Positions 1 to 43,114 of a DNA stretch of 43,114 bases are shown piece by piece. This stretch comes from Candidatus Hydrogenedentota bacterium (GTDB taxonomy: Bacteria; Hydrogenedentota; Hydrogenedentia; Hydrogenedentales; JAEUWI01): the NCBI GenBank assembly GCA_016182605.1, contig JACPGE010000039.1:1-43114 (forward strand), written 5' to 3'. Positions within the stretch are counted from its first letter, which is position 1. Each line of letters opens with the position of its first letter. The notes under the pieces were generated by a model that saw only the letters and a list, made by a program, of their open reading frames with translations, did not search any database and was not told the origin of the DNA. The position numbers were made by a program, and so were the translations under genes.

Positions 1-113
1 ACGAGAAAGCCAGGAAGGTAAGTAACGCGGAGATGGCAGAAATCAACATCCACCCACACGAATTTCACGGTGAATGGAACTACACTATCCATGCAAACAC
101 ACCGCCAAAATGA
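1..113 (+). CDS. C-terminal fragment of a probable ISAzo13-type transposase
   Basis: The frame beginning at base 3 is open from the window edge to TGA at 111-113 and gives about 36 residues. It contains the stretch HEFHGEWNYTI close to its end. I recall a similar His-Gly-x-Trp-Asn-Tyr-Thr-Ile ending from ISAzo13/Rhodopirellula-type DDE transposases, but this is recognition from memory and was not searched. An ATG at 33 could in principle start a 26-residue peptide. The frame is open upstream of it and has the character of a protein tail, so a gene entering from the left is more likely. The gene is truncated by the window, so its catalytic residues cannot be seen. Confidence 0.5.
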   Translation, partial: EKARKVSNAEMAEINIHPHEFHGEWNYTIHANTPPK

Positions 114-346
114 TCGACTTGTTTTGTCACGACCCCTTAGAATGACACACATTCCGCGCTCTGCGTCTTTGTACCACAACTTGGCGGTCCGAGTTGGATT
201 AGACCGCTGCACGGACCCTTCGCTCAAGAAGCTAAAGTTGCTCTTGCGCTTATGGTTTTCCACCGGTGCGGGCGGGTAGTTCTGGCTGCGTGTCGATCAG
301 AAGTCCGATTTGGAATCCGACTAATCTTTGGCTGGTCTTACGCTTC

Positions 347-377
347 TTGACACCATATACCCTTGGTCTGGCATACT
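347..377 (+). promoter_or_regulatory. Possible sigma70-type promoter for phnWX
   Basis: A perfect TTGACA at 347-352 is followed by CATACT at 372-377. The latter has a TGG just before it, like an extended -10. The spacing of 19 is longer than the ideal 17. Transcription would start near 384 and give a leader of about 150 bases with two hairpins. The call rests on sequence match only. Confidence 0.3.
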
Positions 378-389
378 TCGAGTCCCTCC

Positions 390-462
390 CCGGGCGCAAA
401 GCCCGGCATTCCCCGAACGGCAAGGCAATGCGTGAAGAGTGTCCGAGCGGATTGCTGTTCGG
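390..462 (+). promoter_or_regulatory. Two stem-loops in the phnW leader
   Basis: CCGGGC (390-395) pairs with GCCCGG (401-406) around a five-base loop. Just downstream, CCGAACGGCAA (413-423) pairs with TTGCTGTTCGG (452-462) over 11 positions with one G-U. The bases following the second hairpin are only weakly T-rich (GTTTAAT). It could be a weak attenuator, an mRNA-stabilising structure or a repeat remnant. No known riboswitch class is recognised. Confidence 0.3.
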
Positions 463-534
463 CGTTTAATCCCGTGCTCATGCGCGGCCTTTAAGATGTC
501 CACATTGCCCACCTACCTTGGAGGATTTCTTGTC

Positions 535-1647
535 ATGTCGATCGGTGGATGGAAGGACAAGGTTTTGTTTACGCCGGGACCGCTCACCACGAGCCAGACC
601 GTGAAACAGGCCCTGTTGCGCGATCTGGGTTCCCGCGATTTCTCGTTTATCGAACTGGTGAAGGATGTGCGGCGGCGGCTGCTCGCGGTGGCGGGCGTGC
701 AGGAGGACGCGTTTACGGCCATTCCCATGCAGGGCAGCGGCACCTTCTCCGTGGAGGCCGTCTTGTCTTCCACAGTACGGCCGGATGGGAAGGTGCTGGT
801 CGTCATCAATGGCGCGTATGGCGAGCGTATCAAGAAGATGTGCGCGGTGCTGAAGATCGCCCACGTGGCGCTGGACTTTCCGGAGAACACGGCCCCCGAT
901 GCGGCCGCCGTGAAACAGGCCCTCGCGGATCATCCCGGCATTACGGATGTGGCGATCGTCCATTGCGAAACCACGACCGGCATCTTCAATCCCATCGAAG
1001 AAATCGGCCGGGTGGTGCATGCGGCCGGTGCACGCTATTTCGTCGATGCCATGAGCAGCTTCGGGGCGGTGCCGGTCGATTTCGAGGCGGCCCGGATCGA
1101 TTATCTGGTCTCGTCGGCCAACAAGTGTATTGAAGGGGTGCCGGGCTTTGGGTTTGTGATTGCGCGGAAGGCGGCCCTGCTGGAAACGGAGGGCTGGGCG
1201 CGCAGCCTGAGTCTCGACCTCCTCGCGCAATGGAAGGGTCTGGAGGCGAACGGCCAGTTCCGCTTCACGCCGCCCACCCACGTGCTGCTCGCCTTCCACC
1301 AGGCGCTGCTGGAGCTGGACGCGGAAGGCGGGGTGGCCGGGCGCGCGGCGCGCTATCAGGCGAACTACGCGATAGTGGTGCGTGGCATGGAGGCGCTGGG
1401 CTTCAAGACCTACCTGCGCCCCGATCAGCGGGGCTACATCATCACCTCGTTCCTGTATCCGGAGCATCCGAACTGGGACTTCAACCGCTTCTACGAATTG
1501 CTGAACGATCGGGATTACGTCATCTACCCCGGCAAGGTGAGCAATGCGGACTGCTTCCGCATCGGGAACATCGGCCGGGTCTTCGCCGCGGACATGCACG
1601 GCCTGATTGCCGCGGTGCGCGACGTGGTGCAGGAAATGGGTCTCTGA
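535..1647 (+). CDS. phnW: 2-aminoethylphosphonate--pyruvate transaminase
   Basis: This PLP-dependent aminotransferase transfers the amino group of 2-aminoethylphosphonate to pyruvate, giving phosphonoacetaldehyde and alanine. The product is 370 residues, the normal family length. It begins with the typical [10 protein letters not shown] stretch, has the substrate-binding MQGSGTF segment, and carries the PLP-binding lysine K197 in [15 protein letters not shown] 535 is chosen because GGAGG at 520-524 precedes it at good distance and the protein begins as family members do; the frame stays open upstream to about 439. The next gene, phnX, begins 53 bases downstream and consumes the product, so the pair forms a phosphonate-degradation operon. 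No phosphonate importer or LysR-type regulator is nearby. Cytoplasmic. Confidence 0.95.
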
Positions 1648-1700
1648 TTCTTGCCGTTACATTCATTTCATCAGCCGACACCTCAACCGGAGTTTCTCTT

Positions 1701-2531
1701 ATGTCTTTCAAGATGCAGCGCAGTTACCGCGGCAAGGTCCAGGCCGTGATCTTCGATTGGGCCGGCACCACCATCGACTATGGCAGCATGGCGCCCGCGG
1801 GATCGTTTATGGAGCTGTTCCGCCGCCACGGTGTGACGGCGACCAATGCGCAGGCGCGCGGCCCCATGGGTACCCACAAGCGCGATCACATCGCGAGTAT
1901 GCTCGGCGTGCCCGAAGTGGCGAAGCAGTGGGCCGAGGGGCACGGCGCGCCCCACACCCGGGAGGACATCGAAGCGCTGTTTCAGGAGTTCATCCCCCTG
2001 CAACTGGAGGCCCTTCCGCGGTTCTGCGAGATGATTCCCGGCGCCGTGGCCACCGGTATAGCCCTGCGCGCGCAGGGCATCAAGATCGGAGGCGGCACGG
2101 GCTACAACACCGCCATGATGAAGATCTGCGCGGATGCGGCGGCCAAGGCGGGCTACGTGCCCGATTGCACCGTGGCGGGCGATCAGGTGCCCGCGGGCCG
2201 GCCCGCACCATGGACGGCCATCAAGGTGCTCATGGAACTGAATATCCACCCCTTCGAATCCGTCGTAAAGGTGGGGGACACCGTGGCGGACGTGCTGGAG
2301 GGACTCAACGGCGGCATGTGGACGATTGGCCTCACGCGCCAGGGCAATGAAGTGGGCCTGCCCCAGGCCGAACTGGAGGCGCTGCCGGCAACGGAACAGC
2401 AGCGCCTGGTGGATGCGGCCGCGGCGAAGCTTTCCCGGGAAGGCGCGCACTACGTGGCGGAGTCCATCGCCGAGGTGCCTGCCCTCGTGGCGGAGATTAA
2501 CGCCCGGCTGGCCCGGGGCGAACGCCCTTGA
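1701..2531 (+). CDS. phnX: Phosphonoacetaldehyde hydrolase (phosphonatase)
   Basis: This HAD-superfamily enzyme cleaves the carbon-phosphorus bond of phosphonoacetaldehyde to acetaldehyde and phosphate, the second step after PhnW. The product is 276 residues. The HAD motif FDWAGTTIDYGS places the nucleophilic aspartate at D19 and the acid/base position at A21, as is usual for phosphonatases. K60 in MGTHKRDHI matches the Schiff-base lysine unique to this family. VKVGDTVADVLEG is the C-terminal metal-binding motif. GGAG at 1689-1692 supports ATG 1701. An upstream open frame reaches back into phnW but lies over its coding sequence and is not used. With phnW it gives a complete 2-aminoethylphosphonate phosphorus-scavenging pathway. 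Confidence 0.95.
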   Translation: MSFKMQRSYRGKVQAVIFDWAGTTIDYGSMAPAGSFMELFRRHGVTATNAQARGPMGTHKRDHIASMLGVPEVAKQWAEGHGAPHTREDIEALFQEFIPLQLEALPRFCEMIPGAVATGIALRAQGIKIGGGTGYNTAMMKICADAAAKAGYVPDCTVAGDQVPAGRPAPWTAIKVLMELNIHPFESVVKVGDTVADVLEGLNGGMWTIGLTRQGNEVGLPQAELEALPATEQQRLVDAAAAKLSREGAHYVAESIAEVPALVAEINARLARGERP

Positions 2532-2630
2532 CAGACACGAAATCGCGCCGTGCGCGAATACACTCCGGCAGCCCCGGGCGTGTGGTATACTGATCGAATA
2601 CGCCCGGGGGGCGAATACAAAGGAAGAACC

Positions 2631-3833
2631 ATGAAAAAGAGACTGGTGCTGGCGGCTTGGACCGCCCTGCTGGCGGCTCCGCTGGCGGTTTGGGCGCAGG
2701 AAAGCACGCCCGATCCGCGGGAAATCCTGAGCAAGGCCATGGGCCAGGTGGCGGCCATGCCCGCGCTTGCGCTCGAGGGCGCCTTGGGGGTTTCGGTCGA
2801 GATGCAGGGGCGCAAGGACGAGGTCAGTTTTGATGTGCGGATCGAGTTGGGCCCGGAGAACGCGGTCTACTATTTCATGAAATCGCCCTCCGATTCCGCG
2901 GAAATCTTCAGCGACGGCAAGAAGGAAGTGACCCATTTGGTCACGCAGAAGAAATATACGGAGGAGAAAGCGCCCAAGAGCCGGACAAAGATTCTCGGAG
3001 AAATGCCCGGACCCCCGCTCAACATGGCGACGAAATTCCTGGGGGATTTCCTGCACAACGATCCGGCCCTCTTCGAGGGGATCAAGGATCTGAAGTACGC
3101 AGGGAAGGAGACGTTGAATGATGTACCCTGCGAGAAGCTGGAGAGTACTGTGGATGGCGGCGCCATTACCGTATGGATCCAGAGCGAGGGCGATCCGTGG
3201 CTGCAGCAGGTGGCGCTGGATCTGAGTGAGGGCGCGGAAGGCGGGACCTTCAAGGTGAATCTCGCGCTGACGTCCTGGAACAAGGAAATCCAATTTGCGG
3301 AGAACCGCTTCGCCTTCACGCCGCCCGAAGGGGTGGAGCTTGCCCTTACGCAGCGCCAGCAGATGGCCAAGGAGCCGCCCCACCCGCTCGTGGGCAAGCC
3401 GGCGCCGGCCTTGAAGCTGCCCATGCTCGATGGCACCGCGTTTGACCTGGCGGCATTCAAAGAGAAAAACATTGTCATTCTGGACTTCTGGGCGACATGG
3501 TGCGGCCCCTGCCGGATCGGCCTGCCCATCATGACGCAGATTGCCAAAGACTACGAAGCCAAGGGCGTGAAGTTCTTTGGGGTGAATGTGGGCCAGGAAG
3601 ACATACCCACGATCAATGCGTTTCTCAAGCAGTCGGGGCTGAGCTTCCCCGTGGTGCATGATGAAAACGGCGACGCGCGCAGCACCTACCAGGCAGAGGG
3701 CATTCCACAGACCGTGGTGCTCGACAAGTCGGGCACGGTGCGGGTGGTGCACCAGGGGATTTCGCCCTGGTTCGAAGAAGAGTTGCGCGAACAGTTGGAC
3801 GGACTCATAGCGGGATCGGGAACCGCGAAATAG
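2631..3833 (+). CDS. Exported DUF2092/LolA-like and TlpA/ResA-like thioredoxin-domain protein
   Basis: A 400-residue protein with a Sec signal peptide (MKKRLVLAAW..., probable cleavage after VWA). Residues about 25-240 resemble the DUF2092/lipoprotein-carrier-like beta fold: alternating strands and a region written like an outer-membrane lipoprotein sensor. From about 255 on there is a thioredoxin-like domain of the TlpA/ResA/AhpC-TSA kind, with active site WCGPC (C291 and C294) and the cis-proline segment GIPQTVV. Inference: a periplasmic thiol-disulfide protein acting on membrane or lipoprotein partners. AGGAAG at 2621-2626 precedes the ATG. It lies 99 bases after phnX, so co-transcription is possible, but no phosphonate role is implied. 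A strong terminator follows. Confidence 0.8.
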   Translation: MKKRLVLAAWTALLAAPLAVWAQESTPDPREILSKAMGQVAAMPALALEGALGVSVEMQGRKDEVSFDVRIELGPENAVYYFMKSPSDSAEIFSDGKKEVTHLVTQKKYTEEKAPKSRTKILGEMPGPPLNMATKFLGDFLHNDPALFEGIKDLKYAGKETLNDVPCEKLESTVDGGAITVWIQSEGDPWLQQVALDLSEGAEGGTFKVNLALTSWNKEIQFAENRFAFTPPEGVELALTQRQQMAKEPPHPLVGKPAPALKLPMLDGTAFDLAAFKEKNIVILDFWATWCGPCRIGLPIMTQIAKDYEAKGVKFFGVNVGQEDIPTINAFLKQSGLSFPVVHDENGDARSTYQAEGIPQTVVLDKSGTVRVVHQGISPWFEEELREQLDGLIAGSGTAK

Positions 3834-3855
3834 CCTGAACGGGATGGTCCCCATC

Positions 3856-3889
3856 CGGCCCTGCGACGCACGTTGCAGGGCCGTTTTTT
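3856..3889 (+). terminator. Rho-independent terminator after the thioredoxin-domain gene
   Basis: A perfect 9-bp GC-rich stem (3856-3864 with 3875-3883) around a 10-base loop is followed by six T at 3884-3889. The T run overlaps the stop codon of the convergent minus-strand gene. Confidence 0.85.
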
Positions 3890-4763
3890 ATGCTCCCATC
3901 AGGAAGAAGGGCTGGGTCCAGGCGCAGCTTTCGCCGTAGCCGTAGGCCTCGAAGCGCACGTAGGTGCAGCCCGCCTCTGGATTCGCCGTGTAGGTCATGG
4001 CGCCGCCTTCGGCCTCCGCGAGCCGCCGGCCATAATCCCCGAAGACCACGATCTTTTCGGCGCTTTCCGCTTCGACCGTGATATCGGCGCCATCAACGGC
4101 AATGGTGTAGAGCAGCACCCCTGTCGTGCAATAGAAACGGCCGCGCCGCAGCGCGTCGACAATGGCGCTGCGCTGACGGTGCTCCGCCTGCACCATCATC
4201 CAGGCGACTTGCTCATCGCCTTCGCCGTGGCAATCGTCGTTGGCGTAGCCCCAGACCCGCCGCCCTTTCGCGAGCAACTGATCCCAGCGATCCACGGCCA
4301 GGGGGCTCCCCTCGTCGCGCCGGCGCACGCCGTTGTAGATTTCCACGCCGGCATAGCCCTGCAAGGACTCCAGCAGAGACTGCGGATAGTGATTGAAGTC
4401 CTGGCCCCAGTTGGGGTGATTGAGAATGGCGAAGCCGCCCTGCTCCCGGATGGCGTTTAGAACCGCTTGGCGATCCTCGTGGGGCTCCACGGGGGACTGC
4501 GCATTTACATGCAGGAGGTGTGGCCCATTCGCGGTCACTTCGACCCCGGGAATCAACACCATGCCGCGCGGCAGCACCGAATCGGGCGGCGTCAGCGTGT
4601 CATGATCGCTCATCATCAGAAAGTCATGATTGCGCGCCGCATACGCGTCCACCAGTTTCTGCGGGGATTGGCGTCCGTCGCTGTTGGCCGTGTGGGTGTG
4701 CAGACTCCCGCGAAGCCATGGCATGGCGGCGTTCAGATACGGCGTTTCCAGGCGGAGCGACAT
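3888..4763 (-). CDS. PHP-domain metal-dependent phosphoesterase family protein
   Basis: The product is 291 residues if started at ATG 4763, which is preceded by AGGGAG ten bases upstream; an in-frame extension to 4832 would run over the preceding gene. PHP-type metal ligands are visible: LHTHT (H22, H24), SDHD (D53, H54), ILNHPNW and YANDDCHG. PHP proteins use two or three metals to hydrolyse phosphoesters. Stand-alone members include nucleoside bisphosphate and histidinol phosphatases, and the substrate cannot be told here. No signal peptide. The start lies 14 bases after the stop of the small gene 4778-5002, so the two probably form one transcript. Confidence 0.85.
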   Translation of the reverse strand: MSLRLETPYLNAAMPWLRGSLHTHTANSDGRQSPQKLVDAYAARNHDFLMMSDHDTLTPPDSVLPRGMVLIPGVEVTANGPHLLHVNAQSPVEPHEDRQAVLNAIREQGGFAILNHPNWGQDFNHYPQSLLESLQGYAGVEIYNGVRRRDEGSPLAVDRWDQLLAKGRRVWGYANDDCHGEGDEQVAWMMVQAEHRQRSAIVDALRRGRFYCTTGVLLYTIAVDGADITVEAESAEKIVVFGDYGRRLAEAEGGAMTYTANPEAGCTYVRFEAYGYGESCAWTQPFFLMGA

Positions 4764-4777
4764 GGTGGCCGTGCTCC

Positions 4778-5002
4778 CTAGCCCTGCTTGTCCCACAAGG
4801 CGTTGAATTCTTCCGCTTCCGCGCACACGCACAGTTCGGGGCGCATGAGCCGCGTCACGATCGGATCCGGAACCCGCGTTATCTCTCCCGTCGTGGGAAT
4901 ATGCGTCATCTGACGCACCACCTTCTTCGCGTCGGTTAACTCATAATACGTCCAGGCGTCCCCCTTGCCGGGAACGAACTGAGACGACTTAAAATACATC
5001 AT
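4778..5002 (-). CDS. Small protein of unknown function (74 residues)
   Basis: A short soluble protein beginning MMYFKSSQF, with alternating charged and aromatic residues, no membrane segment and no family that I recognise. The second Met (4999) could also be the start. AGAGG about eight bases before the first ATG, a normal codon pattern and tight linkage (14 bases) to the downstream PHP gene support it as a real gene. Two cysteines occur near the C-terminus (CVC). Function unknown. Confidence 0.65.
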   Translation of the reverse strand: MMYFKSSQFVPGKGDAWTYYELTDAKKVVRQMTHIPTTGEITRVPDPIVTRLMRPELCVCAEAEEFNALWDKQG

Positions 5003-5058
5003 GGGGCATACCTCTCGCAGGATGAATGGGGCAAGTATAGCGCTTTGGCGCGGGCGGA

Positions 5059-5095
5059 GGGAAGGGGACTGCTTGACAGGGAAGGGGACTGCTTG
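5059..5095. repeat. Tandem pair of 17-bp GGGAAGGGGACTGCTTG repeats
   Basis: The 17-base unit occurs at 5059-5075 and again, identical, at 5079-5095 (period 20). It ends three bases before the stop codon of the Sel1-repeat gene. The GGGGACTG core is shared with the repeats at 28966-29128 and 42972-42993, suggesting one dispersed family. Confidence 0.75.
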
Positions 5096-5097
5096 GG

Positions 5098-6018
5098 CTA
5101 CTTGGGCGGAGCGGCTTCAGGAAGCGCGCCACTCACGGTTTCCGCCGGTTTCCATTCCCGCACCCGCCGCTCTGCCTCCGCCAGTTGTTCCGGGAGCATG
5201 GTCCCGGCCAGGATCTCCGTGAGGCCGATGGCGCCTTCGTTGCCGCAGTTGGCGCCGAGCTTGAGCCACATATAGGCAAGCACGGGGTCCTGGGTCACGC
5301 CGTAACCCTTGTAGTAACACCAGCCCAGGCTGACGAGCCCATACTCCGAACCTTGCTCCGCGGCCAGGCGGTACCACTTTAAGGTCTCGGCCAGATCCTG
5401 GGGCACGCCCAGTCCGCTGTAGTAGATGCGGCCCACCTGGAATTGTCCGTCGGGGTCGCCGCGATCGGCCAGGACCCGGTAGCGCCGCAATGCTTCGGCG
5501 TAGTCCACCGGCACCCACAGCCCCTCCGAGTAAATGCGCGCCACGTCCATGAGGGCCTGCTTGTGCCCTTGGTCCGCGGCCTTGGTATACCACGCGAGGG
5601 CTTCAGCCGTGTCCTTGGGAACCCCAAGCTGCGCGCTGTACATCTCCGCGAGCAGGTATTGGGCTTCGGCATGCCCCTGTTCCGCTGCCTTGCGATACCA
5701 AGCCGCGGCTTCGGCGTAGTCCTCCGCCACGCCTTCGCCACGATAGTACATCCACGCCAGGCCGCACTGCCCCGCCGCGTCTCCCTGTTCCGCCGCCTTA
5801 CGGTACCACTGCACGGCCTCGGCGTCATCACGCGGGACACCCCGTCCGTCATCGTAGACTGCCGCGAGTTCGCACTGCGCCGCGGCATCGCCCTGGAGGG
5901 CGCGCTGCTTCAGGGCTTCCACCTGTTCCGGGCTCTGGGGTGGCGGGTCGACTGGGAAGGCCTGGAGACAGGCCGTTAGCAACAACCCAATCGAAAGGAA
6001 CCGGTGACTGTGTTTCAT
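5098..6018 (-). CDS. Sel1-repeat (TPR-like) lipoprotein
   Basis: A 306-residue protein. The N-terminus is a lipoprotein-type signal with LTAC, which puts the lipidated cysteine at C17. Residues from about 30 to 265 are six to seven Sel1-like repeats of about 36 residues, each with the pattern A-x-x-W-Y-x-K-A-A-E-Q-G and G-x-G-V-x-x-D. Sel1 repeats are protein-interaction solenoids; in bacteria they are often periplasmic or secreted, and no specific partner is evident here. AGGAGG lies just upstream of ATG 6018. It is divergent from the oxidoreductase gene at 6268, with a 249-base shared upstream region in which I see no strong promoter. Confidence 0.88.
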   Translation of the reverse strand: MKHSHRFLSIGLLLTACLQAFPVDPPPQSPEQVEALKQRALQGDAAAQCELAAVYDDGRGVPRDDAEAVQWYRKAAEQGDAAGQCGLAWMYYRGEGVAEDYAEAAAWYRKAAEQGHAEAQYLLAEMYSAQLGVPKDTAEALAWYTKAADQGHKQALMDVARIYSEGLWVPVDYAEALRRYRVLADRGDPDGQFQVGRIYYSGLGVPQDLAETLKWYRLAAEQGSEYGLVSLGWCYYKGYGVTQDPVLAYMWLKLGANCGNEGAIGLTEILAGTMLPEQLAEAERRVREWKPAETVSGALPEAAPPK

Positions 6019-6267
6019 GCGGCCTCCTGATGCGCCGGTTAAGGACGCTGCCCGCCCTGCAGGGAGCAGTGCCCTTCATCTTACGCCAAGCGGGCATGGC
6101 GCCGGGAAAGTATTTATTGCGGCTGCACCCGCGCATCGCCCGGGCCACCCGGGAAAGTGGCACAGCGCCGCTGGAATTCGCTACCCTGACACGATACGGC
6201 CCGGCAGCATGGGGATCCCCCCACCGTGGCCCAATGAGCGATCAGCATTATCAGGAGGACAGCCGCC

Positions 6268-7557
6268 ATGGCAACCCAAGGGCACTATAACCCCAATCGC
6301 AGACATTTCATCCGCACCTCGGGCGGTGTGCTCGCAGCGGCGGCGCTGGCCGGCCAGGCGCGCACGGCCTTCGCGGCAGACGGCGGCGAGACACTTCGTG
6401 TGGGCCTCATCGGCTGCGGCGGACGGGGCAGCGGCGCGGCGCGTGAGGCGCTGCTGGCGGATCCGAACACGAAACTTGTGGCCATGGGCGACACCTTCAT
6501 GGACCGCGTGGAGAGCAGCCTGAAGAAGTTCGTGGGCAGCGATGTGGACAAACAGGTTGCGGTGGATAAGGACCACATGTTTAGCGGCTTCGACGCTTAC
6601 AAAAAGGTGATCGAGAACTGCGATGTGGTGGTGCTGGCCACACCGCCCGCCTTTCGCCCGGAGCACCTGCGCGCTGCGGTGGAAGCGGGCAAGCACGTCT
6701 TCTGTGAGAAGCCCGTGGCCGTGGATGGCGCCGGGGTCCGCCACGTGCTGGAAAGCTGCAAGATGGCGGAGGCCAAGGGGCTCTGCGTCGTATCCGGCCT
6801 TTGTTACCGCTACCAGTTTGCGAAGCAGGAGACGGTAAACAAGCTTATCGGCGGCGCGATTGGCGACATCATGGTGTTCCAGACCACCTACAACACGGGT
6901 GCCCTGTGGCACCACGGCCGCAAGGACGACTGGAGCGAGATGGAATACCAGGTGCGCAACTGGCTCTATTTCGACTGGCTTTCCGGCGACCACATCAACG
7001 AGCAGCACATTCACAGCCTGGACAAGGTGGGCTGGGCGATGAACAACGTGTATCCCATCAAGGCAACGTCGAGCGGCGGGCGCGTGCAGCGCACCGATCC
7101 CAAGTTCGGCAACATCTATGACCATTTCAACACGGTCTACGAATGGGAGAATGGCACGAAGGCCTTCAGTTCCTGCCGCCAATGGGACAATGCCTCCACC
7201 GATGTATCGGATTGGGTCTACGGCACGAAGGGCAAGGCGAACATTCAGACGCACGAGATCTGGGGCCACGACGGCGCCACGTGGAAGCATGAGCAGACCA
7301 CGGAAGACAACATGTACCAGAATGAGCACAACGTGCTTTTCGCTGCCATCCGCAAGGGCGAGCCGATCAACAACGGCGAGTACATGTGCGGCAGCACGCT
7401 CATGGCGATCATGGGCCGTCTTGCGGCCTATACGGGCAAGACCCTGACGCGCGACGAAGTGCTGAACGCGAAGGAGTCGCTTGTGCCGCAGACGCTGGCC
7501 TGGGGCGATGCGCCCCAGCGCGCCGTGGCGCAGCCGGGCGTCTACGAACTGGCGTAG
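6268..7557 (+). CDS. Tat-exported Gfo/Idh/MocA family oxidoreductase
   Basis: A 429-residue protein. A twin-arginine signal (NRRHFIRTSGG, RR at 11-12, then a hydrophobic Ala/Leu stretch) indicates folded export with bound cofactor. The Rossmann fold begins at about 43 with GLIGCGGRGSG. The family EKP motif is present (CEKPVAVD, K148), followed by the alpha/beta C-terminal dehydrogenase domain. These enzymes oxidise or isomerise sugars and cyclitols using NAD(P). Exported members are abundant in Planctomycetota and related phyla and are usually tied to polysaccharide degradation, but the substrate is unknown. AGGAGG at 6253-6258 fixes the start. Monocistronic, with a terminator just downstream. 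Confidence 0.92.
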   Translation: MATQGHYNPNRRHFIRTSGGVLAAAALAGQARTAFAADGGETLRVGLIGCGGRGSGAAREALLADPNTKLVAMGDTFMDRVESSLKKFVGSDVDKQVAVDKDHMFSGFDAYKKVIENCDVVVLATPPAFRPEHLRAAVEAGKHVFCEKPVAVDGAGVRHVLESCKMAEAKGLCVVSGLCYRYQFAKQETVNKLIGGAIGDIMVFQTTYNTGALWHHGRKDDWSEMEYQVRNWLYFDWLSGDHINEQHIHSLDKVGWAMNNVYPIKATSSGGRVQRTDPKFGNIYDHFNTVYEWENGTKAFSSCRQWDNASTDVSDWVYGTKGKANIQTHEIWGHDGATWKHEQTTEDNMYQNEHNVLFAAIRKGEPINNGEYMCGSTLMAIMGRLAAYTGKTLTRDEVLNAKESLVPQTLAWGDAPQRAVAQPGVYELA

Positions 7558-7586
7558 GGTGGAATCGTAACCAGTAGCAGCTTCGC

Positions 7587-7625
7587 GGCCCGTGGCCTTG
7601 CCCCGCGCAGGTCACGGGCCCTTTT
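7587..7625 (+). terminator. Terminator after the Gfo/Idh/MocA gene
   Basis: GGCCCGTGGCC (7587-7597) pairs with GGTCACGGGCC (7610-7620) over 11 positions with one G-U, followed by CTTTTC. It overlaps the stop codon of the convergent kinase gene. The reverse orientation has no T run. Confidence 0.7.
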
Positions 7626-10600
7626 CATGCGCCGCCGCTTCAACGATGACGCCGATCGCATGGATCAGATCGCCCGCCCGGTAGGGCTTCTGAATAAAAC
7701 CGGCCAGGCCTTCTCCCAGAAAGCGGCTCATGGCCTCTTGTTCGCTGTAGCCACTCGACAGCAGCACCTTCACCGCGGGATTGATCGCGCTCAGGGCGCG
7801 AAAGCATTCTTCCCCGTTCATGCGGGGCATCGTCATGTCGAGCAAGACCACGTCGATCTCGGCGGCGTGCCGCTCAAAGATCGTTATGCCGCGCTGGCCG
7901 TCGTAGGCGGTCAAGACCTCGAAGCCCGATTGCTGCAAGATTTCCGCGGCCAGATCGCGCACGTGCGGCTCATCGTCGATGACCAGCACCCGGCCCTTGC
8001 CCGGGGTGTTGCTGCGCTGCGGCTCGTGGACGATAAGCGATACGGGGGAGAGGTGCGAGGCCGGAAAATAGACCGTGATCGTCGTGCCCATGCCGGGCTC
8101 GCTCTTGACCCGGCAAGCCCCACGATGCCCGCGAATGATGCCCAGCACCGCCGAGAGCCCCAAGCCGCGGCCCGTGCTCTTGGACGTATAGAAGGGCTCA
8201 AAAATGCGGTTGATCTGTTCCGCGCTCATGCCGCATCCCGAATCGCGGACCTGCAGATACACGTAGTTGCCCGCACTGGGTTCGCCGCCGCCGTGCAGCC
8301 CGCTGAGCCCCTCTTCCGTCATGAACTGGGTGCCGGTCGACACCGAGATCACCCCCACCTCATCGTTGAGCGCGTCGGAAGCATTGGTGATCAGGTTCAT
8401 GATGACCTGCCGCACCTGTGCCAGGTCCGCCTCGATCGCCGGAATGCCAATGGCAAAAGAGCAGTCCAGGTGCGCGCTCTTGGAAATGCTGACCTCCAGC
8501 AGGTGAATCATGTCCTCCACCAAGTCAGACAGATTCACCGGGCTCACGACAAAGCGGCCCTTGCCCGAGTAGGCCAGGAGCTGGTTGCAGAGTTCCGCCG
8601 CGCGTTCCGCACTCTTCACGATCGCGTTCAGGTAACGGCGTTCGCGGGCCGCGGGGTCCATCTCCAGCAGTGCGAGGTCCGCGTTGCCCATCACCCCGAC
8701 CAGCAGGTTGTTGAAATCGTGCGCGATGCCGCCGGCCAGCACCCCAAGGCTCTCCATCCGCTGCGCCTGCTGCATCTGCGCCTCAAGCATCCGCCGTTGT
8801 TCTTCGGCCTGTTTCCGCTCCGTGATATCCCGCACCACCGCGACAATGCAGGCGCGGCCCGCGATGCGGGCGGGATTCAGGCTGACCTCACTCCACCACA
8901 GATCCCCCGAGCGGCTGCGCATGCGCCATTCGAGCAGTTGGGGCTGCACCGCCGCGTCTTGCAGCATTTGCCGGATCTCGTCCCGCGCCGCCGCATCGTC
9001 GCCATGGGTGATCTCATCGATCCCCAGCTTCAGGAGTTCCAGCCGGGTGTAGCCAAAGCGTTCGCACGCCTTTTCATTGGCCTCGATAATCTGCGCCGTG
9101 TCCACGCCGTGAATGAAGATGGCGTCGTTCACGTTCTGGAAAATCGCGACAAAGCGGTCTTTGCTCTGTTGCAGCGCATGCTGCGCCTGCTTGCGTTCGT
9201 CAATGTCCTGCAAGGAACCCGACATGCGCACCGCGCGGCCCGCATCATTCCACACCGCCTGCCCGCGCGTGCGGAACCAGCGAAACGCGCCGTCCTTCGT
9301 CTTGAGCCGGTGCTCAAAGTCGAGGCGCATCCGCCGGGACATGTGGTTCGTCAGGGCCTGGCGCACAAAGCCCACGTCGTCGGGATGCTGTATCCCGGTG
9401 AAAAAGGCCGCGCACGGGGCAACTTCGCCCTGCGCATAACCGAGCAATTCATAGAACCGCGTCGAGCACCAGAAGAAATCCTCTGCTATGTTTGGCCAGT
9501 CCCAGAATCCGTCGTTCGATCCATTGACCGCGAGTTCGAAGCGCTTCTCACTCTCGCGCAGCGCCTCCTCCGCGTTCTTCAGCTCGGTGATGTCCGTCGC
9601 CACACCGCCGATGCCGATGATCTCATCGTCGCCCCGGCGCACCGGGAACTTGATCGTAAGGATGCGCCGCTTGTGGATTGCCGTTTCCACCGTGACTTCC
9701 TCGCTGGTCGACAGGCCCGTCCGTAGCACCTTCTCGTCGCTCTCTTCGAAGACGCGCGCCGCACAGGGGTCAAAGAGTTCATAGCCGGTCTTTCCCGCAA
9801 CGGCGCCGGCATCGAGTCCGTTCATGGCGGCAAAATACTTGTTCACCAGAATATACCGCCCGTCGATCCCCTTGAGGAAAATGGCGTTCTTCGCGTTGTC
9901 GAGAATCGCGCGGAGCCGCACTTCGCTCTCTTCGAGCTTGGCTTCGGCCTCGCGTTGCCGGGTGACCTCGCGCGCGAGAAACAGCACGCACGCTTCCCCG
10001 TTGAAGGTGAAGCGCGCGCTGCGGGCGGAAAACCACCGCTCGCGCTCGTCGAAGCGCAGACTGTAATCCAGGTGGACCGACTCGCCCCGTTCGAGCGTGG
10101 CTTCAAGCATGCCGAGCACACGGGGCGCTATGTCTGGCGGCAGCAGCTCGAATACCGGCCGGCCGATGACCTCCTCCGCCGGCGCGTAAAGAATGGAGGG
10201 ATCTCCGGTGAATAGCTGAAGACAGACCCCTTTACGATCCATGACCAGTATGAGGTCGGGAATGGCGGCGAGCAGGTTGCGCAGGTTTTGTTCGCTGGTG
10301 CGCAGGGTCTCCTCCGCAAACCTCTCCATGGTCACATCCCGCGAAATCCCCCAGACACGCGTGAGCCGGCCGTACGCCACATGCCCATGGGCACTGTATT
10401 CATAGTGCCGGTATTCGCCCGAAACTCCCTTGAGGCTGTACGCGACTTGACTGGCATGGTAACCCCGATCGACGAAGATCCGGGTCAGCGGCTCCAGATT
10501 CACCATCTCCGGCGTCGCAAAATCCAGGAGCGGCCTCCCAATCAAGACCTCCGGATCCTCGATGCCGTATCCCCTGGAAAACGCGGCATTGCATTCCACA

Positions 10601-11367
10601 ATCCGGCATTGGCCGATGAGCCGCACCTGCTCCTCAACCGGCAAGGACACGTCGACCGGCTCATCGTATTCCATGCACCACACGGCATCGGTACTCTGTT
10701 CAATGAGGGAGCGGAACCGGGCCTCGCTGAGGCGCAACGCCTCCTCCACACGGGCGCGCTCTATCGCGCTGGCAAACAGGGCGCTTTGCGCCTGGAGCAT
10801 CGACAGAACTTCCGGATCGAGGGGCGGCGCGCCCCGGGCCGTGGCCATGCCCAGCAAGCCGCTCAACTCATTCTGCAGCCGCAACGGCACCACCACCAGA
10901 TTCTGGATGCCCGCATCCCGCAAAAAGCGGCCCAAGTCCTTCGCCGGTTCGGGGGCCTCGTCCAGGCGCCCCAGATGGATGGCGCGTCCTGCGCTCAAGG
11001 TGGATATCCACCAGGAATTCTCGCCCGGATGGAACACCTTGCTCAACTCGGCAAGCCCCTGGCGCCCGGGGCCGTGCCAGCAGGCCAAACGCTCGAAGCG
11101 CCCATTTTCCGGGTTGTGCTGGTAGAGGGCCACGATGTCCATGCCCAGGCAGGCCCCCAGCTTCTCCATGGACGCATCGATGTGTTCCTGAAAGGCGGCC
11201 GGGCCGTGGATCGAAAAACGCGCGCAGATCTCCTGTTCGATGGCATCGAACTCAAGCCGCCTGCTCGCGGTCTCCGGCGGCTCGATTGCCCCCGCGGGAA
11301 TTCGCGCGGCAGCGCGCTGGAAGCGTGCCGCGGCAGCGCGCAAACTATCACGCATCCACGGCTTCAC
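7612..11367 (-). CDS. Hybrid sensor histidine kinase (GAF, about five PAS, kinase, receiver)
   Basis: A soluble 1,251-residue kinase without membrane segments. Domain order: GAF (about 45-200), about five PAS/PAC units (about 205-860, each ending in a D-I-T-E-like motif), and a dimerisation/phosphoacceptor helix with H883 in GGIAHDFNNLL. An HATPase follows (NLITNASDAL, DSGCGMS, GRGLGLSAVLGIIRG), then a C-terminal receiver with D1177 in VLLDMTMPRMNG and K in IQKPY. The HDFNN box is typical of NtrB-like hybrid kinases. The start is GTG 11367, supported by GGGGAG five bases upstream. No response regulator or output gene is adjacent, so phosphotransfer to a distant partner is likely. The many PAS domains suggest redox, small-molecule or ligand sensing; the signal is unknown. 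Confidence 0.93.
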   Translation of the reverse strand: MKPWMRDSLRAAAARFQRAAARIPAGAIEPPETASRRLEFDAIEQEICARFSIHGPAAFQEHIDASMEKLGACLGMDIVALYQHNPENGRFERLACWHGPGRQGLAELSKVFHPGENSWWISTLSAGRAIHLGRLDEAPEPAKDLGRFLRDAGIQNLVVVPLRLQNELSGLLGMATARGAPPLDPEVLSMLQAQSALFASAIERARVEEALRLSEARFRSLIEQSTDAVWCMEYDEPVDVSLPVEEQVRLIGQCRIVECNAAFSRGYGIEDPEVLIGRPLLDFATPEMVNLEPLTRIFVDRGYHASQVAYSLKGVSGEYRHYEYSAHGHVAYGRLTRVWGISRDVTMERFAEETLRTSEQNLRNLLAAIPDLILVMDRKGVCLQLFTGDPSILYAPAEEVIGRPVFELLPPDIAPRVLGMLEATLERGESVHLDYSLRFDERERWFSARSARFTFNGEACVLFLAREVTRQREAEAKLEESEVRLRAILDNAKNAIFLKGIDGRYILVNKYFAAMNGLDAGAVAGKTGYELFDPCAARVFEESDEKVLRTGLSTSEEVTVETAIHKRRILTIKFPVRRGDDEIIGIGGVATDITELKNAEEALRESEKRFELAVNGSNDGFWDWPNIAEDFFWCSTRFYELLGYAQGEVAPCAAFFTGIQHPDDVGFVRQALTNHMSRRMRLDFEHRLKTKDGAFRWFRTRGQAVWNDAGRAVRMSGSLQDIDERKQAQHALQQSKDRFVAIFQNVNDAIFIHGVDTAQIIEANEKACERFGYTRLELLKLGIDEITHGDDAAARDEIRQMLQDAAVQPQLLEWRMRSRSGDLWWSEVSLNPARIAGRACIVAVVRDITERKQAEEQRRMLEAQMQQAQRMESLGVLAGGIAHDFNNLLVGVMGNADLALLEMDPAARERRYLNAIVKSAERAAELCNQLLAYSGKGRFVVSPVNLSDLVEDMIHLLEVSISKSAHLDCSFAIGIPAIEADLAQVRQVIMNLITNASDALNDEVGVISVSTGTQFMTEEGLSGLHGGGEPSAGNYVYLQVRDSGCGMSAEQINRIFEPFYTSKSTGRGLGLSAVLGIIRGHRGACRVKSEPGMGTTITVYFPASHLSPVSLIVHEPQRSNTPGKGRVLVIDDEPHVRDLAAEILQQSGFEVLTAYDGQRGITIFERHAAEIDVVLLDMTMPRMNGEECFRALSAINPAVKVLLSSGYSEQEAMSRFLGEGLAGFIQKPYRAGDLIHAIGVIVEAAAHEKGP

Positions 11368-11525
11368 TCGATCTCCCCAGGCGCGGTTCGGCCGGAATGG
11401 GATAGGATTCCGGTGCAGTTACAGGACGTGGCACGTGCGTTCCTCCAAGCTTGCCGCCCATGTTACCATACGGGAGTCACGAACGCAGTATGTGGCGCGC
11501 CGGAACCTTTTTCGGCGGCAGCGGG

Positions 11526-11531
11526 TATAAT
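11526..11531 (+). promoter_or_regulatory. Consensus -10 box ahead of the candidate RNA
   Basis: A perfect TATAAT lies at 11526-11531, which would start transcription near 11538. No good -35 hexamer sits 16-18 bases upstream. The nearest GGAACC at 11502-11507 is reminiscent of an ECF-type -35, but the spacing and the -10 do not fit that class. Confidence 0.35.
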
Positions 11532-11537
11532 AGGGGT

Positions 11538-11673
11538 GGGATCCGTATGTCTTGCTTCCAGCATTGCGCGCCATTGGGCGTGCAATTTGAGTGCCAGCAT
11601 GGGGCGCGTTGCTCCGTGCAGCTTTCCTGAAAAGTCCCGGCGAAGCCTGTAGTATCGCCGGGACGCTTTATTT
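11538..11673 (+). ncRNA. Candidate structured small RNA or mRNA leader
   Basis: About 136 bases from a predicted start to a T-rich end form three consecutive hairpins. Hairpin 1 is 11563-11572 with 11577-11586: ten pairs, one G-U, tetraloop ATTG. Hairpin 2 is 11597-11605 with 11611-11619: nine pairs, two G-U. Hairpin 3 is the terminator stem at 11634-11664. There is no open frame of note. It does not match 6S, SRP, RNase P, tmRNA or riboswitch consensus that I can recall. It could be an independent sRNA or an attenuated leader of the MBL-fold gene 200 bases downstream. Confidence 0.35.
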
Positions 11674-11675
11674 TC
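11634..11675 (+). terminator. Rho-independent terminator with no upstream protein gene
   Basis: GTCCCGGCGA (11634-11643) pairs perfectly with TCGCCGGGAC (11655-11664) around an 11-base loop and is followed by GCTTTATTTTC. No plus-strand coding sequence precedes it, which is the main reason to suspect a non-coding transcript. Confidence 0.65.
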
Positions 11676-11781
11676 TCCCCCTGCCGCTTCCTGGCCTGGA
11701 AGCCCTCCGGCGCAACCTTTCCTCCCCGGCGGGTCTTTTTCGATATGGGCTGCGCTTTTCATTAGAATAGCTTCCGGCGCC

Positions 11782-11810
11782 AGGACGAGGATCGGGCCGA
11801 TCCTCGTCCT
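11782..11810. promoter_or_regulatory. Perfect 14-bp inverted repeat upstream of the MBL-fold gene
   Basis: AGGACGAGGATCGG (11782-11795) and its exact reverse complement (11797-11810) are separated by one base. With no T run after it, it is either a very tight cruciform/hairpin or a dyad operator for a dimeric DNA-binding protein. It lies 64 bases before ATG 11874. Confidence 0.45.
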
Positions 11811-11873
11811 ATATTGAGGAAGACAGGGCGCCCCGGTCCGGGGCAGCCTGCGGGCGCGTTGCGCGCCGAGGGA

Positions 11874-12494
11874 ATGAACTTGGAAGTGCTCAGCTTTGAA
11901 ATGACCCCGTTTTGCGAGAACTGCTATGTCGTGAAAGACGGGGGTGAGGCCATCGTCATCGATCCCGGCGAGGCCAGCGATGAACTGCTCGATGCCGTGG
12001 CCGGTTCCAAAGTCGTGATGATATTCAACACCCACTGCCATATCGACCACGCGGGCGGCAATGCGGAGATGGTGCGGGCCACAGGCGCACCGCTGGTCTG
12101 TCACCGGGCGGATTTGCCGTTGCTTCGGGGCCTCGTGCAGCAGGGCGCCATGTTTGGTTACCCGGTGCAGCCCAGCCCGGATCCGGATCGCTTTATCGAA
12201 GAGGGGGACGAGATTGCCGTGGGCGCCGTGAGCTTCAAGGTATTGCACACGCCGGGCCATGCGCCAGGACACGTGGTGCTGGTGGGCGACGGATTGGTCA
12301 TTGGCGGCGATGTGCTCTTTGCGGGATCGATTGGCCGCACCGATTTGCCGGGCGGCAGCTACGAGCAGCTCTTGCACTCCATCAAGACCAAACTGCTTCC
12401 GCTCCCGGACAGTACGATCGTGTATAGCGGACACGGCCCCGCCACGACCATCGGTGCGGAGCGGGCCGGCAATCCCTTTCTGGTGGGTCTATGA
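11874..12494 (+). CDS. Metallo-beta-lactamase-fold hydrolase (glyoxalase II-like)
   Basis: A 206-residue cytosolic hydrolase. The zinc-binding motif THCHIDHAGG gives H54, H56, D58 and H59. Further ligands are in HTPGHAPGH, GGDVLF and the C-terminal YSGHGP. Size and motif order match the YcbL/glyoxalase II-like group that hydrolyses thioesters such as S-lactoylglutathione, but the substrate is not shown. ATG 11874 fits the family N-terminus (MNLEVLSFEMTPFCENCYVV), though GAGG is only two bases upstream. A TTG at 11814 in the same frame is less likely. The stop overlaps the start of the next gene by four bases (ATGA), implying translational coupling. Confidence 0.9.
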   Translation: MNLEVLSFEMTPFCENCYVVKDGGEAIVIDPGEASDELLDAVAGSKVVMIFNTHCHIDHAGGNAEMVRATGAPLVCHRADLPLLRGLVQQGAMFGYPVQPSPDPDRFIEEGDEIAVGAVSFKVLHTPGHAPGHVVLVGDGLVIGGDVLFAGSIGRTDLPGGSYEQLLHSIKTKLLPLPDSTIVYSGHGPATTIGAERAGNPFLVGL

Positions 12495-14782
12495 TACTCC
12501 AGCTTATCGCGGCCGGTCTTTGCAGCCTTGCGGGCATCCAGGCGTCGGTTTCTCCCGACCAGTTGCTGCCCGTGGTGCACCTGGACGAGCCGCTTTTGCT
12601 GGAGATTGGCGCCGGCGCAACCGGGGTCCATGACCTTATCGTTTCACTGAGCCCGGAGGGCAAACCGGAAATTCAGACCACGGTATTGGAGAAGGAGCCC
12701 CTGGAGGCGGGTGTGCCGCGGTGGTTTACCGTGCCCTTTGTGGATGCACAGCCCGGGCCCTATACCTGCACCATTCGGCTGGATGCCGCGGATTCTCCGC
12801 CCGTTTGGGAGGGCCGCGTTACCCGGATTGTGCGGCCCAACCTGGCCGTGCCGCTCCCGGTATTTGTCGATGCGGCGGGAGCGGATCCGGCACTGGCGGG
12901 TATTCTGGCCGCCACCGGCATGCACACGGTCCGGGTGCCGCGGGAACACCCAGCCTGGGAGCAATGGCTTCGCGAGATTAAGCGCTGGAAACTGGGGCTG
13001 ATTCCGGAATCCTCCCTGGAAGAAGTGGCGGGTCTGTCGGAATCCCTGAACGCCCAATTCACGTGTACGGAACTCTCCGGCTGGCACGTGCATCCCGCCG
13101 GACCGGACACCGCACAAACGGGCACACCGGCATTGGCCTGCAATCTGGTCCCCCTGTGGCGCATTGCCGACGCCGCTGCGGACAGCACCTTCGAGTTTGC
13201 GCCCCAGACGGTCCTGCTGGAGGGGATTGTCACTCCGCAACGCATTGCGGATCTGGAACAACGCTGGGCGCGGGTGCAATATCAGGACGCGGCGCGGATC
13301 GGCTGGTATTTGCCGATGGACGCCTCCCTGGCCGCCGCTCCCTTCGCTCTGATCAAGATACTGGTCTCTGCGTGGTCGGCGGGCGTGCACACCTTTGGGC
13401 TGGATCACCGCTACATCGATCCGGCCACGGTGGCGCCGCTGATTCCGGCATTGCAGGCGTGGGCGCCCTGGCTGCGCGACAGTGAGTATGTGGGGCCGAT
13501 CCCGGGCGGAAGCGGCGCTGTGCTGCATTTGTTCCGGAAGAGCGACCAATGGATGATCACCGGGTGGAGCAGTTCCGGAGAAACGGTGGGAGTCGATCCG
13601 GCGAAACTTACCCGGGACTCCCAACTGAGCGCCCGGGACCCGTGGTTCCGGGAGTCGGCGCTCGAGAACGGCCAGTGGAAACTCGGCGCCGCGCCCCAGT
13701 ATCTCTTTGGCGCCGAGTTTGATGTCGTGCGCGGCATTCTAGATAGCAATGCCCACGGCGCCGTGGCCGCCTTTGCGGCCAACCGTGTCCTGCCCGAGTT
13801 CGTGCCGCCAGTCTTGAGCGCCCATCTTGCCGCCATGGCGCAGGAGAGCCGCATCGCGCCCAACCGCAAACGCTATCTGGAGATTCTGACGCTCTTCCCG
13901 GACCTGGAGCAGCGCTGGCACGCGGGCAAGATCCCGGGGGATCAGGCGCGCACCCTGCTCGCGCACCTGCGCCAGCTCGCGCTGGCCCTGGCCGCGCTGG
14001 AGGAATTCTCCGGGGAGCCCTTCCTCGAACCCTTGCAGGAAACGCTGGCCCGTTGCGGCGAGTACCAGTCGGTCTACCTGACCAACAGCTCCAGCGACAC
14101 ACAGAACAAGAAACGTGGCGACTGGATGCTGCGCGAGATCCGGACGCTCAGCGAGCGGGCGGACTGGCTCGCCAAACACGGGCGGCCCATCGAGGCCAGC
14201 GCCGTGGGGCTGCTCGCGGAATGGCGGGCGCGCACGCTGGACTATGCCGCGAAGGCCGGCCCCTTGAGCGAGCGCAGCCTGGAGGAGGTGCTGGGGGCAG
14301 GCGCTGCCGCTGCGCAGGCGGCCCCGGGATTGCCCGCGCAGGCGAGCGGCCCGATTACGCACACGGTGAAGAAGGGCGACACCCTCGACAAGATCTGCAA
14401 GCAATATGGCGTGAAGCTTGGGGACTTCCTGGCGTGGAACAAGATCAAGGCGAACAAGAAACTGCGCGTGGGCGAGACCTTCGTGGTGCATGGCGGCGCC
14501 AATGCCGCTGCCGCGAAGCCGGAAGCCACGCCTGAAGCCCAGCCCGAGGCGAAGCCGGAGACCGAGGCCGCGCCCGCCCCGGCCGAAGCGGCTCCTGACC
14601 AGGCAGCGCCGGCAGACGGTGCGGGTGGCGAGCTCAAACACACGGTGAAGCGCGGCGAGAATCCAAGTATCATTGCGGGGAAATACAAAGTGCCGCTGGA
14701 CGATCTGTTGAAATGGAACAAGCTCACGAAGCGTTCCAGGTTGAACATAGGGGATATTTTGATCGTCCGCCCGGCGCAATAA
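12491..14782 (+). CDS. Exported protein with two C-terminal LysM domains
   Basis: A 763-residue protein. The first 20 residues form a Sec-type signal (MILQLIAAGLCSLAGIQAS). The long middle part (about 25-600) matches no family I recognise, though its composition suggests a beta-sandwich followed by a TIM-barrel-like and a helical segment. Two LysM domains close the protein, at about 622-668 (THTVKKGDTLDKICKQYGV) and about 714-762 (KHTVKRGENPSIIAGKYKV), joined by an Ala/Pro/Glu-rich linker. LysM binds peptidoglycan, so the protein is probably anchored to the cell wall in the periplasm. The start overlaps the MBL-fold gene stop (ATGA), and pfkA follows after 17 bases. No catalytic motif was identified. 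Confidence 0.85.
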   Translation: MILQLIAAGLCSLAGIQASVSPDQLLPVVHLDEPLLLEIGAGATGVHDLIVSLSPEGKPEIQTTVLEKEPLEAGVPRWFTVPFVDAQPGPYTCTIRLDAADSPPVWEGRVTRIVRPNLAVPLPVFVDAAGADPALAGILAATGMHTVRVPREHPAWEQWLREIKRWKLGLIPESSLEEVAGLSESLNAQFTCTELSGWHVHPAGPDTAQTGTPALACNLVPLWRIADAAADSTFEFAPQTVLLEGIVTPQRIADLEQRWARVQYQDAARIGWYLPMDASLAAAPFALIKILVSAWSAGVHTFGLDHRYIDPATVAPLIPALQAWAPWLRDSEYVGPIPGGSGAVLHLFRKSDQWMITGWSSSGETVGVDPAKLTRDSQLSARDPWFRESALENGQWKLGAAPQYLFGAEFDVVRGILDSNAHGAVAAFAANRVLPEFVPPVLSAHLAAMAQESRIAPNRKRYLEILTLFPDLEQRWHAGKIPGDQARTLLAHLRQLALALAALEEFSGEPFLEPLQETLARCGEYQSVYLTNSSSDTQNKKRGDWMLREIRTLSERADWLAKHGRPIEASAVGLLAEWRARTLDYAAKAGPLSERSLEEVLGAGAAAAQAAPGLPAQASGPITHTVKKGDTLDKICKQYGVKLGDFLAWNKIKANKKLRVGETFVVHGGANAAAAKPEATPEAQPEAKPETEAAPAPAEAAPDQAAPADGAGGELKHTVKRGENPSIIAGKYKVPLDDLLKWNKLTKRSRLNIGDILIVRPAQ

Positions 14783-14799
14783 CCAGGGGAACCGTTCAC

Positions 14800-15771
14800 A
14801 TGAAACGCATTGCTGTCATGACCAGCGGCGGCGACTCACCGGGGATGAACGCCGCCATCCGCGCCGTGGTGCGCACGGGGGCCTACCACGGCCTCAAGGT
14901 GCTGGGAATCGATCGCGGGTATCACGGCCTGATCGAGGGCCATTTGAAGCCCATGGGCCCGCGCGATGTGAGCGGCATCATCAACCGCGGCGGCACCATT
15001 TTGCACACGGCGCGTTGCGCCGAATTCCTGGAGCCCGAAGGCCGCGCGAAGGCCGCGGCGCATCTCAAGGAACACAAGGTGGATGGCTTGATCGTCATTG
15101 GTGGCGACGGCTCCTACCGTGGCGCGCAGAAGCTCTTCGAGGAACACGGCGTGCCCTGCATCGGTATGCCGGGCACCATCGACAACGATATCGGCGGCAC
15201 CGACTACACCATTGGCTTTGACACGGCCATCAACATCGCGATGGAGGCGATCGATCGGCTGCGCGACACCGCCGCCTCCCATGATCGCACCTTCTTTGTG
15301 GAGGTGATGGGCCGCCACAGTGGATACATCTCCATGATCTCCGGGATCGCCGGCGGCGCGGAGGAGATCCTGGTCCCCGAGCAGCCCACGGACGTCGAAT
15401 CGGTCATCGAAATGCTGCGCAAGGGCCGGGAAGCCGGCAAACGCTCGATGATCATTGTGGTGGCCGAGGGCGATGATGCCGGGGACGCCCTGGAGATTTC
15501 GCGCGGTGTGGCGGAGAAGTCGGAGTTCAAGGATACGCGCGTGACGGTGATCGGCCATCTCCAGCGCGGCGGCAGCCCGACGGCCTTTGACCGCGTGCTG
15601 GCGAGCCGCATGGGGGTGCGCGCGGTGGAAGCGCTGCTGGAGCGGGAATCGGGAAAGATGGTAGGGGTGAGTGGCCAGCACACGGTGCTGCGTCCGCTCT
15701 CCGAAGCCTGGGAATGCCGCACCCGTTTCGATCCGGGCTTGCTGCGCGTGGCCCATATCTTGAGCGTGTGA
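14800..15771 (+). CDS. pfkA: ATP-dependent 6-phosphofructokinase
   Basis: Phosphorylates fructose 6-phosphate to fructose 1,6-bisphosphate, the committed step of glycolysis. The product is 323 residues, the bacterial PfkA size. Motifs: TSGGDSPGMNAAIRAVVR (nucleotide), IGGDGSYRGA, PGTIDNDIGGTD with the catalytic aspartate, VEVMGRHSGYI and RGGSPTAFDR (substrate). Gly after GGD and Gly in PGTIDND (instead of Lys) indicate ATP rather than pyrophosphate as donor. AGGGGA about ten bases before ATG 14800 supports this start; an in-frame extension to 14713 lies inside the LysM gene. It is last in the MBL-LysM-pfkA unit. Confidence 0.95.
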   Translation: MKRIAVMTSGGDSPGMNAAIRAVVRTGAYHGLKVLGIDRGYHGLIEGHLKPMGPRDVSGIINRGGTILHTARCAEFLEPEGRAKAAAHLKEHKVDGLIVIGGDGSYRGAQKLFEEHGVPCIGMPGTIDNDIGGTDYTIGFDTAINIAMEAIDRLRDTAASHDRTFFVEVMGRHSGYISMISGIAGGAEEILVPEQPTDVESVIEMLRKGREAGKRSMIIVVAEGDDAGDALEISRGVAEKSEFKDTRVTVIGHLQRGGSPTAFDRVLASRMGVRAVEALLERESGKMVGVSGQHTVLRPLSEAWECRTRFDPGLLRVAHILSV

Positions 15772-15843
15772 GGGCGGCAATGACGCGCCTTCCCGCCGGG
15801 ATCTTTTTACAATCGCCCGAATGCCCTGCTAAGATCGGGTTCC

Positions 15844-18327
15844 ATGGCTGACACCCTCCTGCAACTCTCCAGCATACGCAAGCACTTCGGCGGCGTATGC
15901 GCCCTCTCCGACGCGCGGCTCGACGTGCGCCGCGGCGAGGTGCATGCCCTCATCGGCGAAAATGGCGCGGGCAAGAGCACGCTCATCAACATCGCTACCG
16001 GCCTTTACCGGCCCGACGACGGCGTCATGATACTTGCGGGCCAAACGGTCGCTTTCCAGAACACCCGCCAGGCCGCAGGCGCCGGCATTCACGTGGTGCA
16101 CCAGGAGGCGGAACTCTTCGCACAACTTAGCATCGCGGAGAACATGTTGCTGGGCGAAGGGCTCGTGCGCGGTGCAGGCGGATTTATTCACTGGCCGAAG
16201 ACCTGGCAGGAAGCTGCGCGGCGGATTGAATCCGTGGGAGAGTCCTTCAATGTGCGCGAGGATTCGGGCGGCCTGCCCGTGGCGCGCCGCACCATGGCGG
16301 AGATCGCCGCTGCCGTCGCCACCGAGCCAAAGATTCTGTTTCTCGATGAACCCACGGCTTCGCTCACGGTCAAAGAGATTGACAATCTGTTCAGCCAGAT
16401 TCGCCGCCTCACCCAGCGCGGTGTGGCCATCGTATACGTGAGCCACCGCCTGGAAGAAGTGAAACAGATCTGCGATCGCGTCACCATCATGCGCGATGGC
16501 GCGACCGTAAGCACCCACGCGGTGGACACCATCGGTATCGACGGCATGGTGGCGGAGATGGTGGGCCGCGAAGTGCTGCGCAGCACGAAAGAGGCGCGCT
16601 ACATTCCCGGAGAACCCCGGCTTGCAGTGCAGGGCCTTTCCGATACCGCCGGAACCTTTCATGACGTGTCTTTCGAGGTGCGCGCCGGGGAGATCGTGGG
16701 GCTCTACGGTTTCGTGGGCGCAGGGCGCAGCGAGATCGCGCAGACCATCACCGGCCTGCATCCCGCACGCAGCGGAACGATCGCCGTGGATGGCGCACCC
16801 TGCGCCGTGCGCTCCATGAGACAGGCGGTGCGGGCGGGCCTGGCCTATCTTCCGGAGGATCGCCTCGTGCAGGGGGTCTTCCGGGAACACAGTGTGATGC
16901 GCAATGCGAGCGTGACCACGCTGCCGCGCCTGGCCACCGGCACCCTCGTGCATGCCAGGCGCGAACGGGCGATGGCGGAGCAGGTGGTCGCGGACATGCA
17001 GGTGCGCACGTCGGGCGTATCGCAGCCCATCGGCGACCTCAGCGGCGGCAACCAGCAAAAGGTCGTCTTTGGCCGCTGGACCGCCACGAACCCGAAGGTG
17101 CTCATCCTGGATGAGCCCACGCGCGGGGTCGATGTGGGGGCGAAGAGCGAAATTCACAGGCTGATTCGCGAGCGTGCGGACGCCGGCACAGCGGTCTTGC
17201 TGATCAGTTCCGAGCTGCCCGAGATTATGGCCATGAGCGATCGCGTGCTGACGCTCGCCGCGGGGCGTCTGACGGGGGAGTTCGATCCGGCGCGCAACGA
17301 CGAGAAAGAGATTGCGGCCGCGGCCGTTCCCCGCGCCACCGCCGCCGTGAAGCCCGTCGTTTCCCGTTTCGCCGCCGTGGGCGCGCGGCTCCTCCAGTTG
17401 CGCGAGCTGGGGCTTATCTGTTTCATCGGCCTGCTTGCCGCCGCCATGACCGCGCTGCATCCCGCGGAGTTCGCCAATACGCGCAACTTCGTCGATATCC
17501 TTACCAGCGCCGCCATTCCGGCCATCATGGCGCAGGGCGCCATGCTCATCATCTGTGCCGGCGGCATCGACATCTCCGTGGGCAGCATGCTCGGACTCGT
17601 GGGCGCCATCGCCGCACTCGCGGCAAAGTCGGGTATGCCACCCGCCGCGTGCCTCGCGCTTGCCGTGGCGCTGGGCTGCGCTTGCAGCCTCATCAATGCG
17701 GGCGCATCGCTCACGGCGCGCATTCACCCCATCATCGTCACGCTCGCGGGCATCAGCATTTACCGCGGACTCATGCGCCTGGCCACGGGCGGCCGCGAGG
17801 TGATGCTGCTGCCGCCCGAATACCGCGCGCTCGCCGATGGCCGCCTCTTCGGCATACCGAAGGTCTGCTATTACCTCATTGCGGTCACGATCGTGGTGCA
17901 CCTGCTCCTGCGTTACCGCGTCGTGGGCCGCCAGATCCTGGCGCTCGGCAATTCGGAGAGCGCGGCGCGGCTGATCGGCCTCTCCAAGATTAAGCTGACC
18001 CTGCTGGTCTTCGGCATCAGCGGCGCGCTCACGGGCCTGTGCTCGGTGTTGCAGGCGGGCTATTACGGCAAGATCCAGGCGAACACCGGCGCGGGCATGG
18101 AACTCCAGGCCATTGCAGCGGCCGTGATTGGCGGCACGAACATCCTCGGCGGACGCGGCTCCGCCATTGGCACACTCCTGGGCGCGTTCCTCGTGGCGCT
18201 GCTCTACAACAGCCTCGTGCTCCTCGGCGCGGATGCCTACTGGCAGAATATTTTCGTGGGCGCACTCATCCTCACCGCGGTGATCACCGATGCGCTCGTG
18301 GCGCGGCTGCGCAAGGGGGCCGCATGA
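15844..18327 (+). CDS. CUT2 sugar ABC transporter: double ATPase fused to a permease
   Basis: An 827-residue single-frame fusion. NBD1 has Walker A GENGAGKST (38-46), the family's substituted signature (LPVARRTMAEIA) and Walker B with D168-E169. NBD2 has the degenerate P-loop GAGRSE usual for RbsA-like second halves, signature LSGGNQQK at 399-406 and Walker B D423. From about 520 to the end there is a complete RbsC/RhaP-like permease with multiple membrane segments and the conserved GGIDISVGS stretch. In typical systems ATPase and permease are separate genes. The order ATPase-permease, permease, binding protein recalls RhaT-P-Q-S or LsrA-C-D-B. The stop overlaps the next permease start by four bases. 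Confidence 0.92.
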   Translation: MADTLLQLSSIRKHFGGVCALSDARLDVRRGEVHALIGENGAGKSTLINIATGLYRPDDGVMILAGQTVAFQNTRQAAGAGIHVVHQEAELFAQLSIAENMLLGEGLVRGAGGFIHWPKTWQEAARRIESVGESFNVREDSGGLPVARRTMAEIAAAVATEPKILFLDEPTASLTVKEIDNLFSQIRRLTQRGVAIVYVSHRLEEVKQICDRVTIMRDGATVSTHAVDTIGIDGMVAEMVGREVLRSTKEARYIPGEPRLAVQGLSDTAGTFHDVSFEVRAGEIVGLYGFVGAGRSEIAQTITGLHPARSGTIAVDGAPCAVRSMRQAVRAGLAYLPEDRLVQGVFREHSVMRNASVTTLPRLATGTLVHARRERAMAEQVVADMQVRTSGVSQPIGDLSGGNQQKVVFGRWTATNPKVLILDEPTRGVDVGAKSEIHRLIRERADAGTAVLLISSELPEIMAMSDRVLTLAAGRLTGEFDPARNDEKEIAAAAVPRATAAVKPVVSRFAAVGARLLQLRELGLICFIGLLAAAMTALHPAEFANTRNFVDILTSAAIPAIMAQGAMLIICAGGIDISVGSMLGLVGAIAALAAKSGMPPAACLALAVALGCACSLINAGASLTARIHPIIVTLAGISIYRGLMRLATGGREVMLLPPEYRALADGRLFGIPKVCYYLIAVTIVVHLLLRYRVVGRQILALGNSESAARLIGLSKIKLTLLVFGISGALTGLCSVLQAGYYGKIQANTGAGMELQAIAAAVIGGTNILGGRGSAIGTLLGAFLVALLYNSLVLLGADAYWQNIFVGALILTAVITDALVARLRKGAA

Positions 18328-19307
18328 TCGCGCGCCTGCTGCATTCGCGCGAAACCGCGCTGGTGATCGTCCTCGCGGTGGTCTTCACGCTTTTCGCGCT
18401 GCTCACCCCCAATTTTCTCGACGCGTTCAGCCTCCTCGAACGCACGCGCTACTGGATCGTGCCCGGGCTGCTGGCCATTCCGATGACGTTCATCATCGCC
18501 ACGGCCGGCATCGATCTCTCCGTGGGCGCCATCGTTGCCCTGTGCGCCGTGGTGGGGGGACTCCTGCACACGGACTTCGGCTGGCCCATGCCCCTTGCGG
18601 CAGCGGCGGCCATGGCCACGGGAACCCTTGCGGGCGCCTTTAACGGCAGCGTGAGCAGCTTCCTGCGCATTCCACCGCTCGTGGTCACCCTCGCCACCAT
18701 GACCCTCTACCGCGGCATGGCCCTGCGCCTCAGTGAAGCCCGATCCTTCAGCAGCTTCCCAGACACCTTCCTGTGGATCAGTCAGGGCGATTTGTTCTCC
18801 TTCGGCGCGGGCCGCCTGGGCCCCCTGTTCTTTCCCGTGCCCCTGGCGACCCTGATTGTCGTGGGGGCGGTTGGCGCGGTCCTCCTGCGGAAGTCCTGGA
18901 TAGGCCGTTACACCGAGCACATTGGCGCCAATCCCACGGCGGCTGTCTTCGCGGCCATACCCGTGCCCTGGATCACCTGCGGCCTCTACACCGCCTGCGG
19001 CGCGGTCTGCGGCCTCACGGCGCTCTTCCACACCGCCCTCTACGCCTCCGCCAAGGCCGACGCGGCCACCGGCATGGAACTCGAAGCCATCGCTGCCGTC
19101 GTGGTCGGCGGCACCCGTATCAGCGGCGGGCACGCCTCCGTCTCTGGCTCCTTGCTCGGTCTCTGCCTCATCGGTATGCTACGCTACGGCTTGGAACTGG
19201 CCGGGGCGCCCTCGGAATGGATCATCATTATCGTTGGGGTGCTCCTCATTGCAACCGTGGTATTGAACGAGGCCCTGGCGCGCCGCGCCGCCACCCGTTC
19301 CCTATAA
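18324..19307 (+). CDS. CUT2 sugar ABC transporter permease (RbsC/RhaQ-like)
   Basis: A 327-residue integral membrane protein with eight to ten hydrophobic segments. The family signature GIDLSVGA lies in the early membrane region, and EAIAAVVVGGTRISGG is the C-terminal EAA-like ATPase contact loop. The start ATGA overlaps the stop of the ATPase-permease fusion (18324-18327), so translation is coupled. Together with the permease half of the fusion it gives the heterodimeric channel of rhamnose or AI-2-type transporters. The binding-protein gene begins 11 bases downstream. Confidence 0.92.
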   Translation: MIARLLHSRETALVIVLAVVFTLFALLTPNFLDAFSLLERTRYWIVPGLLAIPMTFIIATAGIDLSVGAIVALCAVVGGLLHTDFGWPMPLAAAAAMATGTLAGAFNGSVSSFLRIPPLVVTLATMTLYRGMALRLSEARSFSSFPDTFLWISQGDLFSFGAGRLGPLFFPVPLATLIVVGAVGAVLLRKSWIGRYTEHIGANPTAAVFAAIPVPWITCGLYTACGAVCGLTALFHTALYASAKADAATGMELEAIAAVVVGGTRISGGHASVSGSLLGLCLIGMLRYGLELAGAPSEWIIIIVGVLLIATVVLNEALARRAATRSL

Positions 19308-19318
19308 GGAGAGACACC

Positions 19319-20578
19319 GTGAATTTCTTTTCAACCCTTCACATGTTCGCGTGCAAGACCACATCCCCCTTAATCCCCCTTCGAAGGGGGACTAAGGGGG
19401 ATGTGGGTTTTGGCTCGTTCCCACGGTCCTCCGTGGAAACGCGGGGTTCTGACGGCGCGCGCGTATGCATTCCCACGGGGGACCGTGGGAACGAGCGCCG
19501 GCTTGGGGCTTTCCACGCCGCAAATGCCATCCTGGCCTTGTTCATGATCGCAACACTCATCGCCGGTTGCGGCGCGCCCGCCGGCAATGCCGCCGCGCCC
19601 GCCGATGGCGCTGCACCCCAGGAAGCCGCGGCGCCGGCCGACGGTGCCGCCCCCGCGGCGGACAAGAAACTGGTGATCGGTCTCATGCCCAAGCTCGTGG
19701 GCATCGAGTATTTCAACGCCACCGAAAAGGGCGCGAGGAAAGCCGCCGCCGAACTCGGGGTGGAACTCGTGTATGACGGTCCGCAGACCGCCGACGTAAC
19801 CCTGCAGGCCCAGATGGTGGACACCTGGGTGACGAAGCAGATCGACGCGATCGCCATCGCGCCCAACGACCCCGATGCCATCGCCGTGGCCCTCAAGAAG
19901 GCGCGGAAACGCGGGGTGAAGGTCCTGAGCTGGGACGCGGACTGCCAGAAGGATTCGCGCGACTTCTTCGTGAACCAGTGCACCGCCGAGAGTGTGGCCC
20001 ACACCCTGGTGGATGTGATGGCGCGCAATGCAGGCGAGAACGCCAAGTACCTCATCCTCACCGGCACGCTCACCGCAGCGAACCAGAACCTCTGGATCGA
20101 CTTCATGGAGCGCTACACCCGCGAAAAGTATCCCAATATGGTCAATCTCTCCGAGACCCCCAAGGCCTCGGAAGAGGATCAGGCCCTCGCGACGCAGGTC
20201 ACCACGGATAGCCTCAAGGCCTACCCCGGCCTGCAAGGCATCTATGCCATCACCTCGGTGGCCCTGCCCGGCGCGGCAGAGGCCCTGCGCAAGGCCAACG
20301 CCCAGGACAGGGTCTTCCTGACCGGGCTCACGGTGCCCAGTGTCATGCGCGAGCACGTGAGCCAGGGCATTGTGAAGGAATTCGTGCTGTGGAACCCCGA
20401 AGACCTCGGTTACCTCTGTATCCATGCCGCCGTGGCCGCGGTGAAGGGCGAACTCCAGCCGGGCGACGGCACCTTCAAGGCCGGCCGCCTCGGCGAAGTC
20501 ACCATCAAGGGTGACGAGGTCATCCTGGGCGACCCGCTGATCTTCACCAAGGACAATATTGGACAGTATAACTTTTGA
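19319..20578 (+). CDS. Sugar ABC substrate-binding lipoprotein (RhaS/LsrB-like) with repeat insertion in its N-terminus
   Basis: Periplasmic binding protein type 1 fold (Peripla_BP_4), about 310 mature residues, captures the sugar for the upstream transporter. DADCQKDSRDFFVNQ resembles the ligand-binding loop of rhamnose and AI-2 binding proteins. The lipobox LIAGC puts the lipidated cysteine at residue 84 when counted from GTG 19319. That start has GGAGAG (19309-19314) just upstream and the expected operon spacing. Residues about 15-59 are encoded by palindromic repeats (19361-19495), which displaced the start from the signal peptide without a frameshift. ATG 19543 would leave only eight residues before Cys and has no ribosome site, so GTG 19319 is preferred. 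Whether the long N-terminus still exports is uncertain. Confidence 0.85.
   Translation: MNFFSTLHMFACKTTSPLIPLRRGTKGDVGFGSFPRSSVETRGSDGARVCIPTGDRGNERRLGAFHAANAILALFMIATLIAGCGAPAGNAAAPADGAAPQEAAAPADGAAPAADKKLVIGLMPKLVGIEYFNATEKGARKAAAELGVELVYDGPQTADVTLQAQMVDTWVTKQIDAIAIAPNDPDAIAVALKKARKRGVKVLSWDADCQKDSRDFFVNQCTAESVAHTLVDVMARNAGENAKYLILTGTLTAANQNLWIDFMERYTREKYPNMVNLSETPKASEEDQALATQVTTDSLKAYPGLQGIYAITSVALPGAAEALRKANAQDRVFLTGLTVPSVMREHVSQGIVKEFVLWNPEDLGYLCIHAAVAAVKGELQPGDGTFKAGRLGEVTIKGDEVILGDPLIFTKDNIGQYNF
19361..19404. repeat. 44-bp near-perfect palindrome inside the binding-protein gene
   Basis: ACATCCCCCTTAATCCCCCT and onward to 19382 pairs with 19383-19404; the 22-base arms differ at one position (a G-U in RNA). 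This kind of CCCCCTTAATCCCCCTT palindrome is a familiar short dispersed repeat in bacterial genomes. Here it is read in frame as part of the protein. Confidence 0.85.
19414..19495. repeat. REP-doublet-like repeat inside the binding-protein gene
   Basis: CTCGTTCCCACGGTCC (19414-19429) and its exact reverse complement (19480-19495) bound an 82-base unit. Each end also folds on itself (CCACGG-TCCT-CCGTGG and CCCACGG-GGGA-CCGTGGG), the structure of a REP doublet (REPIN). GTTCCCACG-type repeats are widespread in bacteria. It sits ten bases after the 44-bp palindrome, both inside the coding frame. Confidence 0.85.
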
Positions 20579-20606
20579 GTGGGATTGGGCGGGTGCACCA
20601 ATATAC

Positions 20607-20787
20607 TTGACATCTTTTGGCAAGTAGGCGAGAATACCGATCTTGCCCGTTTCAGGAGTGTGCGGGAGCGCGGGTGCCTCTGGGGAACTGAGACGATAAA
20701 CTATTGACAAAAATTTGTGTAAGTCCAATTATATCAATATTCAGTCTCAGTATTCGCATTGACAATTACCCCACGCTCTGGTAGCAT
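20607..20787 (+). promoter_or_regulatory. Promoter region of the secretion/pilus operon with three TTGACA boxes
   Basis: Perfect TTGACA hexamers occur at 20607, 20704 and 20759. The first is followed after 17 bases by GAGAAT (20630-20635) and the third after 17 bases by TAGCAT (20782-20787), each matching TATAAT at four of six positions. The second has AATTAT or TTATAT at 17 or 19 bases. The third would give a leader of about 25 bases before ATG 20819. The segment around 20695-20765 is clearly AT-rich compared with its surroundings, as promoters often are. Confidence 0.5.
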
Positions 20788-20818
20788 TAAGGTGTGCGCT
20801 GGATGAAAGGTGTATGGG

Positions 20819-22672
20819 ATGCAACCGACCTATAGTCTATTCGGAAAACGTCTCGTCGAACGCAATGTAATCAAGCAACAGCATCTCGACGAGGCCATTC
20901 ACAAGCAACAGACGACGATGGGGCACCGCAAGATCGGGGAGATCCTCGTGCGCTTGGGCCACATCAGCAAGTCGCACATTACCGAAGGGCTGGCCGATCA
21001 GCTCGGCATCCCGGTGGTGCGCATCTCCGAGCGCGAGATTCCCGAGCGCATTCGCAGCCTGGTCGACGGCTCGATTGCCACGCTCTATCGCGTGATCCCC
21101 GTCGAAGAACAGGGCAAAACCCTGATCGTGGCGAGTTCCGACCCCACGAACATCAACAATTTTGACAATCTGCGCCGCCTCTTGGAACGCCCGGTGGAGC
21201 CCGTGCTGAGCACGCCGGAGGAAATTGCCGAGGCGCTGAACAAGTACTACGGCCTGCGCGAAGACACGGTCGAAACCATGCTTTCCACGGTGAGCAGCGC
21301 GAGCACCATGAGCACGCTGAGCACCATGTCGAACATGAGTTCGCTGAACAGTTCCATGAGCAGCCTCGCCAGCATGAGCGCCAGCGACATCAGCATGAGC
21401 AGCATCAGCATTGACGCGATGGATGCGGAAGAGGGCGCGGTTTCCAACCAGGCGCGCGGCGAGGACGAAGAAGCCGACGACACGCCGGTGGTGCGTTACG
21501 TGCACCAGATGGTGATGGAGGCCTTCCGCCTGAAGGCGAGCGATATTCACGTGGAACCGGGCAAGTTCGACGTCAAGATCCGGTACCGGGTCGACGGTAT
21601 CCTGCAATTGATGCCGCCGCCCCCCAAGCGCTCGCAAAAGGCCATTATTTCCCGCCTCAAGATCATGGCGGGGCTGGATATCACGGAAAAGCGCCGCCCG
21701 CAGGACGGACGCATCAAGATGGCGATGGGCGGCAAGGTGGTGGATTTGCGCGTGAGTTCGCTGCCCGCGGTCTATGGCGAAAGTATCGTCATGCGTATCC
21801 TGGACAAATCGGGTCTCATGCTCGGTCTGGGTCAGTTGGGCTTCTGCCCGGCGCACCAGCGCGCGTGGGAGAGCCTGCTGAGCAATGCCACCGGCGTGAT
21901 CCTGGTTACCGGCCCCACGGGTTCGGGCAAGACCACCACGCTCTATGCCTCGCTGCACGCGCTGAACACACCGGAACGCAAGATTATTACCGTGGAAGAC
22001 CCGGTGGAATACCAGTTGGGCGGTATCAACCAGGTGCAGATCCATCATGAAATCGGCTGGAATTTCTCCCGCGCGCTGCGCGCGATCTTCCGTCAGGACC
22101 CGGACACGGTGATGGTGGGGGAAATCCGCGATTTGGAGACGGCGGAGATCGCGATCAAGGCGGCGCTCACGGGGCACTTGGTCTTCAGCACGCTGCACAC
22201 GAACGACACCGCCAGTTCCTTCACCCGTCTGATCGACGTGGGCATCAAGCCCTTCCTCGTGGCCTCCGGGGTGCGCTCCATCCTGGCACAACGGCTCGTG
22301 CGCACAATCTGCACCACCTGTAAAGAGCCGTACACGCCGCCGGAAGTCGAGGTGGAACGCCTCGGGCTCAAGGTCGATATCAATGAGGTGGAGTTGTACC
22401 ACGGCGCCGGCTGCGACAACTGCAAGAACAAGGGCTACACGGGCCGGCTTGGCACCTATGAGTTGTTGCTCACCTCCGACGTAATCCGCGACATGCTTAT
22501 GAAGCAGGAATCGGCGCTCGCCATCAAACGCCAGGCCCGTCTTGACGGCATGGTCACGATGCGCGACGACGCCTGGCAGAAGGCCCTCAACGGCATCACC
22601 ACGATTGAAGAAGTCAACCGCTGCACCCGGGTGGATGAACCGCTGCACCGGAAAAAGGCGGCAGCAGCGTAG
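20819..22672 (+). CDS. gspE: GspE/PilB-type assembly ATPase (first copy)
   Basis: A 617-residue AAA+ secretion ATPase that powers pseudopilus or pilus assembly at the inner membrane. The N-terminal MshEN/T2SSE_N-type domain is at about 5-150. An unusual Ser/Met-rich linker follows (about 154-201), then the ATPase: Walker A GPTGSGKTT at 365-373, Asp box, Walker B VMVGEIRD and His box GHLVFSTLHTND. The zinc tetracysteine is CTTC followed by CDNC. ATG 20819 has AAAGG eight bases upstream; a GTG at 20810 is in frame but poorly placed. First gene of the operon after a promoter-like region, with the PilT-like gene 14 bases downstream. Confidence 0.93.
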   Translation: MQPTYSLFGKRLVERNVIKQQHLDEAIHKQQTTMGHRKIGEILVRLGHISKSHITEGLADQLGIPVVRISEREIPERIRSLVDGSIATLYRVIPVEEQGKTLIVASSDPTNINNFDNLRRLLERPVEPVLSTPEEIAEALNKYYGLREDTVETMLSTVSSASTMSTLSTMSNMSSLNSSMSSLASMSASDISMSSISIDAMDAEEGAVSNQARGEDEEADDTPVVRYVHQMVMEAFRLKASDIHVEPGKFDVKIRYRVDGILQLMPPPPKRSQKAIISRLKIMAGLDITEKRRPQDGRIKMAMGGKVVDLRVSSLPAVYGESIVMRILDKSGLMLGLGQLGFCPAHQRAWESLLSNATGVILVTGPTGSGKTTTLYASLHALNTPERKIITVEDPVEYQLGGINQVQIHHEIGWNFSRALRAIFRQDPDTVMVGEIRDLETAEIAIKAALTGHLVFSTLHTNDTASSFTRLIDVGIKPFLVASGVRSILAQRLVRTICTTCKEPYTPPEVEVERLGLKVDINEVELYHGAGCDNCKNKGYTGRLGTYELLLTSDVIRDMLMKQESALAIKRQARLDGMVTMRDDAWQKALNGITTIEEVNRCTRVDEPLHRKKAAAA

Positions 22673-22686
22673 GGAGAGAGTTCTGA

Positions 22687-23787
22687 ATGGCCTATGATAT
22701 GGTTAGCCTGTTGCGGATGCTCATCGACCGCGACGGCTCGGACTTGCACATCGCGGTGGACGATCCGCCCGCCGGGCGTGTGCACGGGCACATGATGTTT
22801 TTCGGCGACGATCCCCTGCGCGCCGAAGACACCGAAAGCCTCATGAAGAGTATCGCGTCCGTCGACAACCAGCAGGAATTGCAGGAAGTGGGCGGCACCG
22901 ACTTTGGGTTCGCCTTCGAAGACATCGCCCGGTTCCGCGTCGCGGTATTCAAGCAGCGCGGAAACGTGGGCATGGTGCTGCGGCTCATCCCCAAGAACAT
23001 GCTGAGTTTCGAGGATATCGGGCTGCCCATGTCGCTCAAGGAAGTCATCTCCCAGCCACGCGGCATGATCCTCGTCACCGGCCCCACCGGTTCGGGCAAA
23101 TCCACCAGTCTGGCCACAATGATCGACTGGCTCAACACGACCCACGATCACCATATCATCACCATCGAAGACCCGATCGAATACTACCACTACCACAAGA
23201 AGAGCATCATCACCCAGCGCGAAGTGGGGGTGGACGTGCCCACCTTCGCCGAGGCCCTGCGCCGCGCGTTGCGTATGGACCCGGACGTGATTCTTGTGGG
23301 CGAAATGCGCGACCTGGAAACCATTGGCGCGGCCGTGACCGCCGCCGAAACGGGCCACCTTGTGTTCGGCACGCTGCACACGACCGGTGCCGTGCGCACC
23401 GTCGACCGGCTGGTCGACGCGTTCCCCACGAACCAGCAGGAACAGATCCGCACCCAGCTCGCCGGTAACCTCAAGGCCGTTATATCCCAGGCGCTCGTGC
23501 CGCGCAAGAGCGGCTTCGGCCGTGTGGCCGCCTTCGAAATCATGATTACCACCCCGGCCATCCAGAACCTCATCCGTGAAAATAAATCCTTCCGCATTAC
23601 TTCCGCGATTCAGACCGGCCACAAGTACGGCATGAACCTCATGGACGAACACCTGCTGGCGCTGTACCGCAAGGGGATCTGCAAATACGAAGACTGCCTG
23701 AACAAGGCGGTGGACGCCGGCGAGTTCGAGAACAACGCCCGTCTATTGGGGCTGGAAGGCGGACCGGGAGAAAAACCGGCCGCGTAA
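22687..23787 (+). CDS. pilT: PilT-like retraction ATPase
   Basis: A 366-residue hexameric ATPase of the twitching-motility family, which depolymerises type IV pili. Walker A GPTGSGKST lies at 132-140, Asp box ITIEDPIEYYH, Walker B VILVGEMRD and His box GHLVFGTLHT. It lacks the long N-terminal MshEN domain and the zinc cysteines of GspE/PilB, as PilT does. The C-terminal MDEHLLALYRKG resembles the AIRNLI-containing PilT tail (FEIMITTPAIQNLIREN is present). GGGAGAG precedes the start. Its position between two assembly ATPases argues that the filament is dynamic, unlike a classical type II secretion system. Confidence 0.93.
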   Translation: MAYDMVSLLRMLIDRDGSDLHIAVDDPPAGRVHGHMMFFGDDPLRAEDTESLMKSIASVDNQQELQEVGGTDFGFAFEDIARFRVAVFKQRGNVGMVLRLIPKNMLSFEDIGLPMSLKEVISQPRGMILVTGPTGSGKSTSLATMIDWLNTTHDHHIITIEDPIEYYHYHKKSIITQREVGVDVPTFAEALRRALRMDPDVILVGEMRDLETIGAAVTAAETGHLVFGTLHTTGAVRTVDRLVDAFPTNQQEQIRTQLAGNLKAVISQALVPRKSGFGRVAAFEIMITTPAIQNLIRENKSFRITSAIQTGHKYGMNLMDEHLLALYRKGICKYEDCLNKAVDAGEFENNARLLGLEGGPGEKPAA

Positions 23788-23798
23788 CCGGGTAGAAA

Positions 23799-25544
23799 AT
23801 GGCTATAGTGGCAACAGAACGTCAGCTTGGCGACATCCTAATCGAACAGGGCGTGTTGAGCCCGCTCCAGCTCGACGAAGCGCTGCAACGCCAGCGCCTC
23901 ACCGGCGACATGCTGGGCCGCGTCCTCGTGAGCATGGGGATCTGCGAAGAGCAGGACATCATCGAAGCGCTCGGCGTCCAGTCCGGCATGGAGCGCGTCG
24001 AACTGCTCAAGCTCAAGGTGCCGTCCGAGATCATCCAGATGCTCACGGCCGACGTGGCCAAGTTCTACAACGTCATTCCCATACGCCTGGTGAACAACGA
24101 GACCCTCATCGTCGCCATGGCGGATCCCATGAACGTGCAGGTGCTCGATGACCTGGCCCAGATCACCGGCAAACAGGTGCGCGGCGCGGTCAGCAACCAG
24201 CACGACGTCTCCCAGGCCTGGAAGAACAACTACGCCTTCGAGACCGAATCCGTCGCCGCCATGCTCGAAGAACTCAAGGACCGGGTGGGCACGGCCGAGC
24301 TGACGATGGAAGAGCTGGGCCTCCAGGAAGTCGTCGGCGACGTCGACAACCTCGTGGCGCTGGCGCAGCAGCCCGAAGTCATCAAGATCGTCAATCTCGT
24401 CTTTCTGGAAGCCGTGCAGAAGCGCGCTTCCGACATTCACTTCGAAGTCTACGAAGACGACTTCCGCATCCGCGTCCGCGTGGACGGCGTGCTCCAGGAA
24501 ATCGTGTCGCCCCCCAAGGCCCTCAACATCGCCCTCACCTCCCGCGTGAAGGTCATCTGCAACATGGACATCGGCGAACGCCGCCTCCCGCAGGATGCGC
24601 GCATCGAACTCAAGGTGGGCGACACCGTCATCGACATCCGCGTTGCGACCCTGCCCACGCTCTACGGCGAGTCCGTCGTGATGCGTATTCTCGACCGGAA
24701 CGCCATCAAGATCGATTTCGATTCCCTGGGATTTCCGCCAAAGATACAGAAGACCATCGACGGCGTCATCCACAAACCCAACGGCATCTTCCTCGTCACC
24801 GGCCCCACCGGTTCCGGGAAGACCACCACGCTCTACGCCTGTCTCAACGTGCTCAACAGCTCGGAAGTAAAAATCATCACCACGGAAGACCCCGTGGAAT
24901 TGCAGATCGACCAGCTCATTCAGGTGCAGGTGCGCGAAGAACAGGGCCTCACCTTTGCGGCCTGTCTGCGCGCCATCCTCCGCCAGGACCCGGACATCGT
25001 GATGGTGGGGGAAATCCGCGACTTTGAAACGGCCACCATCGCCGTCGAAGCCTCGCTTACGGGCCACCTCGTGCTGAGCACGCTCCACACCAACAGCGCC
25101 CCGGAAACCATCACGCGTCTGCTCGACATGGAAGTGGAGCCCTTCCTCATCACCGCCTCCCTCGAAGGCGTGCTCGCGCAGCGCCTCATCCGCATGCTGT
25201 GCCGCCACTGCCAGGAACTCTACAAGCCCGACGAGGAAGAGATAGAAAAACTGGGCGTGCCCCCCCAATGGCGGCAGGATCCCAGTTTCCGCCTGCGCCG
25301 CTGCAAGGGCTGCGCCGCCTGCGAGTACAAGGGCTATACCGGCCGTACCGGTCTGTATGAAATGCTCGTGATGGACGAAACCATCTGCGAAATGGTGCTC
25401 GACCGCGCCATGGCCTTCGATATCCGCCGCTACGCCCGCAAACAGGGCATGCTCACCCTGCGCGAACAGGGGCTCATGAAGGCCGCCCAGGGCATCACCA
25501 GCGCCGATGAAGTCATCGGCCACACCGACAAGTTCGACGATTAA
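23799..25544 (+). CDS. gspE: GspE/PilB-type assembly ATPase (second copy)
   Basis: A 581-residue paralogue of the ATPase at 20819. The N-terminal MshEN-type domain has two LG-x-x-L repeats (QLGDILIEQGVLSPLQLDEA and MLGRVLVSMGI). Walker A GPTGSGKTT is at 335-343, Walker B VMVGEIRD, His box GHLVLSTLHTN, and zinc cysteines CRHC then CKGCAACEYKG. It lacks the Ser/Met linker of the first copy. The gene starts 11 bases after the PilT-like stop, and its ribosome site is weak (GGGTAG). Directly followed by the platform gene, it is the better candidate for the cognate assembly motor. Confidence 0.93.
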   Translation: MAIVATERQLGDILIEQGVLSPLQLDEALQRQRLTGDMLGRVLVSMGICEEQDIIEALGVQSGMERVELLKLKVPSEIIQMLTADVAKFYNVIPIRLVNNETLIVAMADPMNVQVLDDLAQITGKQVRGAVSNQHDVSQAWKNNYAFETESVAAMLEELKDRVGTAELTMEELGLQEVVGDVDNLVALAQQPEVIKIVNLVFLEAVQKRASDIHFEVYEDDFRIRVRVDGVLQEIVSPPKALNIALTSRVKVICNMDIGERRLPQDARIELKVGDTVIDIRVATLPTLYGESVVMRILDRNAIKIDFDSLGFPPKIQKTIDGVIHKPNGIFLVTGPTGSGKTTTLYACLNVLNSSEVKIITTEDPVELQIDQLIQVQVREEQGLTFAACLRAILRQDPDIVMVGEIRDFETATIAVEASLTGHLVLSTLHTNSAPETITRLLDMEVEPFLITASLEGVLAQRLIRMLCRHCQELYKPDEEEIEKLGVPPQWRQDPSFRLRRCKGCAACEYKGYTGRTGLYEMLVMDETICEMVLDRAMAFDIRRYARKQGMLTLREQGLMKAAQGITSADEVIGHTDKFDD

Positions 25545-25558
25545 CGAGGAAGGCGATC

Positions 25559-26794
25559 ATGCCAAAGTATGCTTATAAAGCGCTGAACAAGGACGGCAAC
25601 GAGATCTTCGGCATCGTGCAGGCCGAGAGCCAGGCGCTCGCCATCAACGACGTGCGCAGCCTGGGCCTCTACCCCACCAAGGTGCGCGAAGCCACCAAGC
25701 GCGACGAACGCCTCGCGCGCAAGGAAAAGAAGGGCCTCGACGAACTCTATTTCGGCGGCGTGAAGACCAAGGAACTCGTGGTCATGACCCGCCAGTTGTC
25801 CACCCTGATCGACGCGGGCCTGCCGCTGCTGCGCAGTCTCAACGTGCTCGTGTCCCAGTTGAAGGCGTGCAAACTGCGCGACATCCTGCGCGAAACCTCC
25901 GACGACATTCAGCAGGGCTCCACCCTCGCGGAAGCCCTTGCAAAGCATCCCAAACAGTTCGACCGGCTCTTTGTGAACATGGTGCGCGCGGGCGAAGTGG
26001 GCGGTATGCTCGAAGTCGTGCTGCAGCGCCTGGCCCACTTCATGGAGCGCCGCGAAGCCCTCAAGCGCAAGGTCAAGGGCGCCATGATCTACCCGATCGC
26101 CGTGCTCGTGATCGCATCGGCCATCGTGGCCTTCCTGCTGGTGAAGGTCGTGCCCGTCTTCGCCGAAATCTTCGAGGAATTCGGCGGCGAACTCCCCGCC
26201 CCCACCAAGCTCCTCATCGCGGCCGGGGACTTCATGCTCTACAAGTGGTGGATTCTGCTGACCTCGATCAACGGCACCATCATCAGTTTCAAAGTCATTA
26301 TGAAATTCGAGGTCGTGCGCAAGGCGTGGGACCGCATCGTCCTCAAAATCCCCCTTTTCGGCGACCTGGTGACCAAGGTGGCGGTGGCGCGTTTTGCCCG
26401 CACCCTGGGCACGCTCATTGCCTCCGGGGTGCCCATTTTGCAGGCCCTCAAGATTACGCGTGAAACCATCAGCAACAGCGTGATGCAGAACGCGGTCGAC
26501 AAGGTGCACGACAGCATCAAGGAAGGCGACACCATTGCGGCCCCCCTGGACGAAACCAAGGTTTTCCCGCCGATGGTGGTAAACATGATTGACGTGGGCG
26601 AAGAGACCGGACAGTTGGACGCCATGCTGGGGAAGGTGGCGGACATTTACGACAACGAAGTGGAGATAGCGGTGGAGGCGATGCTAACCCTCATGGAACC
26701 GGCCATCATTATCGTGCTTGGCGGCATTATCGGTTTCATCGTGGTTTCGTTGTACCTGCCCATCTTCACCCTGGGCGACCAGATCAACAACTAG
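25559..26794 (+). CDS. gspF: GspF/PilC-type inner-membrane platform protein
   Basis: A 411-residue polytopic protein that couples the cytosolic ATPase to (pseudo)pilin assembly. The short N-terminal cytosolic part begins MPKYAYKALNKDG. Two T2SSF domains follow: FTRQLSTL-like helical bundle at about 75-195, and FARTLGTLIASGVPILQAL at about 275-395. Membrane segments lie near 175, 225 and 375-400, the last with the family GEETGQLDAML motif just before it. GAGGAAGG precedes ATG 25559, 14 bases after the second ATPase. Length and motif order are standard. Confidence 0.95.
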   Translation: MPKYAYKALNKDGNEIFGIVQAESQALAINDVRSLGLYPTKVREATKRDERLARKEKKGLDELYFGGVKTKELVVMTRQLSTLIDAGLPLLRSLNVLVSQLKACKLRDILRETSDDIQQGSTLAEALAKHPKQFDRLFVNMVRAGEVGGMLEVVLQRLAHFMERREALKRKVKGAMIYPIAVLVIASAIVAFLLVKVVPVFAEIFEEFGGELPAPTKLLIAAGDFMLYKWWILLTSINGTIISFKVIMKFEVVRKAWDRIVLKIPLFGDLVTKVAVARFARTLGTLIASGVPILQALKITRETISNSVMQNAVDKVHDSIKEGDTIAAPLDETKVFPPMVVNMIDVGEETGQLDAMLGKVADIYDNEVEIAVEAMLTLMEPAIIIVLGGIIGFIVVSLYLPIFTLGDQINN

Positions 26795-26879
26795 AATAAC
26801 AGGCCGGAACCGCGGCAGGGCGCGCCCCGCGTATTGCAGGGCGCCGTCAGGGCGCGTATCCGTACAGGAGAGCATTCTC

Positions 26880-27725
26880 ATGAACAAGCGTGGTTTTACC
26901 CTGGTCGAACTCTTGGTGGTCATGGCCATCATCACCATTCTCGCGGCCATCGCCGTGCCAAACGTCACCAGGTACATTGCGCGCAGCCGCGCGGTGAAGG
27001 CGATCACCGAGATCAAGAACATCGAACTCGCCATCACCAAAATGGTCGGCGATGCGGGCCGCTCCAGCCTGAGCGAACTATTCGATTCCGCCGAGATGGA
27101 GATTCAGTTTGGCGATGACGTTTGCGATACGGCCCAGGACTTTCAATACGCAATGCAGATCTACACCAACTTTACCTATGCCCTGCTCAAACAGGGCCGT
27201 GGCGCTCTGGTGTACAAGGACAGTACGGATGGCGGAACAGGTCTCGAAGGTTCAGTTGTATTGAAGGACGACATCGTGAAGAAATTGGGCACGTCCTATT
27301 TCGAAGATATCGGCGTGGACGCGTGGGGCGAGAACATCTACCAAATCTATCCGGGGCCGTGGCCCAGAGGATCGGCGGCCGCCAATATTCCCTTCCGCAC
27401 CTTCACGGTGTCGGACGCACAATCGAACGTCCCCGGAACGAGGTCTACAACCACCAGTGACGATGTCCTGACGCTGTTCAATATTGAAGATCCCGATACG
27501 GGCGACGTTGAAGCGCGGATCGGGTACCCTGCCCCGCTCGACAAGGTGGCCTACATCTACTCCACCGGCGCCAATCTGGTAAGCGGACAGGCAATTTATT
27601 CCGGGAATGGCTACGACCCGAACAACGTGTCGAACTACCTCCCACAGACAGAAATCCTCATGGGCGGCGGCGACGACCCGAACAATTGGGACGCCGATCA
27701 GTCCTTCATGCGGTTCTATAACTAG
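26880..27725 (+). CDS. gspG: GspG-like major pseudopilin (large)
   Basis: A class III prepilin with leader MNKRG, cleavage before F6 and the conserved E at mature position 5 (FTLVELLVVMAIITILAAIA). This hydrophobic helix is the filament core. GspG order and the AIAVPNVTRYIARSRAVKAITEIKNIE pattern point to the major pseudopilin. At 281 residues it is about twice the usual 140; the extra part is a C-terminal domain rich in Asp, Gly and Asn. AGGAGA (26866-26871) fixes the start; the frame is open upstream but overlaps the platform gene. An 85-base GC-rich gap with short repeats (GCAGGGCGC) separates it from gspF and could give a processing site or internal promoter. Confidence 0.9.
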   Translation: MNKRGFTLVELLVVMAIITILAAIAVPNVTRYIARSRAVKAITEIKNIELAITKMVGDAGRSSLSELFDSAEMEIQFGDDVCDTAQDFQYAMQIYTNFTYALLKQGRGALVYKDSTDGGTGLEGSVVLKDDIVKKLGTSYFEDIGVDAWGENIYQIYPGPWPRGSAAANIPFRTFTVSDAQSNVPGTRSTTTSDDVLTLFNIEDPDTGDVEARIGYPAPLDKVAYIYSTGANLVSGQAIYSGNGYDPNNVSNYLPQTEILMGGGDDPNNWDADQSFMRFYN

Positions 27726-27736
27726 GAGCAGTACGG

Positions 27737-28525
27737 GTGATGGCACGATCCAAGCAGTACGGCCGGCATTCCACCCGGGGTCTCACCCTGGTGGAGTTGC
27801 TTGTGGTCATGGCGGTCGTGAGCCTTCTTGTGAGTCTTTCGGTGGCCGGCGTCGCCAGCTTCACGAGCTTCGCGTCCGACGCGCTGCAGCGCAGCACGCG
27901 CGATGTCTTCACCGTGCTCAAGGCCGCGCGCATCTATGCCTCCACCCACAGCGTGAACACGGCGGTGGTGTACACGCTTGATCGTCTGCCCGCAACCGAC
28001 CCCATGACGGGAAATGCGGTGCGCGAGATCATCGCCGCCGCAGTGATGTACCGGAATGAAAACACGGAAGACGCCGCCTACGGCCTCTACCTCGCCGCAC
28101 CGGGCGAGCAGGGTGAGTTCGAGTTGCTGGAGACGGGCGTGGTAATTCCCCTGTGGGACATCACCGCCGAAAGGAACGGCACGCCATATTACTTCGCAGG
28201 TGGAAGAGATATAGCCGGGCCTTCGTGCCAGGATCTCCAGAACCTGCCATTGTTGGGAATGGCGGCCGTTCAGGCCATTGTGTATGAGGACAACGGGCCT
28301 GTTGCGCGCACCTTTGCGGCGCACGTCTTTCAGCCGTCGGGCCGGATGCAGTTTACCGTGTGCGATGGATCCGCTCCGCCCGAGCGTGTCGAATTTTTTG
28401 TGGCACCCTCGGTGACCGAAGACCTGGGCGTGCGCCTGGTGAATCCCGAGAACACGGCGAGTGAACGTATTTACACCCCCATCCGGCTGTACCGGAGCAC
28501 GGGCCGCGTCGAAATCGCGAGTTAG
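27737..28525 (+). CDS. gspH: GspH-like minor pseudopilin
   Basis: A 262-residue prepilin with a 15-residue leader ending RG and core LTLVELLVVMAVVSLLVSLSV; Glu5 is present. The following stretch (RSTRDVFTVLKAARIYAST) is like GspH, where a globular beta domain follows the helix. The product is about 1.5 times the usual size. Start is GTG 27737 or ATG 27740; AGGAG at 27724-27728 fits either. Position between G-like and I-like genes is the normal operon order. Confidence 0.8.
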   Translation: MMARSKQYGRHSTRGLTLVELLVVMAVVSLLVSLSVAGVASFTSFASDALQRSTRDVFTVLKAARIYASTHSVNTAVVYTLDRLPATDPMTGNAVREIIAAAVMYRNENTEDAAYGLYLAAPGEQGEFELLETGVVIPLWDITAERNGTPYYFAGGRDIAGPSCQDLQNLPLLGMAAVQAIVYEDNGPVARTFAAHVFQPSGRMQFTVCDGSAPPERVEFFVAPSVTEDLGVRLVNPENTASERIYTPIRLYRSTGRVEIAS

Positions 28526-28536
28526 GAGTATTGGGT

Positions 28537-28938
28537 ATGGGCAGGCAGCACAAAGATCGTGCCGGTTTCACGCTGGTCGAGATCGTGGTTGCACTCACCA
28601 TCATCAGCGTGGGTATTGTCGCCGTGATGCGCCTCTTCCCCGAGTCGCTGCGCCAGGCGCGCACCGCGGCAGAGCGCACCACCGTGGCCTTCCTCGCCAA
28701 GACGCAGCTCGGCAAAGTGCGCGCAAGCGGTCTCGGTGGCGGCCTGGGCGCCTGGGCCGCGAACAATTCCTTTCAGAACGTGGCCGCCGCGGGCTCCGCT
28801 TCGGGCGGCTTCTACCAGTCCTACCGCGCGACGACGCAGCGCGTCAGTGGCGACGTGAACCTCTACCGCATCACCTTCTCCGTGCAATTGTTCGACGGCC
28901 GCGAAGAACAATTCGTCACGTATGTGACCGAGCAATGA
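28537..28938 (+). CDS. gspI: GspI-like minor pseudopilin
   Basis: A 133-residue prepilin: leader MGRQHKDRAG, core FTLVEIVVALTIISVGIVAV with Glu5. The IVVALTII-type core and LAKTQLGKVRA segment match GspI, a member of the tip complex with J and K. AGGAG (28524-28528) is eight bases before ATG 28537; a TTG six bases earlier is less likely. Of the five pseudopilins only this one has the normal size. Its stop overlaps the next start by four bases (ATGA at 28935). Confidence 0.85.
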   Translation: MGRQHKDRAGFTLVEIVVALTIISVGIVAVMRLFPESLRQARTAAERTTVAFLAKTQLGKVRASGLGGGLGAWAANNSFQNVAAAGSASGGFYQSYRATTQRVSGDVNLYRITFSVQLFDGREEQFVTYVTEQ

Positions 28939-30674
28939 GCGTGCTCAACCCACATAGCACGCATCAGGGGACTGTACCTTGCCGCGATGCAAGACTTCGC
29001 ACGGACCGTATGATCTTCCACGGCAAGGGACTGTACCTGATCGCAGCCAAGGGGACTGTACCTTGCCGCCAATCTGCACCCCGCACGGGCCGTACGTTCT
29101 TCAACGGCAAGGGACTGTACCCGATCGCGCTGTATCCGAACCCGGACCCGGACCCGTTCACCAACCAGGCGGGCTTCACCCTCGTTGAAATGCTCGTGGC
29201 CATGTCCATCTTCCTCGTGCTGATCAGCGGGCTGCTGGTGCTCTTCAACGGCGTGGTGGAAACCGTGCGCGAAGGCTACCAGACCATGGACACCTTCGAG
29301 CTTGGCCGCGGCGCCATCAACGTCATCGATCGCGATCTCAAGGGCGCCTTCACCTCGCGCGAGCACGGCAACGCCTACCAGTTTTACGGCACGCCCGACG
29401 GCTTCATGTTTGTCGGCACGCTGGAGAGCGGCGAGATCGGCCGCGTGACCTACGTGCTCCACCGCCCCAATCCCGGCGCCTCCCGCGATACCTTCCAGAC
29501 CCTCTACTATGAAGACTATGCCGTCGTGCTGGACACCATCATGCGCCAGGCGCGATCCGCGGTGACGGGCTGCTTCGACACGCCCGCCGAAGCGAAAGCC
29601 GCCCGCGATGCCGCGGCCCAGGCCGCCGCCAACGCCTTCTCCGCCGTCTACCCCAGCACGCCCGACGACGGCTTCCCCGTAACCATGCTCACCTACGACC
29701 TAGTGCGCTACGAAGAGCCCGGCCGCGGCGATCTCGACACCTTCTCCCTGGCAAACGGAGGCGTCCTCCTGCCGGACGGCACCCGCTCCAGTTTGCAGTT
29801 CCCCACCATCGATCCCGCCGATCCCGGCTTGGACGAACTCTTTCTCCTCCCCCCTCCCGAGGAATCCGGCCCCCAGCAAGAGGTCAACAACTTCGTGCTC
29901 TCCGCCATCAACCGGGATCCCTCGACGTTGAACCTCGACATCCGCACCTACATGGAGAACATTGCGGACGACCCCGCGCGCTTCGACTACGGCTCTTTGC
30001 AGATCGTGTCCCCCGCGCTCGTCGAATCGATCGTGGCCACGCGCAAACGCGAATTCTGGATCCGCTGGCTCTCCGGCGAACTCTTTGAAGGCCCCCCCCC
30101 CCGCATCACGCCCTTCTGGACCTTCGACGGCGACGAAAATCGGGACAACGCGGACAAACCCAACGTAGACAAATACATCGTGTCACCTTATGTAATCGCC
30201 AAGGCGGTGCTCCTCGACCTCAGCGGCAATCCCATGTTTATTCCGGGCGGCCCCGCCATGAACATCCTCTTTCAGGATCACTACTTCCGCTACAGTGACG
30301 GGATCAACATCGACGCGCGCTACTTCAACGCGCTCGAAAACCTCGATCAGGGCATCCCCGTGCTCGACGGCAGCGAGGCCGAAATTTATTACAGCACCTT
30401 TCTCTGCCAATCCTCCGAAAACAACCTCTTCTATTGGGACAATTTCCTGATGAACAAACAATATGCGGAGAACCGGGACTCGGACGTGCTCTCCGGTTCG
30501 CCGCTCTTCCCCCGCCTGCCCGCCGTGGTCACCGCCAACCTCACGCTCACCCGGCCGCCCAAGCGGCCCGGTGGCGCCCTCTTCCAGCGGCGCTTCGAGC
30601 AGGGGATAGACGTGCCCTCGGCCATCGGGCGGGATCTCCCGGCGACCCTGGCGCCCAGTCCAGGGCAGGTATAG
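28935..30674 (+). CDS. gspJ: GspJ-like minor pseudopilin with repeat insertion in its leader
   Basis: A 579-residue prepilin, far longer than the usual 200. The export/cleavage signal is AG|FTLVEMLVAMSIFLVLISG with Gly at residue 80, so the leader is 80 residues instead of under 30. Residues about 11-65 are encoded by two tandem 84-base repeat units (28966-29128) that keep the frame because 84 is 28 codons. ATG 28935 overlaps the gspI stop, supporting this start, and no ribosome-bound start exists between the repeat and the core. After the core come LGRGAINVIDRDLKGAF (GspJ-like) and a large unassigned domain. An 11-C tract lies at 30092-30102 (residues about 386-390). Whether prepilin peptidase still handles such a leader is unknown. 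Confidence 0.82.
   Translation: MSVLNPHSTHQGTVPCRDARLRTDRMIFHGKGLYLIAAKGTVPCRQSAPRTGRTFFNGKGLYPIALYPNPDPDPFTNQAGFTLVEMLVAMSIFLVLISGLLVLFNGVVETVREGYQTMDTFELGRGAINVIDRDLKGAFTSREHGNAYQFYGTPDGFMFVGTLESGEIGRVTYVLHRPNPGASRDTFQTLYYEDYAVVLDTIMRQARSAVTGCFDTPAEAKAARDAAAQAAANAFSAVYPSTPDDGFPVTMLTYDLVRYEEPGRGDLDTFSLANGGVLLPDGTRSSLQFPTIDPADPGLDELFLLPPPEESGPQQEVNNFVLSAINRDPSTLNLDIRTYMENIADDPARFDYGSLQIVSPALVESIVATRKREFWIRWLSGELFEGPPPRITPFWTFDGDENRDNADKPNVDKYIVSPYVIAKAVLLDLSGNPMFIPGGPAMNILFQDHYFRYSDGINIDARYFNALENLDQGIPVLDGSEAEIYYSTFLCQSSENNLFYWDNFLMNKQYAENRDSDVLSGSPLFPRLPAVVTANLTLTRPPKRPGGALFQRRFEQGIDVPSAIGRDLPATLAPSPGQV
28966..29128. repeat. Two tandem REP-like units (84-base period) in the gspJ-like leader
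   Basis: Unit 1 (28966-29044) and unit 2 (29050-29128) each start AGGGGACTGTACCTTGCCGC and end ACGGCAAGGGACTGTACC plus GATCGC. Within each unit CCTTGCCG and CGGCAAGG are inverted, so each can fold into a long hairpin. The inner parts differ between units, so the duplication is not recent or has been retained as two insertions. GGGACTGTACC occurs four times. Confidence 0.88.
30092..30102. repeat. 11-C homopolymer within the gspJ-like gene
   Basis: Eleven consecutive C (GAAGG followed by C x 11) encode Gly-Pro-Pro-Pro-Arg in the middle of the GspJ-like protein. It is the longest homopolymer I see in the window. Tracts of this length are prone to slippage in replication, and in sequencing too. 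Confidence 0.9.
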
Positions 30675-30794
30675 CGCATTTCCGCGGCGGGCCGGGCTTG
30701 CGCCCCGCGCCGCGTTTAACAGGCGGCAGGCAGAGGCCGCACAGGGCAGTACATGGGGAAGCTGCCGAGGCAGATGAGCAAGAGGTACACGTGC

Positions 30795-33700
30795 ATGACG
30801 CAAACTGGTAACGGGCCGGGAGGCACCGCGCATAACCGCGGCGCCGCCCTGATCATGGCGGTCGCCATACTGGCGGTGCTCCTCGCCATCGCCCTGGCCT
30901 TTTTTTCGTCCACCAAAGTCGAGATGAACATCGCCACCAACACGGTGAACAAGGTCCGCGTCGATCTCCTCTCCGACGCCACCCTCGCGCTCGCCATGGC
31001 CACACTCAACCAGGATCTCCTCCGCCATCCGAACGCCACCTCCACCGACCACCCCTGGCGCAGCCTTTACAACGGCGCCTGGGCCGCGGGCAAGCCCTGG
31101 GCCATGCGCCGCAACGGCGCCACCCCCATCTCCATGAGCCAGGGCGGCGTCCCCGAGGTCAATCTGCTCAAACCCAATTTCCCCGCCTACGCGAACAGCA
31201 ACTACGTCTATCCCCTGTGGGTCGTCTTTGCCGATGGCCACCGCGAAGTGCTCTACCGCGGCGAACGCTCCCGCGACTGGCTCTACTACCCCCGCGTCGA
31301 AGCCTTCCGCGGCACCGATTTAGACTTGCCCAATGGCAGCCCCGCCGTGCTCTACGATGCCAACGCCATTCTCATCGATTCCGCGGACCCGCCCGTCGCC
31401 GTCACGCCCGTCTACCGCTACAACCCCGAGCTTCCCTACGACGCCACGCCGCAAACCCTCAACGGCATCACCGATGTGCCCCCCTCCTACCTGCCCTTTG
31501 TCACCTCCAGTTACTACGGCACGGTCGGCGTCGGTTCCCAGGGATTCACCCCCATGGTCGATGGCACACTCAACGCCCTCTTCCCCGTGCCAGACAAGGA
31601 GACGGACCCTACTAAAGGCGGCGACGGCGGCAGCCAGTACCCCCGCGAACAGGTGGACACCTTCGCCGATGTGGATCTCGACAACGACGGCCTGAAAGAC
31701 GCCGTCTGGCTGCCCCTGCCCCAAGACCGCTTCTACCCGGACGACGGCCTCGACAACGATCTCGACGGCATGATCGACGAAACCCAGGACAACGGCGTCA
31801 ACGACGACCACATTCCCGGCGTCTACGATAACGAGCCGGAATCGATTTGGAACAGTACCGATCAAGTAACCCGTGCGCAGGCCATCGATTTCGACATCGA
31901 CGAGGCCATCGAAGCCGGGGTCTTCGCGTATTACGGCGGCGACGACGGCCTCGACAACGACGGCAACGGGTTGGTTGACGAGGGCGAGGATCTGGTGGGC
32001 GAAGACGGCTATAACGAAACCGGGGAGATCTTCTTCCTCACCGCGCCCCTGCCCGGCGAACGGATTCCCGTCGATCTGAACAACGACGGCATCTCGCCAG
32101 ACACCGTGCCGATCTGCGACGCGACGTGCGATTCCATCGTGATGGAGCCCCTCTACGTCATTCTTCCCGACACGATCACCGTGCGCACGGTTATTGGCGA
32201 CATTGCGCTCACCGCCGCCAATGTGGATGTTCTCGACAACGACCACAACATGCTCGTGAACGATTTCTTTGCCTACGCCTACATCGGGCCCAACACCCAA
32301 TGGGAAACGCCGCCCAAAAAAATCATCGGCTTTGGCGATGACGGCACGGTCATTTATCCAGATGTCAACGTCCAAAACTCCGCCGTGGCGCTCACCGATC
32401 CCGGTTACTACGACCGCTGGCTGCTTCCCAACAACTGGGCCGCGGACGACATCACCGATCCCATCTACTCCCTGCCGCGCGCCCTCGCCTACCACGAAAT
32501 CAAGGTCGATTCCGCGCTGAACAACGCCATTCGCTTTGAGCCCCCCGTGGCGCAGATCCTGCGCAATGGCGCCGTTGACGATAAGCCGATCTACGACTGG
32601 CTCACGCCACACATCCGCATCACCCACTCCGGCGAGCCCATGTGCGATATCGTCGGCCGCGCCGCCGTCTACATCACCGACGAGGCCAGCCGCGTCAACG
32701 TCAACGTCGCGGGCGGACACGTGTATAACCCCGGCCCGCCGCTCGCCAATAGCTCCGTAAATGCCCCAAATATCATGCGCGCACTGGGTGACGGTGCCTC
32801 CCCCCACGAATACGAAACCCGTGTGCTGCCCGAGGGGGGTATTGCGCGATCGGGAACACTCTGGAGCGTGTTGACGGGAAATCCCAAAGGCGGTGCCGAC
32901 GAAGTGGGAATATACAGTTATGACGTCCAACTGCCGGGCTATAGCCGCGCGGATGACAACGGCAACGCCTGGATCGCCACGATCAACGGTCTTGACGACG
33001 ATGGCGACGGCCTCATCGACGAAGGCGCTTTTCTGCCCAGACTCAGCGTTCAGACGCGGAGAATCGTCGAAGGTATTGACGCCTACAGTAGTCTTTCCGA
33101 CGAACGGAAACAGGCCGTTTTCGATGAATTGAAGAGCACCCGCTTCGCCGATTACGCGAATGCCCTCGGCTATTTTGAAGGTGTCGACGAGCCCGGCGAG
33201 ATGCAGCGCTTCCAGGGACTGCGCAACTTTCTCGCCGAACGTGACACCATCGACAACGACGCCGATGCCCGAGATAGTTTTGGGTTCGTCGAATCCGTTG
33301 TTGACGAATTCGGCGAACTGGGCGATGCCGTCTTCCAAAAAGAAGATCAGGTGCCGTTGAGGACACCGTCAATTGCCGATGGTGTTTACGGTGTCATGGC
33401 GAACGACCTTACCGCCTTCAGCACCGATCGCAACGTGAACATGGTGCCCGCGCGCGAGGGCCTGCGCGTCATCAACAAGCTCGACCCCAACTTCGCCACG
33501 GCACAGCAACTGGCCGCCAGCCTCATCATCAACGGCCGCTTCGAGCCGGTCACCACCGCCACCAAAGCGCCCCCCATCGATCTATACGCCGGCGGCGTCC
33601 CCATGCCCTCGGAGATCCCCTACATCTTCGATCCAGACGGCACCACCACCCGCGGCTTTGCCCTGGGCCTGCGCCAGGGAGACATCCACCTCAGCGCCCC

Positions 33701-36700
33701 CGTCCCCACGGGCACACCGTTGAATAATTTCAATCTCGCCACCAACTACCTCGATCAAATTGTCACCGGCGGCGGTTTCCTCCACGTGGACGGCGATGGC
33801 GATCCCCTTACGGACGATCTCATTCCCACCACCGTGCCGCCGTATCACGAGCTGCCCGCCGATGCCCAGATCCGCGCCATGCAAATGGCCACCGACCTCG
33901 TGGACAACCGAGACCGTGACCACGTCCGCTCCGTCCTGCGCACCCCGCGCCTCGATTCCATCACGGGAGATGATGCCGGTGTTGTCAACTGGCCCAGGGC
34001 CGGCGCCACCTTCGACCCAGTTTCCGGACTGCCCAACAACAATGCGCTCAACCAGCGCGAGACGTACGCCCCAGAAGAAATCCTGCCCCTGGAAGACATT
34101 CAAGACCACCTCAACAACACCCTCGATATCCAGGATCTCCAGACGGACGTTACGGACGATTGGTGGAAGGGTTTTGTTACGGTAGACAGTTCCATTGATC
34201 CCGATGTGCGGGAACAGCGCCGCTTTTCCTACACCACCACCGGCAGCGAAGCCATCAAGATCAACGAACTCATGGTACGCCCCGTGCGCCGCGTAGAGAC
34301 GGAAATGATCCGGCACAACCTCGAACCACTATCCGATATGGATCCCATGTTTCCTTTCCTTGCGAACACGTCTCCTTTTGAAGCATCTCCCGAGTTTATT
34401 GGGCTAGTCAACCGATTCCCCTTTCCAGACTTCAACATGGACCGGCGTGAACACAGAACAAATCTCGCCGAGCCGTTCGACTGGCTACTGGGCGATCCTG
34501 CCGGAATTGCCTCTCTGGGCGAAGGTGTGGGGCTGCGCACCACCGAGGCCCTCGCAGTCAATGGCGAGCCCAACATTCTTGTCTTTACCTTCAGCGATGA
34601 AGACATCTACGAATCGGGCATCAACGGCCTGCCATCCGGCCGGTACTATCTCATGGTCAAGACCGATGCAGAGCCGGGAGAATTGCAGTACAACATTCGC
34701 TATAGAGACCTTTCCGAGGGTGCCGGGCCCGCCATTCAGAACAACGCCTTTGTGCCCACCAATTGGCGAATAGTCCCCGGTGAACATTTCTCGTCCCAGA
34801 TTTCCGGCGCGCCCACGGGATGGGTCTTCCTTGATGCGACTCCAGCCGACATACTCGATGGAACGGTAAACGCGCCGGCGCCGGACAACTTTGCAGAGTT
34901 TCCGTTTCGCTATCAGCGCTCGCTAAGTAACGGGGCCGATTCAATCTGCCTCGTGATACAAAGCGATCACGATCCGGACGATGGCGAGATCAATGGCTTC
35001 TACGTCACGATCTCCGCGGGCCCAACGATTCTCGCGGGTTCGTTGACCAGTATTGTGTTGACCGATACAACCGATACCCTCACGGTGACCTCGCTAACAT
35101 TTCCCCAATTGCTGGAACTGGATTTCACGGGGGAAGACGTCATTCATATGTATATTCCAAACACGGGTACGGTGTTCTCTCCAACGGAGTTCTCCAATGG
35201 CTCGATCACCATAGAGGCCGTACTCAACACGGTGACAACGGGCCCTCAGGTGGTGCAATCGGTCTTTGGGGGAGATTGTGGGGAACTGGCGCCCACGCAC
35301 ACAGTTAGCATTCCAGAATTTCCCGCGGACACGTCGGGGACTCCGCGCCGCATGGTATTGGATGTAGCCATTGCGCCCGTGGACAACAATCCAGATCCCT
35401 TCGATGGTTTCACCATCGATGCTTTTGATTTTACCCAAGAGCCCGACCACGAGTACGTGGAACTGCTCAACACTTCCGGCGAAGCGGTGGATGTCAGCGG
35501 TTGGGAACTGGAGGTGGGCATCCCCGATCCTCATAACATCCAGGCGGACCCGAACAGGGGCCTGTGGAGTATTCCGGATGGGACCACAGTGGCTCCCGGT
35601 GGAATGCTGCTGCTGGCCTTCGACAAGTTTGATAGCTATTTTCAGTTGAATGGCATTTCCGATTTTGACGATACAAGCGCAAACGGCAGTGACAACAGCC
35701 TCATTAACCGCAATGGCATGGGCATGGCCGCAGGAGGTTATGCCTTTCCCGGTGATGGTTACATACCCTTTATTCAGGAAGTTACGGTGCCACCCATCGC
35801 CGACGTATCGGCCTCAGCCGCAGCCGATGTTCGGGATGTTTCCGGCAGTGTGTTCTATCGTTTCGATGACCTAGAAACCACGGGCACGAACGAATTCGTG
35901 GATTATGTGGATCGGGACGGCGACGGGCTCACTTCGGCTTATCTGGTGGAAATCGACGCTACCCTGAGAGACGGCACTTCGACCCGGACAGCCCGGGAGA
36001 TCGACGCCCTAACCGATCGCTCCATCCAGGATAACGACGTGCGATCCACGCAGAAGGGCACATCCGCGAGCAATGCCCCTTGGGATCGCATCGTGGAATT
36101 GGTCAACGAAGAACTGCGCGGCTCTGGATCCCTGATGACCGATCTGGCCAATTCCGGCGGCGGCGTCGATGCCTTGGCGGCCTTTCTCCTGCGCGGTGGC
36201 GCATTGCCCAACTATCCAGAGCACGATGGCATTGACAACGACGGCGACGGCGGCTACATCGATCGAATCGGAAACTATGTTCCGGGCGTGCTCGAAAAAG
36301 ATATGGTCGACAATGATTTGGATGGGATTATTGATGAGCGGGGGATGGGGTACTCTTCAAATACGCTCGACGATGATTCGGACGGGGTTACGGACGAGCT
36401 TGGCGAAGATTTGTTGAATGATGGTCTTGATACCAACGGTGACGGCTTGATTGATGAACCCGGAGATGAGTCCGATCCTCTATTGAGCGAAGGGGTGGAT
36501 GAAGGACGGGGATTCAGCGCAGAAGCAGCAGCGATTGGAGTTCCATGGCGCCGCTGGGGAGCAGGGACTTTCGAAGCGGGGGTACTGCCGATTTCCTTCT
36601 TGAATGACCGTGCCGTGTACACAGACATATTCTTTTCAGACCTGACCGATCCACGCCTTGTTGACCCCGATGGCACTGTCGCGACACCGGGAGTAGGAAT

Positions 36701-39524
36701 CGACGCCAGTCTGACTTCGGTTCTGAATATCGACGATCTCCTCGTACGGGCGGGTTATCTACCGGACGATTTACTTGGAATTGCCACGGGAACCCCGTAT
36801 GCCAACGTAGATGCCCCGTACCTCGGCAGCGATGCGGATCCGCCGGACTGGAAGGCCTTTACAGAGCGCCGCTGGTATCCAGGCGACAATGTCATTGTCA
36901 CGCTATATCAAGGCCTTGCGGAGAACGACCAGGTGGCGGATCGCGTGACCTACCGCGAATACGACGTGATCAACCGCACCGTCGACGACATGATATCTCG
37001 AGACCTTGATGGAGACGGCACAGACGAATTTCCCGCACTTCACCTGGACTACCCAACTTGGTGGACGCCGAACCACATGGCCCTGGATTTCTACCGTGCG
37101 CTGGAGCGCAAGTCGCCACACTATAACGGCGACCGCTTCGGCACGACGAACCGCTGGGAACCCACCGACGGCAACTACGATGACTGGTCGGAAAGCATTG
37201 CACTGGTGGAATTAACCCGCTTTCCCGTGAAAGACCCCGCAAACGTGCTTCCGCTGGCGTTCCCCTCCGATGTGGTGACCGACAGCCTTGTGGCGCGTTT
37301 TCTGGCCGACGGCGTTACCAATGCGCATTTGAAGAATCTGCAATTACTTGGCCACAGCCTGTGGGGATCGCCCTTGCGCATGAATGTCGCCACCCGCATG
37401 AGCGAAAATCCCATGGATTTGGCCCGCGTGCTGGATGCAGCGGATTCCGACAATAATGATCCCATAGACCAGTTCAAACAACTCGATCATTATGTGGATG
37501 CGTATCATCGTCGCATCAACGCCGAGAGCCGCCACTATGAGAACCGCGGATGGAACCAGAATAAGGTGGCCCAGCGGGATCGGAATTTTGAGAGTCCAGG
37601 CAATCTGACAAGTGTGCCCGGCTTGATTTATGCCCACCAGATGGTCAACACGACGCGCGTACCCGGACTGACGGCGGATTATCTCCTGGGCATGAACGGG
37701 CTCAATACATCGATACTGTTCACTGACACCGAGGGCTTGAGCCGGGGCGCATACCAGGATATGGCCCTTCGCGGTGCGACACTCGGAATGGACGATACGG
37801 ATGGTGAGATGGCCGATGTTATGGCGAAGCTGTCGGACTCCCTGGCAGTGAATTCGCTCGTGCTCACCGTGGGCCAGGCGGAGTTCAAACCCGTCCGGCC
37901 ACGGCTCTCCGACGCGGAACTGGAAGCCATCCTGGATTGGAATAATTTCAGGGGTCAGGCGCCAGGCGCGTGGGCGCCGGTTTTCCTGACGGATATCGGC
38001 GGCGGCGCCACCACTCCGGGCCGTCTGCCCTATTACCCGGCCTATTTCGACGGCGCGACCACGATAGCGCAGGTGCCGGTCTATGGCCTGTTCAATCCCG
38101 ACTTCATCCTGAACGCGGGCATTGCCTTCGGCAACACCTTCCTGCCGGCCCCGCTTAACATTGCCGACTTGCAGACGCGTTGGCCCATGGAGCAGCGCGT
38201 GGCCATGTATGTGAGTGACAATCCCTCCGGCATCTCGAATTCACCCGACACGCCCGAAGCGCTCTTCATCTGGGATGGCGCCGATGGTATCGAAAACGGG
38301 GAATACATGGTCTACATCGCCACGTACACGCGAGATTACGTGGAGCAGTTGGGGCATATGGCCGATCTATATCCAGGCATGGTGTCACAGACGCTTCAAG
38401 ATCCCAGGCCCCCGAGTACGGATACAGTGACGGTGAATGCGGCAGCGCCATTGCAATTCGTTACCGATTTCACGATCAACGTGCTTTCAGCACTGAACCC
38501 GGGGGCCGAGGGCCGTTTGCCGCAGTTGGCCCTTGACGTAATCACTGATCCGGCCAAAGCCCGGGGTTTCGCTCCGCAGGGAAACCTGGAAGCCCCCGGT
38601 CTGACGCATCCAGACGACTGGAATCCCGACGTGAGGTACCAGCCCGATTCTCATGGCATCATTTCCTACGGTTCGGGCACGGGCGATGAATGGCGGCCGC
38701 AGATGGTGCGCGTGACCGACAATTTCCTGGCGTTGCGCGTGCGCAACGTGGGCGATGCTGGACAGGTTGCGTCGATTACCCACGTCATCCTCGCGCCACG
38801 CAAACGCACCCCCGGTCGCATCAATGTGAATACGGCGGAGAGCCGCATTGCCGCCAATGGAGATCTTTACAGTGTTCTCTTCGGTGTGCCCGGTGTGGTG
38901 GATGCGCTTCGAACAGTCCGGCCTTTGCCGATCAGTGCATTGGATGATGCCACACCGATTGCCGGGCCCATTTCACCTTCAGAACCCCTTGGGCTTCCCG
39001 GAGATTCGACGGGATCGGCTTGGTTGGCGCCGGAGGCGCTTGCGCCATCTGCAGATGTGCCAGCCCGATTTGGCAGCATTGACCCGTCCGATCCGATCGC
39101 AACGGGAAACTATACGCAGGCTTTTGCGCGGCTGAGCGCGTTGATCATGGCGAACCGCACGGAACACCCGGACGGCCGCTACTACGACAGCCCCGGCAGC
39201 CTGATACTGCGGGACGAGCGGCCCTTTGGCGGTGACATCACGATCGGCACGTACCCGCTGAGCAATGAGTCGGATCCCGAACGGCGCTTTGACGAAGTCA
39301 CGTCGCGCTTTGGCCGCATGGCAAACACGATTACGACGCGATCCGATGTCTTCCGCATCCGCATGCTGGTGCAGGCGGGCTACGCCATCGACACGAATGG
39401 CGACGGACGCTACAACTACCGCAGCAACGATGAATTTGTTTCCACCGCCACGGTGAACTCCGAGGTGGTCTACGAACGGCGCACCCCGTCGGACAAGTCC
39501 GATGAGGCCACCGCAAACGACTAA
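30795..39524 (+). CDS. gspK: Giant GspK-like minor pseudopilin
   Basis: One uninterrupted frame of 2,909 residues; GspK is usually about 320. The N-terminus RGAALIMAVAILAVLLAIAL is prepilin-like but lacks Glu5, as GspK does. Two GspK-type landmarks remain: ITDEASRVNVNVAGG (about 630) and GRINVNTAESRIAANGDLYS (about 2,675). Between them is a very long Asp/Gly-rich part with about ten DxDxDG-type motifs (examples near 31669, 31740, 31942, 32990, 36225-36459, 37000, 39392) and a lamin-tail-like domain near 1,554 (YVELLNTSGEAVDVSGWELE). Start: ATG 30795 has AGAGG nine bases upstream; ATG 30774 and 30753 are alternatives. Last of the G-H-I-J-K series. Inferred role: calcium-stabilised tip subunit, possibly also an adhesin. 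Confidence 0.8.
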   Translation: MTQTGNGPGGTAHNRGAALIMAVAILAVLLAIALAFFSSTKVEMNIATNTVNKVRVDLLSDATLALAMATLNQDLLRHPNATSTDHPWRSLYNGAWAAGKPWAMRRNGATPISMSQGGVPEVNLLKPNFPAYANSNYVYPLWVVFADGHREVLYRGERSRDWLYYPRVEAFRGTDLDLPNGSPAVLYDANAILIDSADPPVAVTPVYRYNPELPYDATPQTLNGITDVPPSYLPFVTSSYYGTVGVGSQGFTPMVDGTLNALFPVPDKETDPTKGGDGGSQYPREQVDTFADVDLDNDGLKDAVWLPLPQDRFYPDDGLDNDLDGMIDETQDNGVNDDHIPGVYDNEPESIWNSTDQVTRAQAIDFDIDEAIEAGVFAYYGGDDGLDNDGNGLVDEGEDLVGEDGYNETGEIFFLTAPLPGERIPVDLNNDGISPDTVPICDATCDSIVMEPLYVILPDTITVRTVIGDIALTAANVDVLDNDHNMLVNDFFAYAYIGPNTQWETPPKKIIGFGDDGTVIYPDVNVQNSAVALTDPGYYDRWLLPNNWAADDITDPIYSLPRALAYHEIKVDSALNNAIRFEPPVAQILRNGAVDDKPIYDWLTPHIRITHSGEPMCDIVGRAAVYITDEASRVNVNVAGGHVYNPGPPLANSSVNAPNIMRALGDGASPHEYETRVLPEGGIARSGTLWSVLTGNPKGGADEVGIYSYDVQLPGYSRADDNGNAWIATINGLDDDGDGLIDEGAFLPRLSVQTRRIVEGIDAYSSLSDERKQAVFDELKSTRFADYANALGYFEGVDEPGEMQRFQGLRNFLAERDTIDNDADARDSFGFVESVVDEFGELGDAVFQKEDQVPLRTPSIADGVYGVMANDLTAFSTDRNVNMVPAREGLRVINKLDPNFATAQQLAASLIINGRFEPVTTATKAPPIDLYAGGVPMPSEIPYIFDPDGTTTRGFALGLRQGDIHLSAPVPTGTPLNNFNLATNYLDQIVTGGGFLHVDGDGDPLTDDLIPTTVPPYHELPADAQIRAMQMATDLVDNRDRDHVRSVLRTPRLDSITGDDAGVVNWPRAGATFDPVSGLPNNNALNQRETYAPEEILPLEDIQDHLNNTLDIQDLQTDVTDDWWKGFVTVDSSIDPDVREQRRFSYTTTGSEAIKINELMVRPVRRVETEMIRHNLEPLSDMDPMFPFLANTSPFEASPEFIGLVNRFPFPDFNMDRREHRTNLAEPFDWLLGDPAGIASLGEGVGLRTTEALAVNGEPNILVFTFSDEDIYESGINGLPSGRYYLMVKTDAEPGELQYNIRYRDLSEGAGPAIQNNAFVPTNWRIVPGEHFSSQISGAPTGWVFLDATPADILDGTVNAPAPDNFAEFPFRYQRSLSNGADSICLVIQSDHDPDDGEINGFYVTISAGPTILAGSLTSIVLTDTTDTLTVTSLTFPQLLELDFTGEDVIHMYIPNTGTVFSPTEFSNGSITIEAVLNTVTTGPQVVQSVFGGDCGELAPTHTVSIPEFPADTSGTPRRMVLDVAIAPVDNNPDPFDGFTIDAFDFTQEPDHEYVELLNTSGEAVDVSGWELEVGIPDPHNIQADPNRGLWSIPDGTTVAPGGMLLLAFDKFDSYFQLNGISDFDDTSANGSDNSLINRNGMGMAAGGYAFPGDGYIPFIQEVTVPPIADVSASAAADVRDVSGSVFYRFDDLETTGTNEFVDYVDRDGDGLTSAYLVEIDATLRDGTSTRTAREIDALTDRSIQDNDVRSTQKGTSASNAPWDRIVELVNEELRGSGSLMTDLANSGGGVDALAAFLLRGGALPNYPEHDGIDNDGDGGYIDRIGNYVPGVLEKDMVDNDLDGIIDERGMGYSSNTLDDDSDGVTDELGEDLLNDGLDTNGDGLIDEPGDESDPLLSEGVDEGRGFSAEAAAIGVPWRRWGAGTFEAGVLPISFLNDRAVYTDIFFSDLTDPRLVDPDGTVATPGVGIDASLTSVLNIDDLLVRAGYLPDDLLGIATGTPYANVDAPYLGSDADPPDWKAFTERRWYPGDNVIVTLYQGLAENDQVADRVTYREYDVINRTVDDMISRDLDGDGTDEFPALHLDYPTWWTPNHMALDFYRALERKSPHYNGDRFGTTNRWEPTDGNYDDWSESIALVELTRFPVKDPANVLPLAFPSDVVTDSLVARFLADGVTNAHLKNLQLLGHSLWGSPLRMNVATRMSENPMDLARVLDAADSDNNDPIDQFKQLDHYVDAYHRRINAESRHYENRGWNQNKVAQRDRNFESPGNLTSVPGLIYAHQMVNTTRVPGLTADYLLGMNGLNTSILFTDTEGLSRGAYQDMALRGATLGMDDTDGEMADVMAKLSDSLAVNSLVLTVGQAEFKPVRPRLSDAELEAILDWNNFRGQAPGAWAPVFLTDIGGGATTPGRLPYYPAYFDGATTIAQVPVYGLFNPDFILNAGIAFGNTFLPAPLNIADLQTRWPMEQRVAMYVSDNPSGISNSPDTPEALFIWDGADGIENGEYMVYIATYTRDYVEQLGHMADLYPGMVSQTLQDPRPPSTDTVTVNAAAPLQFVTDFTINVLSALNPGAEGRLPQLALDVITDPAKARGFAPQGNLEAPGLTHPDDWNPDVRYQPDSHGIISYGSGTGDEWRPQMVRVTDNFLALRVRNVGDAGQVASITHVILAPRKRTPGRINVNTAESRIAANGDLYSVLFGVPGVVDALRTVRPLPISALDDATPIAGPISPSEPLGLPGDSTGSAWLAPEALAPSADVPARFGSIDPSDPIATGNYTQAFARLSALIMANRTEHPDGRYYDSPGSLILRDERPFGGDITIGTYPLSNESDPERRFDEVTSRFGRMANTITTRSDVFRIRMLVQAGYAIDTNGDGRYNYRSNDEFVSTATVNSEVVYERRTPSDKSDEATAND

Positions 39525-39587
39525 AGCACCGGGCGGCCCGCGCGCCCCGTTTAATTACCCGGACCTTGGTCCCGAGGAGGTAGTACG

Positions 39588-42500
39588 ATGAGACACCTGC
39601 GCAACTTGGGGGCACGGTGGATGCTAAGCTGCATGGCGGCGGGGCTGATCTGTGGCGCGGCCGGCGCCCAGAGCATTGTGGTAAACACGGTGGCCGACTT
39701 GATCACGGAGATCACTACGGCGACCCCTGGCACCGCGAAAACCATCCTCCTCGATGAATCGGGTTCCCCCTACAATCTCACAGCGGCGCTCATGATCGGA
39801 AACGGGGTGAATATCACCCTCACAGGGCTGAATAGCGGCGCGGCCGGCCTGCAGCATCCCGAACGCATCGAGATCACCTCCTCCGGCATCGCCTTTGACG
39901 TGATGCAGGGCGGCAAACTGAGCCTCACCAACCTCACGGTCACCGGCGCATCCACCGCCATCGCGGTCACGAGCGCGATCACGGGCACGCCTCCGGCGAC
40001 AACCTTGACCTTGCAGCGCTGCTACATCAACGAGAATTCGGCGGTGGGCGTGTTGCTCACGGGCCTATCGACCAGCGCGATCATCCAGAACACGGCCATC
40101 ACCGCCAACGACAGTCATGGCGTCCACGTGGACAACATGGCGCGGGTCACCCTGGTGCAGACGACCCTGAAGGACAACAAGGGCGACGGCGTTTTTTTTG
40201 AGGATGCCAACGACACGGCGGCGAGTCACGTCGTAGCGTGCCTCCTCCACAACAATGTCAACGGCATCCGCTTCGTTGATGGCATGGTGACGCTGCGGGC
40301 GAACCTCATCTATGCCAGCAGCGCCATGGACATCAACGGCACGCTCGTCGATCCGGACCCCGTCACCGTGCCCGCGGTGAACATCTTCGATCCCGGCGTT
40401 TGGACGGGCAAGATCAATATCATCAATCAGTCCGATATCCAGACCGCGATCGACAGTTCCGATTTTCCCTCGGGCGTGACGCTCAAGGACGACTTTGAGA
40501 ACCAGCCACGCGCCAGCACCAATGTGAAGGCGGGGGCCGACGAACCCGTGATCACCGCGGCCACCGGCCAGTGGATTGACGTGTTCCGCCCCGATTACAT
40601 GAATGCGAACGGCGGCTACATCGAAATACTTACCTCGGGCATCACGCTGTGGGATGTGGGCAACAACCGGGGCGCGGTGGTCTATATCGTTCCCGAATCC
40701 ATCACTGACCTAGGCCCCTTCACCTTGGCCAATGCCGCCAATTCGGCCCTCGCCGTGGAGATCACGGCGGGGATGCTCGTGGGCGGAAATCCCAACTACG
40801 CTGCATTCCTGTTCACGCCGCCGGGCACCTTCGTCGATCTGGGCACGGCCACCGACGTGCTGCTCGATGGTCAGGCCACGCTCTTCCTGCAGGATCCCAA
40901 CGCTCCCGCCAACCTCTACGGGGAAACCCTCACCCAGGCCACCGGCCATATCAGCACGGGCGCGGAACTTCGCCGCCGCTTCATCATCGACACGACCCCG
41001 CCCAACATCCAGTTTGTCGATCCGGTTTCGGGAGAAGCCTACCGGCCCTATGATTACGTGTTGTCGTCCAACGATTCGAGTGCGGCGGTTGCCGCGTTCG
41101 CGCCTTACCCGTCAAATTGGACTCCCGCCTTTCGCCCCATTCCTTCCAACAGCGGCAGCCTCGATCCGGCCAACCGTAGCGCGGGCGATCCGGCCATCTT
41201 CCTGAATTCGGGCAACGACTATTCGCTTGATTTAACGGTGCCGCAGATGACTCTTACACTTCAGTTTCTCTTCGAAGATCCCGCGCCCGATGGAGTACCC
41301 GATGGAGTAGAGGTGGTGACTGCAGGCTTTGTGGATGACGCCAATGATTTTCCGCTGCCCGAGGATCGAGAGTATGTTGCTGGCGGCGGATCCACACCCA
41401 ATCTGACGCTCGACCCGCGTCCCAATAAAGCAGACCCACTTGAAGGGCTTGGCGCTGTGTTCACATTGAACGATGTGCCCCCCAGCGCAAACGAAGCGTT
41501 CAGAAGGGTGGGCGTGCATTTTGGCACTGGGTTCAGCACATCAATCCCCCCCGCGCCATTTTTGAGCAGCGAATTCGAGTTCGAATGCGCCTATATTGTA
41601 CCTGGCGAAGAGTGGATGTTCAGCGGCACGCTTGATGTGTCGGACCTGGCCGGCAATACCCTTTCCCTGCGCGGCTTGCCCAACCCTTATCGGGTCTGGT
41701 GGCTGCCCGATGAAATCCCTGCTCTCGATGGACCATTCGATTTGAAGACGAAGTATTCGGCGGTGCCCAAAGCGCCATTTGAGCAATTGAAGGGCGCTCT
41801 CGACTGGGGACTGGCCCGAGTGGGAAACCCTTCCTACACCGCGCCCGGCGATGCCGCACCTTCAAAGGCCATCGCACAGTTCGCCCTCTACAGGGCAATC
41901 GATCCGAATGACGTCTACGATACGACCTGGGTGCCCTTATTTCCCGCGTATCTTTTTGCAGCTTTGGGCGAGTTCAGTGACTGGACCATCGACCAACCCA
42001 TCACTCTGAGTTCCTTCGTTGCGCCTGGAGTCAGACTGATTCAGGTTATGGACGAACTTCTCGCCCCCGGAGATCGGGTGACCGCCGTGATTCGCGTCGC
42101 TGATGAAGCAGGCAATGTATCCGACGTGACCTTAGGATCGCCGCTTGCTTCAGCCGATATTTTCAGTTCGGTGGATGCTGAATCGGAATTTTACAGCTGG
42201 ACACACGGCGTCGACACCCAGTTGGATACGGCGGTCCGAGCAGACTTCTGGCACAACAGCCCCAATGTGGAGAATGGCGATGGCGACCGCTCGCCAGTGG
42301 ATGGAGTTGAGCCCTACTTCAGTGCCAGTAACCGTATCCCCCAGGCCAGCAGTGCCGACTGCGCCCGGGTCGAAGCCCGTTTCACCGTGCAATTCAAGCT
42401 TCCTGAGGCCGCCACTCTGTCGCCCTATGCCATTTGGAACTTGTACGAAGATGGGCGCCGGGTGGCGGGTGGTACGATCCGGGAAGACAATCTGGGCACA

Positions 42501-42818
42501 CATACCGCCACGCTGGTAATTCCCGGCGATCTGCTGAATCTTCCAAGTGACGGGCACGTCACATTGGATTTCCTGGATAATTTCCTGAACCTTCCTGAAC
42601 CGGTATGCGGCGAAGAGCGGGACCGTCTAGGGGACTATGGCTACACGCGTACGGACCAGGAGAAAGCCAATACTCCCCGAGATGTGGAATACCTCTTCAC
42701 GGTAGGCACTGTGTTGGGCCTTGAGGTGGACATTCCGCCCGCCTCCACGCGCTTCGTGGTCACCACGGGGCGGAAGCTGAAGGAAGATCAGCCGATCAAG
42801 ACCTTCAAACGCGAATAG
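39588..42818 (+). CDS. Secreted right-handed beta-helix protein
   Basis: A 1,076-residue protein with a signal peptide ending near AGAQS. Residues about 30-300 form repeated short strands typical of pectate-lyase-like right-handed beta-helices (IAVTSAITG, VTLVQTTLKDNKGDGVFF, VNGIRFVDG). After about 440 come Ig-like or bacterial surface beta-sandwich segments (RRRFIIDTTPPNIQFVDP, VADEAGNVSDVTL). No catalytic residues of a lyase were recognised. AGGAGG (39575-39580) fixes the start, 63 bases after the giant pseudopilin, so it probably belongs to the same transcript. It could be a cargo or surface partner of the secretion/pilus machine. T8 at 40192-40199 lies in the coding sequence. Confidence 0.82.
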   Translation: MRHLRNLGARWMLSCMAAGLICGAAGAQSIVVNTVADLITEITTATPGTAKTILLDESGSPYNLTAALMIGNGVNITLTGLNSGAAGLQHPERIEITSSGIAFDVMQGGKLSLTNLTVTGASTAIAVTSAITGTPPATTLTLQRCYINENSAVGVLLTGLSTSAIIQNTAITANDSHGVHVDNMARVTLVQTTLKDNKGDGVFFEDANDTAASHVVACLLHNNVNGIRFVDGMVTLRANLIYASSAMDINGTLVDPDPVTVPAVNIFDPGVWTGKINIINQSDIQTAIDSSDFPSGVTLKDDFENQPRASTNVKAGADEPVITAATGQWIDVFRPDYMNANGGYIEILTSGITLWDVGNNRGAVVYIVPESITDLGPFTLANAANSALAVEITAGMLVGGNPNYAAFLFTPPGTFVDLGTATDVLLDGQATLFLQDPNAPANLYGETLTQATGHISTGAELRRRFIIDTTPPNIQFVDPVSGEAYRPYDYVLSSNDSSAAVAAFAPYPSNWTPAFRPIPSNSGSLDPANRSAGDPAIFLNSGNDYSLDLTVPQMTLTLQFLFEDPAPDGVPDGVEVVTAGFVDDANDFPLPEDREYVAGGGSTPNLTLDPRPNKADPLEGLGAVFTLNDVPPSANEAFRRVGVHFGTGFSTSIPPAPFLSSEFEFECAYIVPGEEWMFSGTLDVSDLAGNTLSLRGLPNPYRVWWLPDEIPALDGPFDLKTKYSAVPKAPFEQLKGALDWGLARVGNPSYTAPGDAAPSKAIAQFALYRAIDPNDVYDTTWVPLFPAYLFAALGEFSDWTIDQPITLSSFVAPGVRLIQVMDELLAPGDRVTAVIRVADEAGNVSDVTLGSPLASADIFSSVDAESEFYSWTHGVDTQLDTAVRADFWHNSPNVENGDGDRSPVDGVEPYFSASNRIPQASSADCARVEARFTVQFKLPEAATLSPYAIWNLYEDGRRVAGGTIREDNLGTHTATLVIPGDLLNLPSDGHVTLDFLDNFLNLPEPVCGEERDRLGDYGYTRTDQEKANTPRDVEYLFTVGTVLGLEVDIPPASTRFVVTTGRKLKEDQPIKTFKRE

Positions 42819-42941
42819 CATTTCGCGCTAAACGTGTTCTGCACGGCAGTGCGGCGGGGGAGTGTGCGCGTGCCCGCCAGGGGATGCGGCGGGCGCGGCG
42901 CGGTCGGTTTGTGACGTGACCGCATCGCGCAAGTCTGCCTG

Positions 42942-42993
42942 GGGACCGCACACCTGCCGTCCCTTGCATCCAGGGGACTGTCCCGAATGGCGC
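42942..42993. repeat. GGGGACTGTCCC-type repeats near the right edge
   Basis: GGGAC (42942-42946) faces GTCCC (42959-42963), and AGGGGACTGTCCCGAATGGCGC lies at 42972-42993. The 42972 element shares GGGGACTG with the repeats at 5059-5095 and 28966-29128. A related inverted copy, TTTCGGGACG, begins about 43031 inside the partial gene. These repeats are either the end of a mobile element or REP sequences. Confidence 0.6.
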
Positions 42994-43013
42994 TTACTTA
43001 AGTGTATCCCATT

Positions 43014-43114
43014 TCACTTGTTTGGCTTACGTTTCGGGACGCCCGTGGTCGTGGCGTCCAACAGCTCTAAGGAGAGAGCTCTCATTTCTTGGGTGATTTC
43101 TTCGAGCTTGCGAT
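43014..43114 (-). CDS. C-terminal end of an unidentified protein (partial)
   Basis: Reading the minus strand in from the window edge gives 32 residues ending TGVPKRKPNK, stopping at TGA 43016-43014. The first part (RKLEEITQEMRALSLELL) is an amphipathic helix, and the tail is basic. Composition looks like a real protein end, perhaps a transposase or DNA-binding protein given the adjacent repeats, but no family is recognised. The start and most of the gene are outside the window. Confidence 0.4.
   Translation of the reverse strand, partial: RKLEEITQEMRALSLELLDATTTGVPKRKPNK

Follow-up and report, generated by a model that had tools for sequence, protein, structure and literature searches.

A giant multi-domain GspK-like minor pilin in a pilus-type operon of Candidatus Hydrogenedentota

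The stretch of DNA analysed here (the window; 43,114 nucleotides, contig C96 of a genome of 6.76 Mb whose named close relatives are Candidatus Hydrogenedentota) carries a row of genes for the assembly of a type IV filament (Table 1). Two PilB-type extension ATPases, for both of which PilB was the best match at a score under the equivalog cut-off, flank a PilT-type retraction ATPase, and a platform protein and a series of prepilins follow. Both extension ATPases carry MshE-type c-di-GMP-binding domains, hinting at control of pilus extension by c-di-GMP. A first-pass annotation made from the sequence had described the last prepilin gene as the K-like end of a canonical G-H-I-J-K set, and the four prepilin genes upstream of it indeed matched G-, H-, I- and J-type profiles. 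The J-type protein is well above the size of an ordinary GspJ; the corresponding ORFs of relatives specify 449 to 625 amino acids. The gene order PilB-PilT-PilB-PilC-G-H-I-J-K was found in nearly all relatives whose contig spans the region.

Table 1 Genes and protein regions of the pilus-type locus, with positions in the window
Feature	Position	Strand	Evidence or remark
PilB-type extension ATPase 1	20810..22672	+	profile match
PilT-type retraction ATPase	22687..23787	+	TIGR01420, 461.9 bits, over cut-off
PilB-type extension ATPase 2	23799..25544	+	profile match
PilC/GspF platform protein	25559..26794	+	profile match
Major pilin-like (G)	26880..27725	+	profile match
H-type minor pilin	27737..28525	+	profile match
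I/PilV-type minor pilin	28531..28938	+	TIGR02523, E 1.9e-10
J-type minor pilin, enlarged	29172..30674	+	about 500 aa from GFTLVE site; start approximate
Giant K-type minor pilin	30753..39524	+	2,923 codons; alternative start 30795; orthologues in relatives
Prepilin core and long alpha-1 helix, no Glu5	30837..31022	+	residues 29-90; NCBIfam T2SS_GspK and alignment
First insertion	31023..32642	+	residues 91-630; Asp-rich, DND/DxDxDG loops
K alpha-domain 1 region	32643..33542	+	residues 631-930; collinear with Omnitrophota K-type protein, hhalign P 99.9
Lamin-tail domain	34245..35822	+	residues 1165-1690, split by insertion at about 1190-1550; PF00932
DxDxDG calcium-type loop cluster	36225..36452	+	residues 1825-1900; motif count, conservation in homologues
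Giant-specific conserved block	36810..37442	+	residues 2020-2230; homologue alignment
CBM-like jelly-roll	37839..38801	+	residues 2363-2683; AF2 model and structural match
Predicted K alpha-domain 2 with RINVNTA motif, and closing strands	38805..39497	+	residues 2685-2915; hhalign
Secreted right-handed beta-helix protein, candidate partner	39588..42818	+	PF13229, E 8.8e-13; C-terminal EDQPIKTFKRE

The giant gene is a single frame without interruption, in which an internal ATG at the alternative start would give a product of 2,909 residues. With its 2,923 codons it is about nine times the size of the ordinary GspK of 319 amino acids encoded by the same genome, as the first-pass annotation had estimated. 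The prepilin core GAALIMAVAILAVLL occupies residues 30-44 and has no Glu at position 5, a DEASRVNVNVAGG landmark lies at approximately residues 643-655, and a PGRINVNTA landmark ends near residue 2695. All three were kept across the aligned homologues. The homologue alignment revealed conserved sequence over the full length of the protein, with variable linkers in between.

Intact relatives of this gene are common. When 60 relatives were searched with the giant protein, 53 gave a match; 20 loci were extracted whole and had ORFs of 2,226-3,067 amino acids, some of them clipped by contig ends. Complete giant ORFs of 2,072-3,067 amino acids were present in at least 15 named MAGs, many of which are also among the 60 relatives, which means that the two counts are not independent. 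A C-terminal segment of 220 amino acids was matched in 43 of 68 genomes in a sample of the phylum (30 of the 38 of good quality). Homologues of similar length in the same phylum, which the earlier reading of the locus had called for, thus exist and occupy a conserved operon position. They also dispose of the possibility that several genes were fused into one frame by assembly or sequencing, an explanation with a practically negligible probability since complete ORFs occur at the same position in many independent MAGs and the operon order is kept; nothing was found in its favour.

The giant protein is by homology a K-type (GspK-like) minor pilin. As in GspK members, its prepilin N-terminus continues into a hydrophobic helix without Glu5. 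The NCBIfam T2SS_GspK model matched residues 29-103 with an E value of 6e-8, below its cut-off (NF037980, 32.6 bits versus a cut-off of 130), and the same N-terminal match was obtained in 17 of 18 aligned homologues (best E 2.2e-10). PF03934 (cut-off 24.2) gave no match on the giant protein itself, which falls below every curated GspK cut-off. The check with PF03934 that had been proposed works only by way of a bridge: a scan of contigs with the homologue alignment as query named the phylum and revealed Omnitrophota proteins of approximately 1,035 amino acids, one of which scores over the PF03934 cut-off (24.4 versus 24.2). A contig scan with the giant protein as a single-sequence query gave no match. 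The Omnitrophota proteins have an N-terminal GspK match with an E value of 1e-16 and a lamin-tail domain over cut-off. Large K-type proteins are not confined to this gene but occur in the whole order and, in the version of approximately 1,035 residues, in Omnitrophota. A PF03934 match elsewhere in the genome (contig C110, L003) was rejected as a pilin; it belongs to an HhH/S1 RNA-binding-type protein.

Profile-profile comparison ties the two groups together. With hhalign, residues 632 to about 1640 of the giant protein aligned with residues of approximately 105-624 of the Omnitrophota protein (P 99.9), and residues 2612-2915 aligned with the Omnitrophota K C-terminus (P 99.3, E 1.8e-20). The K-like similarity that had been postulated for both ends of the protein was in this way recovered at the C-terminus as well as in the N-terminal GspK match. 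The region of K alpha-domain 1 contains the motifs DEASRVNVN, PGY..ADDN, EGVDEP and STDRN. Searches of PDB sequences with either the giant or the Omnitrophota profile gave no meaningful match. An AlphaFold2 model of one Omnitrophota protein, a different member from the one that passes PF03934, reached a pLDDT of 85.6 and a pTM of 0.83. Its four best PDB matches were XcpX/GspK chains (9a1f_T, 6utu_C, 5vtm_X and 3ci0_K), with Z scores of 16.4-17.0 over 220-255 residues and an rmsd of 3.4-4.2 Å. Because the aligned ranges extend to residue 1036 and, for 9a1f_T, begin at residue 7, the GspK fold is whole in this predicted structure, with the extra domains inserted within it. From the collinear motifs we infer the same build, a whole GspK fold with internal inserts, for the giant protein.

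The first-pass annotation had seen one huge Asp-rich domain in the insertion. The protein is Asp-rich overall (10.5 % Asp, net charge -251), but the Asp residues are dispersed over many loops and domains, and the inserted part consists of several domains. The first insertion, between the helix and DEASRVNVN, measures about 540 residues versus about 45 matching residues in the Omnitrophota relatives. The lamin-tail domain, the sole Pfam match on the giant protein (E 1.4e-5, below cut-off), was recognized in 15 of the 18 aligned members (best E 5.9e-13). It begins with INELMVRP near residue 1170 and resumes with EPDHEYVEL near residue 1564; its INE-strand is collinear with the Omnitrophota protein in hhalign, and the insert splitting it contains a GRYYL motif in both groups. 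The conserved block of residues 2020-2230, with the motifs ERRWYPGDNV, DFYRALERKSP, GDRFG and TDGNYDDW, has no recognised relative. DxDxDG motifs number 11 in the whole protein versus 0.43 expected from shuffled sequence. Since GspK has two canonical calcium sites (PMC6211770) and PilY1 is calcium-dependent (PMC8833165), the motif counts make it plausible that these loops bind calcium.

Structure prediction in windows, also suggested at first, was of partial use. The AlphaFold2 model of the C-terminal 1,200 residues (1724-2923) was mostly of low confidence (mean pLDDT 50), and GspK chains were absent among the matches listed for it, which is uninformative at that confidence. The jelly-roll was its sole extended confident and usable part. 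Nearest to CBM86 (Z 8.3, borderline), it lies directly before RINVNTA, the same site as that of a CBM6-like jelly-roll in the Omnitrophota model (residues 793-928, Z 11.3). The latter model also has beta-sandwiches and a lamin-tail domain (TMt of 0.60 with lamin A/C) as inserts. Matches of the jelly-rolls to lectin-type domains of Cry toxins, to Eph receptors and to neuropilin were set aside as common beta-sandwich similarity, not kinship.

Directly downstream of the giant gene lies that of a right-handed beta-helix protein of 1,076 amino acids. A beta-helix gene adjoins the giant gene in most relatives, and its products are of 992-2,373 amino acids and otherwise divergent. A core Q[PRF][IVF][KR] was located at most 16 residues from the C-terminus in 12 of the 13 complete copies, the exception (L045) having the variant EQGVKEFTRE. 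Among control ORFs at the same loci, the tail core was present in 15 of 730, mostly the beta-helix proteins themselves. The encoded tail pattern matched once in the whole window genome, in the beta-helix gene, and the idea of QPIK as a genome-wide C-terminal sorting signal was rejected for that reason. That the giant pilin has its own dedicated partner or substrate in the beta-helix protein is no more than a reasonable guess.

In relatives, the operon continues past K with the beta-helix gene, a PEGA/sulfatase-modifying-type lipoprotein, PilM, two small proteins and a secretin. The lipoprotein (positions 473-1846 of L144, and relatives) has weak matches to models of the T9SS protein GldK and of EgtB type. 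As orthologues of the PilM/secretin part are found at the start of another contig of the window genome (C25, L144), the operon is probably cut by the end of the window contig. PilM of C25 scored over the TIGR01175 cut-off and the secretin over that of PF00263; the secretins of relatives had their top score on GspD. Both the relatives' proteins and the C25 copies also match the models of Amuc_1101 (PilM) and Amuc_1098 (secretin) from the Akkermansia-type pilus cluster (Amuc_1098-1102), below the equivalog cut-offs. A type IVa pilus set of PilT, PilB, PilC, PilM and secretin is complete when C25 is included. The genome contains a second PilM/PilO/secretin set on contig C85 (15115-20673, L145), beside which no PilB, PilC or pilin genes were seen; the assignment of a basal machine to the giant-K operon rests on synteny in relatives. 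Three T2SS-like clusters elsewhere in the genome have K proteins of ordinary size, namely 319 (C32), 426 (C45) and 369 amino acids (C2). A type II secretion machine has no PilT, which is encoded in this operon, as PilM is in its continuation in relatives. Because of PilT and PilM, and of the ordinary K proteins in separate T2SS-like clusters, the machine resembles a retractable type IVa pilus more than a type II secretion system.

In this superfamily, a complex of minor pilins initiates the filament, stays at the tip and is capped by a subunit without Glu5 (PMC10191384). As the giant protein likewise lacks Glu5, it can be read as a K-type subunit that caps the H-I-J-K complex in a type IVa-like, retractable pilus, with a head that would be a calcium-dependent adhesin for surfaces or glycans in the role that PilY1 has elsewhere. 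We give this reading a probability of roughly 0.6. It builds on the K-type homology, the multi-domain architecture, the operon context and the order-wide conservation, to which processing, tip location, the binding of calcium and of a ligand and the role of the partner are added by inference. Prepilin peptidase would cleave the leader, the long N-terminal helix would let the protein join the I-J-H complex at the very top, and growth of the pilus would carry it outward. The location at the filament tip, which the first-pass annotation had also assumed, follows by analogy with known capping subunits. Insertions between the secondary-structure elements of the GspK-type fold (helix, strands, two alpha-subdomains and closing strands) would have enlarged it to a head some 2,800 residues long, which includes the split lamin-tail domain, the CBM-like jelly-roll and the numerous loops of calcium type. 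PilT would retract the pilus once the head has bound, and the beta-helix protein may dock on the head.

The adhesive, calcium-dependent tip head is the most economical reading, and its main rival is secretion of the beta-helix protein: a short, piston-like pseudopilus in which the giant K recognises a dedicated substrate, most likely this protein, and expels it in the manner of a type II system. It would then be the cargo receptor which, besides a tip adhesin, the first-pass annotation had considered. The apparently retained GspK-type alpha-subdomains, the secreted neighbour encoded immediately downstream in most relatives, the near-constant tail signature that is unique in the window genome and the preference of the secretins for GspD all agree with such a secretion cap. 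PilT and PilM are, however, parts of type IV pili, the ordinary K proteins of the genome are encoded in T2SS-like clusters of their own, and lamin-tail and CBM-like domains are of no obvious use to a piston cap; on balance we consider secretion unlikely. Equally tentative is a proposal that joins the two ideas, in which the Hydrogenedentota K cap would itself be the pilus tip organelle (with a smaller form in Omnitrophota), a pilin that replaces PilY1 through CBM-like and lamin-tail domains nested in the GspK fold and that presents a dedicated beta-helix effector docked by its conserved QPIK-type tail.

More remote readings leave the filament or the adhesin aside. A giant surface protein, shed or anchored in the membrane, that only uses a prepilin-like leader would agree with the multi-domain, surface-like bulk, and the tip location is putative; but the protein stands in the K position of the operon in nearly every relative examined, conservation extends to both K regions and the relative of about 1,035 residues has the whole GspK fold, which makes this reading improbable. 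Still less probable is a head that binds DNA at the pilus tip for uptake. Retraction by PilT would fit that function, and the Thermus modular minor pilin ComZ, in which the pilin sheet accommodates a large inserted domain, is a precedent (PMC8179133); the strongly acidic character of the head speaks against DNA binding.

Compared with GspK/XcpX (PF03934, PF21687, NF037980; PDB 3CI0, 5VTM, 6UTU), the giant protein which we favour as an adhesive tip cap shares the N-terminal helix without Glu5, the regions of the DE..(K/R)xNxN and RINVNTA motifs, the predicted closing strands and the position as last gene of the H-I-J-K set. It differs in its size, its scores under curated cut-offs, its multi-domain inserts and its PilT/PilM pilus operon; GspK is the nearest structural match of the Omnitrophota relative. 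Pilins of modular build that serve in adhesion provide an established precedent (Raynaud et al. 2021, PMC8179133), for instance S. sanguinis PilB with a vWA domain and PilC with a lectin domain. Like these, the giant protein combines a pilin module with non-pilus domains (lamin-tail, CBM-like jelly-roll) that are likely to serve adhesion, but they lie inside the K-type fold and are not C-terminal additions, and the protein is far larger than the most extreme multi-domain case in that survey, a protein of 860 amino acids with 12 repeats. The tip protein PilY1/PilC (PF05567) offers a parallel in that a large calcium-dependent head would be expected on minor pilins at the pilus tip, whereas PilY1 is a non-pilin with a C-terminal beta-propeller. 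PF05567 did not match the window protein in a Pfam search; it gave no match in the 60 relatives, yet none in control genomes either, and an absence of PilY1 is not claimed.

The kinds of protein concerned are known already: modular pilins, GspK and tip heads. As far as the searched literature shows, the size, the insertion inside the K-type fold, the distribution over two phyla and the dedicated neighbour are new; the search yielded nothing on Verru_Chthon, on Hydrogenedentota pili or on Omnitrophota tip proteins. The tip may resemble a large grappling head with several purposes, and one pilin might do the work that is normally divided between the HIJK complex and PilY1. At the front of the filament, some 2,800 head residues would have to be threaded to the cell surface, which raises the question of how they pass the secretin or fold outside it. 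The series from GspK (about 320 residues) via Omnitrophota (about 1,000) to Hydrogenedentota (about 3,000) would be a route to study the growth of pilins by internal insertion. The protein may also offer a first functional approach to the way in which Hydrogenedentota, a phylum without a pilus study in the searched literature, attach to surfaces.

Two minor observations concern other lineages. A MAG labelled Rhodothermaeota (L084, VFKU01000230.1) contains a giant K C-terminus of the Hydrogenedentota type and is possibly misbinned or mislabelled. The four minor pilins H, I, J and K (positions 26718-30674 of the window, and K) have weak matches to the Verru_Chthon cassette proteins D, B, C and A, respectively, suggesting that this cassette, too, encodes a minor-pilin set of H-I-J-K type. 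Cassette protein A (TIGR02600, 1,296 positions) is likewise large, but the giant K reached 26.7 bits versus a cut-off of 332.3 and matched with its N-terminus alone (model positions 1-58); a match to protein A was obtained in 15 of the 18 aligned homologues.
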